Source: Oscillospiraceae bacterium
Lineage (GTDB): Bacteria; Bacillota; Clostridia; Oscillospirales; Acutalibacteraceae
NCBI GenBank assembly: GCA_015065725.1
Contig: SVPV01000009.1
Location: 1-64,000, forward strand
Length of the DNA: 64,000 bases
Reading direction: 5' to 3'
Below the pieces are notes generated by a model. That model was not told the DNA's origin, searched no databases, and saw only the letters and a program-made list of their open reading frames with translations. Shown in pieces: positions 1 through 64,000 of this stretch; position 1 is the stretch's first letter; each line of letters opens with the position of its first letter. The position numbers and the translations under genes are program-made.

Positions 1-153
1 TTTTGGTGTAGGGGATATTATGTAGATACAGTCGGTCGAAATAAAAAAGTAATAGCTGAATATATAAGAAATCAGTTAGAAGAAGATTTTGCAGCAGAAC
101 AAATGAGCATAAAAGAATATATTGACACGTTTACGGGTGACAAGAGAAAGTAG
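1..153 (+). CDS. tnpA: IS200/IS605 transposase TnpA, C-terminal fragment
   Basis: Frame 1 is open from the window edge to the TAG at 151-153 (50 residues visible). The visible part contains VDTVGRN followed by EYIRNQ, which matches the C-terminal helix of Y1 (HUH) single-strand transposases; the tyrosine of EYIRNQ is at the position of the catalytic nucleophile. The HUH metal-binding motif lies upstream of the window, so intactness cannot be judged. In this family the enzyme cuts and rejoins single-stranded DNA at subterminal hairpins. Confidence 0.85.
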   Translation, partial: FWCRGYYVDTVGRNKKVIAEYIRNQLEEDFAAEQMSIKEYIDTFTGDKRK

Positions 154-290
154 GCAAAAAAAGACAGCCGCACGTGAGCGGCTGCCCGAGATGGTAATGC
201 GTTGCCAAACTTTCGAGGTCCCTTTTAGGGACCTGGCCAGTAGGCACTCCTTATAGGGGCTGTGCATACCACTAGTTTACTAGTGGTTAT
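1..290 (+). mobile_element. IS200/IS605-family element, 3' part
   Basis: The window opens inside an IS200/IS605-type insertion sequence. The C-terminal part of the Y1 transposase ends at 153. It is followed by three compact hairpins: 165-184 (CAGCCGC/GCGGCTG), 216-234 (AGGTCCC/GGGACCT) and 269-286 (CCACTAGT/ACTAGTGG). Subterminal hairpins recognised as single-stranded DNA are the hallmark of this family. I place the right end just after the last hairpin, near 287-291, but the exact cleavage site cannot be fixed without a second copy. The element lies about 80 bases upstream of the alaS promoter and does not interrupt it. Confidence 0.8.
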
Positions 291-371
291 GATTTGCTAA
301 TAAAAAACTTGTGTATTTATAAAATCTGTTACATAATTGCTTGTTTTTCTTTAATTTAGGTGTACAAATAA

Positions 372-400
372 TTGACTTTTAGGGTTGGTAAGTATATAAT
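372..400 (+). promoter_or_regulatory. Sigma-A-type promoter of the alaS operon
   Basis: TTGACT at 372-377 and TATAAT at 395-400 are separated by exactly 17 bases. Transcription would start near 407, leaving a leader of about 35 bases, too short for a T-box antiterminator. Confidence 0.8.
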
Positions 401-441
401 ATCTGTGTATGTTTAATTAATTTGTTAAGGATGTTGAAATT

Positions 442-3063
442 ATGAAATGGACTTCTTTAAACGACCTTCGTGAAAAATATCTTTCATTCTTTGAAAGCAA
501 GGGACATTTAAGGCTAAATAGCTTTTCACTGGTGCCGCAGGGCGATAAATCCCTTTTGCTTATAAATTCGGGAATGGCACCTATGAAAAAGTATTTCACA
601 GGTGAGGTTACACCACCTCGCAATAGGGTTACAACCTGTCAAAAGTGTATTCGTACACCCGACCTTGAGCGTGTTGGTATAACTGCACGTCACGGTACTT
701 ATTTTGAAATGCTGGGTAACTTCTCTTTTGGTGATTATTTCAAAAACGAGGCTATAGAGTGGGCGTGGGAGTTTTTGACCAAAACTCTAGAGATACCCGA
801 AAATCTTTTGTGGCCCTCTGTTTATGAGGAAGACGATGAAGCATACGCTATTTGGCGTGATGTTATAGGCGTACCCGAGGAGCATATTGTAAAGCTTGGC
901 AAGGCTGATAATTTCTGGGAGCATGGTACAGGTCCTTGCGGTCCTTGCAGTGAGATTTATTTTGATCGCGGCGAAAAATACGGATGCGGTTCACCCGACT
1001 GTAAGCCTGGTTGTGATTGCGATAGATATATGGAAATTTGGAATAATGTTTTCTCGCAATTCAATAATATGGGTGACGGCACCTATACCGAGCTTGAAAA
1101 TAAGAATATTGATACAGGTATGGGACTTGAGCGTCTTGCTTGCATAATGCAGGATGTTGACAATATGTTTGAGGTTGATACCGTACGTAATATTTTGAAT
1201 AAGGTTTGTGCAATTTCGGGTGCAGAATACGGCAAGGGCGGTAAAACAGACGTTTCTATACGTGCCATTACCGACCACGCGAGAGCATCTACCTTTATGA
1301 TAAGCGACGGTATTATTCCGTCTAACGAGGGCAGAGGATATGTTTTACGCCGTCTTATTAGAAGAGCTGCCCGTCACGGTAAGCTTATAGGCATTAACCG
1401 TCCTTTCCTAGTAGAGCTTTGTGAAGCAGTTATAAACGAGAACAAATCGGGTTATCCTGAGCTTGTTGAAAAGCAGGAGCTTATAAAAAAGGTAATCTCT
1501 AATGAAGAGGCTAACTTTGCAAAAACCATTGACCAAGGTCTTGGCATTTTAAATGAGCTTTGTGAAAAGGGTGGCACACTTTCGGGTGCAGATGCATTCC
1601 GACTTTATGATACCTACGGTTTCCCGCTTGACCTTACAAAAGATATTCTCGCAGAAAAGGGAATGAATGTTGACGAGGACGGCTTTAATGAGCTTATGAC
1701 AAAACAGCGTGAGCTTGCTCGTTCTTCAAGAAAAGCATCTGACTCTGAGAGCTGGAAGAGTGACGGAATTTCTTTTGATAATGCACCAAAGACAGAATTT
1801 TTAGGTTATACCGAAAATTATACAGAGGCTACAGTTGTTGATATTGTTTCTGAAGGCGAGCATGTAGACTCGGTAACTGCAGGCGATAAGGCTGTTATAG
1901 TTCTTGATAAAACCGTACTTTACGGTGAAAGCGGCGGTCAGGTAGGCGATATCGGCTCAATTACTGCCGATGGAGTGGGCTTCGAGGTTGTGGACACCAA
2001 AAAGACCGCAGGCGGTGTATTTACTCACTTTGGTACAGTAATTGGCGGTACTATAAAGGTTGGCGATAAGGTTTTTGCTAAATATGATATAGACCGTAGA
2101 GAAGCTATACGCCGTAATCATACAGCAGCACACCTTTTGCAAGCAGGTCTTCGCAGTGTTTTAGGTACTCACGTTGAGCAGGCAGGTCAGCTTGTAAATG
2201 AAAACAGTGTTCGATTTGACTTTACACACTTCTCTGCTTTAACAGACGAAGAAATTAAAAGTGTTGAGGATTATGTAAATAATATAATTCTTTCGGGTGT
2301 CGAGGTATTAAGCCGTGAAATGCCTATTGAAGAGGCTAAAAAGCTAGGTGCTATGGCACTCTTCGGCGAAAAGTACGGCGATACTGTTCGCGTTGTTTCT
2401 GCAGAGGATTATTCTGTTGAATTCTGTGGCGGTACACACGTTGATAATGCAGGCAAAATCGGTCTTTTCCGTATCGTTTCGGAAAGCGGTATTGCCGCAG
2501 GTACAAGACGTATCGAGGCTGTTACAGGTAAAAAGGTTATGGAGCTTTTGGCACATTATAAACAGCTCACAACCGATACGGCGGCAATTTTAAAATCACA
2601 GAGTGTCGAAGATTTAACTGCAAAAGCCACACAGGTGATGGCTCAAATTAAAGAAAACGAGCGTAAGATAGAAGCACTTGAGGATAAGCTTGCCGCAGGC
2701 AAAATGGATAATATTATGGCAAACGCTACCCTTGTTGGCGATGTTAAGGTTATAAGTGAGAAAATTAGCGGTACTCCCGATGCACTTCGCAAGATGGCAG
2801 ACACAGTAAAGGCGGCAGAAAAGACTGCGGTAGCAGTATTTGCGGCTGTTAACGGCGACAAGGTTACTTTCTGTGCGGCTTGCGGTGAGGACGCTATTAA
2901 AATGGGTGCCCATGCAGGCAATCTTGTACGCGAGGTAGCAAAGCTTGCGGGCGGTAACGGCGGCGGTAAGCCTGATAGTGCTATGGCAGGCGGTAAGGAT
3001 GCTTCAAAGGTAGCTGAGGCACTAGCGGCTGTTGCAGATTTGGTAAAATCACAACTTAAATAA
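442..3063 (+). CDS. alaS: Alanine--tRNA ligase
   Basis: Charges tRNA-Ala with alanine and edits mischarged Ser/Gly in the cytoplasm. At 873 residues it has the normal full length. The N-terminal class II catalytic domain shows SGMAPMK and TCQKCIRTPD. The editing domain has the zinc-site pattern HTAAH (about residue 558) and CGGTH (about residue 660). A coiled coil and the glycine-rich C-Ala/DHHA1 segment (GGNGGGKPD) close the protein. The start is the ATG at 442, preceded by AAGGATG at 427-433 and a strong promoter at 372-400. It is the first gene of a run with the hydrolase, HIT and phosphoribosyltransferase genes, with a 23-base gap to the next. Confidence 0.97.
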   Translation: MKWTSLNDLREKYLSFFESKGHLRLNSFSLVPQGDKSLLLINSGMAPMKKYFTGEVTPPRNRVTTCQKCIRTPDLERVGITARHGTYFEMLGNFSFGDYFKNEAIEWAWEFLTKTLEIPENLLWPSVYEEDDEAYAIWRDVIGVPEEHIVKLGKADNFWEHGTGPCGPCSEIYFDRGEKYGCGSPDCKPGCDCDRYMEIWNNVFSQFNNMGDGTYTELENKNIDTGMGLERLACIMQDVDNMFEVDTVRNILNKVCAISGAEYGKGGKTDVSIRAITDHARASTFMISDGIIPSNEGRGYVLRRLIRRAARHGKLIGINRPFLVELCEAVINENKSGYPELVEKQELIKKVISNEEANFAKTIDQGLGILNELCEKGGTLSGADAFRLYDTYGFPLDLTKDILAEKGMNVDEDGFNELMTKQRELARSSRKASDSESWKSDGISFDNAPKTEFLGYTENYTEATVVDIVSEGEHVDSVTAGDKAVIVLDKTVLYGESGGQVGDIGSITADGVGFEVVDTKKTAGGVFTHFGTVIGGTIKVGDKVFAKYDIDRREAIRRNHTAAHLLQAGLRSVLGTHVEQAGQLVNENSVRFDFTHFSALTDEEIKSVEDYVNNIILSGVEVLSREMPIEEAKKLGAMALFGEKYGDTVRVVSAEDYSVEFCGGTHVDNAGKIGLFRIVSESGIAAGTRRIEAVTGKKVMELLAHYKQLTTDTAAILKSQSVEDLTAKATQVMAQIKENERKIEALEDKLAAGKMDNIMANATLVGDVKVISEKISGTPDALRKMADTVKAAEKTAVAVFAAVNGDKVTFCAACGEDAIKMGAHAGNLVREVAKLAGGNGGGKPDSAMAGGKDASKVAEALAAVADLVKSQLK

Positions 3064-3086
3064 AAACGCTTTAGTAGGGTGATTAT

Positions 3087-3914
3087 ATGAAATTAAAGTA
3101 TCTTGGTACTGCCGCGGCAGAGGCAATTCCGGCACTTTACTGTGGCTGTGATAACTGCAAAAGGGCAACAGTGCTTGGCGGTAAAAACATTCGTACAAGA
3201 AGTCAGGCAATAATTGACGGTGATTTGCTTATTGATTATCCGCCCGATACATATTGGCACTTCATAGCTAACAATATTGATATGTTAGGTATTAAAAATC
3301 TTCTTATCACCCACACACACGAGGACCATTTTTATAGTCTTGATTTACAGTTTACCAAAACGGGTTTTTCAAAACCGCCTTTGGATTGGCACGGTTTTAC
3401 CGTTTGGGGCAGTTATGACCTAAACCCCTTTTTAAGTGATTTTGTAAAAAGCTCTAACGGTTTTTTACGTTATAGCGAAATAGTAGCATTTAACACCTAT
3501 ACGGTAGGCGACTATATGGTTACACCGTTAAAAGCGTATCACGGTACTGAAAATCCATTTATCTATATTGTTGAAAAACAGGGCAAAAGTATTCTTTATG
3601 CACATGATACAGGTGAATTTCCTAAAGAAACCCTTGAGTATTTGAAAAAGTCTAATATAAAGCTAAATGCAGTATCGCTTGACTGTTGCTTTGCAAATTA
3701 TGAGGGTTTTGATACCTACGGTCACCAAGGAATTGGTGTTAACAAGCTTACACGCGAAAAACTTATAGAAATCGGTGTAGCCGACCAAAACACTAAATTT
3801 ATACTTAACCATTTTTCGCATAACGGTAAGGATGTTGTTTATGAAGACTTTTTACCGATTGCCCAAAAAGCAGGTTTTTTAGTTTCTTATGACGGTATGG
3901 AGGTAGAAATATGA
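3087..3914 (+). CDS. Metallo-beta-lactamase-fold hydrolase, PhnP-like
   Basis: A 275-residue cytoplasmic MBL-fold protein. It begins LKYLGTAAAEAIPALYCGC, as PhnP-type phosphodiesterases do, with a Cys-rich segment CGCDNC near residue 20. The metal-binding HxHxDH signature is present as THTHEDHF (about residue 73-80), with further ligands plausible at HDTGEF and NHFSHNG. Family members hydrolyse phosphodiester bonds, for example cyclic ribose phosphates. There are no phosphonate-degradation genes nearby, so the substrate is unknown. Its stop overlaps the start of the HIT gene (ATGA), indicating translational coupling. Confidence 0.85.
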   Translation: MKLKYLGTAAAEAIPALYCGCDNCKRATVLGGKNIRTRSQAIIDGDLLIDYPPDTYWHFIANNIDMLGIKNLLITHTHEDHFYSLDLQFTKTGFSKPPLDWHGFTVWGSYDLNPFLSDFVKSSNGFLRYSEIVAFNTYTVGDYMVTPLKAYHGTENPFIYIVEKQGKSILYAHDTGEFPKETLEYLKKSNIKLNAVSLDCCFANYEGFDTYGHQGIGVNKLTREKLIEIGVADQNTKFILNHFSHNGKDVVYEDFLPIAQKAGFLVSYDGMEVEI

Positions 3915-4252
3915 GCGACTGTTTGTTTTGTAAAATAGCGGCAGGGGAAATACCCAGCACTAAAATTTATGAGGATGAATATGTATATGCTTTTGCGGAT
4001 ATAGCACCGCAGGCACCTTTTCACGCGATAATAATTCCTAAAGAGCATATTGCATCTGCTGACGAAATAACCGCAGAAAATAGTATACTTGTAGCAAAGG
4101 TTTTTGAGGCTGTTGCAAAAATCGCAAAGAGTGAAAATCTAGAAAAAGGTTACCGCGTTGTAAATAACTGCGGTGAAGAGGGCGGACAGACGGTAGGTCA
4201 TATCCACTTTCATTTACTTGCACGCCGTAATCTTGCTTGGCCTCCAGGCTGA
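3911..4252 (+). CDS. HIT family nucleotide-binding hydrolase
   Basis: A 113-residue histidine-triad protein, the usual size for the HinT branch that hydrolyses adenosine phosphoramidates and AMP-lysine. It opens CLFCKIAAGEIPSTK and ends with the diagnostic triad HIHFHLL followed by a tryptophan near the C-terminus (LAWPPG). GGAGGT lies just before the ATG at 3911, inside the end of the upstream hydrolase gene. The physiological substrate is not well defined in the family. Confidence 0.93.
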   Translation: MSDCLFCKIAAGEIPSTKIYEDEYVYAFADIAPQAPFHAIIIPKEHIASADEITAENSILVAKVFEAVAKIAKSENLEKGYRVVNNCGEEGGQTVGHIHFHLLARRNLAWPPG

Positions 4253-4285
4253 TTTGCAATATAAAAATTAAAAGGGGAAATATAT

Positions 4286-4825
4286 ATGTCTGAATTTTAT
4301 AAAATGAAAATTGCGGGGCTTGAGCGTGAGCTTGAAAAATTCCCTGTTAACGATAAGCTTGATATTGCCGCATTTATTATATTCGGTGACGTTGAACTTA
4401 CTATTGCGGGTTGTAAGGAGCTATTAAGCCGTGTTCCCGAGTTTGATGTTGTACTTACACCTGAGGCTAAGAGTATTCCTATGGCTTACGAAATGGCACG
4501 TCAGTCAGGCAAACCTTATGTTATTGTACGTAAGGGCGTTAAGGTTTATATGCGTAATCCCTTGGAAGTAGCCGTTAAATCAATAACTACTGCTAATACC
4601 CAAAAGCTTTTCCTTGGGGAGACCGAGGTAAACAAGATAAAGGGCAAGCGTGTACTTATTATTGACGATGTTATAAGCACAGGTGAATCTCTTGCAGCTG
4701 TAAGAGAGCTTGTTAAAAAAGCAGGCGGAATAGAGGTTGCAGCCTGTGCCTTTTTGGCAGAGGGCGATGCCGCCGACCGTGATGATATAATTTTTCTTGA
4801 AAAATTACCGTTGTTTTTTAAATAA
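4286..4825 (+). CDS. Adenine-phosphoribosyltransferase-like enzyme
   Basis: A 179-residue type I phosphoribosyltransferase. The PRPP-binding loop reads VLIIDDVISTGES (about residues 125-137), and the preceding KPYVIVRKGVKVY matches purine phosphoribosyltransferases of the Apt type. The likely reaction is purine base + PRPP to nucleotide + PPi in salvage. The base specificity is an inference; xanthine phosphoribosyltransferase or a regulator-type member is possible. AAAAGGGG precedes the ATG. This is the last gene of the alaS operon and is followed by a hairpin at 4841-4872. Confidence 0.8.
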   Translation: MSEFYKMKIAGLERELEKFPVNDKLDIAAFIIFGDVELTIAGCKELLSRVPEFDVVLTPEAKSIPMAYEMARQSGKPYVIVRKGVKVYMRNPLEVAVKSITTANTQKLFLGETEVNKIKGKRVLIIDDVISTGESLAAVRELVKKAGGIEVAACAFLAEGDAADRDDIIFLEKLPLFFK

Positions 4826-4840
4826 TATCAATTTAAATGC

Positions 4841-4872
4841 AAGCGAAGGGTTTTGTTTCAAATCCTTCGCTT
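4841..4872 (+). terminator. Hairpin ending the alaS operon
   Basis: AAGCGAAGG (4841-4849) pairs with CCTTCGCTT (4864-4872) around a 14-base loop, with flanking AAATGC and GCATTT extending the symmetry. The T-tract after it is poor, so termination efficiency is uncertain. Confidence 0.5.
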
Positions 4873-4923
4873 AAATTCTGCATTTAGAGTGTTAAAATTC
4901 ATAAAATATTAATAGTTTTTCGC

Positions 4924-4969
4924 TTGACAGAGCTGAATTTAATAAGTATAATTATGTTAGCTATCTAAC
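4924..4969 (+). promoter_or_regulatory. marR promoter with overlapping MarR-type operator
   Basis: TTGACA (4924-4929) and TATAAT (4947-4952) are 17 bases apart. Three bases downstream lies the 14-base palindrome GTTAGCTATCTAAC (4956-4969), covering the expected start point. TTAGnnnnCTAA palindromes are typical MarR-family operators, so a dimer bound here would block initiation of marR and the two exporter genes. Confidence 0.75.
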
Positions 4970-4990
4970 AAATGTAAAATGAGGTAGATT

Positions 4991-5434
4991 ATGAAAGAGA
5001 ATGAAATAGGCTTTCAACTGCGTACTGTAAGCAATTTGATTAGGCGTAATTTTGAAAAACTATCATCATTTAAAAAAAGCCAATGCCTTACGGGTGCTCA
5101 CGGTTGGGTTATTGGCTATCTTTATGATAATAGACATAGGGATGTTTATCAGCGTGATTTTGAGGCAGAGTTTCAAATTCGCCGTTCTACCATTACAAAT
5201 ATGCTAAAGCTAATGGAAAAAAACGGTCTTATTTTAAGGGTGGGCGTCGAGGGGGACGCCAGACTTAAAAAGATTGTATTAACAAAAAAGGCAGTAGAAA
5301 TGCAAGCGGAAATTTCTAATGATATTTTTGCACTAGAGCAAAAAATGGCAAAAGGAATAACCGAGAAAGAAAAGGAAGTTTTCTTTCGGACACTAAAAAA
5401 AATAAAAGCAAATTTGGAGGACACAAATGATTAA
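4991..5434 (+). CDS. MarR-family transcriptional repressor
   Basis: A 147-residue winged-helix regulator. The recognition region reads FQIRRSTITNMLKLMEKNGLILR followed by the wing, with the conserved DARLKKIVLT segment (the MarR DxRxxxxxLT signature). It is the first gene of an operon whose next gene overlaps it by 8 bases and encodes the first half of an ABC exporter. Family knowledge and the palindrome at 4956-4969 suggest autorepression relieved by a ligand, perhaps a substrate of the exporter. Confidence 0.92.
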   Translation: MKENEIGFQLRTVSNLIRRNFEKLSSFKKSQCLTGAHGWVIGYLYDNRHRDVYQRDFEAEFQIRRSTITNMLKLMEKNGLILRVGVEGDARLKKIVLTKKAVEMQAEISNDIFALEQKMAKGITEKEKEVFFRTLKKIKANLEDTND

Positions 5435-7169
5435 GACCCTTGCAAAAAGTATAAGAGAATACAAGCTACCTTCAATTTTAACACTTATATTTATAATAGG
5501 TGAGGTACTCATAGAGGTTGCCATTCCCTTTATAACAGCAAATCTTGTAAACAATATTAAGGACGGGGTACCTATTGAAGAGGTTATTAAAACGGGTTTA
5601 TGGCTTGTTTTAATGGCACTTATATCCTTGTGCTGCGGCGGTATTGCGGCACTTACCTGTGCTAAAGCCTCGGCAGGCTTTGCAAAAAATCTCCGCCATG
5701 ATATGTTTAGTAAAATTCAAAGCTATTCCTTTTCTAATATTGATAAGTTTTCGTCTACATCGCTTGTAACCCGTCTTACTACCGACGTAACACACGTGCA
5801 GATGTCTTATATGATGATTATACGTACAGCTATCAGAAGCCCCATGATGTTTGTCTTCTCGATTATAATGGCGTATACAATGGGCGGTGCGTTGGCTACT
5901 ACCTTTGTTGTTGTAGTACCTGTTCTTATTATAGGTCTTTTATTTGTTGCAAAAAAGGCTATGCCCGCTTTTAGACGTGTTTTTAAAAAGTACGATAAGC
6001 TTAATGAATCTATTGAGGAAAACGTACGTGGAATGCGTGTGGTTAAGGGCTTTTCGCGTGAGGAATTTGAAAAGCAGAAATTCAGTGCCGCTTCGGATGA
6101 TATCTGTGGTGATTTCACAAAGGCAGAACGTGTAGTAGCATTAAACACGCCTATTATGCAGTTTTGTATGTATTTTAATACGGTTGGTATTTTACTGCTT
6201 GGTGCCTTTTTAGTAATAACCACGGGCGGAACAAAGGTTGATGTCGGTCAAATTTCCGCAATGCTTACCTACGGCGTACAGATTTTGATGTCGCTTATGA
6301 TGCTTTCAATGATATATGTAATGATTACAATGTCTATTGAATCAATGAAGCGTATATGTGAGGTGCTTAACGAAGAACCTTCAATATCTAATCCGCAAAA
6401 CCCTGTAAAAGAGGTTAAGGACGGCTCTATAATATTTGAAAATGTAAGCTTTAAATATTCCGAAAAGGCACAAAGATATGCTCTTGAATCGGTAAATCTT
6501 AATATTAAATCGGGTATGACGGTTGGCGTCATCGGCGGTACAGGCTCTAGTAAATCGTCCCTTGTACAGCTAATTCCTAGGCTTTATGATGTATCAGAGG
6601 GCAGGGTGTTAGTAGGCGGTGTAGACGTCAAAGATTATGACCTTAATGCACTTCGCGATTCTGTTGCAATGGTGCTTCAAAAGAATGAACTTTTCTCAGG
6701 AACTATAAAGGAAAATCTTCGTTGGGGTAACGAGAATGCTACCGATGAAGAAATTAAGTATGTCTGTCGGCTTGCACAAGCAGATGAGTTTATAGAAAGC
6801 TTCCCTGACGGATACGATACTTATATTGAACAGGGCGGTACTAATGTTTCGGGCGGACAAAAGCAAAGGCTTTGTATCGCAAGGGCACTTCTTAAAAATC
6901 CAAAAATATTAATTCTTGATGACTCTACAAGTGCGGTTGATACGAAAACAGATGCACTTATCCGTAGGGGATTTCGTGAGTTTATTCCCGAAACCACAAA
7001 AATTATTATTGCACAACGTATAGCCTCTGTTGAAGATGCAGATGTTATTATAGTTATGGAAAACGGTAAGGTTTCGGCAATCGGCACACATAACGAGTTG
7101 ATTGCAAGCAGTGAAATTTACCGCGATGTTTATGAACAGCAGAGAAACGGAGGCGACAGTGATGAGTAA
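5427..7169 (+). CDS. Heterodimeric ABC exporter, subunit with degenerate ATP site
   Basis: A 580-residue half-transporter with an N-terminal six-helix membrane domain and a C-terminal ATPase. The nucleotide site deviates from consensus: Walker A reads GGTGSSKSS (Ser for the usual Gly before Lys), Walker B ends ILDDST (Asp in place of catalytic Glu), and the switch histidine is Gln (IIAQRI). The signature VSGGQ is intact. This is the pattern of the non-catalytic partner in heterodimeric exporters of the BmrC/D or TM287/288 type. The start overlaps marR by 8 bases and has GGAGG upstream. Likely an efflux pump in the cytoplasmic membrane; cargo unknown. Confidence 0.9.
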   Translation: MIKTLAKSIREYKLPSILTLIFIIGEVLIEVAIPFITANLVNNIKDGVPIEEVIKTGLWLVLMALISLCCGGIAALTCAKASAGFAKNLRHDMFSKIQSYSFSNIDKFSSTSLVTRLTTDVTHVQMSYMMIIRTAIRSPMMFVFSIIMAYTMGGALATTFVVVVPVLIIGLLFVAKKAMPAFRRVFKKYDKLNESIEENVRGMRVVKGFSREEFEKQKFSAASDDICGDFTKAERVVALNTPIMQFCMYFNTVGILLLGAFLVITTGGTKVDVGQISAMLTYGVQILMSLMMLSMIYVMITMSIESMKRICEVLNEEPSISNPQNPVKEVKDGSIIFENVSFKYSEKAQRYALESVNLNIKSGMTVGVIGGTGSSKSSLVQLIPRLYDVSEGRVLVGGVDVKDYDLNALRDSVAMVLQKNELFSGTIKENLRWGNENATDEEIKYVCRLAQADEFIESFPDGYDTYIEQGGTNVSGGQKQRLCIARALLKNPKILILDDSTSAVDTKTDALIRRGFREFIPETTKIIIAQRIASVEDADVIIVMENGKVSAIGTHNELIASSEIYRDVYEQQRNGGDSDE

Positions 7170-9120
7170 ACCAAACGGTATGCCTATGGGTAAAGGTCCT
7201 ATGATGCGTGGCCCCCGACCAAAATTCAACAGTAACTCTTTAAAAAGAGTTTTAAAAATGTTGTTTGAAAGCTATCCCGTGTTGTTGCCAGTCACCCTTG
7301 TCTGTATAGCTTTTTCTGCAATTGTAAACACCCTTCCTGCTATTTTTAATCAGCAGATTATAGCACTTATCGAAGAATGGTATTTAAGTCGTGATTGGGC
7401 ATCGGCAAAGCTCGAAATAATACCTAAAGTTGTAACTCTTGCTGTACTTTACGGAATTTCTCTTCTTTCATTTTTCGCACATACACAGCTTATGGCGTAT
7501 ATCACACAGGGATTTTTGAGTAAAACCCGTAAAAGAATGTTTGCGGGTATGCAGAACCTACCTATTAAGTATTTTGATACACATAAGCATGGCGATATTA
7601 TGAGCCATTATACAAACGATATTGATACACTACGTCAGCTTGTGTCACAGGCAATACCTGCTATTTTGCAAGCAGGACTAATTGTTATATCGGTTTTCTT
7701 TATAATGCTTTGGTACAGTGTTTGGATGACCTTGGTTGTAATAGCGGGCGTATTTATGCTTATGGCTATTACAAAAACTGTAGGCGGTGGGTCTGCTAAG
7801 TATTTTATTCGTCAGCAAAAGTCTGTGGGAAAAACAGAAGGCTTTATTCAGGAAATGATGAACGGACAAAAGGTTATAAAGGTTTTTTGTCACGAGAAGA
7901 ATAGCCAAAAGGATTTTGACGATATAAACAACGCTCTTTATGAGGATAGTAGAAAGGCTCACAGCTATGCAAACATTTTAGGTCCTATAAATATGAACAT
8001 AGGCAATATACTCTATGTAATTATTGCTACGGTAGGCGGTTTGTTCCTTTTGTCTGACGGCTTTACCAATATAAGCCTTTCAAAAGCTTTTGGCAGAGAG
8101 GTTGTTTTTGGTATCAGCGTTGTAATACCGTTTCTTAATATGACCAAACAGTTTACAGGTAATATAAATCAGGTGTCTCACCAGATAAATGCAATTGTTA
8201 TGGGTCTTGCAGGTGCAGAGCGTATGCTAAATCTTATGGATTCAAAGCCTGAAACCGATGACGGTTATGTAACCCTTGTTAATGCAGTGATTGACGAAAA
8301 CGGCAACATTACCGAAAGCGAGAAACGTACAGGAAAATGGGCGTGGAAGCATCCTCACCATGACGGAACAACCACCTATACTGAACTAAAAGGTGATGTA
8401 AGACTACTGGACGTTGATTTCGGTTATACAGACGAAAAGTTGGTGCTTCATAATATTGATGTCTATGCAGAACCCGGTCAAAAGGTAGCGTTTGTAGGTG
8501 CTACGGGTGCAGGTAAGACCACAATTACAAATCTTATAAACCGCTTTTATGATATCGCTGACGGAAAAATCCGTTATGATGGCATTAACATTAACAAGAT
8601 TAAAAAGAGTGACCTAAGGCGGTCGCTTGGTATAGTTTTACAGGATACCAACCTGTTTACAGGTACTGTTATGGAGAATATCCGCTACGGCAGACTTGAT
8701 GCTACAGATGACGAGTGTATCGAGGCGGCAAAGCTTTCGGGTGCGGATGATTTTATTACACGTTTGCCCGACGGCTATAATACCGAGCTTACCAATAACG
8801 GTGCTAATCTTTCCCAAGGTCAGCGTCAGTTAATATCTATTGCACGTGCCGCTGTTGCTGACCCACCGGTTATGATTCTTGACGAGGCGACCTCGTCTAT
8901 TGATACTCGTACCGAGGCAATAGTACAAAAAGGTATGGATAGACTAATGCATGGCAGAACGGTATTTGTAATCGCTCATAGACTTTCAACTATTAAAAAT
9001 TCCGATGTTATTATGGTGTTAGAGCAGGGTAGAATTATTGAACGCGGTAACCACGAGAAATTGGTTAGTGAAAAGGGTAAATACTATCAGCTTTATACAG
9101 GTGCATTTGAATTGGAATAA
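7162..9120 (+). CDS. Heterodimeric ABC exporter, catalytic subunit
   Basis: A 652-residue half-transporter. I start it at the ATG at 7162 (MSKPNGMPMG), 8 bases inside the end of its partner, because AGAAACGGAGGCGAC lies just upstream; an in-frame ATG at 7102 lacks this site. The ATPase motifs are consensus where the partner is degenerate: Walker A GATGAGKTT, Walker B ILDEAT and switch VIAHRL. Its own signature is altered to LSQGQ. About 45 residues are inserted between the membrane domain and the ATPase (around residues 370-415, with KWAWKHPHH). The two ORFs together form one transporter with one hydrolysing site. Confidence 0.92.
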   Translation: MSKPNGMPMGKGPMMRGPRPKFNSNSLKRVLKMLFESYPVLLPVTLVCIAFSAIVNTLPAIFNQQIIALIEEWYLSRDWASAKLEIIPKVVTLAVLYGISLLSFFAHTQLMAYITQGFLSKTRKRMFAGMQNLPIKYFDTHKHGDIMSHYTNDIDTLRQLVSQAIPAILQAGLIVISVFFIMLWYSVWMTLVVIAGVFMLMAITKTVGGGSAKYFIRQQKSVGKTEGFIQEMMNGQKVIKVFCHEKNSQKDFDDINNALYEDSRKAHSYANILGPINMNIGNILYVIIATVGGLFLLSDGFTNISLSKAFGREVVFGISVVIPFLNMTKQFTGNINQVSHQINAIVMGLAGAERMLNLMDSKPETDDGYVTLVNAVIDENGNITESEKRTGKWAWKHPHHDGTTTYTELKGDVRLLDVDFGYTDEKLVLHNIDVYAEPGQKVAFVGATGAGKTTITNLINRFYDIADGKIRYDGININKIKKSDLRRSLGIVLQDTNLFTGTVMENIRYGRLDATDDECIEAAKLSGADDFITRLPDGYNTELTNNGANLSQGQRQLISIARAAVADPPVMILDEATSSIDTRTEAIVQKGMDRLMHGRTVFVIAHRLSTIKNSDVIMVLEQGRIIERGNHEKLVSEKGKYYQLYTGAFELE

Positions 9121-9131
9121 CTGATTAAATA

Positions 9132-9172
9132 AAAAAATTCGCTTAAGGGATAAAACCTTAAGCGAATTTTTT
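9132..9172 (+). terminator. Rho-independent terminator of the MarR/ABC operon
   Basis: A near-perfect stem, AAAAAATTCGCTTAAGG (9132-9148) with CCTTAAGCGAATTTTT (9156-9172), has a 7-base loop and a run of T. The A-run on the other side makes it usable from both strands. Confidence 0.9.
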
Positions 9173-9197
9173 GTATATATGTCATTGTAATCGTTAT

Positions 9198-9228
9198 TAG
9201 TGTGACAGGTTCAAGTCCTGTCACACTA
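9198..9228 (+). other. tRNA-minihelix-like hairpin
   Basis: A perfect 12-base-pair stem (TAGTGTGACAGG 9198-9209 with CCTGTCACACTA 9217-9228) encloses the 7-base loop TTCAAGT. Seven acceptor-like pairs, five T-stem-like pairs and a loop fitting the T-loop consensus TTCRANT give the exact dimensions of a tRNA acceptor/T-arm minihelix. There is no D-arm, anticodon arm or CCA, so this is not a tRNA gene. Its last three bases are the stop codon of the leftward ccsA gene. No T-tract follows on either strand, so it is not a standard terminator. Confidence 0.6.
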
Positions 9229-9993
9229 GGAATACGCGTGTTGTGACGAGCCACCCATAATATTTACAAAGAACATTGTAATTATTACGCCGAAAAAACC
9301 TAAGACAACAAAAATTTTAGAATATTTTTGAAGTGCTTTATGGCGACGGAAGTGAAGATATATAGCTAACATAAGCCAAGTGACAAGCGACCAATTTTCT
9401 TTAGCATCAAACGACCAGAAATTGCCCCAAACCTCGTTAGCCCACATAGCACCAAATAGCATACCAGAGGTCATAAAAGGATATGCGATGCAAATAAGAG
9501 TATAAATTCCCGAATCTAAAAGATTGCTTTTCGATTTGTTAAATATGCTTTCAACAGTCAGTATAAAAGCAACGGCTACTAAAGTGTAACTAATCATATA
9601 AACTAAAACGTGAGGTACAAACCAAGGGGATTGAAGTGCTGGGGGGAAATGCCACTTTTCACCAATACCCATAAAACAAACACCTGTTAAGCAGACTGCA
9701 GGAAGCAAGCAAAAGTATTTGTCCATCCATCCGCCGTTATGTAAATACTTAACGTAAACAAACATAAGCGAAAAGGTTAGTGCAACAAAGGTTAAGACTT
9801 GATACATACTTACAAATGGTACATATCCGTTAATAATCCAGTTATTACCAACTAGAACTATGTTTCCAACAATCGCTAAAATCCAAGCAATCAGACCTAC
9901 TTTTTTGAACTTTTCAATCGACCTTAGAACTGTTGAAACACCGTAAAGAACAGCAGAAATAATTGCAACGTATAAAATTAATTTGGTATTCAT
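9226..9993 (-). CDS. ccsA: Cytochrome c maturation protein CcsA/ResC-like
   Basis: A 255-residue polytopic membrane protein with about seven hydrophobic segments. It carries the haem-handling WWD-type motif as WGNFWSFDAKENWSLVTW; the usual WxWD is WxFD here. Conserved histidines occur around VPHVLVYMIS, YLHFRRHK and the C-terminal SSQHAYS. Family knowledge: CcsA/ResC works with ResB/CcsB (System II) to carry haem across the membrane and attach it to CXXCH motifs of secreted apocytochromes. It overlaps the ResB-like gene by 4 bases (ATGA), so the two are translationally coupled. Targets with CXXCH lie upstream at 17041-25993. The gene ends inside the minihelix-like hairpin. Confidence 0.88.
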   Translation of the reverse strand: MNTKLILYVAIISAVLYGVSTVLRSIEKFKKVGLIAWILAIVGNIVLVGNNWIINGYVPFVSMYQVLTFVALTFSLMFVYVKYLHNGGWMDKYFCLLPAVCLTGVCFMGIGEKWHFPPALQSPWFVPHVLVYMISYTLVAVAFILTVESIFNKSKSNLLDSGIYTLICIAYPFMTSGMLFGAMWANEVWGNFWSFDAKENWSLVTWLMLAIYLHFRRHKALQKYSKIFVVLGFFGVIITMFFVNIMGGSSQHAYS

Positions 9994-10697
9994 ACTTTTT
10001 CACCTGCACCTTTCTTTTTAAATAGGCACATAACAAAGGTACCAATAATAAGCATCCAAATACCTGTTAGTGTAATATATTCACCTGGGTCATATTTAAG
10101 CATTAACTGAACGCTACTTTCGGTGATTTTATCATAATTCATAAGATAAATTTTCCATCCGTTTTGATGGTGGGGGTAATTTACAATAAGAGGTATTTCT
10201 TTAGGAGTACGTTCTCCGTCAGATAAAATCATTAAGGTGGCTTCATAGTATTTATCAGTACCCTCTACACCGTCTTCGGCGGTGTATTTTTCTACAACAA
10301 AATCTGACACACCGATACCGAAATCAAGCTTTAGCATATCATTTCCTTTACTGTCGGGCTCGGTACGCTTTATTTCGCTGTATATTGCTTTTTCGTTAAC
10401 GGGTACTGTAACCGTTACAACATCGCCCGAGATATAATATATAAAGCAACCCGTAAGTAATAGAACTATTCCTATGTGAAGAACATAAAAACCGCACTTA
10501 TAAAGGGTAAAAGACGGTTTCATCAAAAATATACATATAACCTGAATCAGCACATATGCCGCAAGAATAAACACTACCCAAACGCTTTTTAGCAGACTGT
10601 CCTCTGTACCGGAATTACCCTTTAGAGAATCAATTACAGTGAAAACAGTAAGCACGGTTGAAAGAATTAAAAATATTATGTATAAAGTTTTACGCAA
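9990..10697 (-). CDS. resB: ResB/CcsB-like cytochrome c biogenesis protein, short form
   Basis: A 235-residue protein with three N-terminal membrane segments, an extracytoplasmic beta-rich domain of about 110 residues, and a C-terminal membrane segment (ITLTGIWMLIIGTFVMCLF). A histidine in the third segment (VLHIGIV, residue 74) could handle haem. The terminal pattern KYDPGEYITLTG matches the end of ResB proteins. It is much shorter than Bacillus ResB and resembles compact ResB-like forms. The start is a TTG at 10697 with AAAGG upstream; no in-frame ATG or GTG fits better. With CcsA it would form a System II haem lyase. Confidence 0.78.
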   Translation of the reverse strand: MRKTLYIIFLILSTVLTVFTVIDSLKGNSGTEDSLLKSVWVVFILAAYVLIQVICIFLMKPSFTLYKCGFYVLHIGIVLLLTGCFIYYISGDVVTVTVPVNEKAIYSEIKRTEPDSKGNDMLKLDFGIGVSDFVVEKYTAEDGVEGTDKYYEATLMILSDGERTPKEIPLIVNYPHHQNGWKIYLMNYDKITESSVQLMLKYDPGEYITLTGIWMLIIGTFVMCLFKKKGAGEKV

Positions 10698-10727
10698 TAT
10701 ATCACAACCTTTCTAAAATGTAATTTT

Positions 10728-10756
10728 ATTATAAAATATATATAGCAGAAAAGCAA
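10728..10756 (-). promoter_or_regulatory. Promoter of the resB-ccsA pair
   Basis: On the minus strand TTGCTT (10756-10751) and TATAAT (10733-10728) are 17 bases apart. The -35 box lies inside the terminator stem of the upstream SGNH gene. Confidence 0.55.
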
Positions 10757-10778
10757 CACTAAAAAGTGTTGCTTTTCT
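10747..10778 (-). terminator. Hairpin ending the SGNH dockerin gene
   Basis: AGAAAAGCAACACT (10747-10760) pairs with AGTGTTGCTTTTCT (10765-10778) around a 4-base loop. It lies 37 bases past the stop of the SGNH gene. The trailing T-run is interrupted, so read-through into resB is possible. Confidence 0.65.
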
Positions 10779-10814
10779 AAAAGTTATGCTATTAAGTTTA
10801 ATTGATTAAAGAAA

Positions 10815-13800
10815 TTATTCATTAATAGACATAAGTGCGTAAATATCAAAGTTTACACAACGGCTATCGGTTGCATTTGTACCAACACCTCCAGCTTTAA
10901 TACGTATGGTGTGGGTAGTGTTTGCAAGTCCGCTTGCTAGGCATCTTGGGTTTTGTCCACCAGAGCCCATAGCTTTGAATTCTCCGCCATCAATAGAAAT
11001 CTGATAAAGGTAATCTGTCTCGTCATAAGGTACAAATGAGCTATACATATAAAGATTTGTACCTGTAAATGTGATAACAAGCTCATTATTAATATCACTT
11101 GTTGTAATATAATTATCAAGTTTTAATGATGTGTTGTTCACCTTTGTGCCATATTCCCAACCTGTAGAAGCGGATAAATCAAAGTCTTTTGTAGTAGTAA
11201 ATGTAGTATCCATCAAAAGATTACTGTTTTTAGCTGTCGGTAGAACTTTAGCGGCAGAAGCATCACCATTTGTTCTTGCGATATCAAATGCAGACCTTAG
11301 TAGATAGGTAACTGTATTTGCATATTCCTTGTGACCTACATCGGTTGGGTGAACGCTATCGGCGTAATAGGTCTGCCAATCTTCAGTATAAGTACCGTCA
11401 GCGTTTTTAGGTTCAGCGAGACCTTTGTCTATACGAAGCTTTCTGCCTACGTTAGCAGAAGGTATTCCGTAATATGTGGCTATCTCGTTTTGTGCGATTG
11501 ATTCGTCAAAATAATAATCGTCTGACGCTAAAACAGTATCGTTTGTAGTGTAAACCGAAACTATATCGCAATTGGGGTTAGATTCTAAAATTTTGCGGAT
11601 AAGCGTTTCGTAGTGGGTAGATACATCCTCGCCATATTGTGTACGCAGAAGCTTATCGTTAATTGCGGTTTCAATAAACACTAAATCGGGTGACTTTGGT
11701 AATACATAGTCATCGGCATAGAATACAGGTAAAAGTGTACCTACAGAGCCAATAGCTGTGTTAACTTCGGTAATTTCAGCATTGGGGAACTCTTTTCTCA
11801 GCCAAGAGGTTGTAAGGGGTCTCCAAGCAGTAGCACTTGGGTTAGAAGCAGCGGAACCTGCGGTGATAGAGCCTCCGATATATGCTACTGTTAATTTCTG
11901 TTCGGTCATTAACTTGTTATAAGTATTGGTAAGACCGTTTCTAAGGGTTACATTATCTGTATCATAATTCTTTTCTTGGTCAGAATTTATAAGTACTGCT
12001 GCAATTTTCAAATCTTTGCCTTCTTGAAGACCTGTAAATTTAATCTTAATGTTATGGGTTGTATCCTCAAGGCCTTTGACAACTGGTTGCGGGTGAGAGT
12101 TTAATGCGGCACATTTTACCCAATCACCGCCGTCGAGTGAGTACTCAAACGCAACGTCGACGAAACCTAAAACACCAAACGTGTGGCCGTTAAATGTGTA
12201 GGAGAATACGCTTTCGGGTGAAGTTGTGTAATAATAAGAATCATAGAGTACCCAGTTGCCCTCATAATAGGTAAAGCCTGTGCTGTCATCATCAAGCTCA
12301 AAGCTATCGGCGTGAAGATATGTAGTGTTCATTAATAGCTTATCATTCATTTGAGGTGCATCTGTAATAACTTCATCCTGTACCTTAGCCTCGTTAGATT
12401 TAAATGTAGCGTTTAATGCATTAATAATAGTATCGGCATAAGCTTTGTTACCGTTGGTGTTTGTATGACAAATGTCATTAAAATATGTGTACCAATCAGG
12501 ACTGTTAAGACCAGCAGTAAGGTTTTTATTCTTAAGTAAAGCGTAACCTATATTAATGGTTGGAATACCGTAGTTTTCAGCAACCTCCTCGTGAACTGCT
12601 GCCCATTCACATAAAGGTGTATCTACAGAGCAACCTGCGTCGGTTGTGTAAAGGAATGCAATATCACAGTTGGGGTTAGCTTTCTTAATCTTTTTAACGA
12701 TGGTTTCCATTTGGATGGAAATATCTTCGTTAGTATATTTGCTTCGTGCATATTTATCGTTCATTGCATATTCAATAAATACAATGTCAGGGTCTTTAGA
12801 CATAATATCCTTGTCAATACCGTACGCACCTGTTGCAGAAGCAGCACTAGGATTAGCAGCATTAATTCCTGTAACGCCGATATCGTATGTGTTTTCAAGC
12901 CAGGTTTCAGTTAAAACACGGAAAGATTTTTCTAAACCGTCGGGTGCCTGAATACCAATACCGTAGGTGATAGAACCACCAAGGAAACCGATTCTAATAT
13001 CTTTACCTGCTTTTATTTTCTTATAAGCATTCGTAAAGCCGTTACGAATTGTGAAAAATTCATTTTCAAAATCTTTATTATACATAGAAACTCCCAATAA
13101 AAGCTTACGAATTATAACTAAATCCTCCGAGCCTACAACACCGTTACCGTTAAGGTCAGCAGTAAAGGTATCTATAGTCGGGTTATCAATATCCTTCATA
13201 AGTGCAATAAAGTCAAGTACGTTAACTTCTTTATCACCTGTCATATCACTGTAGGTAGGACGTTCAATCGGTGCAGAAGCTGTGCCGTACGCTTCAATGC
13301 CCTTAATACGTGGATTGTAAGCGTAAACACTTCTTGTGGCTCCATCAGCTGCTAGACAAACGTCATCAAACACAATAAGCAAGCATCTAATATTAGTTGC
13401 TTCAACGTCTAGTGTCATTGTTTCGGCTGTCAAGCTACCGCCTGTACCAAGACAATTTTCAAATATAGTATCATCAAACTTTTGACCGCCGTAAACCGAG
13501 AATCTGTTAACTCTACGTCTATCGCCGGAAGCAGAAACATCCTGTGTAAGAACTATTTGTTCAATATCATAATTACCGTCAAGTCTATAACCTATAGCAG
13601 AACGGTAACTAAATTCAAATAGGTTGGTTTCAGCATTTTTAGTTGCATTTAAATAGAATTCATAGGAATCAGATTTATCAGTGTCAGCTATATTCTTATA
13701 AACATCATCTTTGGTAAGGTTAACTAATGAATTGTCAAGTGCTAATGTATCTATTACGCTGCCGTCACCGTCAAGGTCGTTGCTGTCAACCATAGTTACG

Positions 13801-16800
13801 CTAATAGCAGTAGAAGGTTCGAGTGTAGTGTATGTTAATTTTTCGGGTACAGCATACATAGCATATGAATTGGCAACTAAAGTGTCAATAGGTAATCTGT
13901 AAGTATCAGCAGATACGCCGCTATGTGTGAGAATGCTTGCAGGGGGAGGGGTAAGGCTACCGTAAGCTGCAATGCCGGTAATATGCGGGTCATAAGCATA
14001 AACGTTTACAGGCAGTTCTGCTATAAGACCTGTTGAGAGGCCGTCGCTATCCTTTTGGTTAGGATCATATTCAGCAACGTGGTCAAGAACTATTACTAAG
14101 TATCTAACCGCTACGGCACCTGTAAGATTTGTAGTCATATCGGCTTCAGCTATGTTACTGCCGCCTGTACCTACACAGTTTTCAAAAATAGAGTCATTTA
14201 GTACATTGCCTGCATATACAGAATAATTATAAACTGTTCGTCTATCAAATCCAGGGAACTGCGAAAGAACAAATCTGTCTAGGTCATATTCTGTACCTAA
14301 ATCGTAAACTATAGCAGTTCTCTTGTTGTGACGGTATACACCGTTGTCGTCTTTAGTGGCGTTTAAATAAATTTCGTATGTGTTAGTGTTAGTTAACGAT
14401 TCAAGATTATCAAAAGCTACATTTCTGTCATAGGCAGACGTATAGTATGTTTTCTCTGAGAAAATATTGTCATCATCAGTGTCTTTAGTATCACAAATAG
14501 AAAAATCAATATTCTTTTCGGTTAGATTTTTGTAAACTAATAGGTCTTTAAAGCTATCATAAGTGGCACCGGTATAGATATCAGTATCAATATCTACAGT
14601 GTATGTTTTAACGGTTGCATTAGCATTTGCAAGCACGTTTTCTTCGGGTGCAGCAACCTTTTTACCGTAGGCAGCAATTCCCTTAATTGTGGGGTTGTTA
14701 GCATACATTTCAACATTGTCGTTACCTACCTGTGCAACATGGTCCAAAACAACAACAACATATTTAACGGCAGTTGCATTCTCTAGTCTTGCAACGATAG
14801 TCTCATCCCTACCGTCACCTACGCCTTCGCCTACACAATTTTCCTCATCAAGTATTGAACTATCAAGTGTGTTGCCTGCATAAACAGAGTAATTGTAAAT
14901 AGCACGGTTTGCATTGGTTAAAGGTGAAAATTCTTGAGTGATTGAGAATTTAGTTAAATCATAATAACCGCCCAGTCTGTAAACAAAGGCTATACGGTTT
15001 GAGTTTTGTTTAATAGCACTGTTACCGTTAAGTTCAAGGCGTACTTGGAAATATTTTTCATTACCTTCAGATGCAAGGGTTTTAAGCACTTCATTCTTTG
15101 ACATATATGAAGTTTTAGTGCTGTCTTTAAATTGGTCAGTGGTAATTAGTTGTTCTGTAATACCGTCATCATTATAATCGCCATCATCTAAAGTGTAAAA
15201 TTGAGCAATATCATTGATTGCGTGTTTGTTGTGTCTAGCCTCATTTAAATATAAATATTCTGATTTTTCGGTGTATTCAGCACCCTGAACTAGCGGTGTA
15301 GCCATAGGTACAGATGCTAGATTAGCATATACATTATCATCGTTGAGTATATTAACTTCATCCGGTGCAAGCTTTCCGTAAGCTGCAAGACCTGTTATGT
15401 TTGCAAAATAAGAGTACATGTTGGTTGTTCCGTCTACACTATTAGTCATTTGGTCAAGAACAACTAGCAAATATCTTACATTTTTAGCACCTTCAAGGTC
15501 TACAACCATATCCTTGTCGATTGAGCTACCGCCAATGCCTACGCAGTTGTTAAATATTGTAGCATTAAGTGCATCACCTGCGTATACCGAAAATCTGTTA
15601 ATCATACGGTCGTCTGGGTCAACATTGTTTAGATTTTGGGTAAGTGTAAACGTATCAAGGTCATACTCGTCACCTAAATCATAACCAATAGCATAGCGAT
15701 ATTTAAAGCCAACGCCGGTGGTATAGCCTATCTCAAAACGGAAGGGCCTTAAATTTGTGGTGTCCTCAAGCATATCAAAAGCTGTTGCTTTGTCAAGATT
15801 TACATCAGCAAGGCTCTTTGTCTCATATATACTTCTGCCTTCTTCGGTTCCGTTAAAACCTGAAACATATTTAATTGAGCCTGAATAGGATGATAAATTA
15901 TCATAATTTAATTTTCCTATAACGGTTTCAAGTGAGTCGCCATTGATTATAGGGTCTGCAAGCTCGATTCTGTACTCACCTACAACAGCGTTTTCGTTTG
16001 CCAGTATATTTTCTACAGGTGCCTGAGCCTTTTCACCGTAGGCGGCAAAACCTTTTATGTAGCTATTGTTATAACCATCTTCTGCCCATATGGTATTCAT
16101 ACTTGGGGGCATAACAACATCAAGAACCACTACCAAATATTTTACAGCGTTAGCACCGTTTAGTGTAACTACCATTTCATCCTCGGTATTGCTGCCGCCT
16201 GTACCTACAGGGTTTTGCCAGATGGAACCGTTAAGCTCGTTGCCTGCATAAACAGTAAATTTTTGTATAGCACGGTTACAGCTACAAGAATCATTTATAC
16301 ATTGTGTTAATTTAAAGGTATCAACATTATAATAATCGCCAAGTCTGAAGACAAAGGCGGTACGATAATTTGGGGAATCGTTAGTATAAAAACGATAAAT
16401 GGAATCTGTGTTTTCATCAACCAAATCCCTCATAGCGTCTTCATCATACATTCCATCGTTGTATATGCGTACATATGTTGCGTCTTCGGTTTCGGTTTTA
16501 TGGGAATGTTTTTCAATAAAACCAACGCTACTAGCGGCGGGTTTTTGTGCGTAGTCTTGAAACAAAGACTCAGTGGGTGCCGCGTTGGCAAGCTCAAAAT
16601 GAGCATCCGCAATGTTGCCTGATTGGGCATCACCGTCCAACAACCTTTGTGCAAGGGGTGCCCTCGCAAAAGAAGCATAGGCTTTTTCATCTTCAAGAAT
16701 GTTGGTAGGAGTAGTTTCGGTAGTTGCCGAAGCTACTATAGCACCGCTAAACATTGTTAGCAGCATTACTACCGACATAGTTATTGCCGATAGCCTACGT

Positions 16801-16820
16801 AAAAAGTTTGTCTTTTTCAT
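10815..16820 (-). CDS. Secreted dockerin protein with five repeat modules and twin SGNH hydrolase domains
   Basis: A 2,001-residue extracellular protein. The start is the ATG at 16820 (MKKTNFLRR...), with AACCTCC on the plus strand giving GGAGG; an upstream in-frame ATG has no such site. The signal peptide covers about residues 1-33. Five copies of a ~200-residue module follow, each with a DLG-Y-LD strand, (F/Y)SVYAGN-LD-SIF-NCVG-GG, and an end like ITGIAAYG. A dockerin sits internally (about 1190-1250: TGDKEVNVLDF and DLNGNGVVGSEDL). Two SGNH esterase domains come next: Ser1283 in GGSIT, AMNDK, and D1449-x2-H1452; then Ser1651, AINDK and D1821-x2-H1824. Each is followed by a beta-rich domain. 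Likely deacetylates or de-esterifies a glycan. Confidence 0.85.
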   Translation of the reverse strand: MKKTNFLRRLSAITMSVVMLLTMFSGAIVASATTETTPTNILEDEKAYASFARAPLAQRLLDGDAQSGNIADAHFELANAAPTESLFQDYAQKPAASSVGFIEKHSHKTETEDATYVRIYNDGMYDEDAMRDLVDENTDSIYRFYTNDSPNYRTAFVFRLGDYYNVDTFKLTQCINDSCSCNRAIQKFTVYAGNELNGSIWQNPVGTGGSNTEDEMVVTLNGANAVKYLVVVLDVVMPPSMNTIWAEDGYNNSYIKGFAAYGEKAQAPVENILANENAVVGEYRIELADPIINGDSLETVIGKLNYDNLSSYSGSIKYVSGFNGTEEGRSIYETKSLADVNLDKATAFDMLEDTTNLRPFRFEIGYTTGVGFKYRYAIGYDLGDEYDLDTFTLTQNLNNVDPDDRMINRFSVYAGDALNATIFNNCVGIGGSSIDKDMVVDLEGAKNVRYLLVVLDQMTNSVDGTTNMYSYFANITGLAAYGKLAPDEVNILNDDNVYANLASVPMATPLVQGAEYTEKSEYLYLNEARHNKHAINDIAQFYTLDDGDYNDDGITEQLITTDQFKDSTKTSYMSKNEVLKTLASEGNEKYFQVRLELNGNSAIKQNSNRIAFVYRLGGYYDLTKFSITQEFSPLTNANRAIYNYSVYAGNTLDSSILDEENCVGEGVGDGRDETIVARLENATAVKYVVVVLDHVAQVGNDNVEMYANNPTIKGIAAYGKKVAAPEENVLANANATVKTYTVDIDTDIYTGATYDSFKDLLVYKNLTEKNIDFSICDTKDTDDDNIFSEKTYYTSAYDRNVAFDNLESLTNTNTYEIYLNATKDDNGVYRHNKRTAIVYDLGTEYDLDRFVLSQFPGFDRRTVYNYSVYAGNVLNDSIFENCVGTGGSNIAEADMTTNLTGAVAVRYLVIVLDHVAEYDPNQKDSDGLSTGLIAELPVNVYAYDPHITGIAAYGSLTPPPASILTHSGVSADTYRLPIDTLVANSYAMYAVPEKLTYTTLEPSTAISVTMVDSNDLDGDGSVIDTLALDNSLVNLTKDDVYKNIADTDKSDSYEFYLNATKNAETNLFEFSYRSAIGYRLDGNYDIEQIVLTQDVSASGDRRRVNRFSVYGGQKFDDTIFENCLGTGGSLTAETMTLDVEATNIRCLLIVFDDVCLAADGATRSVYAYNPRIKGIEAYGTASAPIERPTYSDMTGDKEVNVLDFIALMKDIDNPTIDTFTADLNGNGVVGSEDLVIIRKLLLGVSMYNKDFENEFFTIRNGFTNAYKKIKAGKDIRIGFLGGSITYGIGIQAPDGLEKSFRVLTETWLENTYDIGVTGINAANPSAASATGAYGIDKDIMSKDPDIVFIEYAMNDKYARSKYTNEDISIQMETIVKKIKKANPNCDIAFLYTTDAGCSVDTPLCEWAAVHEEVAENYGIPTINIGYALLKNKNLTAGLNSPDWYTYFNDICHTNTNGNKAYADTIINALNATFKSNEAKVQDEVITDAPQMNDKLLMNTTYLHADSFELDDDSTGFTYYEGNWVLYDSYYYTTSPESVFSYTFNGHTFGVLGFVDVAFEYSLDGGDWVKCAALNSHPQPVVKGLEDTTHNIKIKFTGLQEGKDLKIAAVLINSDQEKNYDTDNVTLRNGLTNTYNKLMTEQKLTVAYIGGSITAGSAASNPSATAWRPLTTSWLRKEFPNAEITEVNTAIGSVGTLLPVFYADDYVLPKSPDLVFIETAINDKLLRTQYGEDVSTHYETLIRKILESNPNCDIVSVYTTNDTVLASDDYYFDESIAQNEIATYYGIPSANVGRKLRIDKGLAEPKNADGTYTEDWQTYYADSVHPTDVGHKEYANTVTYLLRSAFDIARTNGDASAAKVLPTAKNSNLLMDTTFTTTKDFDLSASTGWEYGTKVNNTSLKLDNYITTSDINNELVITFTGTNLYMYSSFVPYDETDYLYQISIDGGEFKAMGSGGQNPRCLASGLANTTHTIRIKAGGVGTNATDSRCVNFDIYALMSINE

Positions 16821-16868
16821 AAAAAACCTCCATTTTTTTATTTGTATAATAAAATATTTGAAATTTAA

Positions 16869-16892
16869 TGTGTTATTGTACAAGATAACACA
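16869..16892. promoter_or_regulatory. Inverted repeat upstream of the SGNH gene
   Basis: TGTGTTAT (16869-16876) and ATAACACA (16885-16892) flank TGTACAAG. It lies 49-72 bases upstream of the SGNH start, where an operator would sit; a related TGTAACACA follows at 16905. No clear -10/-35 pair could be fixed. The rest of 16893-16980 is AT-rich with nothing recognised. Confidence 0.35.
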
Positions 16893-16980
16893 TATTTTAC
16901 ATATTGTAACACATTTTTCACAAAAAGTAAATAGAGCTTTTGATTATTTTTGTAAAAATACAGATAAAAAATATAAAATT

Positions 16981-17013
16981 AACCACCAAGCGAAAACTTT
17001 TCATTTGGTGGTT
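16981..17013 (-). terminator. Terminator of the dockerin-cytochrome gene
   Basis: On the minus strand, past the stop at 17041, AACCACCAA (17013-17005) pairs with TTGGTGGTT (16989-16981) and is followed by a T-rich tract. It separates the two cytochrome genes from the SGNH gene. Confidence 0.7.
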
Positions 17014-17040
17014 AATTGTGGACTAATTAAAATCCGTATA

Positions 17041-20000
17041 TTAAGCGGGTACGCCTAATAAAATTTTACGTAGAACAACTAAATCATTTACGTCAATTTC
17101 ACCGTCTTTGTTAAGGTCGGCAACCTCTACACTAAGGGTTAATTGACCGTCAATGGCCTTTGAAAGACTAATATAGTCGAGTATATTAACCTTGTCATCA
17201 CCTGTTGTATCTCCGTAAACAACATCGCTTGGAGCTTCAGTCTCTGTACCGTAGCAGGCAATGCCAGTAATTTTTGGATTATAGGCGTATTTTTCCACAC
17301 GTGTATTATTCTGCATTGCAACATGGTCAAATACAATTACTAGATATCTTGCTGCGGTTGTTTGATTTAGTGTAACCTCCATAGCAGTATCGGTAGCACT
17401 ACCGCCTCTGCCGATTTGGTTGTTAAAGATACTTAAATCTAAAGTGTTGCCCGCATATACCGAGAAACGATGAATTGCACGGTCATCACTGCCTTGGAAA
17501 TACTGGGTTAATACTAAAGAATCAAGCTTATAATACTTACCTAAGTCATAAACAATAGCTGCACGGTAGGTGAGAGGTGCATCGCCACCGGTGCTGTGTT
17601 GAATTTCGTAGTACTTATTGTTTGTACCCGAAGCTAATGTTTTAAGAATCTGGTCATCTTCTAACTTAAGGGTATATGCCGCAACAAGTGTACCTTCATC
17701 ATTTAATGTATAGAATCTGTTACTTCCGGTATCTTTGCCCGCTTCCATTGCGGTATAGCTATGTTCGCCAACCTCAGTAGCATGCTGTACAAGCGGGGTA
17801 GAGAGGGTTAGATTATAAAGGTCACCCGTAACATCAGCACCCGACAGAATGTTCGGCTGTTGCTTACCGTAAATTTTAATTCCCGAAAGCAATGGCTGAT
17901 ACGCATACACATTAATAAGACCAGGCGAAACAGAAACGTGGTCGAAAACTATAAGTACACAGCTATAATATTCATCCGAATTAAGCTCTGCAGTCAAGGT
18001 TTCTTGTGAATCACTTCCGCCTTTACCTATACAGTTACTAAATATAGTAGCGTCAAGCGTATCGCCCGCATATACAGAGAAATTATAAATTCTTCTGCTA
18101 TCCGAGAAACTGTGTTGTAAGACGATATCCTCTAGTTTATATTTTGCACCTAAATTATAGCCGATAGCTGCACGGTAGCTTAACGGTGCATCACCACCGC
18201 TATAGTTTTCAATCTTAACAAGTGTCTCATTACCTTCAGTTGCAAGTAGGTCAAATACTTGGTCGTTTGTATAGCGAAGATCTACTGAATTAACATAAGC
18301 ACCTGTACTGTCTTGTAACTTAAATATATGGTTTAAGCTTTTGTTTTCAGCTTCGGTTAAATTGTCATACACCAAATTATCAACAAATTCGCCCTCATGA
18401 GTTAAAGGTGTATCAAGAGCAATATTGTAAAGCTTACCTACAACATTTTCGTTAGAAACAATGTTTTTAACCTTACTTCCGTAAGCCGCAATGTTTGTTA
18501 TAATAGGCATATAACTATATTGGCTTGCGTTGCCGTTATCGTATGATGCGGTAACACTGTCAAATACAACTACAACATATCTCGAGTTTTCGGCATTATT
18601 AAGTGTAACGCTCATAGTTGATGTTGTATTAGTTGTAATACCGCCTCGGCCCACACAGTTTTTAAATATTGTAGCATCAAGGGTATTTCCTGTATATACT
18701 GAGAAATCGTGTACAATAATATAACTTGTGTTGGATAGTTGTGTTAGTTCAAGGGTATTAATATCATAATTTGTACCCAAATCAAAGGCAAGTGCCATAC
18801 GGCGTTGAAGCGTTAAGGTTGAATTGTTTGTTATCTTTAATTGAACGGCTTCGGTGTTTTCGGTATCGGTTAAAAGATTAATGATATCCTCATCGGTTTT
18901 GCCGAGTGTTGATGATTCAACCCAAGCCGAAGTGTCATCTAGTGAATAGAAAGCAAAATCAGCTTGCGTTGGGTCAACAGGGTTTATATTGTTATAAACA
19001 AGACTGTTTACATCAACAACTTTTCCTTGAGTTACATAATTATCTTCGGATAAATCAATACGGTACAAACCGCCCGTTACGGCATTGTGTGCGAGAATAT
19101 TACCCGACTCATCATCCTCAGGAACTTCAGGTTCAACAGGTATTTCGGGTGCTACAGGCGTACCGTCGTTATAAATCTCAAACTCGGTAATACCGCCCCA
19201 AGTAGCAGTTTCATCAAACTTAACAATGTTTGTAAACTTAACATAAGAAGTTTTAACCGTATCAAAGGTTGCAACCTGCTTATCCAAGCTCTCTTCAAAG
19301 GTGACATCCTGTGTACTGCCGTCAGAGAATTCTAAAGTAGCACTCTTGTAGAAGGTGTGACCTGATGAATTATTATTGCGTAGATATACACCGATTTCAC
19401 TGACACGAATTTCTTCACCGAAATTAATTTGCAACCAATGTTCACCCGTAGAGGCAGGTCCCCAAGACTGATACGGCCAACCGTTATGGCTTTCGTTTTT
19501 GGTTACACCGTCTATAGCATTACGCGGTGCAAAAGCCGGGGCATTAGCATGCCAATCGCTTGCAGTAGCGTGGGGGAATGCAGAGCTTGCGTCATCTAAA
19601 TCGTAAGGATTTAGTGCTATGTTTCTGCGTGAATTCCACTCAAGGTTGCTTACAATACGAGCAGTAATGGTATTAGATGTATTAGAAGCAAATGTAGGCT
19701 CAAAAGCAGCAGACATAGTATATGCTGATGGTACTTTATAAGTGAAAGTACCACTCGGAATATAAAGTAGTGCTTCGCCAACATTTTTGTTAAGTGTAAC
19801 ACCTAAATAATGTTCACCTTCGGGTAATGTGATAGTAATAGTATCACCCGCTGTATATGCTTTAGGAACGGAAAGTGTAGCACCAGAAACATCAATATCA
19901 GGATTATTATATACTGTACTGCCCGATTTATATTCCATAGTTATGTTGAAGTCGGGTTCAGCCTTTTCTTCGGTACCGTAAACGGAAATTTCGCTTATAC

Positions 20001-23000
20001 CCGCTAAAGCATTAGTTTCGTCTGCCTTAACTAATGATTTTAGTTTTACATAGCTTGTAGCAACAGGGGAGTCAAGAGTAACGGTTTGAACCTCGGCGGT
20101 CTTTTCAAAGGTTACTTCTTTTGTTGAACCGTCAGAGAATTCCAATACACCGCTTAACCAATAGGTGTCACCGCCGCTGAAATCTGCACGAAGCTTAATA
20201 TCGATTTCTTCAACCTTTACTTCACGTGCAAAGTCAACTGCCATCCAGTCCCCGCCTGAATTACTGCCGCCCCAAGAATGACTTGGATATGCACCGTAAT
20301 CCTTATTAGCTAATACACCGTCAATGGCGTTGCGTACGGCATTAGTATCAGAATTTTCATAACTGCCGTTTGCAGTAGCGTGCGGATATGCAGTCTTGTT
20401 ATTTGCAGTATCATACGGATTAACAGAAAGATTATGGCGTTCTCCTAGCTCATCGCTGTCAATTACGCGAGCAGTAATTGTATTAAATGTGTTTTGATAG
20501 AATGTAGGTGTATAAATATCCGATAGGGTACTATCAGGCACTGTGAATGTGTATGTACCGCTTGGAACATATAGAATAGACTCACCCATACGGCTATTAA
20601 GGGTTAGACCTAAATAATATTCGCCTTCGGGTAGTGTTACAGTTACTGTATCACCTGCAGCGTATTTTTTAGGTATTTCTAGACGCTTTGTAGTAGCAAA
20701 GTCATATACTTTGTCATATACGGTACTACCTGACGTATATGAAATACTAATGTCAGGTGCAGCATCCGAACCGCCTGCTGCTCTAGCTGCACGTGCTAGG
20801 TCATTGAGCTTTGTATAGAAATCACGTTTGTTTTGACTCTCATTAGCCCAACGGATTTGATTATCGTTCCAAAGATTATTTTCTAAATAATCACCGCAAC
20901 AGGGAACAGCTAAATCAATCCAAGCTTCAATAGTACGGATTTCCTTTTCGGTAAGTCTAACACCGCTATGGTTTTCACGTAGCATAGTGATGAGTTTACT
21001 CTTTGCCGAGCCTGCGTTATATGGCTTTAGCATTTCGGCATCGGACATAGTATTATTCCAATTTATATAATTTGAAGAAGCGTCGTAATTTCTAAATCCG
21101 CTTTCATTACCTACCAATACTAAGTAAGAAATCGGGAAGGCTTTACCTATATAATTACTGTTTTCATCAGGAGCTATACCGAAACGGTAGGAGCCGAGTG
21201 AAAATTCACTGCCCGAATATTCTTTAGCGGCTAGCTCAACATCTATGCTTGAACCCCAATTTCCAAGGTTATCGGCACGTACGGCTAACACGTTTTTGCC
21301 CACGCGTAAAAGCGACGTTGAACTAAGGTTTAAATCACGTACTTCATAAGCAGTAGTGTGTCCGCTTGTAGAGAAGACTAGTGTACCGTTTAAATATACC
21401 TGCGGACTTTCATCGTAGAAGGTATTAAGGAATAGCTGTTTTCCTGATAAATTATTGATATCCTCTTGTGTTAGAGTAAATTCACGGCGTAGCCAAATAT
21501 AGCTACCGTCGCCTTTCCAAGTAGTATTGCATACAGCTGCATTGTTACCGAACATAGCTTGACCTGTAGACCAAGCACTATCGTCAAAATCAAAGCTATA
21601 CCAGTCATCAGCAGGGGCAGTGTCTATAACATATTGCCATGTAGACTCTCTTGGAGAAATTATGGTTGATTCGGTAGAAACGTTAGTGCTGCTATCTGTT
21701 GTTGGAACCTTATCAACAGAAGATAAGCTTGAAACAGCGGCCTTGCTTTTAGCGGCACTTATATCGTTATGGCAGCTGACACAGCTTTCGTCTAAAATAG
21801 GCTGTACTTCTTCAAGATAGCTAAAGCCCTTTGATTCTGTATAGGGGTCATAATCCTCGTCCTGCCAAAAATCAGGTTGAAGTTCCCGAACACCGTTCTT
21901 CATAGCAATAGTGGTGGTTGATGAGGCGGGGGGTACGGTGTTTTTATCCTCGTGGCAACCTACACAGGAGAAGGTTTCACCCGGCATTAATGTTGACCAG
22001 CTACGCATGGTTTGTATCATACAACCGTTTTCGTCTAACACTTGGAAGAAAACAGGTGTTTCAGATGGAACTTTAAAGAGTGCTGAACCGTCTTCTTCAA
22101 TAGGTACAATACCAAGCACTCGTTTTACGTCCCACGAACCGTTACCTATTGAAACAGGACCAAATTGCTGACCGCCGTTTTTGGAGTCGATAGTGGTGTC
22201 GGATGTACCAACATTACCTGTAGTATAGGCACGGTAGTCAAGTGCTACAACACGTAAATATTTAGCAGCTCCGAAAGGAACGTCTTTTAATCCATCGCCC
22301 TCATAAATATTGCCTATATAATATGTACCTGTGTCGGAGCCGTAGTTTACCATGCTTGCACGCTCAAATAAAGTATGCTTCTTTATAGGTATAATCTGGC
22401 TTGCACCTATTGTTCCGCTACCGCCTACAAGCTCAACCTTGTCACCCTCGGTGTTCATAATATATATTCTGTAGTCGGCAGTGCGTCCCCAACCGTTGTT
22501 AGCCCAGTTGGTTATTTCGGGTTCGTATGAGCCGTTTAGATAACCTATGTCGGCACTCGAAACCAAAAAGGTATCTTCGGTTACAGAGTAGGGATATTTA
22601 TAAACAACACCCCACTGACCGTATATGTCGTGATATTCGTCGTCGGCACTTTGTATGTTAGGAAGTTCGTCCTCGTCGCCTTTAGCTACTATAAATTTAA
22701 GGGTATCGTTAACAGACTCGGTAGAGTTTCTGCCTTTACTTGTATCTATAATACAAAGCTTACCTGTTTGATAACAGTGGTGTCCCGAGGCAATAGAGAT
22801 ATATTTATCGGTAGTGCCTACAACTTCTCTTGAATGTAAGAGTGAGGGAGGGAAGTTAGTATTATTTCCGTAAACTTCGGTTTGGTTTGTTCCGTCGGGG
22901 AACATTTGGAAAATTGCCTGTGTATATACTTGTGTACGATCGTTATAATCCCAACGTGTATATAAAACACGTCCGTCAGATGTAACGGTTGGGTAGGTTG

Positions 23001-23712
23001 TATGTACCTGATCATAGCCTAAACGTACAATGTTTTCGCCGTTAGGGCCACAGGTATAAAGATTAGAAACAGGAGTATAAAAACAGTCAATAATCTGTGT
23101 CATTCTTGTAGAACTGAATACTATATCGCCGTTAGGCATATAGCGTGGCTCGGTATCGGCAACGCCTACACCAAAGGTTAATTGACGGTATTTGTTTGTA
23201 AGTAAATCATACTCATACAAATGGTAATCATCATCTTTATATATCTTGTTCCAAGAAAACAAGAATTTAGTTCCGTCTTCTGATACATCGGGGTCGCGAA
23301 TAACACCGTCGCCATCACTAATAAGTACGGTTTCAGTTTTTGTGACGGTATCGCCATCTCTGTTAAGCTCAACCAAAACAAGCTCAGAGCCAGGACGCCA
23401 AGGTGTTTCTTCATTGTTAGGAGAAGACTCTTTTTCAATAACGGTGTCAGATGGAGCTTCGGTATAAGCATAGTGCGAGCCGCCTAATTGGCGTTGGCGA
23501 ACTACAACAAAAGAGGTGTAGTTTTCCATTAGTGTGTCAAGCAACTCGGAATTCTCCATAGTTGTAACAGTAGGAGTTTTCGGTGTTACGGATATCCATT
23601 CGGATGAATCTTCCACTGTAGTAGCAGAAGCGTTAAACGGTATAATAGGTGCACTTAAAACACAACCAAGGAGAATAGCAACAGATAAAACAACGGAAAA
23701 TAGTTTTTTCAT
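17041..23712 (-). CDS. Hydrazine-synthase-alpha-like c-type cytochrome with C-terminal dockerin
   Basis: A 2,223-residue secreted protein (signal peptide about 1-30). Residues ~50-460 form a TolB-like propeller (RDPDVSEDGTKFLFSW, PRYMPNGDIVFSSTR). Two haem c sites follow: C583VGCH587 in SCVGCHEDKNTVPP and C644VSCH648 in EEVQPILDESCVSCHND. A jelly-roll domain (~690-820) is inserted before a C-terminal piece with TIEAWIDLAVPCCGDY (~925-945). This order and wording match large planctomycete proteins grouped with the HzsA family. Then come two linker/F5-8-type C (discoidin-like) pairs (~985-1245 and ~1255-1515), three ~200-residue modules shared with the SGNH protein (~1537-2155), and a dockerin (~2160-2223). 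GGAGG precedes the start. Enzymatic role unknown; hydrazine synthesis is not implied. Confidence 0.85.
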   Translation of the reverse strand: MKKLFSVVLSVAILLGCVLSAPIIPFNASATTVEDSSEWISVTPKTPTVTTMENSELLDTLMENYTSFVVVRQRQLGGSHYAYTEAPSDTVIEKESSPNNEETPWRPGSELVLVELNRDGDTVTKTETVLISDGDGVIRDPDVSEDGTKFLFSWNKIYKDDDYHLYEYDLLTNKYRQLTFGVGVADTEPRYMPNGDIVFSSTRMTQIIDCFYTPVSNLYTCGPNGENIVRLGYDQVHTTYPTVTSDGRVLYTRWDYNDRTQVYTQAIFQMFPDGTNQTEVYGNNTNFPPSLLHSREVVGTTDKYISIASGHHCYQTGKLCIIDTSKGRNSTESVNDTLKFIVAKGDEDELPNIQSADDEYHDIYGQWGVVYKYPYSVTEDTFLVSSADIGYLNGSYEPEITNWANNGWGRTADYRIYIMNTEGDKVELVGGSGTIGASQIIPIKKHTLFERASMVNYGSDTGTYYIGNIYEGDGLKDVPFGAAKYLRVVALDYRAYTTGNVGTSDTTIDSKNGGQQFGPVSIGNGSWDVKRVLGIVPIEEDGSALFKVPSETPVFFQVLDENGCMIQTMRSWSTLMPGETFSCVGCHEDKNTVPPASSTTTIAMKNGVRELQPDFWQDEDYDPYTESKGFSYLEEVQPILDESCVSCHNDISAAKSKAAVSSLSSVDKVPTTDSSTNVSTESTIISPRESTWQYVIDTAPADDWYSFDFDDSAWSTGQAMFGNNAAVCNTTWKGDGSYIWLRREFTLTQEDINNLSGKQLFLNTFYDESPQVYLNGTLVFSTSGHTTAYEVRDLNLSSTSLLRVGKNVLAVRADNLGNWGSSIDVELAAKEYSGSEFSLGSYRFGIAPDENSNYIGKAFPISYLVLVGNESGFRNYDASSNYINWNNTMSDAEMLKPYNAGSAKSKLITMLRENHSGVRLTEKEIRTIEAWIDLAVPCCGDYLENNLWNDNQIRWANESQNKRDFYTKLNDLARAARAAGGSDAAPDISISYTSGSTVYDKVYDFATTKRLEIPKKYAAGDTVTVTLPEGEYYLGLTLNSRMGESILYVPSGTYTFTVPDSTLSDIYTPTFYQNTFNTITARVIDSDELGERHNLSVNPYDTANNKTAYPHATANGSYENSDTNAVRNAIDGVLANKDYGAYPSHSWGGSNSGGDWMAVDFAREVKVEEIDIKLRADFSGGDTYWLSGVLEFSDGSTKEVTFEKTAEVQTVTLDSPVATSYVKLKSLVKADETNALAGISEISVYGTEEKAEPDFNITMEYKSGSTVYNNPDIDVSGATLSVPKAYTAGDTITITLPEGEHYLGVTLNKNVGEALLYIPSGTFTYKVPSAYTMSAAFEPTFASNTSNTITARIVSNLEWNSRRNIALNPYDLDDASSAFPHATASDWHANAPAFAPRNAIDGVTKNESHNGWPYQSWGPASTGEHWLQINFGEEIRVSEIGVYLRNNNSSGHTFYKSATLEFSDGSTQDVTFEESLDKQVATFDTVKTSYVKFTNIVKFDETATWGGITEFEIYNDGTPVAPEIPVEPEVPEDDESGNILAHNAVTGGLYRIDLSEDNYVTQGKVVDVNSLVYNNINPVDPTQADFAFYSLDDTSAWVESSTLGKTDEDIINLLTDTENTEAVQLKITNNSTLTLQRRMALAFDLGTNYDINTLELTQLSNTSYIIVHDFSVYTGNTLDATIFKNCVGRGGITTNTTSTMSVTLNNAENSRYVVVVFDSVTASYDNGNASQYSYMPIITNIAAYGSKVKNIVSNENVVGKLYNIALDTPLTHEGEFVDNLVYDNLTEAENKSLNHIFKLQDSTGAYVNSVDLRYTNDQVFDLLATEGNETLVKIENYSGGDAPLSYRAAIGYNLGAKYKLEDIVLQHSFSDSRRIYNFSVYAGDTLDATIFSNCIGKGGSDSQETLTAELNSDEYYSCVLIVFDHVSVSPGLINVYAYQPLLSGIKIYGKQQPNILSGADVTGDLYNLTLSTPLVQHATEVGEHSYTAMEAGKDTGSNRFYTLNDEGTLVAAYTLKLEDDQILKTLASGTNNKYYEIQHSTGGDAPLTYRAAIVYDLGKYYKLDSLVLTQYFQGSDDRAIHRFSVYAGNTLDLSIFNNQIGRGGSATDTAMEVTLNQTTAARYLVIVFDHVAMQNNTRVEKYAYNPKITGIACYGTETEAPSDVVYGDTTGDDKVNILDYISLSKAIDGQLTLSVEVADLNKDGEIDVNDLVVLRKILLGVPA

Positions 23713-23725
23713 AATGTAGTCCTCC

Positions 23726-25993
23726 TTAATATGTAATTACATAGGGCGAGGCTATCTGCTCACCCGAGGTGTTTTTGATTGTGATTGTCAATTTTACACC
23801 CTTTGTGTTTTCTGTCGGTATATCAAAACCGCTTCCAAGCTCAATAGCAGTGGCAGTGTTATATGCCAAATTGGAAACTGCGGTTTCTTTAGATTTTATT
23901 ACATTACCGTTAGCGTCGGTAAGAGTTGATATTACAGTTATATCGGTATCAGCATCTTTTTGCTGTCTGCGTAGCGTAAAGCCTATTATGTTTCCATCCG
24001 GAACTAATGCAGAAATTGTCGTTTTGTCGCCTTTGGTTACAAAGACCTGTTCAACGCCATACTGTTCGTCTTGGTTGCCTATAGACATTACAAAATTAGC
24101 AAGGTCTTTAATTTCACTGTCGGTAAGGTCGGGTGCAAAATAACGTACAACATCCTCCATGTTATTGTATCTGCCATCATGCATCCAAGCACCTGTACGC
24201 CAAACTTCAATAAGTGTTGGTGTATCAAAATCACGGTTTTCCCAATTGCCGTCATCGTTCTCAGTAGTACCTACATTGTGAAGCTTCATATCTGTATAAA
24301 GCGGGGCAGGGTGACAGCTAGCACAGCCTTGGCTTTCAAATAAAGCCTTACCACGTTCTGCCGATTCAGTAAGCGTACCGTCTTTATTTAAGTATGGGCT
24401 TTGCTCTGGCTGTAATGACATAAGATACTTATCTATACAGTCAAGCTGTGATTCTTCCATAACGTTAAATTGAATGTACTTCATACCGGCCCTTACTGCA
24501 ATCTCTGCATCGGCACGAATACCGGTCACCATAACAGGCGGTGTTCTGTGTGCATAGAGCATACTCTTTGCACTCTTGGGGTTTCCTAAACCATCGTTCA
24601 TATTGTCCCAATTAAGTCCGTCTGCTAAAGCATCGGGGTGACAGCTTAAACAGCTTTGCCATTTTTGATAGCAAAGATTAGCATCGCTAAACAAAATTTC
24701 ACCTTGGCGAACAGCATCGTTTTCGGGTTGCTCTGCTACCGTAACGGTTGCTGACTGCTTTTTGGTGCTGATATCAACAACGGCTATATCGGCAGTGAAA
24801 TATTGACCGACATATACTTTGCCATCCGCTATGGTTAAGGCACGGGCACCCTTACCATTTAATGAAATACGGGTGCGGCAGTCGTCAAGGAAGGGAAGAT
24901 AGTCCACAATTTTTTCTGTTGATTTTACAACGCCGCTACCATTTTTAACAGCGTTAATTTTAGCGTTCATCGAATTTATGTCTACAAGCATAATTTCGTC
25001 TGTACCTGAAAGAGAAACCGCAAGGGATTCACCGTCATCACTTACAGCAATACCCCAAGGGTTAGCAGCACCTAGCTCAACCTCGTCGAGCATAACTGCA
25101 AGTGCTGTATCATCGGCTGTATTTATTATAGAAAATCCGTTGGTGTTTATCCAACCGCGATCAAGCTGTGTTGTAGGATATGTATAACGTGCAATTATGT
25201 GAGATACATATACAGTACTACCGTCGGGCGAGGCGGTAATACCTTTAACGCCACCGCCACCGTTAACTAGCTCAATGCTTTTTATTTGTGTATCGGTTAG
25301 AGTATCAATAACAGCTACGTTTGAAGAAACGGTCTGTTCGTTAGAAGCATTTTCTGGCAAGTGGCAAGCAACATACACCTTGCCGTTTGCTAGTGCTAAA
25401 TCGATAGCCTCACGTCCGTCAATAGCAATTGTATTTGTTATGGAGTTTGCATTAAGGTCAACTACTGATACGGAATTATCAAAACGGTTTGCAACATAAC
25501 CCTTGTTGCCGCTTACCACCATAGCTGATGGTGTATGACCTACACTTAGGGTTTCATTAGCTTTGAGTGAGGTATCAAGTATAATAACTTTGCCGTCTGC
25601 ACCGCCTGTAAGTGCGTAAACAGTATTTTTGTTTACAAAAACACCGTTTACCTGTGCATCGGCTTGGTAGGTAGCAACAACCTCACCGTCTGTGGTTGAT
25701 TTATACACCTTCATACCTGTTTTGTCTGCCGAGTAAATAAATCCGTCACTCACACAAACATCGGTAATAGAGGTGTATTGCTCAGCGGGAATAACATCTT
25801 GTGCTACCGCGTTGTTTAGCAGTAGCATATTTTCCGATTCACCGCTTAACAGCTCTACCACATTGCTTAATAGCGGAACATTTGATACATTAATTTTATC
25901 AGTCGCCGCCAATACTACGGTTACGGTTAAAAAGAATACTATAGCTACGCAAACCGTAAGTATTATCTTCCACTTTCTACATAACTGTTTCAT
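23726..25993 (-). CDS. Di-haem MauG/CcpA-like cytochrome with N-terminal beta-propeller
   Basis: A 755-residue secreted or membrane-anchored protein. The start is the second in-frame ATG at 25993 (MKQLCRKW), because GGAGG ends 7 bases before it; the first ATG at 26005 abuts that ribosome site. A signal or anchor helix spans ~9-32. YVTN/NHL-type repeats form a propeller (~60-430; GNKGYVANRFDNSVSVVDL). Two haem sites are C448LSCH452 and C557ASCH561, followed by RDFDTPTLIEVWRTGAWMHD, the signature of cytochrome c peroxidase/MauG-type proteins. A ~110-residue beta domain ends the protein. It is the first gene of an operon; its stop abuts the ribosome site of the dockerin cytochrome 13 bases on. 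Peroxidase or electron-transfer function is inferred. Confidence 0.86.
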   Translation of the reverse strand: MKQLCRKWKIILTVCVAIVFFLTVTVVLAATDKINVSNVPLLSNVVELLSGESENMLLLNNAVAQDVIPAEQYTSITDVCVSDGFIYSADKTGMKVYKSTTDGEVVATYQADAQVNGVFVNKNTVYALTGGADGKVIILDTSLKANETLSVGHTPSAMVVSGNKGYVANRFDNSVSVVDLNANSITNTIAIDGREAIDLALANGKVYVACHLPENASNEQTVSSNVAVIDTLTDTQIKSIELVNGGGGVKGITASPDGSTVYVSHIIARYTYPTTQLDRGWINTNGFSIINTADDTALAVMLDEVELGAANPWGIAVSDDGESLAVSLSGTDEIMLVDINSMNAKINAVKNGSGVVKSTEKIVDYLPFLDDCRTRISLNGKGARALTIADGKVYVGQYFTADIAVVDISTKKQSATVTVAEQPENDAVRQGEILFSDANLCYQKWQSCLSCHPDALADGLNWDNMNDGLGNPKSAKSMLYAHRTPPVMVTGIRADAEIAVRAGMKYIQFNVMEESQLDCIDKYLMSLQPEQSPYLNKDGTLTESAERGKALFESQGCASCHPAPLYTDMKLHNVGTTENDDGNWENRDFDTPTLIEVWRTGAWMHDGRYNNMEDVVRYFAPDLTDSEIKDLANFVMSIGNQDEQYGVEQVFVTKGDKTTISALVPDGNIIGFTLRRQQKDADTDITVISTLTDANGNVIKSKETAVSNLAYNTATAIELGSGFDIPTENTKGVKLTITIKNTSGEQIASPYVITY

Positions 25994-26035
25994 AAAGACC
26001 TCCATATTAATTAAATGATTTAACTAATTAACCTA

Positions 26036-26064
26036 ATTATACAACTTTTGACGAGGTTTGTCAA
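26036..26064 (-). promoter_or_regulatory. Promoter of the two-cytochrome operon
   Basis: On the minus strand a consensus TTGACA (26064-26059) and TATAAT (26041-26036) are 17 bases apart, about 43 bases upstream of the start at 25993. This is a strong housekeeping-type promoter. Confidence 0.8.
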
Positions 26065-26259
26065 TGTATATATTGCAAATTCACACACCTATTAAAAAAT
26101 GTTTTTTAATATTTTGCATTTTTATTGTGCATAGTGAATATTTTACATTACAATTTTATCATATTTTATTAAATTTGTATATATCATTTTTTAATCAAAA
26201 ACTTAACATTTTATACTTTTGAAAAACAATAGAGTGACCTGTTGTATAAATATTGATTA
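26065..26259. other. AT-rich divergent intergenic region
   Basis: This stretch between the cytochrome operon and cwlD holds a hairpin-forming repeat around 26089-26110 (ATTAAAAAATGTTTTTTAAT) and no open reading frame I can support. Promoters lie at both edges. Confidence 0.5.
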
Positions 26260-26288
26260 TTGAAAAAACGGTGTAGGTATATTATAAT
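26260..26288 (+). promoter_or_regulatory. Promoter of cwlD-radA
   Basis: TTGAAA (26260-26265) and TATAAT (26283-26288) are 17 bases apart. It resembles a housekeeping promoter rather than a SigE or SigG one. Confidence 0.65.
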
Positions 26289-26333
26289 ATCACTGGTAAT
26301 GCTCGCATATATTTTTTGTATGGGAGTGGTAGT

Positions 26334-27041
26334 GTGAATTTTTTAAAACGAATTTCGCCGCAACTTATTATATTGCTGGTTTTATGCCTGATTTCATCTG
26401 TTGGAATTATAACAGAAAAGGTTATAAGCAGTTCAAGTAGTTCGGTAGTGAATCAAAAAACAATAATAATCGACGCCGGCCACGGCGGGTTTGATGGCGG
26501 TGCGGTAGCGGCTGATGGCACTGTTGAAAAGGATATTAATTTAAATATATCATCTAAACTTGAAAAAATGCTTAAGCTGTATGGATTTAACGTTGTTATG
26601 ACGCGTACGGAGGATATTGGCACAGATGATATAAATAGCGATAAAGTTGCCTCACGTAAAAAGAGTGACCTTCAAAATAGGCTGTTGCTTATGAAGAAAT
26701 ATCCTGATTCGATTTATGTTAGTGTTCACCTTAATAAGTTTACAACTACTGCCGCAAGCGGTGCACAGGTTTTTTATACAAAAAACTATGAAGAAGCAAG
26801 GGTGCTGGGCCAATCTATTCAAGAAAGCATTGTAAATACGCTTGAGCCTACTAACCAAAGGGTAATTAAGCAGGGAACAAGTGCCACATATTTGCTTCAT
26901 AATGCAAAAGTTCCTGCTGTTATTGTGGAATGTGGATTTTTAAGTAATAAAAATGATTTAAAAAAATTAAAGAACGATGAATACCGTTCGCAAATGGCCT
27001 TTGCAATCTTGGGCGGTATTTTAAAATATTATGAAATGTAG
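26334..27041 (+). CDS. cwlD: N-acetylmuramoyl-L-alanine amidase, CwlD-like
   Basis: A 235-residue protein with an N-terminal membrane anchor (PQLIILLVLCLISSVGII) and an Amidase_3 catalytic domain: zinc-ligand motif IIIDAGHGGFDGGA, KDINLNI, SVHLNKF and VIVECGFLSN. CwlD cleaves the stem peptide from muramic acid to make muramic-lactam in spore cortex, which fits the presence of sigG in this window. I prefer the GTG at 26334 because GGGAG lies 7 bases before it; a TTG at 26316 is also in frame. Followed directly by radA. Confidence 0.88.
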   Translation: MNFLKRISPQLIILLVLCLISSVGIITEKVISSSSSSVVNQKTIIIDAGHGGFDGGAVAADGTVEKDINLNISSKLEKMLKLYGFNVVMTRTEDIGTDDINSDKVASRKKSDLQNRLLLMKKYPDSIYVSVHLNKFTTTAASGAQVFYTKNYEEARVLGQSIQESIVNTLEPTNQRVIKQGTSATYLLHNAKVPAVIVECGFLSNKNDLKKLKNDEYRSQMAFAILGGILKYYEM

Positions 27042-27049
27042 TGATAAAA

Positions 27050-28414
27050 ATGGCATCAAAAATTAAAACGGCTTTTGTATGCAGTGATTGCGGATTTGAA
27101 TCTTCAAAATGGACTGGGCAGTGTGCTGCTTGCGGTGCTTGGAACACTATGGAAGAGTGTGTTTCTTCAGCGACAGGCAAAGGCTTATCTGCACAAGGCA
27201 TTGTACGTTGTGCTGCTGCAAAACCGCTTTCACAGATTGATTCCAAAAGTGAAATTCGTTTTGTTACAGGTATAAGCGAGCTTGACAGAGTGCTTGGCGG
27301 CGGTCTTGTAAAAGGCTCGGTTGTGTTGCTAAGCGGTGACCCAGGTATAGGTAAATCCACAATACTTTTACAGGTATGTGCGGCACTTCAAGAAAAGAAT
27401 AATATACTTTATGTTTCGGGCGAGGAATCCTCGCTGCAGATTAAAATGCGTGCAAACCGCCTTGGTGTTACGGGTGACGGTATTTCTGTAATGACAGAAA
27501 CCGATGTACAGTCTGTTTGCGAATATATTAAAACCCAAAAACCCGACATAGTTATGGTAGACTCAATACAAACTATGCAGATTTCTGAGCTTTCCTCCTC
27601 GGCGGGCAGTATTGTACAGGTTAGGGAAAGTACCAATATGCTGCTTCGCACAGGAAAAAGTCTTGGAATACCTATATTGATTGTAGGTCACGTAAACAAA
27701 GGCGGAGATATTGCGGGTCCTAAGGTTATGGAGCATATTGTGGATACCGTTCTTTATTTTGAGGGAGAACGTAATCAGTCCTACCGAATTTTAAGGGCTA
27801 TTAAAAACCGTTTCGGTTCTACTAATGAAATCGGCGTTTTTGAAATGACAGAGCAGGGACTACAGATTGTTGAAAACCCCTCTGCAATGTTACTTTCGGG
27901 TAGAATGCCAAATGTTTCGGGTAGCAGCATTACCTGTATTATGCAAGGTACAAGACCTATTTTGGCAGAAATACAAGCACTTGTTACCACAACGGGATTT
28001 GGTAATCCCCGCAGAATGTCAACAGGCTTTGACTACAATAGGTTAAATTTGATTTTAGCGGTGCTTGAAAAGCGTATCGGCATTTATTTTTCCAATTTAG
28101 ATGTTTATTTAAATGTTATAGGCGGTATGCGTATTGACGGACCCGCGTCAGATTTAGCGGTATGTATGGCGTTGGTTTCCGCTATCAGAGATGTGCCGAT
28201 TAGTGAAAAAATGATAGCCTTCGGCGAAATCGGTCTTTCGGGTGAAACAAGAGCAGTACCCGATGTCAATAGAAGAATAAATGAGGCGGCAAGACTTGGC
28301 TTTACCGAATGTGTGCTACCAAAAAGTTGCTTAAAACAAATAACCAATGCACCTAATTCATTAAAAATCATCGGTGTTAGAAGTATCGGTGAAATGCTCG
28401 ATATTATTAGATAA
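27050..28414 (+). CDS. radA: DNA repair protein RadA
   Basis: A RecA-like branch-migration ATPase of recombination, 454 residues, full length. The N-terminal zinc finger is CSDCG(15)CAACG; Walker A is GDPGIGKST (about residue 96); the family-specific KNRFGSTNEIGVFEM is at about residue 252; the C-terminal Lon-like domain includes RIDGPASDLAVCMAL. I take the ATG at 27050 (MASKIKTAFVC), which matches the usual N-terminus; a GTG at 27041 directly follows the cwlD stop. Neither has a good ribosome site, so translation is probably coupled to cwlD. Confidence 0.95.
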   Translation: MASKIKTAFVCSDCGFESSKWTGQCAACGAWNTMEECVSSATGKGLSAQGIVRCAAAKPLSQIDSKSEIRFVTGISELDRVLGGGLVKGSVVLLSGDPGIGKSTILLQVCAALQEKNNILYVSGEESSLQIKMRANRLGVTGDGISVMTETDVQSVCEYIKTQKPDIVMVDSIQTMQISELSSSAGSIVQVRESTNMLLRTGKSLGIPILIVGHVNKGGDIAGPKVMEHIVDTVLYFEGERNQSYRILRAIKNRFGSTNEIGVFEMTEQGLQIVENPSAMLLSGRMPNVSGSSITCIMQGTRPILAEIQALVTTTGFGNPRRMSTGFDYNRLNLILAVLEKRIGIYFSNLDVYLNVIGGMRIDGPASDLAVCMALVSAIRDVPISEKMIAFGEIGLSGETRAVPDVNRRINEAARLGFTECVLPKSCLKQITNAPNSLKIIGVRSIGEMLDIIR

Positions 28415-28454
28415 GCTCGGGCTATAGTGTGGACAGGAGCTGAGTATAGTGTTT

Positions 28455-28494
28455 ACGGGTGCTACCGCTTCAAGCGAACAGTAGCCGTCTTTTT
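28455..28494 (+). terminator. Terminator of radA
   Basis: ACG..GCTAC-CGCTT (28455-28470) pairs with AAGCG..GTAGC-CGT (28472-28488), ending in five T. Between it and 28584 nothing else is recognised. Confidence 0.55.
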
Positions 28495-28583
28495 GAAATT
28501 TACAGTTTAATGCACATTGAATTAAGTTCATAAATTCACCTTATTTTCTTTTAATATTATTTTTAAAAAGTTTTATAATATAC

Positions 28584-28615
28584 AAAAATGCTGACACTAC
28601 TGTGTCAGCATTTTT
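28584..28615 (-). terminator. Bidirectional terminator between radA and ribokinase
   Basis: AAAAATGCTGACAC (28584-28597) and GTGTCAGCATTTTT (28602-28615) form a perfect 14-pair stem with a TACT loop and A/T runs on both sides. It serves the convergent ribokinase gene and any radA read-through. Confidence 0.9.
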
Positions 28616-28634
28616 TAACATATTAAATATAAAA

Positions 28635-29516
28635 TTATTTAAAGCTTTCAACCTCACTTAAGGTAGGAATTGATACCGATGCACCTTTTCTTGAAACGGC
28701 AAGGGTAGAGGCTTTGGTTGCAAACAAAAGTGCATCTTCTTCGCTTTTGCCGTCCATTATAGCGGCTAATAAAAAGCCTGTAAATGTATCGCCCGCGGCG
28801 GTAGTATCAACAACAGGGATTTGGAATATCGGCTGTATAAATTCCTTTTGCTTTGATTTAAACATAGCACCGTTTTTTCCAAGAGTAAGCACTAAATTTG
28901 AATTTGGGTATTTATTTATCATAGCCTCGGCTATTTTAGATGGCTCATTTTCACCCGTTAACTCTTGTCCCTCTATTTCATTTACAAGCCACCATTTTAC
29001 ATAATGTAGAGGTAAAGCTTTAATGTTTTCTTTAAAAGGTGAGGGATTAAAGGCGATTTCTAGCCCGAGTTTATTTGCTTTTTCAAAAATAATATCAAGA
29101 GCGTTAATTTCATTTTGTAGAAGGATTAAATCACCTTTTTCGGCGTCATATAGAACACTGTCTATATATTCTTCATCAAACATTTGGTTTGCACCGCCAA
29201 AAAGTAGAATACAGTTTTGTCCCGATTTATCAACCTGAATTATAGCATGTCCCGATGCACCGTCAATGTGTTTAAGGCGAGAAATATCAACGCCCGAATT
29301 TTTAAGAGTATCGGTCAAAATTTCAGAATTATTGCCTACAATTCCGCCATGCAAAACATTAGCACCTGCACGCGAGAGTGCTACGGATTGATTGAGTCCC
29401 TTACCACCGGGAAAGACGCTATAGTTGGTTGAAGAAATAGTCTCACCAGGTCTTACAAAATTTTTAACGTTATATACATAATCAATATTAAGTGAGCCTA
29501 AATTGTATATTTTCAT
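28635..29516 (-). CDS. rbsK: Ribokinase-type PfkB sugar kinase
   Basis: A 293-residue PfkB-family kinase. It starts MKIYNLGSLNIDYVYNV, has FPGGKGLNQSVALSRAGA (first PfkB signature) and ends with DTTAAGDTFTGFLLA, the second signature with the catalytic Asp. This pattern is that of ribokinases, which phosphorylate D-ribose at C5. No rbs transport genes are nearby, so the precise sugar is inferred. GGAGG precedes the ATG. Confidence 0.85.
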   Translation of the reverse strand: MKIYNLGSLNIDYVYNVKNFVRPGETISSTNYSVFPGGKGLNQSVALSRAGANVLHGGIVGNNSEILTDTLKNSGVDISRLKHIDGASGHAIIQVDKSGQNCILLFGGANQMFDEEYIDSVLYDAEKGDLILLQNEINALDIIFEKANKLGLEIAFNPSPFKENIKALPLHYVKWWLVNEIEGQELTGENEPSKIAEAMINKYPNSNLVLTLGKNGAMFKSKQKEFIQPIFQIPVVDTTAAGDTFTGFLLAAIMDGKSEEDALLFATKASTLAVSRKGASVSIPTLSEVESFK

Positions 29517-29537
29517 AATTTTTCCTCCAATAAATAT

Positions 29538-30188
29538 TTATACAAACTTATTCATTTGGCTATCGTAAATCATAGTACGCGTAATTTGGTAGCTGGAATA
29601 GATTGTAGCACACCTTTCGAAAAATGCCTTTATTAGAAGTTCAGGATTTAGATTGTCCTCACTTCCTGCAGGTAGGGTGATTTTAAGTGTTGTATCACCA
29701 TCGTCAGTTATAGTGTAGGATTTGATTTTTGGTGCTAAATCTATCTCGTTTATTTTGCCCTTTTTAGTCTTTTTTTCAACAATTATTTCTGTTGAATTTA
29801 AAAATGCTTTAAGACTGTCATTTAATTCACCATTATCCGAAAAGGTAACTGTGAAGTCGGCAAATCCTATTTTACCAACCTTAGTAATAGGCTCTGCTAC
29901 AGAAAAAGCACGCACGTATTCGGGAAAGACGCTATTTAATTCCTCAACAATTTTCTCCAGAGGATAACTGTCGTCGGTAAGACGAATATCCAGAATTTCA
30001 TATTCACTTTCAAAACCTAAAGAAAGGGGGAGTGCAAAGGCAATATAGGGGTGTGGGTGAAACCCCTCGGTATGCCATATCGGTATATCGGTTTTCTTTA
30101 TCATTCTTGACATAAAACGATTCATATCAAGGTGGGATACGAATTTCATACGTCCTTTTTTAGTATAAAAAATTCTAACGTTTTTCAA
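29538..30188 (-). CDS. DUF2344 / TIGR03936 protein
   Basis: A 216-residue protein partnered with a radical-SAM protein. The N-terminus VRIFYTKKGRMKFVSHLDMNRF and WHTEGFHPHPYIAFALPLSLG are typical of this family, often encoded beside or fused to TIGR03960 radical-SAM proteins. I choose the TTG at 30188, giving MKNVRIFYTKKGR, because GGAGG (GGGGAGGGTG) lies 8 bases before it; the longer frame to 30230 has no such site. It overlaps the radical-SAM gene by 14 bases. Function is unknown; a role in RNA or ribosome modification has been suggested from neighbourhoods only. Confidence 0.82.
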   Translation of the reverse strand: MKNVRIFYTKKGRMKFVSHLDMNRFMSRMIKKTDIPIWHTEGFHPHPYIAFALPLSLGFESEYEILDIRLTDDSYPLEKIVEELNSVFPEYVRAFSVAEPITKVGKIGFADFTVTFSDNGELNDSLKAFLNSTEIIVEKKTKKGKINEIDLAPKIKSYTITDDGDTTLKITLPAGSEDNLNPELLIKAFFERCATIYSSYQITRTMIYDSQMNKFV

Positions 30189-32019
30189 AGCAAACACCCT
30201 CCCCGTATTTATTTGCACCGCAACCTGCACATTTTTCGCGGCAGTTGGGTGTGGTAAGTCCTTTATGTGCTAACTTATTTTGGCAAATAAGGAACTGTTT
30301 GTCAACGCCGTAATCAAGCATATCCCAAGGATTAGTTTCTTCGTATGAACGTTGTCTGTTTGCATAGAAAGATGGCTCAATACCGCAATCAGAAAAGGCT
30401 TCTAACCATTTATCAAATTGGAAGCATTCGTCCCATCCGTCAAAGCGGCAACCTTTTTCTAAAGCCGCTTCAAGAACTCTGCCAAGACGGCGGTCACCGC
30501 GTGCAAACACACCCTCTAAAAAGCTGGTAGAGCTATCGTGCCAGCTTAAAGATATCTTTTTAGTAGTTATTTGACTGCGTAGATATTCTTGTTTTCTTAA
30601 TATTTCGTCTTTAGTTATTTGCGGTTCAAACTCGAAAGGTGTAAAGGGCTTTGGAACAAAGGTAGAAACACTAATAGACACAGAAACAGATTTGCCTTTA
30701 GGTCTAGTATCGGTTTTATAATATTCGTTTACAATACGCTGACCAAGCTCTGCAATGCCTTTTAAATCCTCGTCGGTTTCTGTGGGCAAACCTAACATAA
30801 AGTAAAGCTTAACAGCCGTATATCCACCCTCAAAGGCGGTACGGCAGGTTTTAATAATTTCTTCTTCGGTAATATTTTTGTTTATAACATCACGAAGTCT
30901 TTGTGTGCCGGCTTCTGGAGCAAAGGTAAGACCGCTTTTTCTAACGTGACTGATTTTATCAAGCAATTCCTTTGAAAAATTATCAATTCTAAGTGAGGGC
31001 AGAGCCAAACTTACATTATCCTTTTCGGACCAATCAAGCATATTGTTTAAAAGCGGCTCTAGCTCACGGTAATCGCTTGTGCTTAAAGAGGAAAGGGATA
31101 ATTCATCATAGCCTGTACTGTCGCAAAGTGCTTTTGCTTGACGGTTGTTGGTTTCCATACTTTTTTCACGTACAGGTCGGTATATAAAGCCTGCCTGACA
31201 GAAACGGCAACCGCGAATACAACCTCTGTAAAGTTCTTGAACAGCTCTATCGTGTACTATGTCAATATACGGCACTACAAACTGCTCTGGATAATGCGAA
31301 TTATTAAGGTCCTTTATAATTCTTTTAGAAACGGTTTTAGGTGCATTTTCAAGCGGTGTATATTCCTTAACAGTTCCGTCAGAATTATACTTAACCTCAT
31401 AAAGAGAGGGAACATAAACGCCCTCTATCTGTGCGGCGGCTGCAAGAAACTCGGCTTTTGTACGGTTTTCTGCCTTATACTTTTTATAAAGGTCTATAAC
31501 CTCTAAATCTACTTCCTCGCCCTCGCCTACAAAGAATAAATCAATAAAATCGGCTAGAGGCTCAGCGTTGCAAACACAAGGACCACCCGCTACAACTAAC
31601 GGTGAAAGGTCTTTTCTATCGGCACTTTTAAGGGGTACGCCTGCTAAATCAAGCATATTCAGTACATTAGAATACGAAAGCTCGTACTGAAGAGTAAAGC
31701 CTATGAAATCAAAATCCTTAATACTGTCGCGGCTCTCAATCGCAAACAAAGGAATATTATTGTCACGCATAACCTTTTCAAAATCGGTCCAAGGTGCAAA
31801 AACACGCTCGCACCAAATATCATCACGTGAATTAAACTGTGAGTAAAGAATTTTCATACCTAGATGCGACATACCTATTTCGTATGTATCAGGAAAACAA
31901 AACGCAAAACGCACATCTACTTTAGCTTTATCTTTTAAAACACTGCCGATTTCACCGCCCGAATATCTACCTGGTTTTTGAACGGTTAATAACAGCTCTT
32001 CAAATTTCTTAGTATCCAT
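30175..32019 (-). CDS. B12-binding/radical SAM protein, TIGR03960 family
   Basis: A 614-residue protein. The N-terminal part resembles a cobalamin-binding domain (FCFPDTYEIGMSHLGMKILY). The radical-SAM cluster motif CIRGCRFC is at about residue 265, with the continuing barrel (ETNNRQAKAL, SLSSLSTSDYREL, RIDNFSKEL, FAPEAGTQRLRDVINK). A cysteine-rich tail (CREKCAGCGANKYGEGVC) could bind another metal centre. It is translationally coupled to the DUF2344 gene. Substrate unknown. Confidence 0.88.
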   Translation of the reverse strand: MDTKKFEELLLTVQKPGRYSGGEIGSVLKDKAKVDVRFAFCFPDTYEIGMSHLGMKILYSQFNSRDDIWCERVFAPWTDFEKVMRDNNIPLFAIESRDSIKDFDFIGFTLQYELSYSNVLNMLDLAGVPLKSADRKDLSPLVVAGGPCVCNAEPLADFIDLFFVGEGEEVDLEVIDLYKKYKAENRTKAEFLAAAAQIEGVYVPSLYEVKYNSDGTVKEYTPLENAPKTVSKRIIKDLNNSHYPEQFVVPYIDIVHDRAVQELYRGCIRGCRFCQAGFIYRPVREKSMETNNRQAKALCDSTGYDELSLSSLSTSDYRELEPLLNNMLDWSEKDNVSLALPSLRIDNFSKELLDKISHVRKSGLTFAPEAGTQRLRDVINKNITEEEIIKTCRTAFEGGYTAVKLYFMLGLPTETDEDLKGIAELGQRIVNEYYKTDTRPKGKSVSVSISVSTFVPKPFTPFEFEPQITKDEILRKQEYLRSQITTKKISLSWHDSSTSFLEGVFARGDRRLGRVLEAALEKGCRFDGWDECFQFDKWLEAFSDCGIEPSFYANRQRSYEETNPWDMLDYGVDKQFLICQNKLAHKGLTTPNCREKCAGCGANKYGEGVCFEKR

Positions 32020-32073
32020 AAAAGCAACTCCAAAAGATTATTAAGCTTATTTTACAATAAATATTATACATTT

Positions 32074-32679
32074 TCAACCTAATTTTACAAGGGGAGTAAT
32101 TAATAAATAAATTGCGATTATAAAAAGTGAGGGGTTAAAATTTCCGTTTATAAGAACGTAAAATCCAAAGGTTAAAATCGAAAAACCGGCTATTATTGTT
32201 AAAATAGCAACGGTTTTTGTAGCCTTTTCAATCCCAAACCGTTTTGCTACTATATTGAATACTATTGTTCCGCCGTCTAAGTTCGTTAGCGGTAACAAAT
32301 TAAAAATCGCTATGATTAGATTTAAAAGCGAAAAGGTAAGCAGTATGCTTTGTTTAAAATATAAATAGTTTAGATAAAAAACTCCAAATAAAACTAAATT
32401 AACAAGCGGTCCCATAAAAGCGATTACCGTTTCCCCATAAGGCTTTTTAGAAAAACCTCTGGTTATTTCAATAGAATGCGGTACTAGCTTTATTCTTTTA
32501 GGACTGCATTCAAATAGCCACATTGCAAATAAATGCCCTAATTCATGTAATATAACAAAAATGCCTGTAGGGATAACGTAACCTGTCCTATCAATAGCTA
32601 TCATAAAGGTTATTAGGCAAATAAATAAAAAAGAAATATATATTTCGGTATTTAGAAGTTTTAATTTAATGTTTAACAC
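32074..32679 (-). CDS. M50-family membrane metalloprotease (SpoIVFB-like)
   Basis: A 201-residue membrane protein with the zinc motif HELGH (about residue 44) in the second segment and the second metal motif NLDGG in LLPLTNLDGGTIVF. This is the architecture of site-2 proteases such as SpoIVFB. In a spore former it may process a membrane-bound regulator, but no substrate is nearby. The annotated start is a GTG at 32679 that overlaps the only good ribosome site (AAAGAGG); an ATT eight bases after that site could be the true start. Confidence 0.78.
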   Translation of the reverse strand: MLNIKLKLLNTEIYISFLFICLITFMIAIDRTGYVIPTGIFVILHELGHLFAMWLFECSPKRIKLVPHSIEITRGFSKKPYGETVIAFMGPLVNLVLFGVFYLNYLYFKQSILLTFSLLNLIIAIFNLLPLTNLDGGTIVFNIVAKRFGIEKATKTVAILTIIAGFSILTFGFYVLINGNFNPSLFIIAIYLLITPLVKLG

Positions 32680-32709
32680 CTCTTTTAAAGATTTTATAGT
32701 GAGTTTCGC

Positions 32710-32738
32710 TTGTATAACAAATCTTAATATGGTATACT
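32710..32738 (+). promoter_or_regulatory. Probable ygiQ promoter
   Basis: TTGTAT (32710-32715) and TATACT (32733-32738) are 17 bases apart, 32 bases upstream of the ygiQ start. Confidence 0.5.
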
Positions 32739-32769
32739 GTTTAAGTATATTTGTGTGCGAGGTGTAATT

Positions 32770-34632
32770 ATGCCGTTTTTACCGATATCCCTTAAAGAAA
32801 TGCAAGAATACGGTTGGGAATGTCCTGATTTTATTATAGTAACGGGTGACTCTTATGTAGACCACCCAAGCTTTGGCACCGCTATAATTTCGAGAGTTCT
32901 TGAAGCCGAGGGCTACCGCGTTTGTATTATACCTCAACCAAGGTGTGATGCCGATTATATGCGTTTTGGAAAACCGCGTTTAGCATTTCTTATAAACGGC
33001 GGAAATATAGATTCTATGGTAGCACACTATACTGCCGCTAAAAAGCGACGCAGTGACGATGCCTATACCGCAGGCGGCAAAAGCGGCAGTCGCCCTGACA
33101 GAGCTGTTATAGTATATTCAAATGCTATCCGCCGTCTTTTCGGTGATGTAAATATTGCTATCGGCGGTCTTGAAGCCTCGCTTCGCCGTTTTGCACACTA
33201 CGATTATTGGGATGACACGGTACGCCCGTCGATACTAGTAGATTCAAAAGCCGATATCTTGATGTACGGTATGGGTGAAAAGCATATTGTAGAAATAGCA
33301 AACCGTTTAAATAACGGTGAAAAAATTTCCGAGCTTACAGATATTAAGGGTACCTGCTATCTTGTTAAAAAGAGTGATTATGTTCCAACAAGTGTTAGAG
33401 AATGTCCGTCTTTTGAGGCGGTTTCCCAAAAGAGTGAAAAGGGCAGGGAAAAGTATGCCGAGGCTTGCCGTATACAAATGCTGGAGCAGGACGCTGTACG
33501 CGGAAAGCGTGTTATACAACAACACGGGGATATGATATTGGTGCAAAACCCGCCAATGCCACCCCTTACAGAAGCCGAAATGGATAGGGTGTATTCATTA
33601 CCGTTTATGCGTGACTATCACCCGAAGTATGAGGCTTTGGGCGGTGTACCCGGTATAGAAGAGGTCAAGTTTTCGATAATACATAATAGAGGTTGCTTTG
33701 GTGCATGTAATTTTTGTTCACTAGCCTTTCATCAAGGCAGACAGATTTCTTGCCGTAGCCATAAATCCGTAATTGAAGAGGCTAAAAAGATTACCCAAAT
33801 GCCCGATTTTAAGGGGTATATACACGATGTTGGCGGTCCCACCGCTAACTTTAGAATGCCATCTTGCAAAGCACAGCTTAAAAAGGGATTATGTGCTGAT
33901 AAAAAGTGTTTAGCACCTAAAATGTGTCCCGCGGTGGAAGTAGACCATAGCGATTATTTAGAGCTTCTTCGTGAACTTCGACGACTTCCAAAGGTGAAAA
34001 AGGTATTTGTAAGGTCGGGCATACGTTTTGATTATTTAATTGCTGACAAGAATGAGGAATTTTTTAAAGAACTGGTCGAGCATCATGTAAGCGGTCAGCT
34101 AAAGGTAGCACCCGAGCATTGCTCATCTGCGGTTTTAAAGCGTATGGGCAAGCCGAATTTCGAGGTGTATGAACGCTTTAGAAAGCGTTTTTATGAGCTT
34201 TCAAAATCTGCTAATAAAAAACAGTTTTTAGTACCGTATCTTATGTCCTCACACCCAGGCAGTACACTTAAAGATGCTATTGAACTCTCGCTTTTTTTGA
34301 AAAAAGAAAACTTACACCCTGAGCAAGTGCAGGACTTTTATCCCACACCTGGTACGGCTTCAACATGTATGTTTTATACGGGTATAGACCCTACTACAAT
34401 GGAAAAGGTATATGTACCTAGAACTCCCGAAGAAAAAGCAGAGCAGAGAGCGTTACTTCAATATTATAAGCCTGAAAATAAAAAAATAGTGCTTACAGCA
34501 CTTAGAAAAGCGGGTAGAAGTGATTTGATTGGCACAGGTAAAAACTGCCTTGCTAAACCCGAAAATTCCTTTAAGGCTCAAAAGCCTAAAAAGAAAACTA
34601 TAAGGAATATTCATAAACCCAAAAAGAAATAA
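32770..34632 (+). CDS. ygiQ: YgiQ-family radical SAM protein
   Basis: A 620-residue protein. The ATG at 32770 ([12 protein letters not shown]) follows GAGGTG; an in-frame GTG at 32755 precedes that site and is rejected. YgiQ features: [23 protein letters not shown] at the N-terminus, SAM motif CFGACNFC (about residue 308-315), [12 protein letters not shown], and a C-terminal DUF3362-type region ([14 protein letters not shown]) with a lysine-rich tail. A cysteine cluster ([21 protein letters not shown]) follows the core. Enzyme activity is not established for the family. Confidence 0.92.
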
Positions 34633-34648
34633 GGAGATTTTTTTAAAA

Positions 34649-35641
34649 ATGGTAGATGCAAAGCTCTTATTAATATCGGTTATAACATTGTTTTGCTACT
34701 TGTTTGTAGGCTACATTTTAAGAAAAACAAAGCTTGTTGACACCTCGTTTTCAAGGCTTTTGTCGGTTTACGTACTTTATGTAGCACAGGCGGCACTTTT
34801 CGTGCATGGCTTTTTTGTTGATTTTGATGCTAAAATTTTAAAAGGTGTAGCGTGGGTATTTGGTATTGCAGTTATAATACATTTTGTTTCCTATCTGTTT
34901 GTTCTTAAACTTTTCAAAAATGCACCCGAAAAAATACGCTGTGTTTTAAGATATGCAATTATATTTTCCAATGCGGGCTATATGGGTATTCCCGTTATAA
35001 GCGATATTTTAGGTGAAAAATACGTCATCTATGCCACCTTTTATATTTTCGTATTTAACATATTTAATTTTTCTATAGGCAGACTTATTTATACCAACGA
35101 TAAAAAGTACATAAAAATTAAAGAAATAGTTATTAATCCTGCAGTTGTTCCGCTTACAATCGGTTTTATAATATTTATAACGGGAGCTGGCGGTTGGGTG
35201 ACGGACTGTGTAGCTGTAGGCAACACTAATCTAGTTACTACAGGCGTGAATGTTTTTTATAGCGTGCTTACTACGCTCAAAAATACTGTGGCACCTGCAT
35301 CTATGATTGTAATAGGCTGTCGCTTGGCTGAAATAGAGTTTAGGGGAGTATTTAAAGATAAGTATCTTTACCCATTTCTCTTTATACGTCATTTCGGTGT
35401 TCCTTTTATTAGTTGGTTAATTATGAAACTTTTAAGCCTAATAGGAATTTTAAGTGCTGATGTTGCGGTTGTTGTAATGTCAATAGTGCTTGTGCTAAAC
35501 TCTACACCGAGTGCGGCATCTACAACAATGTTTGCTGAAATTTATAACGGTGATGCAAGATATTCGGGAAAACTTGTGGCTATCAGTACACTTTTGTCGG
35601 TAGTAACAATGCCTATAGTCGCATTGCTTTTAAAAGTATAG
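34649..35641 (+). CDS. AEC-family auxin efflux carrier-like transporter
   Basis: A 330-residue integral membrane protein with about ten hydrophobic helices. It begins with a short helix then LRKTKLVDTSFSRLLSVYVLYVAQAAL, and the middle carries IIFSNAGYMGIPV, a hallmark of the AEC family; the end has LNSTPSAASTTMFAEIY. Bacterial members export organic acids such as malate. The substrate is unknown. AAGGAG precedes the ATG, and it may be co-transcribed with ygiQ (16-base gap). Confidence 0.88.
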   Translation: MVDAKLLLISVITLFCYLFVGYILRKTKLVDTSFSRLLSVYVLYVAQAALFVHGFFVDFDAKILKGVAWVFGIAVIIHFVSYLFVLKLFKNAPEKIRCVLRYAIIFSNAGYMGIPVISDILGEKYVIYATFYIFVFNIFNFSIGRLIYTNDKKYIKIKEIVINPAVVPLTIGFIIFITGAGGWVTDCVAVGNTNLVTTGVNVFYSVLTTLKNTVAPASMIVIGCRLAEIEFRGVFKDKYLYPFLFIRHFGVPFISWLIMKLLSLIGILSADVAVVVMSIVLVLNSTPSAASTTMFAEIYNGDARYSGKLVAISTLLSVVTMPIVALLLKV

Positions 35642-35645
35642 AAAA

Positions 35646-35675
35646 ACGGGTTATCTCAAAAAAGAGATAACCCGT
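35646..35675 (+). terminator. Bidirectional terminator
   Basis: ACGGGTTATCTC (35646-35657) and GAGATAACCCGT (35664-35675) form a perfect 12-pair stem with a six-A loop, followed by a T-rich tract. It separates the AEC gene from the convergent fumarase-type gene. Confidence 0.9.
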
Positions 35676-35685
35676 AAAATTTTAT

Positions 35686-36210
35686 TTAAAAAATACTGTT
35701 TCCGTTTGAATCAATACCCACTATTAGCGGAAAATCTTTAAACTTTAATTTTTTTACAGATTCACAACCTAAATCCTCAAATGCAATAACATCACACTCT
35801 GTAACGGATAGGGCAGATAATGCACCCGCACCGCCGATAGCACATAAATAAACCGCACCGTTTCGCTTAATGGCGTTTATAACCTCGCTTGAACGCTCAC
35901 CTTTACCTATGGTAGCAACAACCCCTAAATCATAAAGCTTTGGTGTATATGGGTCCATACGGCAAGAGGTTGTAGGTCCGCAACTGCCGATAGGTAAATT
36001 TTTAGGCGTCGGCGTTGGCCCTGCATAGTAAATTGTCGCATTTTTAAGGTCGTAGGGTAGTGGTTTTCCGCTTTCTAGCAATTCAAAAATACGTTTGTGT
36101 GCCGCATCTCGTGATGTGTAAACCGTTCCCGATAAATAAACCTTGTCGCCAACACTTAATTCGGCTATATGCTCTTTTAAATTTTCACTGTTTAAATAAA
36201 ATTCTTTCAT
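35686..36210 (-). CDS. Fumarate hydratase class I beta-type subunit
   Basis: A 174-residue protein matching the C-terminal (beta) domain of class I fumarases and tartrate dehydratases: LSGTVYTSRDAAHKRI, YAGPTPTPKNLPIGSCGPTTSCRMD and LGVVATIGKGERS. The alpha partner carries the iron-sulfur cluster and catalyses fumarate/malate interconversion, but no alpha gene is present in this window. The start is the ATG at 36210, one base after the stop of the DivIVA-like gene; the longer upstream reading of the frame lies entirely inside that gene. No good ribosome site is seen, so it depends on coupling. Confidence 0.8.
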   Translation of the reverse strand: MKEFYLNSENLKEHIAELSVGDKVYLSGTVYTSRDAAHKRIFELLESGKPLPYDLKNATIYYAGPTPTPKNLPIGSCGPTTSCRMDPYTPKLYDLGVVATIGKGERSSEVINAIKRNGAVYLCAIGGAGALSALSVTECDVIAFEDLGCESVKKLKFKDFPLIVGIDSNGNSIF

Positions 36211-36211
36211 T

Positions 36212-36712
36212 TCAGTTTTTTTCAACGCTTGCGGATAATTTGGTTTTTGCATCGTTAAAGGTTTCAAAAAGACGGTCAAGCTCGCTAGAAAAACTGTTTA
36301 CCGAAGAAAGAAACTCGCTTTTAACTGTGCCGAGCGACTCGTGCATTTCCTCTATAGTTTTAATATTTGACTCTAACTCTTGGTCGATAATTTCTTTATC
36401 CTCAAGAGATTTCTCAACTATTTCTTTAGCGTTTGTTTGTGCAGTAAGATAAAGCTTACCGATTTCCTCTGAAAGCTTTTCAAGCTCATTGTAACGCTTT
36501 ATGTATTCGTCTTGAATATTTTCAATACGCGTTTTTTCCTCATTTAATGCAGAAATGTCGTCTTTTAGAGCAGAGTTTTCATTTTTTAAATTTTCAATTT
36601 GGGCTAAAAGCTCGGCTTCCTTTTCAGAACTGTTTTTGTGAGATTGTTCAATATAATTAATAACATCAGTCTTTTTAAAACCAAAAAGACTGTTTTTAAA
36701 TCCCTTTGACAT
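36212..36712 (-). CDS. DivIVA-like coiled-coil protein
   Basis: A 166-residue protein opening SKGFKNSLFGFKKTDVINYIEQ, the short N-terminal motif of DivIVA/GpsB-type proteins, followed by a long coiled coil of Lys/Glu/Leu heptads to about residue 115 and a short C-terminal helix. These proteins organise at poles or division sites. The ATG at 36712 follows GGGG at the right distance; another ATG nine bases upstream overlaps that site. The pairing with a fumarase-type subunit is unexplained. Confidence 0.72.
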   Translation of the reverse strand: MSKGFKNSLFGFKKTDVINYIEQSHKNSSEKEAELLAQIENLKNENSALKDDISALNEEKTRIENIQDEYIKRYNELEKLSEEIGKLYLTAQTNAKEIVEKSLEDKEIIDQELESNIKTIEEMHESLGTVKSEFLSSVNSFSSELDRLFETFNDAKTKLSASVEKN

Positions 36713-36809
36713 AAAAATCATCCCCGCAAAAAAATAAAATTTTTAAATATATACATTAGTATAGCATTTTCGACAAATAAAGTCAAACATTAAGAATACA
36801 AGCTTTTGT

Positions 36810-36838
36810 TTGACAATGGTTTAATTATATTATATAAT
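36810..36838 (+). promoter_or_regulatory. typA promoter
   Basis: Consensus TTGACA (36810-36815) and TATAAT (36833-36838) with a 17-base spacer, 32 bases upstream of the ATG. Confidence 0.85.
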
Positions 36839-36869
36839 TATTTAGTTAAAAAAATTTAGGAGCTTTTGT

Positions 36870-38699
36870 ATGGCAGAAGTTAAAAGAGAAAATTTAAGAA
36901 ATATAGCAATTATTGCCCACGTTGACCACGGTAAAACAACCTTGGTTGACCAACTTTTAAAGCAAAGCGGAACTTTCCGTACCAACGAAAATGTAAATGA
37001 GCGTGTTATGGACTCTAACGATTTAGAGAGGGAAAGAGGCATTACAATTCTTTCTAAAAACACAAGCGTAATGTATGGAGATATTAAAATTAATATCGTG
37101 GACACCCCAGGACACGCCGATTTCGGTGGCGAGGTTGAACGTATTTTACAAATGGTAGATGGCGTACTGTTGTTAGTTGACGCTTTCGAGGGTTGTATGC
37201 CACAAACTAGATTTGTGCTTAAAAAGGCTTTGGCACTAGGTAAAAAAGCAGTAGTTGTAATTAATAAAATTGACAGACCTATGGCTAGACCTCACGAGGT
37301 TGTTGATGAGGTGCTTGATTTATTTATTGAGCTTGGTGCAGATGACGACCAAATAGAATTTCCTGTTATTTTCGCATCGGGACGTGACGGCTTTGCTACC
37401 TATTCACCCGACGTACAGGGTGAGAATATGAAGCCGTTGTTTGAGGCTATTGTTAAAGAAATTGATGCACCGTCGGGGGACAGTGAGGGACCCACACAGA
37501 TTTTGTTTACAAATATTGAGTATGACGATTATCTCGGCAGAATTGGCGTTGGCAGGGTAGAGCGTGGCTCTGTAAAATCGGGACAAACATTAGCCCTTTG
37601 CCATAAAGACGGCACACATACTAATGTTAAAATTGCAAAGCTGTTTATGTATAGCGGTCTTAAACGAGTTGAGGTCGAGAGTGCTACCTACGGTGATATT
37701 ATTCAGGTGGCGGGCTTTAGCGGTCTTGAAATAGGCGAAACGGCTTGCGATGTGAATTGTATCGAACCGTTGCCCTTTATTAAAATTGATGAGCCGACTC
37801 TTTCTATGAACTTTATGGTTAACAACTCGCCCTTTGCAGGTAAGGACGGTAAATATGTAACTTCTAGAAATCTCCGTGACCGACTTTTTAAAGAGGTTAT
37901 GACAAACGTTAGTCTTCGTGTTGAGGAAACCGAGAGTGCCGATACCTTTAAGGTTTCGGGTAGAGGAGAACTACATCTTTCTATCTTAATTGAAACAATG
38001 CGACGCCAAGGCTATGAATTCCAAGTATCTCCGCCGACTGTTATTTATAAGAGGGATGAGGACGGTACGCTTTTAGAGCCTATTGAGCTTTTAATGATTG
38101 AAGTACCCGAAGAATATGTGGGTGCGGTTATGGAACGTCTTGGTACACGTAAGGCAGAAATTAAAAATATGGGTAGCCGTGAGGGCGGTAGCTCGCATCT
38201 TGAGTTTTTAATTCCTGCACGTGGTCTCCTCGGTTACCGTTCGCAATTTATGACCGATACTAACGGTAACGGAATTATGAATCATATTTTTGATAGCTAT
38301 CAAGCCTATAAAGGTGATATCGAACAGCGTCTTACAGGCTCTATTATAGCACACGAAACAGGCGAGGCTACAGGCTACGGACTCTTTAACACACAAAGCC
38401 GCGGCAGACTGTTTATTGGTGCAGGCACTCCTGTTTATGAGGGAATGATTGTAGGCGAAAATCCAAAGAATGAGGATATTGTTTGTAACGTTTGCAAGAA
38501 AAAACAGATGACAAATACACGTGCATCTGGCTCTGACGATGCATTACGTTTAGTACCGCATTCGGTATTAAGCCTTGAACAGTCGCTTGAATTTATTAAG
38601 GATGATGAGCTTGTTGAAATCACACCTAATAACATAAGACTTCGCAAGCGTATTCTTGATAAAGAACAGCGTATGAAATATGAGTCAAAGCGTAAATAG
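36870..38699 (+). CDS. typA: Ribosome-associated GTPase TypA/BipA
   Basis: A 609-residue translational GTPase. G motifs: [32 protein letters not shown] and NKIDR. Elongation-factor-like domains follow, and the C-terminal BipA-specific part includes [14 protein letters not shown] and [24 protein letters not shown]. It acts on the ribosome, aiding large-subunit assembly under stress. AGGAG precedes the ATG, and a strong promoter lies at 36810-36838. The nitroreductase gene follows by 17 bases. Confidence 0.96.
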
Positions 38700-38716
38700 T
38701 TTTACAGGAGAAAATT

Positions 38717-39241
38717 ATGAATTTCAATGAAATTGCAAACGCAAGATATTCTTGCCGAAAATATGATATAAACCGTGCTGTTGAAGACGAAAAAATAGAA
38801 GCTATACTTAATTCGGCAATATTATCACCGTCAGCCTGTAACGGTCAGCCATATCATATAACTGTATGTAAGGGTGATACTGCTAAAGCAGTGGCACTTA
38901 CTACTAAAGATTTAAAAATCAATACTTTTGTTCACGAGGCTCCTGTTCTTTTTGTGATTTCCGAGAAACCGTATTCGAAAATGGCGGCTTTGGGGGCTAA
39001 AATAAAGAATAATGATTACCGTTCAATTGATATTGGTATTTTATCGGCTTATATCACCGCAGAAGCTACTGCACAAGGTCTTGGCAGTTGCATAATAGGT
39101 TGGTTGGATAGTGACAAAATTCAAAAAATATGCGGTATTAATGAGACCGTTCGTTTAGTGGTCTCGCTCGGATATCCATTGGATGAAGCAACATCTAAAA
39201 AGCGTAAAGATATGAATGAAATAGTAAGTTTTATTGGATAA
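38717..39241 (+). CDS. Nitroreductase-family flavoprotein
   Basis: A 174-residue FMN-dependent oxidoreductase of the short nitroreductase type. It has RYSCRKYDINRAVED and ILSPSACNGQPYHITVC, which contact FMN, and GLGSCIIGWLDS in the second half. Homologues reduce nitroaromatics or quinones with NAD(P)H; the natural substrate is unknown. AGGAG precedes the start. Likely co-transcribed with typA and closed by the terminator at 39282. Confidence 0.88.
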   Translation: MNFNEIANARYSCRKYDINRAVEDEKIEAILNSAILSPSACNGQPYHITVCKGDTAKAVALTTKDLKINTFVHEAPVLFVISEKPYSKMAALGAKIKNNDYRSIDIGILSAYITAEATAQGLGSCIIGWLDSDKIQKICGINETVRLVVSLGYPLDEATSKKRKDMNEIVSFIG

Positions 39242-39281
39242 AGAAAAAGCAGTTCTATGGTTACTTCTCATAAGGATGTTT

Positions 39282-39312
39282 AAGAGCAACAGTTTCAATG
39301 TCTGTTGCTCTT
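39282..39312 (+). terminator. Terminator of typA-nitroreductase
   Basis: AAGAGCAACAG (39282-39292) and CTGTTGCTCTT (39302-39312) form an 11-pair stem, followed by ATTTTTT. Confidence 0.9.
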
Positions 39313-39327
39313 ATTTTTTCTAAACAC

Positions 39328-39356
39328 TTTACATCGAAAACGAATTGTGATATAAT
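39328..39356 (+). promoter_or_regulatory. Promoter of the structured RNA
   Basis: TTTACA (39328-39333) and TATAAT (39351-39356) with a 17-base spacer. The predicted start, about 39363, coincides with the first base of the long inverted repeat. Confidence 0.7.
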
Positions 39357-39363
39357 GTGTTCA

Positions 39364-39540
39364 CCACACAAAAATCGAATATATGTCATCTTTTTTATAG
39401 GAGTGGGCATTTTACTATTGGTAAAAGTGCTGACTTCAGTTTTTCCATTTCTATATGGATGACATTTCGATTTTGTGTGGTAGCAAATCGAAGTCGAGCA
39501 TTTTTCGGTGTGTGCGATTTCGATTGCACACACTTTTTTT
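39364..39540 (+). ncRNA. Candidate structured RNA or leader, promoter to terminator
   Basis: The left arm 39364-39390 (starts CCACACAAAA) pairs with 39458-39480 (ends TTTTGTGTGG) in 23 base pairs with two small bulges. It encloses a large asymmetric loop with an inner hairpin (39407-39415 with 39421-39430). Downstream a terminator hairpin, GTGTGTGC (39508-39515) with GCACACAC (39526-39533), is followed by seven T. TTCGATTT inside the right arm (39467-39474) can alternatively pair with AAATCGAA (39485-39492). The unit could be a free RNA of about 178 bases or an attenuating leader of the gene at 39560. The large central bubble recalls 6S RNA, but no family is assigned. No convincing protein is encoded here. 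Confidence 0.6.
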
Positions 39541-39559
39541 ATTAAACGGAGGGGTTAGA

Positions 39560-40258
39560 ATGGCAAAAATATGTCCTGTTTGCAACCAAAAAATCGGTTT
39601 ACTAATGAAATCAAAAGTAAGTGATGGGGAAATATGTTCTTCTTGTGCCTCAATTTGTTCGGCACACGCTACAAAAACGCTGAATGATATTCACACTTAT
39701 TGGAACACCAACAAAGAAAGAGAAAATATATTTTCACCCACACAAAAACTAAAATCACTTATGAGCGAAGTGATAACTATTGATTCAACAAACAATCTGT
39801 TTATTTTTGGTGATATAGATAAAATAAAGACTAAGCCGATTTTTTATGCTTTTAACGAAGTAGACAGTTATGAGTTTGAAATTGTCGGTCAAAAAACGGT
39901 TACTAAGAAAAAGGGCGGTATATCACGTGCCATTGTAGGTGGTGTTGTTGCAGGTCCTGTTGGAGCTTTGGTAGGTAGTGGAACTGCAAAAGAAGAAACC
40001 AAAACAACAGGCGGAACAACTATTCTAAAAGTTAATTTCATTACTCATACAGGGAAAAATCAACGAGTTTGTGCTAATGCTCCCACAGGGTTCGTTAACT
40101 TTTTAGACGACTGTATAACTATTGAAGAAACGGTCAATAACACAACTCAAACCAGCATTTCAACCGATGAAATTATAAAATTCAAAGCATTACTCGACCA
40201 AGGAATTATTACGCAAGAAGAATTCAATAAAAAGAAAAAAGAGTTGCTTGGATTATGA
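39560..40258 (+). CDS. Zinc-ribbon/SHOCT domain protein
   Basis: A 232-residue protein. The ATG at 39560 follows GGAGGGG; longer readings of the frame run through the terminator of the RNA upstream and are rejected. The N-terminal zinc ribbon is CPVC...CSSC (residues about 5-30, DUF4428-like). A central beta domain contains a glycine-rich hydrophobic segment (RAIVGGVVAGPVGALVGSG) that could insert in or touch a membrane. The C-terminal 30 residues are a SHOCT motif (EIIKFKALLDQGIITQEEFNKKK). Function unknown; SHOCT domains are common in small accessory and phage-related proteins. Confidence 0.75.
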   Translation: MAKICPVCNQKIGLLMKSKVSDGEICSSCASICSAHATKTLNDIHTYWNTNKERENIFSPTQKLKSLMSEVITIDSTNNLFIFGDIDKIKTKPIFYAFNEVDSYEFEIVGQKTVTKKKGGISRAIVGGVVAGPVGALVGSGTAKEETKTTGGTTILKVNFITHTGKNQRVCANAPTGFVNFLDDCITIEETVNNTTQTSISTDEIIKFKALLDQGIITQEEFNKKKKELLGL

Positions 40259-40260
40259 TA

Positions 40261-40293
40261 AAATTGCTCACACAGATTTAGTGTGAGCAATTT
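40261..40293 (+). terminator. Terminator of the SHOCT gene
   Basis: AAATTGCTCACAC (40261-40273) and GTGTGAGCAATTT (40281-40293) form a 13-pair stem followed by TTTG. Nothing is recognised between 40294 and 40379. Confidence 0.9.
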
Positions 40294-40379
40294 TTGTTTG
40301 TAAAGAATAATTAAATTATCGTTTAGAACCAGCATCGCATTTATATGCACAAACGCTTTGTTGGACTAAGCCCAAACCC

Positions 40380-40730
40380 TTATTTTGATTTTATAGTTTT
40401 AAGCGAGGAAATTAACATTCTTCTAATTGCACCGCAATCGTTTTGTAATGCTTTATAGTTTTCTTCTGCCATACAATTTGTTTCAAAAAGAAGTTCTAAC
40501 CAATATTCAGTTTCATAACACTCTTTCTGAGCAATTTCAAGTTTAGAAATAAAATCTTTTGTTCCTTGTGCGTATTGTGCTTCGTGTAAATTAGCACCTA
40601 TTGAAGTAGCAGAACGAAGTAATTGATTTATTAAAACTGATTCTTTATGATTTGATTTCATATCACGACAGAGAAAAACAACAGTTTTTGCAAATTCTTT
40701 TGCTTTATCTCTTAAAACGCTATCTGCCAT
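40380..40730 (-). CDS. Four-helix-bundle protein (TIGR02436 / S23-like)
   Basis: A 116-residue helical protein with LINQLLRSATSIGANLHEAQYAQGTKDFISKLEIAQKECYETEYWLELL, the conserved core of the family first known from intervening sequences in 23S rRNA genes. There is no rRNA here, so it is a stand-alone copy. The start is the ATG at 40730, with AAAGGTG upstream; an earlier in-frame ATG has none. Members often sit in variable regions; function unknown. A palindrome array begins 55 bases upstream of its start. Confidence 0.8.
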   Translation of the reverse strand: MADSVLRDKAKEFAKTVVFLCRDMKSNHKESVLINQLLRSATSIGANLHEAQYAQGTKDFISKLEIAQKECYETEYWLELLFETNCMAEENYKALQNDCGAIRRMLISSLKTIKSK

Positions 40731-40785
40731 AGTAATCACCTTTAAAATTATTATACATGAGAAACAATAATCTTTCAAGTTGTAT

Positions 40786-40985
40786 TCCGACTTCGTCGGA
40801 GTGATATTATTGCCCTATGGCAATAGTGATATTGAAACCTTGCGGTTTCAGTGTTATTTTATTCGCCCTAAACTGCCGAAGGCAATAACACTTGTCGCAA
40901 GACAAATATCACTGCGAAGCAATAGAACTCGCCTTTGGCGAATAAAACTGCGAGACTTCCTTAGAGAAGTCTCGCTAGAACTGCT
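40786..40985. repeat. Array of mini-hairpins joined by conserved 9-base linkers
   Basis: At least seven short palindromes (for example TCCGACTTCGTCGGA, ATTGCCCTATGGCAAT, GAAACCTTGCGGTTTC) lie in tandem. In the left half they are joined by AGTGATATT (40800, 40825) and AGTGTTATT (40850), exactly 25 bases apart. In the right half the linkers are the reverse complement form: AATAACACT (40884), AATATCACT (40905), AATAGAACT (40921) and AATAAAACT (40941). The array thus folds back on itself about a centre near 40870. The last hairpin (40950-40975, 9-pair stem GCGAGACTT/AAGTCTCGC) also follows potD on the minus strand and may end that operon. Confidence 0.75.
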
Positions 40986-40992
40986 TTTTCTT

Positions 40993-42090
40993 TTAATATA
41001 GCTTTACATCTATCCAAAGATTTTCGTAAAGCATTCTGATTTCGGGGTCAATGTCGTGATAATACTGTACTTTTGGCATATTCTCCTCTTTAGGATAAAG
41101 ATATTCGTTGCCGTAATAGTAATATTCAGTATTCTCTACAACAGCCGTGTGGGGTGATGCATAGCCTATATATTCGGCATTTGCAAGGGCAATCTCTGGC
41201 TCTAGTAAAAAGTTGATATACATCTTTGCCGCCTCATAATTCGTGCAGGAGGACGGTATGCAAATAGAATCAACAAAAATATTGGTGCCTTCCTTGGGGT
41301 AGAAGAAATCAAGGTCCTCATTGTTTTCCTGCATAGTAAGAAAATCACCTGCATAGTAAGGGCCAATAGCCGCCTCGCCCGTTTCCATCTTGCCGTAAAT
41401 TTCGTCCATTACATATGACTGCAAATACTTCTTTTGTTTCTTTAAAAGTTCAGCAGCTTCTTCCCATTCGGATTTTACTGTGGAATTAAGGTCATAGCCT
41501 AAAATCATTTGTGCGGTCATAAAAGCGTCACGCGGATTGCTAAAGGTAAGCGACATATCCTTATACTTTTTATCCCACAAAGCCTTCCACGAATGTTCGG
41601 GATTTTTAATCATCGAGCTGTTATAAATCACGCCAACCATACCAACGCTATAGGGAACAGAGTATTCGTTGTTTTGGTCAAAATAAAGATTTTTATAATA
41701 GTCATCAATATAATGATAGTTTGAAAGGGTAGAGAGGTCGATTTTTTTAAGCATATTCTCGTTTTTTAAACGCTCAATCATATAGTCGGACGGTATAATA
41801 ATGTCATAGCTCACACCGCCGCTTTTGAGCTGAGAATACATAACTTCGTTGCTGTCAAAGGTGGTATAGTTTACCTTAATACCTGTAATGCGTTCAAATT
41901 CCTTGTTAACGTCAATACTGTCGTCCGAACCTTCCGAAATATATTCGCCCCAGTTGTAAACGTTTAAAACGGTGCCTTCAAGACCTGTATAGTCACCCTC
42001 TAGGGACAACTCGGCATATTGGTATCCGCAACCCGTACAACTAAATATGAGTAATAAACAAAGCAATAAAACAGAGAACTTTTTAAACAT
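40993..42090 (-). CDS. potD: Spermidine/putrescine ABC transporter, substrate-binding lipoprotein
   Basis: A 365-residue extracytoplasmic binding protein. The ATG at 42090 (MFKKFSVLL) follows GGAGGG; the longer frame to 42129 lies within potC. The N-terminal signal ends in a lipobox-like CTGC, so it is anchored by a lipid. PotD features: VLNVYNWGEYI, DVNKEFERITGIKVNY, YDIIIPSDYMIERL, YSVPYSVGMVGVIYN. It binds polyamines and delivers them to PotBC. Polyamine preference cannot be read from sequence. Confidence 0.92.
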   Translation of the reverse strand: MFKKFSVLLLCLLLIFSCTGCGYQYAELSLEGDYTGLEGTVLNVYNWGEYISEGSDDSIDVNKEFERITGIKVNYTTFDSNEVMYSQLKSGGVSYDIIIPSDYMIERLKNENMLKKIDLSTLSNYHYIDDYYKNLYFDQNNEYSVPYSVGMVGVIYNSSMIKNPEHSWKALWDKKYKDMSLTFSNPRDAFMTAQMILGYDLNSTVKSEWEEAAELLKKQKKYLQSYVMDEIYGKMETGEAAIGPYYAGDFLTMQENNEDLDFFYPKEGTNIFVDSICIPSSCTNYEAAKMYINFLLEPEIALANAEYIGYASPHTAVVENTEYYYYGNEYLYPKEENMPKVQYYHDIDPEIRMLYENLWIDVKLY

Positions 42091-42091
42091 A

Positions 42092-42886
42092 TCAAGCCCT
42101 CCTTTTATCAGTCTTTGACTGTAGTGCATTATAAAGCACTAATAGTACAAATACAGATACAAATATAATGGTTGAAAGGGCATAGGTGTCAGGCGTTACA
42201 GTCTTTTTGGTCATATTATAAATTACAATAGGTAAGGTCTGATAATGACCGCAGGTAAAGTAGCTTATAACAAAGTCATCAAGAGAAAGGGTAAACGCCA
42301 TAATCATACCCGTAGCAATACCCGTAGATATTGACGGTAAAACTACCTTAAAAAACGCCTTGAAAGGTGTACAACCAAGGTCAAGAGCGGCTTCAGGCAG
42401 ATGAGAGTCGGTCTGCTTTAGCTTTGGTAATACCGATAAAATCACATAAGGCAAATTAAAGGTAATGTGAGCTATAAGCACTGTTATAAAACCAAGAGAT
42501 TCATTAAGGCCTAAAAACTTACCTATAAACACGAACAAAAGCATAAGAGAGATACCTGTAACTATATCGGCATTCATCATAGGAATGTTTGTTACCGTCA
42601 TAATAGCTTTTTTAGCAAGCTTGTTTTGAAGTGCATTTATGCCAACAGCCGCAGCAGTACCTAAAACGGTCGAAATAAGTGCCGACAACACTGCAATTAT
42701 AAGGGTATGCTCTAAAGCGGTAAGCATAGCCTCATCAAAAATAAGACTTTTATACCAATCAAGCGAAAAACCCTCAAAAATCCAAACGCTCTCAGCCGAG
42801 TTGAAGGAAAACATTACCATTACTGCGACAGGGGCATAAAGGAAAATTAAAATTAATGCAACATAAAGTCTTTGTAAAGCTTTCAT
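42092..42886 (-). CDS. potC: Spermidine/putrescine ABC transporter permease PotC
   Basis: A 264-residue permease with six membrane segments. The inner-membrane loop that contacts the ATPase reads LPEAALDLGCTPFKAFFKVVLPSISTGI (EAA motif). It overlaps potB by 4 bases (ATGA) and is preceded by GGAGGGG. It forms the channel with PotB. Confidence 0.93.
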   Translation of the reverse strand: MKALQRLYVALILIFLYAPVAVMVMFSFNSAESVWIFEGFSLDWYKSLIFDEAMLTALEHTLIIAVLSALISTVLGTAAAVGINALQNKLAKKAIMTVTNIPMMNADIVTGISLMLLFVFIGKFLGLNESLGFITVLIAHITFNLPYVILSVLPKLKQTDSHLPEAALDLGCTPFKAFFKVVLPSISTGIATGMIMAFTLSLDDFVISYFTCGHYQTLPIVIYNMTKKTVTPDTYALSTIIFVSVFVLLVLYNALQSKTDKRRA

Positions 42887-43710
42887 ATTATAACCCCTCC
42901 CTCATCATCGTCAGAGAAGCGGTTCATTATAGCAAGGCTTAATAGAATAAGCAGCATAAGTACAAGCGATAGTGCTGATGCAACATTGTAAAAATCGGGA
43001 CCTATATTGAATAGATATTCGATAGCATCACCGATTAATAGGGTTTTGTTACCGCCTAGTTTTTGTGAAATGTAGAAGGTGCTGACACAGGGTACAAATA
43101 CCATTGTAATACCCGATATAACCCCAGGCATAGAAAGTGGAAGTATTACTCGGCGTAGTTTTGAAAAACTATTAGAACCGAGGTCAGACGAAGCTTCTAA
43201 AAGCGAATTATCAATTTTAGACATAACCGAGTAAATCGGCAAAATCATATAAGGTATAAAGTCGTAAACCATACCTAAAATTACTGCACCCGGTGTGTTG
43301 ATAAGCTTTAAGGGTGCTAAACCGATGCTTTTTAAAAAGGTATTAATAATACCCGTATTTGCAAGAATTGTTATCCAAGAATATGTACGGATTAAAAAGT
43401 TCATCCACATAGGCAGCATAACAATCATCATAATCATTCGCTGTGAGCTTATCTTCATTTTGGTCATAAAATAAGCCATAGGGTAGGCGAGTAACAGCGT
43501 TATTATAGTTGCAATAACGGCATAAAGAATAGAAAGTCCAAATGCTTTTTTATATTTGCCTATTCCCGCTATGTTAGAGAGCGTGAAAACACCGTTTGCA
43601 TCGGTCAAAGCATAGTAAACCATAATTATAAGAGGTACTATTATAAAAATTGCCGACCAAACAATGTAAGGGGACGTGAGTATGCGGTTTCCAAAGGATT
43701 TTTTGTTCAT
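42883..43710 (-). CDS. potB: Spermidine/putrescine ABC transporter permease PotB
   Basis: A 275-residue permease with six membrane segments and the EAA loop LLEASSDLGSNSFSKLRRVILPLSMPGV. I take the ATG at 43710 (MNKKSFGNR), placed correctly after GGAGGAG; a GTG two codons earlier overlaps the ribosome site. PotA's stop lies in the same stretch, so translation is coupled. Confidence 0.92.
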   Translation of the reverse strand: MNKKSFGNRILTSPYIVWSAIFIIVPLIIMVYYALTDANGVFTLSNIAGIGKYKKAFGLSILYAVIATIITLLLAYPMAYFMTKMKISSQRMIMMIVMLPMWMNFLIRTYSWITILANTGIINTFLKSIGLAPLKLINTPGAVILGMVYDFIPYMILPIYSVMSKIDNSLLEASSDLGSNSFSKLRRVILPLSMPGVISGITMVFVPCVSTFYISQKLGGNKTLLIGDAIEYLFNIGPDFYNVASALSLVLMLLILLSLAIMNRFSDDDEGGVII

Positions 43711-43712
43711 AC

Positions 43713-44834
43713 TCACTCCTCCTCAACAATGTCGGAGAGGTGGTCCATTTCTTCGCTATAGCTACTGTAGTCACCGTAAAGACCAGAATATTCCGATTTT
43801 TTCATAATATGTATGGCATCGGGTTCGATATAAAGACCAACCTTATCGCCTACAAAATTTTCGTCGGTGGTTTGTATCATCCATTTAAAACCGCCTATAT
43901 CTACAATTATCTCATAATGCACGCCTAAAAATGATACAGACGTAACTACGCCTGTAAGCATACCCTTGTCAAAGGGTACAATGTCAACATCTTCGGGGCG
44001 TACTACAACGTCAACCGCTTCGTTTTGGTTAAAGCCCTTGTCAAGACACTGGAAGCTTTGGCCCGAAAACTCAACAAGAAAGTCTTTTTTCATAATTCCG
44101 TCTACTATGTTAGATTCACCGATAAAATCAGCTACAAAGGCGTTTTTCGGCTCGTTATAAATATCCTGAGGTGTACCTATTTGCTGAATTTTACCGCTAT
44201 CCATAACAACAACGCGGTCGGACATTGTAAGAGCTTCCTCTTGGTCGTGAGTTACGAATATAAAGGTAATTCCAAGCTGGGTTTGAATACGCTTTAATTC
44301 CTTTTGCATATCCTTGCGAAGCTTTAGGTCAAGTGCGGCAAGAGGCTCGTCAAGCAAAAGCACCTTGGGGTGATTCGCAATAGCACGTGCAATAGCTACA
44401 CGCTGCTGCTGACCGCCCGAAAGGGTGTCGATTTTACGCTTTTCAAAGCCTGTAAGATTAACCAGTGCCAGCATTTCCTCAACCTTTGCACGAACTTCCT
44501 TTTCAGGCAATTTTTTAACCCTTAAACCAAATGCAACATTCTCGTAAACATTTAAGTGCGGAAATAAAGCATAACGTTGAAAAATGGTGTTAACCTGACG
44601 CTTGTATGCAGGCACACCATTTATTTTTTCTCCCTCAAAAAGAATATCGCCCTCATCCTGCTCAAGAAAGCCTGCAATAATCCTAAGGGTTGTGGTTTTG
44701 CCGCAGCCCGAGGGTCCAAGCAGAGTTATAAACTCCTTATCCTTAATTTCAAGGTTTAAGGCGTCTAAAATTTTCTCCCCGTCAAATGAAACCGATATGT
44801 TTTCAAGTTCTACAATATTTTTAGTTGTTTCCAT
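43713..44834 (-). CDS. potA: Spermidine/putrescine ABC transporter ATPase PotA
   Basis: A 373-residue ATPase: Walker [16 protein letters not shown], signature [14 protein letters not shown], Walker [13 protein letters not shown], switch [15 protein letters not shown], and a C-terminal TOBE domain (about residues 270-350) that in this family senses substrate. First gene of the leftward potABCD operon. AAAGGGGG precedes the ATG. A leader of about 208 bases with switch-like pairing lies between its promoter (45078-45050) and start. Confidence 0.94.
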
Positions 44835-44862
44835 TTAAGCATCCCCCTTTGTCCAACACCAA

Positions 44863-44980
44863 GTGTCGACACAAGTAAAATTTTCCGTTTACCCTGCGTA
44901 CGATACCCTTAACCCATTTTCACAAAGCCCTGAACAAAGGGCTTTTCATAGCACTCAAAACAGGTGCTACGGCTTTGTGC
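44863..44980 (-). promoter_or_regulatory. Structured potA leader with mutually exclusive stems
   Basis: In the potA transcript CACAAAGCC (44979-44971) can pair with GGCTTTGTG (44929-44921), enclosing TAGCAC/GTGCTA (44969-44964 with 44954-44949). Alternatively AAGCCC (44944-44939) pairs with GGGCTT (44930-44925), using the same 3' bases, so the two folds exclude each other. A palindrome GTGTCGACAC lies at 44863-44872, near the ribosome site. A short ORF of nine codons (starting ATG AAA AGC) begins in the leader at about 44948. I recognise no known riboswitch; a polyamine-responsive leader is an inference from the operon. Confidence 0.45.
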
Positions 44981-45049
44981 TTTAGGTTAATTAATACACA
45001 GATGCGTTAAATATTTAGTTAACATATTAAGTACTATTAACATTAAAAA

Positions 45050-45078
45050 AATATAAAGCTAAACGCCCGAAAAGTCAA
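45050..45078 (-). promoter_or_regulatory. potABCD promoter
   Basis: On the minus strand TTGACT (45078-45073) and TATATT (45055-45050) are 17 bases apart, giving a start near 45043. In the rest of the gap (45079-45323) I see only an AT-rich hairpin at 45288-45308 just before sigG. Confidence 0.65.
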
Positions 45079-45323
45079 GTAAAATTTGCAAATTCTTGAT
45101 ATTTTTCCGCAAAAAAAGAAATTATTTCCAAAAAAACTTTGTTTTTCTTACATTTTCTCGTTTTTTCTCTCTTATACACCGAGTTTTATGCAAAATGACA
45201 AATTTACATATATCTTTTAAAAATGCAAGCCTTTTTTGTCGAAAGAAAAAATTTATTTTAAGTTTAGCGGCAGTCTTATAGGGTAATAATTTTAATGAAA
45301 ATTATTAAAAGGCAGGGTGTTTT

Positions 45324-46088
45324 ATGTATAATAACAAGGTGGTAATTTGCGGCGTTGATACCTCTAGGCTTCCGCTTTTAAAGGAAAATGAAAAGAAAGA
45401 ACTTTTAAAAAAAGTAAAAGATGGTGATAAGAAAGCCCGCGAGGAGCTTATAAACGGTAATTTAAGGCTTGTGTTAAGTGTTATACAGAAATTTACAGGT
45501 AGGGGAGAAAATCTCGATGACTTGTTTCAAATAGGCTGTATAGGTCTTATGAAGGCAATCGACAATTTTGATGTATCACACGGTGTAAAATTTTCAACCT
45601 ATGCGGTGCCAATGATTATCGGTGAAATTAGAAGATATCTTAGGGATAATAATCCAATCCGCGTGAGCCGTTCAATAAAAGACACTGCCTATAGGGCAAT
45701 GCAGGTGAGAGAAAGGCTTATGAGCAAAAATCAAAGTGAGCCTACAGTCAGTGAAATAGCTGCTGAACTTAATATACCGCGTTCAGAGGTTGTAATAGCA
45801 CTTGAAAGCGTTGTAGACCCCATATCACTTTACGACCCTGTCTATTCCGACGGCGGAGATACAATATATGTCTTAGACCAAGTAGGCGACAATAACGACG
45901 ATAACAATCTGCTCGGTGAAATAGCTCTTAAAGAGGCCATTAAAAATCTTTCTGAACGTGAAAAAACCATACTTTCACTTAGGTTTATGGCAGGTAAAAC
46001 TCAAATGGAGGTTTCAGAAGAAATAGGCATTAGTCAAGCACAGGTATCCCGCCTTGAAAAATGTGCATTGAAAAAAATAAAAGGTTAG
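45324..46088 (+). CDS. sigG: Sporulation sigma factor SigG
   Basis: A 254-residue sigma-70-family factor that directs late forespore transcription. The N-terminus MYNNKVVICGVDTSRLPLL is characteristic of SigG and separates it from SigF. Region 2 contains DDLFQIGCIGLMKAIDNFD and KFSTYAVPMIIGEIRRYLRD; region 4 contains NLSEREKTILSLRF and the helix-turn-helix KTQMEVSEEIGISQAQVSRLE. AGGGTG precedes the ATG. It is monocistronic here (terminator at 46122), whereas in many Bacillota it lies by sigE/spoIIGA. Confidence 0.94.
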   Translation: MYNNKVVICGVDTSRLPLLKENEKKELLKKVKDGDKKAREELINGNLRLVLSVIQKFTGRGENLDDLFQIGCIGLMKAIDNFDVSHGVKFSTYAVPMIIGEIRRYLRDNNPIRVSRSIKDTAYRAMQVRERLMSKNQSEPTVSEIAAELNIPRSEVVIALESVVDPISLYDPVYSDGGDTIYVLDQVGDNNDDNNLLGEIALKEAIKNLSEREKTILSLRFMAGKTQMEVSEEIGISQAQVSRLEKCALKKIKG

Positions 46089-46121
46089 TTGAGATAGTGC
46101 AACCGACTTTGTGCTTATAAA

Positions 46122-46153
46122 AAAGTCCCCACCGAGCAGTCGGTGGGGACTTT
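46122..46153 (+). terminator. sigG terminator
   Basis: AAAGTCCCCACCG (46122-46134) and CGGTGGGGACTTT (46141-46153) form a perfect 13-pair stem, followed by TT. Confidence 0.92.
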
Positions 46154-46230
46154 TTCACTGTTACTGTATTTTATTATAAGTTGTTGTATATCTTTGATAT
46201 CGGTGTGTTCGCAACACACAAAAGTGAAAA

Positions 46231-46557
46231 TCATTCTTTAGAAGACGAAGTAACATCAGTCTTTTTTTCTTTTTTGGGATTTGACGGAAACCATCCTCTA
46301 TTAACACGTTTTTCTTGCTGTATTACCTCGTGTATGCCCCAAAAAGCCGAAAAAGCAAAGATACCGCATCCAAAACTGAGTATTAGAAAGTTGTATAACA
46401 ATACAGATGCTACAGATGCAATTATTCCGCACAGAGCAAACAAAACAATACATTTTTTCTTACCTAAATAGTATTCGCCCTTTATTACTATAGGATGCCA
46501 AACCCCAATCATAATAAATGCTATCGCTCCTATTATAAGTCCTTCTATGTATTTCAT
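46231..46557 (-). CDS. DUF4491-like small membrane protein
   Basis: A 108-residue protein with three hydrophobic helices. GVWHPIVIKGEYYLGKK in the first loop matches the DUF4491 family, whose function is unknown. The C-terminus is short, charged and Lys/Ser-rich (PKKEKKTDVTSSSKE), likely cytoplasmic. It lies 22 bases after the next membrane protein gene (46580-46987), so the two are probably one transcript. Confidence 0.75.
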   Translation of the reverse strand: MKYIEGLIIGAIAFIMIGVWHPIVIKGEYYLGKKKCIVLFALCGIIASVASVLLYNFLILSFGCGIFAFSAFWGIHEVIQQEKRVNRGWFPSNPKKEKKTDVTSSSKE

Positions 46558-46579
46558 AGTTCCTTAAGTTTTCACTTCC

Positions 46580-46987
46580 CTATTTTTTTGTTTTCAGCCA
46601 CTCAACAATAAACAGCAGTCCTGCCAAAAATAGTGCTGCACCAAGTCCGGTGTAGAATACGGAGAAAAATATTGTAGGCAGATTTGCAAATTGTCTAAGT
46701 CCTATTCCCAGACCCATCATACAAAACATTAAAATATAGGAGGGAATATTAAAGAACTTCAAAAAATGCTGTAGTTTTTCAGAATATCCAAGGATTCTTC
46801 TCTTGTGCTTTTTTACAATACGGACAAACATGGTTGCAAATGATATAAACACCAACAAAAGAAGAAAGAAGTTGATAATTGTGAGAGAGGTTTGAAGACA
46901 AGAAACAATGCCGATACGTAGGATATTTATTCCGGCTACTGCCCAAACGATTCCCGCAATAAGTAAAAGTGTTTGTTTTTTAACCAT
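46580..46987 (-). CDS. Four-helix membrane protein of unknown function
   Basis: A 135-residue protein with four hydrophobic segments: TLLLIAGIVWAVAGINILRIGIV, TIINFFLLLLVFISFATMFV, YILMFCMMGLGIGL and FFSVFYTGLGAALFLAGLLFIVEWL. A positively charged loop (VKKHKRRILGYSEKLQHFLKFF) separates the pairs. I do not recognise the family. It probably precedes the DUF4491-like gene in one operon; AGGTTTTTATGG upstream is a weak ribosome site. Confidence 0.65.
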   Translation of the reverse strand: MVKKQTLLLIAGIVWAVAGINILRIGIVSCLQTSLTIINFFLLLLVFISFATMFVRIVKKHKRRILGYSEKLQHFLKFFNIPSYILMFCMMGLGIGLRQFANLPTIFFSVFYTGLGAALFLAGLLFIVEWLKTKK

Positions 46988-47100
46988 AAAAACCTCATAT
47001 TACAGATTAGATTTTGTAACAAATTCGGTGTAATTTTGACTTATTATAACAAATATCTTTTTGCAAGTCAACATTCAACTATTATTTAGGCTATATAAAA

Positions 47101-47126
47101 ATCCGCCCAAAGAAATTCAGGCGGAT
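47101..47126 (-). terminator. Terminator of the LytTR/DUF3021 pair
   Basis: ATCCGCC (47101-47107) pairs with GGCGGAT (47120-47126); on the minus strand it is followed by TTTTTATAT. Its sequence closely resembles the ppdK terminator at 53193-53218. Confidence 0.8.
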
Positions 47127-47201
47127 ATGAAACTTTAACTATTAAATATCGCTTGTAGTAGCCTATGCTACGATAAGTAAAATAGCAATTCAAAATAAGT
47201 T

Positions 47202-47630
47202 TTATTGTAATTTTGCATTAAGCTTTTTGCTTACAATTTTTACCGAAAAGAATACTGTTATCCATATTACGAAATATATAGTTAAAAAGATTGCGGTAAA
47301 AATTAATATTACGGTCAGATTAAAGGGTATCCAATTATTAATGAGATAACATGCTACATATGTCAAATATAAAAGTGAAAGGTGATAAAAAAGTGATTTT
47401 GGCACGCTGAAACTTTCTATTTGATTAAAAACAGATGCTCCTGCTTGAACAAAAGCAAGTAAATAAATAGAAACAATTGCCACTAAAACCTGTATGCCAT
47501 TAAGCGAAAAACCATCAACTTTTTCTTGTAAAATGGCGTAAATTATGCCAATTATTATTGGACCAAACCCTCCGAAAATCAGTCCTCTGTGTATAAAAAT
47601 TTTTAGGTATTTATTCATATTAAATTCCAA
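47202..47630 (-). CDS. DUF3021 membrane protein
   Basis: A 142-residue protein with four hydrophobic helices, starting MEFNMNKYLKIFIHRGLIFGGFGPIIIGIIY, as in the DUF3021 family. Such proteins are regularly encoded directly after a LytTR-domain regulator, as here with an 11-base overlap or so. They are thought to modulate the regulator at the membrane; this is family knowledge from gene pairing, not mechanism seen here. Confidence 0.82.
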   Translation of the reverse strand: MEFNMNKYLKIFIHRGLIFGGFGPIIIGIIYAILQEKVDGFSLNGIQVLVAIVSIYLLAFVQAGASVFNQIESFSVPKSLFYHLSLLYLTYVACYLINNWIPFNLTVILIFTAIFLTIYFVIWITVFFSVKIVSKKLNAKLQ

Positions 47631-48051
47631 TCCTTTCTTTTACGGTTTTTAATTGTCTGCGTGAAACATAGTCTGTGTGCCCGTTCTTAAAATGAATTTT
47701 CAGCGTTCCCGATATGGTTGTATCAAATTTTTCCATTTTTTTAATATTCGCTAGGCAAGACTGATTGATTTTTACGAAGCTTTGTGGCATTTTTTCTTCA
47801 AGTGAATATAGTCTTTCTTTTAATAGATATTTTTCATTGTCGCTAAGTGCATAAATTTTGTTGTTGATTACTGTTATACAGTCAATGCTTATGAAATTTA
47901 GTTTTACAATTTCATTGTTCCTATAACCAATAAGTTCGTTTAAATTTTGCTCAGCAAGCCGTTTTATCTCACTGGTAATAAGATTGTTTTCTTTTGCATA
48001 AACTATCACCCTTTCCTCACAATTAGGATCGATAAATATTTCACATTTCAC
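47620..48051 (-). CDS. LytTR-domain DNA-binding regulator
   Basis: A 143-residue regulator. The start is the GTG at 48051 (giving MKCEIFIDPNCEERVIVYAKENN), 8 bases after GGAG; a longer frame to 48102 lacks a site. The C-terminal LytTR domain runs from about residue 45: NFISIDCITVINNKIYALSDNEKYLLKERL, FVKINQSCLANIKKME and HFKNGHTDYVSRRQLKTVKERIG. There is no receiver domain, so it is not a standard two-component regulator; the partner is the adjacent DUF3021 protein. Confidence 0.88.
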   Translation of the reverse strand: MKCEIFIDPNCEERVIVYAKENNLITSEIKRLAEQNLNELIGYRNNEIVKLNFISIDCITVINNKIYALSDNEKYLLKERLYSLEEKMPQSFVKINQSCLANIKKMEKFDTTISGTLKIHFKNGHTDYVSRRQLKTVKERIGI

Positions 48052-48102
48052 TGTATCATCTCCTTTCGCACTTATGTTACAGCCTAAATATAAATATTTC
48101 AA

Positions 48103-48269
48103 GGTTCTTTAAGCGTTCGGTCAAAATCTATATGTAAGCGGAATTTTAATAGAGGGAGAATTTATTTTAGGATTAGTAAACACTTTAGGTTCTCATACTT
48201 TAGATTAGAATGCTATGTTAATAAATGCAAAAAATCGTGATAGAATTTTGATTTTGTATTGTTTTATAG
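48103..48269. other. Intergenic region without a recognised feature
   Basis: This AT-rich stretch between the divergent LytTR gene and the leucine-rich-repeat gene holds no gene I can support. A possible leftward promoter, TTGAAA-17-TAACAT, lies around 48103-48075. Confidence 0.4.
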
Positions 48270-48298
48270 TTGAAACGAGCGATAATCTGTAGTATAAT
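48270..48298 (+). promoter_or_regulatory. Promoter of the LRR/cohesin pair
   Basis: TTGAAA (48270-48275) and TATAAT (48293-48298) with a 17-base spacer, about 57 bases upstream of the start codon. Confidence 0.75.
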
Positions 48299-48354
48299 AC
48301 AATTTGTATCAAAATATATTCTAATTAGTAATTTTAAAAGGAGTTTTTCCGTTT

Positions 48355-51300
48355 ATGAAAAAGAAACTTTTATCGGTGATATTATGTGTAACCTTAATGT
48401 TGCCAATGCTCTCGTCAGGTATGCCTGTTTATTCGGAGGACATCACATCAAAGGACGAGGTGTTCACCTATACACTTTCAAATGATCAGGCTACTATCAC
48501 AGGTGCCGTTGGCTCGTTTGCAGGTGATATGGTTATCGATACTGTTGACGGCTATCCCGTTGTTAGAATAGCTAACTATGCTTTCGAATATCAAATAGGT
48601 ATTAAAAACGTAGTTCTTGCCGATTCTGTTGTATCGTTAGGAAACGGTGCTTTTCAGCATTGTACAGGTCTTGAAACGGTGGATTTAGGCGATAAAATCA
48701 ACGATATTCAATACCGTGCATTTTATAACTGTCAAGCATTGACTTCTATTGATTTAGGAGAAAGTATGACATATATCGGCAGAGATGCTTTTATGGGTTG
48801 CACAAGTCTTTTAAGCATTTCTATGCCCGATACTATAACGACAGTAGATACCTACGCATTTGAAAGGTGCTACTCTTTAAAAAGTGCTAAATTAAGTGCT
48901 TCGCTTACAGAGGTTGCCAACGGTGTGTTTGAAAACTGCACTGCATTGACCTCAATTGATATTCCTGACAAAGTAACACGTATTTGTATAGCAACATTTC
49001 AGGGTTGTACAGGTCTTGAAGAGGCTACTTTTGGCACAGGACTTACAATAGTAGCATCTGATGCATTTGAAAACTGTACTGCATTAAAAAAAGTTAATTT
49101 CAATGAGAATCTTACAAAAATTTATTCTGATGCCTTTAAAAACTGTATTTCACTTACAAGTATAGATATACCCGATACTGTAACCGAAATAGGTGCCTAT
49201 GCTTTTAATAAATGTACTGCTCTTTCAGAGCTTAATATAGGCAGAGATGTTGAAATTATAAGTGATTCGGCATTTAGGGATTGCTCAGCACTTAAAAATA
49301 TTGAGTTCGGTGAAAAGTTAAAGATAATTTATAATTGGGCTTTCGCATATTGTATCGGTCTTGAAACTCTTACAATACCGGGTAATGTTACAGATATAAA
49401 CACTTGTGCGTTTATAGGCTGTACTTCCCTTAAAACCCTTAATCTTAACGAGGGACTTGTAAGTATAGGCGAGAGTGCATTTAACGGCTGTACAGCTTTA
49501 GAAAGCCTTACGTTGCCGGATACTGTTGCTACAATAGGTTTAAATTCCTTTTACGGCGATATTTCATTAAAAACCCTTAATACAGGAAACGGACTTACCA
49601 CAATTGGCGAAAAAGCTTTTTATGATAATAAATCGCTTATAGAAATTAATTTCGGCACAAGCCTTATTTCTATAGGAAACAGTGCTTTTGCGGGATGTTC
49701 GGCACTAACCGACCTTTCAATACCTGACAGCGTGACAACCTTGGGAGCTTATGCATTTTTAAATGCGTATTCTCTTAAAAATGTTGCCTTTGGAAACAGT
49801 GTGGCAACTATAGGAGAAAAGGCATTTCATACTTGCTATACAATAGAGGAAATTGTTTTACCCGATAGCCTTACATTTGTAGGAAATTACACCTTTGAAA
49901 ATTGCACAAAGCTTAAATCCGTGGATTTGGGAGACGGTTTAACACAGACTGCTATCGGTATGTTTTCAGGCTGTACTGACCTTAAAAACGTTACCTACGG
50001 TAAAGAATTTAAAATTATAGAAAGACTTAGCTTTATTAATTGTACTGCACTTAAAGAGGTTATAATTCCCGACACAGTAACCTCGATAGGAAGTGAGGCG
50101 TTCCGTAATTGTAATGGAGTTGAAACCCTTGTCCTTGGTTCAGGTCTTACAACCATAAATGCAAATGCTTTCCAAGATACAGAACAACTTCGCCACGTTA
50201 CAATTCCAGGTAATATAAAGACTATCGGAAACTACGCTTTCCACAGCAGTGGTCTTGCAACCTTAGAACTTTGTGACGGTATAACCACCATCGGTAATTA
50301 TGCGTTCAGCAGTAACCCACGTCTGAAAGTAGTTCATATGCCCGACAGTATAAGCTCTATTGGAACAGAGTCCTTTGCATATAACTCTTCCCTTTATGAT
50401 GTGAAAATCAGTAACGGACTTACAAGTATAGGCAATTCCGCATTTACAGGTTGCGGCTCTCTTAAAGAACTTGTATTCCCCGAAAATATTACATATATCG
50501 GTTATTATGCAATAAGCAGAAATAATATGTGGAGAATATTCTTGCACGACGGCGTTAGCCACATTGAAGGTAATATGTTTTACTACGGCGGCTCGCTTGA
50601 AGATTTATACTATGAGGGTAGCTATGAGGAATGGAAAGCAGTTGGGGGCGAAGTCTTCTCTAACACCCGCAAGCACTATGGCTGGGACCCCACAGATATT
50701 ATTGCTCCAACAGCAGATATGACGGTTACTGCCAACACTGCCGACTGCCAGACTGTAACAATGAACTTTAGTGATAACTGCGGTATTGATGGATATTACT
50801 GGGGCACAAGCACTAGCTTCCGCAGTAACACCTTTAAGGTAGCTACCGATGGCAGCGAGGTTGTAACAGAAGCAGGTACATATTATCTTACCGTGCTTGA
50901 TGTTAACGGAAATCTTTCCGAGACCTACAGTATAACCTTTTATGAGACTTCCCTTGATGCCACAGGCGGCACAGTAGCACCCGAAAGCGTTGTTTCATTG
51001 GCTAACTATAAAATAAATCTGCCCACACCTACAAGACTTAAGGATATCTTTAAGGGCTGGTCGACAGACAGCGAAGCAGTTACTGGTACAACCGAAATTA
51101 TTGCAACCGAAAACAGTACCTATTATGCTTTGTGGAATCCGCTTGAGTCCATTACGGTTAAGGAAATGCCAACCAAAACCGAATACACTATGGGCGATTC
51201 CTTTGAAAAAGACGGTCTTGTGCTTCAGGCTACCTATTTAGAGGGACAAAGCGTATTTGTTGCCGCTGACGAGGTTGTAGTTACAGGCTTTGATTCTGTT

Positions 51301-51990
51301 ACAGCAGGGGAGAAAACACTTACTGCCGAATGGGGCGGAAAAACCGCTACATTTACCGTAAATGTTAAAAAACGCGGTGAAATATCTGTTTCCAATGCCT
51401 CGGCACTTATAGGGAAAGAGGTCAGCATTACAGTAAAGCTTAATAAAAACCCAGGTATTACTTCGGCACGTATTGCTATTGATTACGATACCTCTGCACT
51501 TACTCTTACAAAGGTAACCGACGGCGGTATTTTGGGAGCAAACAGCCATAGTGACAATCTTTCGTCACCTTATGTACTTTACTGGATAAACGACCTTGAA
51601 ACAGAGGACTTTACCGCAGAAGGCACAATTGTAACCCTTACCTTTACGGTAAATGATAACGCTGTGGCAGGGAAATACGATATAGGACTTTCCTACGATT
51701 ATTATAATTACGATGTGATAGACTGTAACTTTAACCCTGTATGGCTTGATGTTTCATCGGGTACAATAACCGTTAAAACTGCCCTTACAGGCGATGTTAA
51801 CCGTGACGGCTATGTAAATGATACCGATCTTGTCACTCTCACAAAATATTTAGCTAATTGGAACGGTTTTACTTCCGATAAGATGGCATTTGATGCCGCC
51901 GATATAAACGGTGACGGCAAGGTTAACCCCCTTGATCGTGCAATTCTTGCAAGACACCTTGCAGGTATGGACGGATACGAAACAATATGA
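48355..51990 (+). CDS. BspA-like leucine-rich-repeat surface protein with cohesin-like and dockerin domains
   Basis: A 1,211-residue secreted protein, signal peptide about 1-27. Residues ~68-775 are treponemal/BspA-type LRR_5 repeats of about 23 residues (I-AFxxCTxLxxIxIPDxVTxIGxxAF). Then come a beta domain (~780-860), a Listeria/Bacteroides-type repeat (GWSTDSEAVTGTTEI...YYALW, ~880-925) and an Ig-like domain (~926-1003). A cohesin-like domain covers ~1004-1135 (ITVKLNKNPGITSARIAIDYD, LTLTKVTDGGILG, GTIVTLTFTV). A dockerin with two calcium loops (GDVNRDGYVNDTD and DINGDGKVNPLD) ends it (~1142-1211). It may display LRRs and receive or join cell-surface complexes. AGGAG precedes the ATG. Confidence 0.87.
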   Translation: MKKKLLSVILCVTLMLPMLSSGMPVYSEDITSKDEVFTYTLSNDQATITGAVGSFAGDMVIDTVDGYPVVRIANYAFEYQIGIKNVVLADSVVSLGNGAFQHCTGLETVDLGDKINDIQYRAFYNCQALTSIDLGESMTYIGRDAFMGCTSLLSISMPDTITTVDTYAFERCYSLKSAKLSASLTEVANGVFENCTALTSIDIPDKVTRICIATFQGCTGLEEATFGTGLTIVASDAFENCTALKKVNFNENLTKIYSDAFKNCISLTSIDIPDTVTEIGAYAFNKCTALSELNIGRDVEIISDSAFRDCSALKNIEFGEKLKIIYNWAFAYCIGLETLTIPGNVTDINTCAFIGCTSLKTLNLNEGLVSIGESAFNGCTALESLTLPDTVATIGLNSFYGDISLKTLNTGNGLTTIGEKAFYDNKSLIEINFGTSLISIGNSAFAGCSALTDLSIPDSVTTLGAYAFLNAYSLKNVAFGNSVATIGEKAFHTCYTIEEIVLPDSLTFVGNYTFENCTKLKSVDLGDGLTQTAIGMFSGCTDLKNVTYGKEFKIIERLSFINCTALKEVIIPDTVTSIGSEAFRNCNGVETLVLGSGLTTINANAFQDTEQLRHVTIPGNIKTIGNYAFHSSGLATLELCDGITTIGNYAFSSNPRLKVVHMPDSISSIGTESFAYNSSLYDVKISNGLTSIGNSAFTGCGSLKELVFPENITYIGYYAISRNNMWRIFLHDGVSHIEGNMFYYGGSLEDLYYEGSYEEWKAVGGEVFSNTRKHYGWDPTDIIAPTADMTVTANTADCQTVTMNFSDNCGIDGYYWGTSTSFRSNTFKVATDGSEVVTEAGTYYLTVLDVNGNLSETYSITFYETSLDATGGTVAPESVVSLANYKINLPTPTRLKDIFKGWSTDSEAVTGTTEIIATENSTYYALWNPLESITVKEMPTKTEYTMGDSFEKDGLVLQATYLEGQSVFVAADEVVVTGFDSVTAGEKTLTAEWGGKTATFTVNVKKRGEISVSNASALIGKEVSITVKLNKNPGITSARIAIDYDTSALTLTKVTDGGILGANSHSDNLSSPYVLYWINDLETEDFTAEGTIVTLTFTVNDNAVAGKYDIGLSYDYYNYDVIDCNFNPVWLDVSSGTITVKTALTGDVNRDGYVNDTDLVTLTKYLANWNGFTSDKMAFDAADINGDGKVNPLDRAILARHLAGMDGYETI

Positions 51991-53045
51991 TAATGAAATA
52001 TTTTAAAAAAATATTTTCGGTGCTGTTTATCGCCGTAATAATTGCGGCGGCACAGCCGTATATAGCTGCCGAAGAGCCTCTGCCTGAAATAAGAACTTTA
52101 AGCACCGTTTGCGAAGCAGACGGTACTGTAAGCGTAAGACTGTGGCTTTCTAAAAATACAGGTCTTGTATCCTTGCGTTTTAATGTAGAGTACAGTGATA
52201 AGCTGACACTTTTAAGTGTTACTGACGGCGGAATTTTAGGAGAATATTATCACAGCGATAATTTACAGTCACCTTATACACTTTATTGGGCAAACGATAC
52301 TGAAAACGAGAATTTTACTGACAACGGTGTTTTAGCTTTGCTAAACTTTGCACTTGCTGATAATGTGTCTGTAGGTGATGTCTTAACGGTAACACCGATT
52401 TTTGAAAGCGGAAATGATAATGCACTTGATAAAGATTCGGATGCTTTAGTGCTTAATGCTTTTTCGGGTACTGTTACTGTACAGAACAGTATTGACGGAA
52501 TAAATACGCCTTTTTTATACATCACAGATAACAATAATATCTATGTTTCAGGAATAACTGAAAATGTATCAGATATTACAATAGCTTCTACATACACCGC
52601 AAACTCAGCAGTATACACCGTTACGGAAATTTCGGATTATGCATTTGCAGGCTGCAGTGAAATAGAAAGCATTGTCTTGCCTGAAAGTATAACTAATATA
52701 GGAGAGGGTGCTTTTTTAGGTTGTAAGTCACTTTCAGTTTTAGATATTCCCGATAATGTACAGTATATCGGTGATGACGCATTTTACGGCTGTGATACAC
52801 TAAAGCTTTATTGTTATCCTTACAGTACATCATATGTTACACTCAACAATTCAGGTGTAGATTATCAGCTCTACGGTGATTTATATACCGATAACGAAAT
52901 CAATGCCCTTGACCTTATAGAAATGAAGAAAAAACTGCTTATTAATACAAAGGTTGACGAAAACGCGGCAGATATTAATCGTGACGGTAAAATTAATATA
53001 CTTGATTTTATTTTTATTAAAAAACTTTGCATTGAAACAATTTAA
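51987..53045 (+). CDS. Small scaffoldin-like protein: cohesin-like, LRR and dockerin
   Basis: A 352-residue secreted protein whose start overlaps the previous stop (ATGA). Signal peptide about 1-28. A cohesin-like domain (~32-165) is a close relative of that in the preceding protein: both share SVTDGGILG/TDGGILG, SDNL-SPY-LYW and a following ND-E-E-FT. Three LRR_5 repeats (~205-275) and a dockerin (~285-352: GDLYTDNEINALDL, DINRDGKINILDF) follow. No good ribosome site is seen, so coupling is likely; a second ATG two codons in is an alternative. Cohesin and dockerin in one chain is the scaffoldin logic. Confidence 0.83.
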   Translation: MIMKYFKKIFSVLFIAVIIAAAQPYIAAEEPLPEIRTLSTVCEADGTVSVRLWLSKNTGLVSLRFNVEYSDKLTLLSVTDGGILGEYYHSDNLQSPYTLYWANDTENENFTDNGVLALLNFALADNVSVGDVLTVTPIFESGNDNALDKDSDALVLNAFSGTVTVQNSIDGINTPFLYITDNNNIYVSGITENVSDITIASTYTANSAVYTVTEISDYAFAGCSEIESIVLPESITNIGEGAFLGCKSLSVLDIPDNVQYIGDDAFYGCDTLKLYCYPYSTSYVTLNNSGVDYQLYGDLYTDNEINALDLIEMKKKLLINTKVDENAADINRDGKINILDFIFIKKLCIETI

Positions 53046-53061
53046 TTAAAAAGCTGTCAAA

Positions 53062-53092
53062 GAGGGCACACTCCGTAAAGAAGTGTGCCCTC
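53062..53092 (+). terminator. Hairpin after the scaffoldin-like gene
   Basis: GAGGGCACACT (53062-53072) pairs with AGTGTGCCCTC (53082-53092). The T-tract is weak. Nothing else is seen between here and 53192. Confidence 0.65.
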
Positions 53093-53192
53093 AGTTATAT
53101 TTTAACTAAATAATTATAATGCAAACTAATTGTTAATTTTTAAATACATTTTGGCTGATATACCTGTATTCTTTTTGAAAACCTTACAAAAA

Positions 53193-53218
53193 ATCCGCCC
53201 GAAGAAATTCGGGCGGAT
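53193..53218 (-). terminator. ppdK terminator
   Basis: ATCCGCCCGAA (53193-53203) and TTCGGGCGGAT (53208-53218) with a four-base loop; on the minus strand T6 follows. Confidence 0.92.
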
Positions 53219-53241
53219 AAATTGTTTTATTTGGTTATGAA

Positions 53242-55872
53242 TTATTTCATATCCTTAATAGCAGCCTGAGCAGCAGCAAGGCGAGCTATCGGCACACGGA
53301 ATGGTGAGCAGGATACATAGTCAAGACCAATCTTGTGGCAGAACTCAACGGAAACAGGGTCACCGCCATGCTCACCGCAGATACCGCAGTGAATTGAAGG
53401 ACGAGTCTTTTTACCAAGAGTAACAGCCATATCCATAAGCTTACCAACACCGTTTTGGTCAAGTTTAGCAAATGGGTCGTTCTCATAAATCTTGCTGTCA
53501 TAGTAAGCGGTTAAGAACTTACCAGCGTCATCACGGCTGAAGCCGAATGTCATCTGAGTAAGGTCGTTTGTACCGAAGCAGAAGAACTCGGCCTCAGTTG
53601 CAACCTCATCAGCAGTAAGACAAGCTCTTGGGATTTCCATCATTGTACCAACTTCGTACTTAAGCTCAACGCCTGCAGCAGCGATTTCCTTATCAGCAGT
53701 AGCAACAACGATATCCTTAACGAACTTCATTTCCTTAACTTCGCCTGTTAAAGGAATCATAATTTCGGGAACGAGGTTCCAATCAGGATGAGCTTTCTTA
53801 ACATTGATAGCAGCTCTTATAACAGCAGCAGTCTGCATTTTTGCAATTTCAGGATAGGTAACTGCAAGACGGCAACCACGGTGACCCATCATTGGGTTAA
53901 ACTCGTGTAAAGAAGAAATGATATTCTTGATATCAGCAACAGTTTTACCTTGTGCATCTGCAAGAGCCTTAATGTCAGCTTCCTCGGTAGGAACGAACTC
54001 GTGTAGCGGTGGGTCTAAGAAACGGATGCAAACGGGGTTGCCTTCAAGAGCCTCATAAAGCTTCTCGAAGTCGCCTTGCTGATAGGGAAGAATCTTAGCG
54101 AGAGCAGCCTCACGTGCCTCAACTGTATCAGAGCAAATCATCTCACGGAAAGCAGCAATTCTTTCAGCCTCGAAGAACATATGCTCTGTACGGCAAAGAC
54201 CGATACCCTCAGCACCAAGCTCACGAGCTTTTTTAGCATCAGCAGGTGTATCAGCATTGGTACGAACCTTTAATGTTCTGAACTCATCAGCCCAAGTCAT
54301 GATTCTGCCGAACTCACCAGCGATTTCAGCGTCAACAGTTGGGATAATGCCGTCATAAATGTTACCGGTAGAACCGTCGATAGAAATATAGTCGCCCTCA
54401 ACGTAGGTTTTGCCTGCGAGAGTGAACTTCTTGTTTTCTTCATCCATAATGATGTCGCCGCAACCAGATACGCAGCAAGTACCCATACCACGTGCAACAA
54501 CGGCAGCGTGAGAGGTCATACCGCCACGAACAGTAAGAATACCCTGAGAAGCCTTCATACCTGTGATGTCTTCAGGAGAAGTTTCAAGACGAACAAGAAC
54601 TACCTTTTCACCACGGTTGTTCCATTCTACAGCATCTTCAGCGGTAAATACAACCTTACCGCAAGCAGCACCTGGAGATGCACCAAGACCCTTACCTGCA
54701 GGAACAGCAGCCTTAAGTGCCTTTGCATCAAACTGTGGGTGGAGAAGTGTATCAAGGTTACGTGGATCGATCATAGCAACAGCCTGCTTCTTATCAATCA
54801 TGCCCTCGTCAACTAGGTCGCAAGCAATCTTTAAAGCAGCTTTTGCGGTTCTCTTACCGTTACGTGTCTGAAGCATATAAAGCTTACCAGCCTGAACTGT
54901 GAACTCCATATCCTGCATATCACGATAGTGGTCTTCAAGTATAGCACAAACTTCCTGGAACTGTTTGAAAGCTTCAGGGAACTTATTAGCCATTTCAGCA
55001 ATCGGCATAGGAGTACGAACGCCTGCAACAACGTCTTCACCTTGTGCATTTGTTAAGAACTCACCCATAAGACCGGGCTCACCTGTAGCGGGGTCACGTG
55101 TAAAGGCAACACCTGTACCGCAATCATCACCCATATTACCGAATGCCATCATCTGTACGTTAACAGCGGTACCCCAAGAATAAGGAATATCGTTGTCACG
55201 ACGGTAAACGTTTGCACGGGGGTTGTCCCAAGAACGGAAAACAGCTTCAACAGCACCCATTAACTGCTCTTTGGGGTCAGTGGGGAAGTCTTTGCCGATT
55301 TTGTTCTTGTATTCAGCCTTAAACTGACTAGCTAACTCCTTAAGGTCATCAGCAGTAAGGTCAACGTCTTGTGTAACACCCTTAACTTCCTTCATTTTGT
55401 CGATAAGCTCTTCAAAATACTTCTTACCAACTTCCATAACTACGTCAGAATACATCTGAATAAATCTTCTGTAGCAGTCCCAAGCCCAACGGGGATTGCC
55501 GGATTTAGCAGACATAACTTCAACAACTTCTTCGTTAAGACCAAGGTTAAGGATAGTATCCATCATACCAGGCATAGATGCACGAGCACCTGAACGAACA
55601 GAAACAAGAAGGGGATTTTCCTTATCACCGAACTTCATACCGGTGATGCCTTCCATTTTGTCGATGTATTCCATTATTTGTGCCTGAATATCATCGTTGA
55701 TTTTTCTGCCATCCTCATAGTACTGTGTACAAGCCTCTGTGGTTACGGTGAATCCCTGTGGAACAGGAAGACCGATTTTGGTCATTTCTGCAAGGTTAGC
55801 ACCCTTACCGCCAAGAAGCTCACGCATGCTAGCGTCGCCTTCACTAAAAAGGTAAACATACTTGTGACTCAT
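53242..55872 (-). CDS. ppdK: Pyruvate, phosphate dikinase
   Basis: An 876-residue enzyme of normal length. It interconverts pyruvate, ATP and Pi with phosphoenolpyruvate, AMP and PPi, and in anaerobes often runs glycolytically. The N-terminal ATP-grasp domain begins YLFSEGDASMRELLGGKGANLAEM; the phospho-histidine lies in GGMTSHAAVVARGMGTCCVSG (about residue 454); the C-terminal PEP/pyruvate barrel includes GLCRTEHMF, FGTNDLTQMTFGFSRDD and CGICGEHGGDP. AGGAGG precedes the ATG. A palindrome between promoter and gene may control it. Confidence 0.97.
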   Translation of the reverse strand: MSHKYVYLFSEGDASMRELLGGKGANLAEMTKIGLPVPQGFTVTTEACTQYYEDGRKINDDIQAQIMEYIDKMEGITGMKFGDKENPLLVSVRSGARASMPGMMDTILNLGLNEEVVEVMSAKSGNPRWAWDCYRRFIQMYSDVVMEVGKKYFEELIDKMKEVKGVTQDVDLTADDLKELASQFKAEYKNKIGKDFPTDPKEQLMGAVEAVFRSWDNPRANVYRRDNDIPYSWGTAVNVQMMAFGNMGDDCGTGVAFTRDPATGEPGLMGEFLTNAQGEDVVAGVRTPMPIAEMANKFPEAFKQFQEVCAILEDHYRDMQDMEFTVQAGKLYMLQTRNGKRTAKAALKIACDLVDEGMIDKKQAVAMIDPRNLDTLLHPQFDAKALKAAVPAGKGLGASPGAACGKVVFTAEDAVEWNNRGEKVVLVRLETSPEDITGMKASQGILTVRGGMTSHAAVVARGMGTCCVSGCGDIIMDEENKKFTLAGKTYVEGDYISIDGSTGNIYDGIIPTVDAEIAGEFGRIMTWADEFRTLKVRTNADTPADAKKARELGAEGIGLCRTEHMFFEAERIAAFREMICSDTVEAREAALAKILPYQQGDFEKLYEALEGNPVCIRFLDPPLHEFVPTEEADIKALADAQGKTVADIKNIISSLHEFNPMMGHRGCRLAVTYPEIAKMQTAAVIRAAINVKKAHPDWNLVPEIMIPLTGEVKEMKFVKDIVVATADKEIAAAGVELKYEVGTMMEIPRACLTADEVATEAEFFCFGTNDLTQMTFGFSRDDAGKFLTAYYDSKIYENDPFAKLDQNGVGKLMDMAVTLGKKTRPSIHCGICGEHGGDPVSVEFCHKIGLDYVSCSPFRVPIARLAAAQAAIKDMK

Positions 55873-55924
55873 ATTAAGTCAACCTCCTAAAAAATATTTC
55901 TATCCAAATTGATAACTGATTTCA

Positions 55925-55955
55925 GCCTAGAAATCTAGGCAGCTAAAATATTATA
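55925..55955 (-). promoter_or_regulatory. ppdK -10 element and start-site palindrome
   Basis: On the minus strand TATAAT lies at 55955-55950; its -35 is weak. Ten bases downstream is the perfect palindrome GCCTAGAAATCTAGGC (55940-55925), covering the expected start region and early leader. Such placement fits an operator. The 56-56.08 kb stretch beyond is AT-rich with no gene. Confidence 0.5.
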
Positions 55956-56089
55956 TCAAATTATTGGCAAAAAATAAAGTGTTTTTTTAATTAAAAGCAT
56001 TTTTTTAACATAATAATGAAAAATAAGGTTATTTTTGGCGACTATTAAGGTAATTTTTATAATATTATATGCTAAAAAGAAAATTATAG

Positions 56090-56118
56090 TTGAACAAAGG
56101 GAAAATTTGTGTTATCAT
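56090..56118 (+). promoter_or_regulatory. proS promoter
   Basis: TTGAAC (56090-56095) and TATCAT (56113-56118) with a 17-base spacer, 44 bases before the ATG. Confidence 0.55.
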
Positions 56119-56162
56119 AAACAAAGTTTATTCTAAAGATAAAGAACAGATACGGTGATAAA

Positions 56163-57596
56163 ATGGCTAATGAAAAAATGGTAAAGTCCATAACCTCTAT
56201 GGACGAAGATTTTGCAAAATGGTATACTGACGTTGTAATTAAGGCAGAGCTTATCGATTATGCCTCTGTTAAGGGTTGTATGATTATCCGTCCTTACGGA
56301 TATGCAATCTGGGAAAACATACAGCGTCTAATGGACGGAATGTTCAAGGAAACAGGTCACGAAAACGTTTATATGCCGATGTTTATTCCCGAAAGTCTTT
56401 TACAAAAGGAAAAGGATCATGTAGAAGGCTTTGCACCCGAGGTTGCTTGGGTAACACACGGCGGTGAAGAAAAGCTAGAGGAAAGGCTTTGTGTTCGTCC
56501 TACCTCTGAAACACTTTTCTGTGACCACTTTAAAAATATTGTGCATTCATACCGCGATTTACCAAAGCTTTATAATCAGTGGTGTAGCGTTGTTCGTTGG
56601 GAAAAGACAACCCGTCCTTTCCTTCGCTCGCGTGAATTCTTGTGGCAGGAGGGACATACTCTTCACGCAACAAGTGAGGAAGCTAAGGCAGAAACAATAC
56701 AAATGCTTAATGTTTATGCACGCTTTGCTAAAGAGTGTCTTGCAATGCCTGTTGTTAAGGGTGTAAAGACCGCTAAAGAGCGTTTTGCAGGTGCCGAGGA
56801 CACTTATACTATTGAAGCTTTAATGCACGACGGTAAGGCTTTGCAGAGCGGTACATCACACTATTTCGGTGATGGTTTTGCAAAGGCGTTTGATATTACA
56901 TTTACCGATAAAAATAATAATCTTACACATCCGTTCCAAACATCTTGGGGTACAACAACACGTCTTATCGGTGCTATTATTATGACACACGGTGACGATA
57001 ACGGTCTTGTTTTGCCTCCGCCTGTAGCACCTATTCAAGCTGTTATTGTTCCTATTGCTTCTCATAAAGAGGGTGTTTTAGAAACTGCCAATGCTATGTT
57101 TGAGGATATTAAGACTGTTTGCCGTGCAAAGCTTGACGATAGCGACCAAACACCAGGTTGGAAGTTCGCGGAATATGAGATGAAGGGTGTTCCGCTTCGT
57201 ATAGAGGTAGGTCCGCGTGACATTGCAGATGGTAACTGTGTGGTTGTTCGCCGTGATAATAGGGAAAAGACTGTAGTTCCGATTAAGGAATTGGCACAGC
57301 GTATCCCCGAGCTTCTTAATGCGGTACACGAGGGTCTTTACAACAAGGCTTTAGAGCGTAGGGAGGAAATGACCTACGATGCTCGCAGTTTAGACGAAAT
57401 GATTGAAATTGCGGAAAACAAGCCAGGCTTTATTCGTGCTATGTGGTGCGGTGAGCGTGAGTGCGAGGACGCTTTAAAGGAAAAGGCAGGCGTAACCTCA
57501 CGTTGTATTCCGTTTGAGCAGGAAGAGCTTGACGGCAAGTGTGTATGCTGTGGCAAACCCGCAAAACATATGCTTTATTGGGGTAAGGCTTATTAA
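56163..57596 (+). CDS. proS: Proline--tRNA ligase, archaeal/eukaryotic-type
   Basis: A 477-residue class II synthetase that charges tRNA-Pro. It is the short form without the YbaK-like editing insertion between motifs 2 and 3. Motif 2 is [28 protein letters not shown]-terminal zinc-type segment ([10 protein letters not shown]...[18 protein letters not shown]) and terminal Tyr mark the archaeal/eukaryotic-type ProRS found in many Clostridia. The ribosome site is weak (GGTGATAAA). Proofreading in trans would need a free Ala-tRNA-Pro deacylase, not seen here. Confidence 0.95.
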
Positions 57597-57660
57597 TTTG
57601 TTTTAATTCTAGTTAATATTATTAAAATTCAAGTAAATCCTAATAATAGAGGTGAAAACT

Positions 57661-57861
57661 ATGGCAGTAAGATTTAACGACGACAAGGATACGGTTGTAA
57701 GAATTAAAGAGGGACTTCGCTTAAAAGGCGGATACTGTCCTTGCAGGGTTGGTAAAAAAGAGGAATATAAGTGCATTTGTGAAGAGTTTAAAAAACAAAT
57801 TGCAGACCCTGATTTTGAGGGTTACTGCCATTGTAGACTTTATTATAAATCAAAGGATTGA
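57661..57861 (+). CDS. Ferredoxin-thioredoxin reductase catalytic-subunit-like protein
   Basis: A 66-residue iron-sulfur protein with three CxC motifs: C26-P-C28, C38-I-C40 and C56-H-C58. FTR catalytic subunits use these cysteines for a 4Fe-4S cluster and an active disulfide that takes electrons from ferredoxin and reduces thioredoxin. Spacings here are 9 and 15 residues between motifs, not the 16 and 8 of the plant enzyme, so it is the variant seen in anaerobes. The ATG at 57661 follows GAGGTG. The thioredoxin gene follows 14 bases later; no variable subunit is present. Confidence 0.85.
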   Translation: MAVRFNDDKDTVVRIKEGLRLKGGYCPCRVGKKEEYKCICEEFKKQIADPDFEGYCHCRLYYKSKD

Positions 57862-57875
57862 GAGGATGTTAAAAA

Positions 57876-58181
57876 ATGTCTGTTTTAAAAATTAGTAAGG
57901 ATAATTTTGAAAATGAAGTTATCAATAGCACAGTGCCTGTAATTCTTGATTTTTGGGCAGAGTGGTGCGGTCCTTGCAGAATGCTCGGTCCCGTTATTGA
58001 TGAAATTGCAGAGGAAAACTCCAACATAAAGGTTGGAAAGGTAAATGTCGATGAGGAGATTTCTTTAGCTACACTATTTGGGATTGAAAGCATACCTACC
58101 TTATTATTTTTTAAAAATGGTGAGGCTTATGATAAGCTGATAGGTGTTAGAAGTAAAGAAGATATTTTAAGTCATATTTAA
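57876..58181 (+). CDS. trxA: Thioredoxin
   Basis: A 101-residue thioredoxin with the active-site motif FWAEWCGPCRMLGP (about residues 26-39), VDEEISLATLFGIESIPTLLFFKNG with cis-proline, and a normal fold length. It reduces cytoplasmic disulfides. The tight pairing with an FTR-type gene suggests it is reduced from ferredoxin rather than NADPH. Confidence 0.95.
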   Translation: MSVLKISKDNFENEVINSTVPVILDFWAEWCGPCRMLGPVIDEIAEENSNIKVGKVNVDEEISLATLFGIESIPTLLFFKNGEAYDKLIGVRSKEDILSHI

Positions 58182-58186
58182 TAAAC

Positions 58187-58219
58187 ATACCCGATACTTA
58201 TTTAATAGGTATCGGGTAT
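58187..58219 (+). terminator. Hairpin between trxA and mntP
   Basis: ATACCCGATAC (58187-58197) pairs with GTATCGGGTAT (58209-58219). There is no T-run after it and only 19 bases to mntP, so it may attenuate or stabilise rather than terminate. Confidence 0.5.
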
Positions 58220-58238
58220 ATGTTACGTGAGGTAAAAT

Positions 58239-58802
58239 ATGAGTTTGTGGGAACTTTTTGTTATTGCGATCGGTCTTTCTATGGACGCTTTTGCAGTAGC
58301 AATATGTAAAGGTCTGTCTGTTGAAAAGTTAAATAGAAAACATCTTTTGATTGTAGGTACATATTTTGGTGGGTTTCAGGCACTTATGCCACTAATAGGT
58401 TATTTTCTAGGTGTGAATTTTAGGTCTATTATCGAAAGCTTTGACCACTGGATAGCTTTTGGATTATTGACACTGATTGGTGCTAACATGATAAAGGAAT
58501 CAATGGAGAAATGCGAAGAACTAGATGATTCTTTCACATTTAAAGCAATGCTTCCGCTAGCGGTTGCTACTAGCATTGACGCTTTGGCTGTGGGTGTAAC
58601 CTTTGCGTTTTTAAATGTTACTATTGCACCTGCAGTAAGCTTTATCGGTGTTATTACATTCCTGCTTTCAGCAGTTGGTGTTAAAATTGGTAATGTGTTC
58701 GGAGTTAAGTATAAATCAAAAGCCGAAATGGCAGGCGGTATAGTACTGATACTTATGGGACTTAAAATACTTTTAGAGCATTTAGGTATTATAAATTTTT
58801 AA
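58239..58802 (+). CDS. mntP: Manganese efflux pump MntP
   Basis: A 187-residue membrane protein with six helices in two homologous halves, each with the family Asp motif: [16 protein letters not shown] and [15 protein letters not shown]. It exports Mn2+ and protects against manganese overload. GTGAGGT precedes the ATG. The short upstream gap has no room for the yybP-ykoY manganese riboswitch that often controls mntP. Confidence 0.93.
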
Positions 58803-58815
58803 ACTATAAAAATTT

Positions 58816-58843
58816 AGCTGTCGGTTGACTGAAACCGACAGCT
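58816..58843 (+). terminator. mntP terminator, also facing the GH13 gene
   Basis: AGCTGTCGGTT (58816-58826) and AACCGACAGCT (58833-58843) form an 11-pair stem, followed by TTTTT on the plus strand and A/T-rich sequence on the minus side. Confidence 0.92.
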
Positions 58844-58853
58844 TTTTTGTGCT

Positions 58854-60704
58854 TTAAATTAATATTTCGGCAGAAAACGGAGGTAAATACAGCTTACTAT
58901 TTTTAATACTTCCGTCTAAATTTGTTTTGTGTTTATTATAATCAGCGGGTAGGGTAAACTCTATAGATTTATCGGTACAGTTTACTGCAGTTAACGATAA
59001 AGAGTTATCAGTCCTACGCTCATATACTAAAAATCCGTCTTCGGCTTTAAGCGGTATAAATTCACCGTTTTTAAATACACAGGCAGAATTTCTGATTTTG
59101 CCTAAGGTTTTATAAAACTTTGTGAGGGGGGAGTCGGTTTTTGACCAATCAAATGCTCCTCTGCAAAACGGGTCGCCGTAGCCCTCAAGTCCTATTTCGT
59201 CACCGTAATAAAGAGAGGGGATACCTGGCAGGGTATACTGAATAACGGCAGCTAGTCTTAAAAGCTTTAAGCCGTACTGGTATTCTTCCTTGCTTAAATG
59301 TGTAACCGACTGTACACTTCTTTCTTTAATATCAGGATTTTTACTGCCTAGCCTTGTTATAATCCGCATAGTGTCGTGAGTGCCTAAATGGTTCATAAGG
59401 CAATTAACACTCGCTTGCGGATAATTTTCTGTAATGTTAAGTACAGTATTAACAAGTTTGTTTGAATTTCGGTTCTTTATAAAATCAACTATAGCGTCGG
59501 CAAAGGGATAATTCATAACAGAATCAAGCTGTTTGCCTAGCAAAAACCGTCTTCGTTTGTTGTAGCTTATTTTGTTTGAAGCGTCTTCCCAAACTTCGCC
59601 TAGAATATAAGCGTTTGGATTTTCAGTTTTTATGGCAGTTCTTATTTTATCTAAAAACTCGTCAGGTAATTCGTCGGCAACGTCAAGACGCCAACCGTCA
59701 GCACCAAGCCTTAACCAATGGCGTAAAACTCCATTTTCCCCTGTAATAAACTCGGTAAAATCGGGGTTGTTTTCTATGGTTTCGGGAAGTCCCTTTACAT
59801 CCCACCAAGTTTTAACGTCATCAGGGTAGGATTTAAAATCAAACCAATATCGGTAGGGCGAATCGGGTGAATTGTATGCACCTAAAGTGTCGTATCTGCC
59901 GTTTTTATTAAAATATCGGCTATCTTCACCTGTATGAGAAAAAACACCGTCTAATATTATTTTAATTTCGCTTTTATGGGCTTTTTCGCAAAGTAACATA
60001 AAATCCTTTTCATCACCCAAAAGAGAGTCTATAGCCATATAATCGGCAGTGTTGTAGCGGTGGTTTGAATGTGCTTCAAAAATTGGATTTAAGTATATTA
60101 TGTTTACCCCTAATGATTTAAGGTATGGAAGTTTTTCTGTAATTCCTTTAAGGTCACCGCAATAGTAATCGTTACCAAGCTCGCATTTTCCGCAGTTTTG
60201 TTTATGTTCGGGTTGCTTTGACCAATCGTCAACTATATATCTGTCATCAGGTACGTTTTTCTTCACCTTGCCCGAATAATAAAATCTGTCAGGGAATATT
60301 TGGTATATTATACCGCCGTTAAGCCAATCGGGTGTAGTATAGTCTTTATCATATACAGTCTGTTGCCACCAACCGCCATTATTAGAAACGATGCCAAGTG
60401 AAGTATCTGTTTTAGTTACATAATATTCACCGTAATCGCTAGTGTATCTAAAAGAGTACCAATAAAGACCTGTTTCAAGCGAAAATTCACACTCATAAAA
60501 GCTGTAATCATCAAGATTTTCGCCTTTTGTTAAAAGTATTTCTGTGGCTTCATACTCATCATCACGCCTTATAACTAAATAACAAGCCTTAACCTTTGCA
60601 TCATTATGCAGCAAAAGCCGTAGCCGAAGAGTTTGGTCTTCGGCTACGGCACCAATATGGCTTTTATATAGTTTTTTTCGTGAATCAAAAGGATAATATT
60701 CCAT
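58854..60704 (-). CDS. GH13 alpha-glucan hydrolase (neopullulanase/maltogenic-amylase type)
   Basis: A 616-residue cytoplasmic enzyme (no signal peptide). An N-terminal beta domain of the CBM34/neopullulanase kind (~1-115) precedes the barrel, which begins WLNGGIIYQIFPDRFY. Catalytic regions: DGVFSHTG, DGWRLDVADE (nucleophile Asp, about 338), ILGEVWED (acid Glu, about 367) and NHLGTHD (about 443). It would cut alpha-1,4 or 1,6 bonds of maltodextrins or glycogen. It follows glycogen phosphorylase by three bases, so the two act together in glucan breakdown. A CGKCELGNDYYCGDLKGI loop carries three cysteines. Confidence 0.9.
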   Translation of the reverse strand: MEYYPFDSRKKLYKSHIGAVAEDQTLRLRLLLHNDAKVKACYLVIRRDDEYEATEILLTKGENLDDYSFYECEFSLETGLYWYSFRYTSDYGEYYVTKTDTSLGIVSNNGGWWQQTVYDKDYTTPDWLNGGIIYQIFPDRFYYSGKVKKNVPDDRYIVDDWSKQPEHKQNCGKCELGNDYYCGDLKGITEKLPYLKSLGVNIIYLNPIFEAHSNHRYNTADYMAIDSLLGDEKDFMLLCEKAHKSEIKIILDGVFSHTGEDSRYFNKNGRYDTLGAYNSPDSPYRYWFDFKSYPDDVKTWWDVKGLPETIENNPDFTEFITGENGVLRHWLRLGADGWRLDVADELPDEFLDKIRTAIKTENPNAYILGEVWEDASNKISYNKRRRFLLGKQLDSVMNYPFADAIVDFIKNRNSNKLVNTVLNITENYPQASVNCLMNHLGTHDTMRIITRLGSKNPDIKERSVQSVTHLSKEEYQYGLKLLRLAAVIQYTLPGIPSLYYGDEIGLEGYGDPFCRGAFDWSKTDSPLTKFYKTLGKIRNSACVFKNGEFIPLKAEDGFLVYERRTDNSLSLTAVNCTDKSIEFTLPADYNKHKTNLDGSIKNSKLYLPPFSAEILI

Positions 60705-60707
60705 AAT

Positions 60708-63113
60708 TTATTTTACAGGCTCAATATTCCAAATGTTTTTAGCGTAGTCGTCGATAGAACGGTCTGCGGCAAATATGCCCGACTTCGCGATATTCATAAG
60801 TGACATTTTACTCCAAACCTCAGGCTTGTTGTAAAGGTCGGTCGCTTTTTTCTGTACTAGGCAGTAGTCGGCATAATCCGCAAGTGCCATATAGTGATCA
60901 ACATTCTTAAGTGTGTTATAAATGTTGTCGAATTGTTTGCCTGCAATTCCTTTTCTTATAAAATCAAGTGAGTGGCGTAGGTCTGCATTGTTGTTGTAAT
61001 ACTCTATAGGTGAATATCCTGCTTTTTGAAGTGCCAATACTTCGGGAGTTTGCATACCGAATATTAAGATGTTATCGTCACCGACAGCAGAGTGTATTTC
61101 TACATTTGCACCATCCTCGGTGCCTAAAGTAATCGCACCGTTCATCATAAGCTTCATATTTCCCGTACCGCTAGCCTCGGTAGATGCTAATGAAATCTGC
61201 TCGCTTATATCTGCGGCAGGAATCATAAGCTCTGCCATAGTAACACGGTAATCTTCAAGGAATAATATTTTAAGCTTATCGTTTACAGTACGGTCGTTGT
61301 TAATTAACGATTGAAGCTGACAAATCATTTGTATAATTTCTTTTGCAAATAAATATCCAGGAGCTGCCTTTGCACCGAAAATATAGGTTTTAGGTGTAAA
61401 AGGTGCATTTGGATTGTTCTTTATATAAAGATATTCCGATATAATATGAAGTGCATTAAGATGCTGACGCTTGTATTCGTGCAGTCTTTTTACCTGCATA
61501 TCAAAAATAGAATCGGGGTCTAGCGTAATACCTATATTATCTTTAACGTAATTTGAAAAACGCTCTTTATTGCTACGCTTGATTTCACGAAGTCTTGAAA
61601 GTACGGAACTATCGTCAGCAAAAGCTGTTAATTTTTCAAGCTCGGCAGCATTCATAATGAATCCGTCGCCAATAGTTTCGGTTAAATATTTAGTAAGCTC
61701 GGGATTTGCCTGACAAAGCCAACGCCTGTGTGCAATACCGTTAGTAACGTTTGTGAATTTTTCGGGTGTTAATTTATAATAATCATTAAACAGCTCATCT
61801 GTAATTATTTTACTGTGTAGCTTTGAAACACCGTTTACGGTATGGCAAGCAGCAACACAAAGATTTGCCATTCTAACAACACCGTTTTCTAAAATAGCAG
61901 TACGCTCTACAAGCTCTAAATCGTTCGTTTGTGCTAATACACTTGCACGGTAACGACGGTCAATTTCCTTAACTATCTGATAAATACGGGGAAGTCTTTC
62001 TTTGAAAAGACTTTCCTGCCAACATTCAAGTGCTTCGGACATAATGGTATGGTTAGTGTAAGCTACTGTTCTTGTTACAATGTCCCAAGCCTTTTCCCAA
62101 GCGTAACCGCACTCATCAAGTAAAAACCTCATAAGTTCGGGAATAGATAGGGTGGGGTGGGTATCGTTTATGTGAATAGCTACCTTTTCGGGTAGGTTAT
62201 CAAGCGTGTTGTATTTACGCAGGTGTCTGTTTAAAATATCTTGTATTGATGCTGATACCAAGAAATATTGCTGACGAAGACGAAGTGATTTACCCTCAAT
62301 ATGATTGTCTTCGGGATATAAAACTTTAGAAATTGCCTCGGTCATAGCACGTTGTTCAAGTGCTCGTACATAGTCGCCTTGGTTAAAAGCAGACATATCG
62401 AAATCCTGACATTCAGCACTCCAAAGACGTAGAACATTTACAGTTTTACCGTCCTTGCCTGCAACCATAAGGTCATAGGGCATAGCACGAACGGTTTTAT
62501 AATCGGTATGTTCGATATGGTGATATGAACCGTCCCACCACTCGTTAATTCTACCGTCGAAATTAACATCAACTGCAGATGCAGGGCGTTGCTCTAGCCA
62601 AACACCACCGCCTGGTAGCCAAAAATCAGGCATTTCGGTCTGCCAACCCTCGATTATCTTTTGACGGAATATACCAAGCTCATAACGTATACAGTAACCC
62701 ATAGCCGAGTAGCTGCCGCTTGAAAGACCGTCAAGGAAGCAGGCGGCAAGACGTCCTAGACCGCCGTTACCAAGACCAGCATCAGGTTCAAAATCGTAAA
62801 GCTTGCTTAGCTTTACCTTAAATTTATTAAGAGCCTTTTCCATGGTGTCGGTAAGGTCTAAATTAAACAGGGTGTTTTTTAGACTTCTGCCCATTAAAAA
62901 TTCCATACTTAAATAGTAAACAGTTTTAGCCTCTTGCTCGTTTACTGATTTTTTGAAATTTGCTCTGCGTTCGCTCATAATATCCAAAAGGCAAAGAACA
63001 CAAGCTTTGTAGAAAACCTCATCAGATGCCTGTTCGGGTGTTACGCCGAAGTTGTGTGAGAGTTTTCTTTCTATTAATGATGCTATTTGCGAAACGGTGT
63101 ATTTTGTTGCCAT
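60708..63113 (-). CDS. glgP: Glycogen/maltodextrin phosphorylase
   Basis: An 801-residue enzyme, usual length, that splits alpha-1,4 glucans with phosphate to glucose-1-phosphate. The pyridoxal-phosphate site is EASGTGNMKLMMNGAITLGTEDGANVEI (Lys about 655). N-terminal features include KTVYYLSMEFLMGRSL and GLGNGGLGRLAACFLDGLS. GGAGA precedes the ATG. First gene of a two-gene operon with the GH13 enzyme. Confidence 0.96.
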   Translation of the reverse strand: MATKYTVSQIASLIERKLSHNFGVTPEQASDEVFYKACVLCLLDIMSERRANFKKSVNEQEAKTVYYLSMEFLMGRSLKNTLFNLDLTDTMEKALNKFKVKLSKLYDFEPDAGLGNGGLGRLAACFLDGLSSGSYSAMGYCIRYELGIFRQKIIEGWQTEMPDFWLPGGGVWLEQRPASAVDVNFDGRINEWWDGSYHHIEHTDYKTVRAMPYDLMVAGKDGKTVNVLRLWSAECQDFDMSAFNQGDYVRALEQRAMTEAISKVLYPEDNHIEGKSLRLRQQYFLVSASIQDILNRHLRKYNTLDNLPEKVAIHINDTHPTLSIPELMRFLLDECGYAWEKAWDIVTRTVAYTNHTIMSEALECWQESLFKERLPRIYQIVKEIDRRYRASVLAQTNDLELVERTAILENGVVRMANLCVAACHTVNGVSKLHSKIITDELFNDYYKLTPEKFTNVTNGIAHRRWLCQANPELTKYLTETIGDGFIMNAAELEKLTAFADDSSVLSRLREIKRSNKERFSNYVKDNIGITLDPDSIFDMQVKRLHEYKRQHLNALHIISEYLYIKNNPNAPFTPKTYIFGAKAAPGYLFAKEIIQMICQLQSLINNDRTVNDKLKILFLEDYRVTMAELMIPAADISEQISLASTEASGTGNMKLMMNGAITLGTEDGANVEIHSAVGDDNILIFGMQTPEVLALQKAGYSPIEYYNNNADLRHSLDFIRKGIAGKQFDNIYNTLKNVDHYMALADYADYCLVQKKATDLYNKPEVWSKMSLMNIAKSGIFAADRSIDDYAKNIWNIEPVK

Positions 63114-63284
63114 ACAAACATCTCCATAAAAAATTATACTATTATTTTATACATTATATAATATAATATTCTCAAACAATTTTCAAGTATTAGTTATAAG
63201 TATAAAAGATTAAAAATATGTACAAAATAAACAAAATAATGTAAAATTTATTAATAAACAAAGCTTTTTAAGGTAAATAATAAT

Positions 63285-63328
63285 AAAAAACGGCTATCAC
63301 AGAGAATTAAGAGTGACAGCCGTTTTTT
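63285..63328 (-). terminator. Terminator past the small membrane peptide
   Basis: AAAAAACGGCTATCAC (63285-63300) pairs with GTGACAGCCGTTTTTT (63313-63328) with one mismatch. It ends the leftward cls-peptide transcript before glgP; the gap 63114-63284 is otherwise AT-rich with no feature I recognise. Confidence 0.85.
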
Positions 63329-63345
63329 ATATGTTTGATATGAGT

Positions 63346-63495
63346 TTAGTCTACGTTTTCTTCCGTTTTACTGCAATCAAGATAATCGCCGTCTATACGG
63401 TTTTTGTTTGTAAGCTTATCCACAATTGCGAGCAAACCCACTGCAGTAGCAAAGAAACTAAAAATCGATAACAAAACCTTAAAAAACTTTTTCAT
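63346..63495 (-). CDS. Small membrane peptide, 49 residues
   Basis: A short frame beginning MKKFFKVLLSIFSFFATAVGLLAIVDKL and ending CSKTEENVD, with a perfect AGGAGG seven to eight bases before the ATG at 63495. One N-terminal helix (~5-25) is followed by a charged tail of about 20 residues. The strong ribosome site, the terminator just after it and the position 30 bases past the cardiolipin synthase-like gene argue that it is real. I do not recognise the family; it may be a membrane-anchored accessory peptide. Confidence 0.65.
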   Translation of the reverse strand: MKKFFKVLLSIFSFFATAVGLLAIVDKLTNKNRIDGDYLDCSKTEENVD

Positions 63496-63525
63496 AATAA
63501 AACCTCCTAGAATATTAACGAAAAT

Positions 63526-64000
63526 TTACATAAACGGTGCAAAAATATGAAGTATTGCCTGCTTAAAACGCTTGAAAACACCGCGTTTTCTCCATCTTTC
63601 AAGCACTATTTCTTCTGACTCTTCAAGCATCTTGTTAAAATGGTCCTTAATTTCAATAGCAGTTTCGGGACACGACATCCATACGCCGCATTCAAAGTGA
63701 AGCATAAAGCTTCTGTAGTCCATATTAACAGTTCCTATTGTTGCTACTGTATCATCGGATACAAATAATTTTGAATGTATAAAACCGGGGGTGTATTCAT
63801 AGATTTTAACACCCGCTTCGAGCAGTTCTAAATAGTTGTATTGAGTAACAGGATGCACATACCATTTATCAGGAATATGCGGAGTTATAATTTTTACGTC
63901 AATTCCCGACTTTGAGGCTTGGCATAGTGTGGTAATCATTGCACTGTCGATTATAAGATACGGGGTTGTTATATAAACATATTTTTGTGCGGAATTTAAT
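63526..64000 (-). CDS. cls: Cardiolipin synthase-like phospholipase D protein, C-terminal part
   Basis: The frame is open to the window edge, so the N-terminal part lies outside; 157 residues are visible and no start should be assigned here. NSAQKYVYITTPYLIIDSAMITTL leads into the second HKD motif, HSKLFVSDDTVATIGTVNMDYRSF, followed by GVWMSCPETAIEIKDHF, as in bacterial cardiolipin synthases that transfer phosphatidyl groups between two phosphatidylglycerols. The N-terminal membrane helices and the first HKD motif cannot be seen. Confidence 0.87.
   Translation of the reverse strand, partial: LNSAQKYVYITTPYLIIDSAMITTLCQASKSGIDVKIITPHIPDKWYVHPVTQYNYLELLEAGVKIYEYTPGFIHSKLFVSDDTVATIGTVNMDYRSFMLHFECGVWMSCPETAIEIKDHFNKMLEESEEIVLERWRKRGVFKRFKQAILHIFAPFM

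Follow-up and report, generated by a model that had tools for sequence, protein, structure and literature searches.

What are two secreted c-type cytochromes, one of them carrying a dockerin, doing in a gut-type Clostridium? The locus that raises this question lies in a stretch of 64,000 nucleotides (hereafter the window) of contig SVPV01000009.1 of an Oscillospiraceae bacterium. Five consecutive open reading frames at 9226-26005 on the minus strand form an apparent operon, in the gene order P0005 (23726..26005), P0004 (17041..23712), P0003 (10815..16883), P0002 (9990..10697) and P0001 (9226..9993), all on that strand. P0005 is a homologue of the beta-gamma fusion of hydrazine synthase (HZS), P0004 is a dockerin cytochrome homologous to HZS alpha, P0003 is a secreted dockerin/GDSL protein, P0002 is a short ResB-like System II protein (PF05140, 2.3e-16) and P0001 is a CcsA haem-attachment protein of the CcsB type (PF01578, 4.7e-33). 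These frames and matches bear out the leftward run of five genes, ResB and CcsA included, that was described in the initial annotation. The P0005 and P0004 genes are 13 bases apart: alpha and its fused propeller/di-haem partner are encoded side by side. A sigma-70-like promoter (TTGACA-17-TATAAT, 12/12 consensus matches) lies at 26036..26064 on the minus strand, 30 bases upstream of the P0005 start, and a terminator-like hairpin with a 17-pair stem and a T-rich tail lies 3' of CcsA at 9132..9172 (minus strand); both are consensus matches only, from weak scans (74 promoter-like matches found versus 56.0 expected, and 12 terminator-like matches versus 12.0 expected). The flanks have an ordinary Clostridial housekeeping look (alaS, RadA-like, BipA, PPDK), and G+C content is even across the window.

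P0005 is composed of an N-terminal helix (residues 10-34), a seven-bladed propeller (about 80-425), a di-haem gamma part and a C-terminal beta domain. Its CXXCH sites, gamma-I (CLSCH, residue 452; 24638..24652, minus strand) and gamma-II (CASCH, residue 561; 24311..24325, minus strand), are both invariant in 14/14 aligned rows. P0004 consists of a propeller, a middle domain, two CXXCH sites, an insert after the second of these, F5/8C modules, repeat modules and a C-terminal dockerin. Its HZS_alpha middle domain (PF18582, 21949..22272, minus strand; 1.5e-33) contains the alpha-I site (CVGCH, residue 583; 21952-21966, minus strand), whose C, G, C and H are invariant across 55/55 aligned alpha rows; alpha-II (CVSCH, residue 644) follows at 21769..21783 on the same strand. 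All four sites had been noted previously. At the DNA level the genome shows no enrichment of the CXXCH pattern (103 matches versus 178 for the reversed pattern); the case for the four sites rests on their position within HZS-alpha, CCP_MauG and cytochrome c regions. The pattern count cannot separate monohaem cytochromes either, so PF00034 was used instead to look for the other cytochromes whose presence the initial annotation had left to be checked: P0005 is the sole PF00034 protein in the genome, in a search that could miss cytochromes of other families.

In a PDB sequence search, HZS chains are the top matches for alpha and gamma, and in a fold comparison HZS is the top match for alpha and for the beta propeller; the fold-comparison rows for P0005 span the propeller alone, and gamma homology is by sequence only. 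By sequence, the beta propeller matches an archaeal S-layer YVTN propeller best (1l0q, 1.5e-31, versus 2.1e-28 for 5c2v_B). P0004 and P0005 are firmly placed as HZS-family alpha and beta-gamma subunits, distantly related to the anammox enzyme. These top matches rule out generic respiratory or peroxidase cytochromes. The earlier description of secreted c-type cytochromes stands, if widened to secreted or membrane-tethered, but it overlooked the HZS homology of both proteins.

The insert after alpha-II spans 106-492 residues up to an SYLxL motif in 13/14 alphas of the Clostridial clade described below; the motif was not found in the remaining row, which is incomplete. Among other frames the median distance is 42 (motif found in 48/81), exceeding 150 in three, that of genome G104 among them. 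In G086 the insert region matches a GH2 sugar-binding domain (34.6 bits versus a cut-off of 28); for P0004 only short fold matches to GH2 enzymes suggest such a domain. A module of the form NIL...YAGN...GxGGS, weakly F5/8C-like, is repeated in the N-terminal half of P0003, at about 1520-2150 of P0004 and in L119 and L120, and by eye is common to several dockerin proteins of this genome.

Residues that define HZS are missing from this pair (roles and numbering as given in the available text of PMC12607021 and PMC12758564). The position of alphaTyr591, an alpha-I ligand four residues past the CXXCH His, is Tyr in 0/55 rows, and Glu directly follows the alpha-I His in 51/55. GammaHis144 is replaced by V493 in P0005 and by V (5), I (5), A (2), F (1) or T (1) across 14 rows; it is never Trp, the residue of CCP/MauG at the equivalent position according to the available text of PMC12758564. 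No Cys is found in the stretch of P0005 that corresponds to gammaCys165, the third thioether. H915 of P0004, which is His in 52/55 rows, lies near the expected place of alphaHis772, the distal alpha-II ligand of HZS, as placed without a residue-level alignment. A motif of its own around gamma-I, TPPxMxTGIRxxAExAVRxG, is largely kept (T488, P490 and G495 in 14/14 rows, E501 in 13/14, H486 in 12/14). Since the tested HZS residues are absent and this motif is kept, the predicted gamma-I pocket is conserved, yet neither HZS-like nor peroxidase-like. A true hydrazine synthase is ruled out on the tested residues (alphaTyr591, gammaHis144, gammaCys165), and peroxide handling, one of the roles suggested initially, is weakened by V493 at the CCP/MauG tryptophan position. 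The complex is more likely a new carbohydrate-related redox enzyme than a hydrazine maker.

P0003 contains repeat modules, a central dockerin and two GDSL/SGNH esterase stretches (PF13472, 1e-27); judging by the signal peptide, an ATG 21 codons inside is likelier as its start than the listed TTG. It is part of the cassette only at the window locus. The ResB protein is short (235 aa), and P0001 scores 139.4 against the CcsB model TIGR03144, under the cut-off of 187.6. ResB and CcsA lie in the same gene run as c-type substrates, consistent with putative System II haem attachment, and the earlier view that these cytochromes have their own System II pair is upheld; the pair seems dedicated to the HZS-like complex. 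Ferrochelatase was not found in the genome of the window (97.57% complete), so the host probably imports haem and is likely a haem scavenger.

PF18582 is scarce among relatives. With the window's own genome counted in each set, it was detected in 3/149 relatives, 7/394 genomes of the order and 3/398 of the phylum, and in none of the 20 same-genus genomes listed. The other two genomes of the phylum set, G539 and G716, are distant, and the beta-gamma-like partner in G539 has one CXXCH. The seven genomes of the order are spread over four families (f1, f10, f15, f21). CcsA above cut-off is found in 9/394 genomes of the order: all seven with PF18582, plus G376 and G463. It is thus present in 7/7 genomes with HZS-alpha versus 2/387 without (Fisher p 1.3e-13, kinship ignored). 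These counts agree with the earlier remark that c-type cytochromes are rare in such bacteria. In G376 a six-CXXCH protein adjoins a CcsA-type protein (L140:8841-11907), and in G463 (L142) genes that look like Rnf by eye are followed by a four-CXXCH protein, a ResB-like frame and CcsA.

A named scan for PF18582 matched at least 590 stretches, of which 582 were confirmed, and at least 80 loci were kept. Among the matches listed, eight loci are titled Clostridia; most of the rest come from Planctomycetota, Verrucomicrobiota and their allies, and Bacteroidota and a few further groups make up the remainder. ResB, CcsA, beta-gamma and alpha are together on one strand in 6/8 of the Clostridia loci among the matches listed, and the two others (L038 and L044) have no ResB/CcsA within their short DNA. 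The same genes are linked in G086, G150, G180, G459, G225 and G104 (in the last, alpha runs off the contig), and in G400 they are split over two contigs. The order ResB-CcsA-betagamma-alpha is found at ten loci (G086, G150, G180, G459, L039-L043 and L045), with ResB-CcsA-alpha-betagamma in G225, betagamma-ResB-CcsA-alpha in G104, betagamma-alpha-SGNH-ResB-CcsA in the window, and alpha-betagamma, two genes and a ResB/CcsA fusion in Bacteroides L070 and L072. Gene order varies, linkage is kept, and the conserved unit is ResB-CcsA-betagamma-alpha. Both the cassette and its co-occurrence with CcsA are firm.

Profile searches of 88 loci, many of them contig-limited, gave alpha with beta-gamma and CcsA in 13, alpha with beta-gamma in 6, alpha with CcsA in 1 and alpha alone in 68. 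As these 68 have no recognised beta-gamma or CcsA in reach, alpha may act alone elsewhere. Beta-gamma is present in 5/5 Bacteroidota loci among the matches listed and the ResB/CcsA fusion in two; L071 and L074 meet contig ends, and L085 has no CcsA within 6.9 kb after beta-gamma. At L085:8419-10662 a stop splits the HZS-alpha frame between the propeller/middle part and the haem part. At L031:2-3445 (G225) beta-gamma has an extra fused N-terminal Mala_s_1-like propeller, which the Bacteroidota operon encodes as a gene of its own. Named Bacteroides genomes with the family are B. faecis MAJ27 and B. faecalis KCTC 15687.

A tree of alpha was built by a quick method from 94 sequences, Bacteroidota contributing four rows; four of 98 frames were dropped (the second frame of L075, the first frame of L087, the first piece of L085, and L010). 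Of 15 Clostridial alphas (seven from the window's order and eight titled only Clostridia), 14 form one clade apart from PVC sequences (SH-aLRT 100). The exception, the alpha of G225 from the window's order, sits on a long branch and pairs with a Verrucomicrobia sequence (support 99), and at least two entries into the order are likely from this topology. The window and L038 alphas are sisters (100) with 77% identity over 542 columns, and G086 is next (94).

Both giant proteins described as dockerin-bearing in the initial annotation have type I dockerins above the curated cut-off of 22.9 bits: at the C terminus of P0004 (17056..17217, minus strand; 31.4 bits) and inside P0003 (13095..13253, minus strand; 25.1 bits, 2e-5). 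The genome has 12 dockerin matches, and cohesins (PF00963) in four separate frames, three above cut-off and one below. No multi-cohesin scaffoldin was found by PF00963, a search that could miss divergent cohesins: there is one cohesin per protein. One carrier, an LRR-Big-cohesin-dockerin protein outside the operon (48355..51990, plus strand; cohesin at 51379-51693), is a possible partner for the operon dockerins. It is one of two adjoining LRR proteins at 48355-53045 (plus strand), the other of which has a dockerin. By eye, L005 of this genome encodes an N-terminal membrane helix, a linker and a single cohesin, and L004 a secreted cohesin protein whose Cys-rich repeats resemble those of the cohesin protein of L038. 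At L038 the cohesin gene (1e-14) directly follows alpha, 15 bases on. No Pfam glycoside hydrolase was found on 11/12 dockerin proteins scanned, and one has a sub-threshold beta-helix. A classical cellulosome is ruled out, there being no multi-cohesin protein among the PF00963 matches and no glycoside hydrolase on the dockerin proteins scanned. The dockerins and genomic cohesins agree with the surface complex proposed initially; the term "cellulosome-like" is too strong, given that 11/12 of those proteins lack a Pfam glycoside hydrolase.

The C-terminal dockerin on alpha scores 31.4 bits in the window, 44.8 in L038 and 20.7 in G086 (just under the cut-off of 22.9). Among the other 11 Clostridial clade alphas, ten are without a dockerin by eye and that of G400 is cut; the alpha of L043 has by eye a sortase-like tail in place of the dockerin. 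Only one sub-lineage has added the dockerin, which is seen in 3/13 clade alphas with a visible C terminus and looks like one of several anchors that hold alpha outside the cell.

Some of the loci have a carbohydrate-like gene context, but sugar genes are not universal. G459, G180 and G400 have GFO/IDH/MocA and xylose-isomerase-like genes nearby, none reaching an NCBIfam equivalog cut-off. G225 has GH78, GH116 and LacI on the opposite strand, G086 a dockerin GH78, L044 a GH43, and L038 PIG-L and NagB-like genes. The two GDSL stretches of P0003 belong to this context too. A MalK-like ATPase is the sole match among three flanking proteins scanned in G150, and the one flanking protein of L043 that was Pfam-scanned is LacI; these flank scans leave out L039-L042 and L045. 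At Bacteroides L072, a run of alpha, beta-gamma, propeller, chorismatase/RidA-like and ResB/CcsA genes comes after SGL, two DUF6905, a xylulokinase-type kinase, Zn-ADH and DeoC. An SGL-DUF6905-FGGY-ADH-DeoC set lies beside alpha in 4/5 Bacteroidota loci among the matches listed; L058 and L105 have a set of the same type that lacks DeoC, and L080 has FGGY-ADH-DeoC. The sugar set with DUF6905 (twice), or part of it, at L072:3943-18334, L058, L105 and L080 spans Bacteroidota and Verrucomicrobiota. The FGGY/ADH set was found in 7 of 89 loci searched; the GFO query matched nine.

We tentatively favour, at a little under an even chance, an operon encoding an HZS-family tetrahaem complex with an extracellular role in the use of sugars or glycans. 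Carbohydrate chemistry would be the best, if unproven, reading. From the observed homology, domains, gene content and co-occurrence, we infer the following assembly, haem loading, cohesin binding and substrate. P0005 would be tethered to the membrane via its N-terminal helix and would pair with P0004 as in HZS. ResB/CcsA would attach four haems outside the membrane, the haem probably being acquired from the gut. Through their dockerins, P0004 and the esterase P0003 may both plug into surface cohesins, next to a substrate that the F5/8C and sugar-binding-type modules may bind. The complex could then oxidise or reduce a carbohydrate or a group attached to it, with electrons moving through gamma-II/alpha-II to a partner and the product entering sugar catabolism. 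The HZS matches, the linkage and co-occurrence with CcsA, the signs of surface display and the sugar genes at some loci support this reading; against it count the patchy spread of those genes, the many loci with alpha alone, L085 without CcsA, the opposite strand of the G225 glycoside hydrolase genes, the restriction of P0003 to the window cassette and the dockerin proteins scanned, none of which has a glycoside hydrolase.

Nitrogen or peroxide chemistry would draw on the same architecture: NO, hydroxylamine or H2O2 might be reduced at the gamma-I haem, in the manner of HZS or cytochrome c peroxidase, for protection or to form an N-N compound. The alpha-beta-gamma arrangement is common to HZS and the gamma part is CCP/MauG-like. 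Such chemistry is improbable, however, in view of the residues at the alphaTyr591 and gammaHis144 positions, the missing Cys in P0005, and the absence of nitrogen-metabolism genes from the 20 proteins scanned in the flanks of the window locus. The loss of key HZS residues, together with the many binding modules, would instead suit a haem-bearing adhesin whose propeller, F5/8C, sugar-binding-type and dockerin modules bind glycans, the haems being structural or relics. We find this decidedly improbable: haem sites are kept without exception at alpha-I and at both gamma sites, the gamma-I motif is kept across phyla, and CcsA co-occurs with alpha.

In a host that is presumably fermentative, haem proteins at the surface could also serve as an outlet or inlet for electrons to minerals, humics or partner cells, and the four-CXXCH protein beside Rnf-looking genes in G463, a CcsA-bearing genome of the same order, points the same way. 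This is highly doubtful: the locus has only four CXXCH sites and lacks a multihaem conduit, the genome shows no second PF00034 cytochrome, neither Rnf nor quinone genes turned up among the 20 flanking proteins scanned, and the HZS fold points to catalysis. Contamination, or a mis-binned planctomycete piece, has a vanishingly small chance of being correct. Described HZS-like pairs are mainly from Planctomycetota, and the scarcity of PF18582 among relatives would fit, but the housekeeping flanks, the even G+C and the separate clade of 14 Clostridial alphas led us to reject it.

Carbohydrate use outside the cell, if extended to the whole family, would make this a new class of haem complex, extracellular and active on carbohydrates: an HZS-family alpha-beta-gamma whose substrates, in gut and PVC bacteria alike, are glycans or sugars. 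A single order of gut Clostridia would have acquired it, along with a dedicated System II pair, on at least two occasions, one lineage would have placed it on a dockerin-cohesin scaffold, and HZS itself would be an offshoot of a sugar-related redox family. We regard this generalisation as rather unlikely. The cassette bears on the origin and ancestral role of HZS; because it is a compact, recurring set of four genes that is also present in named Bacteroides genomes, the ancestral activity is directly testable in a tractable host.

We know of no earlier haem protein on a dockerin. In the open-licence literature we found neither Clostridial HZS-like proteins nor dockerin cytochromes, nor any cellulosome with c-type cytochromes, as had been supposed initially; dockerins in ANME archaea are described in PMC9012536, the available text of which does not name a dockerin cytochrome. 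What appears to be new is an HZS-superfamily variant, found in a gut-type Clostridium, that is dockerin-linked, apparently surface-displayed and equipped with a dedicated pair of haem-attachment proteins.

Its nearest described relatives are the co-localised HZS-like alpha/beta-gamma pairs of Planctomycetota, Desulfobacterota and others (Hagglund et al. 2025, PMC12758564), which in the available text lack HZS active-site residues and experimentally confirmed function, with Bacteroidota and Bacillus mentioned for beta-gamma; the main text does not contain "clostridi", "bacillota", "dockerin" or "resb". The window shares with them the paired alpha and fused beta-gamma genes and the absence of active-site residues. 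It differs in having V where clades I-III, as described in that text, have Trp at the gammaHis144 position, and in the adjacency of its pair, which no FG-GAP gene interrupts. HZS of anammox bacteria (PDB 5c2v) has the same alpha propeller, alpha-I middle domain and alpha-II domain, beta propeller and di-haem gamma; beta and gamma are fused in Scalindua and beta-gamma precedes alpha in anammox bacteria, both as at the window (PMC12758564, available text). The window pair lacks alphaTyr591, gammaHis144 and gammaCys165, and its proteins have F5/8C, sugar-binding-type and dockerin modules in a Clostridium host. Di-haem CCP/MauG proteins resemble the gamma part in their two CXXCH sites, but not in the V at the Trp position, the fusion to an HZS-beta-like propeller or the adjoining alpha gene. 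As in cellulosomes and non-cellulosomal dockerin-cohesin systems, there are type I dockerins, with cohesin carriers in the genome and after the L038 alpha; unlike in cellulosomes, 11/12 dockerin proteins of this genome are without a glycoside hydrolase and each cohesin protein found has one cohesin. Finally, as in System II maturation generally, ResB and CcsA are both present and linked to c-type proteins, but here ResB is short and the pair seemingly serves the HZS-like complex.
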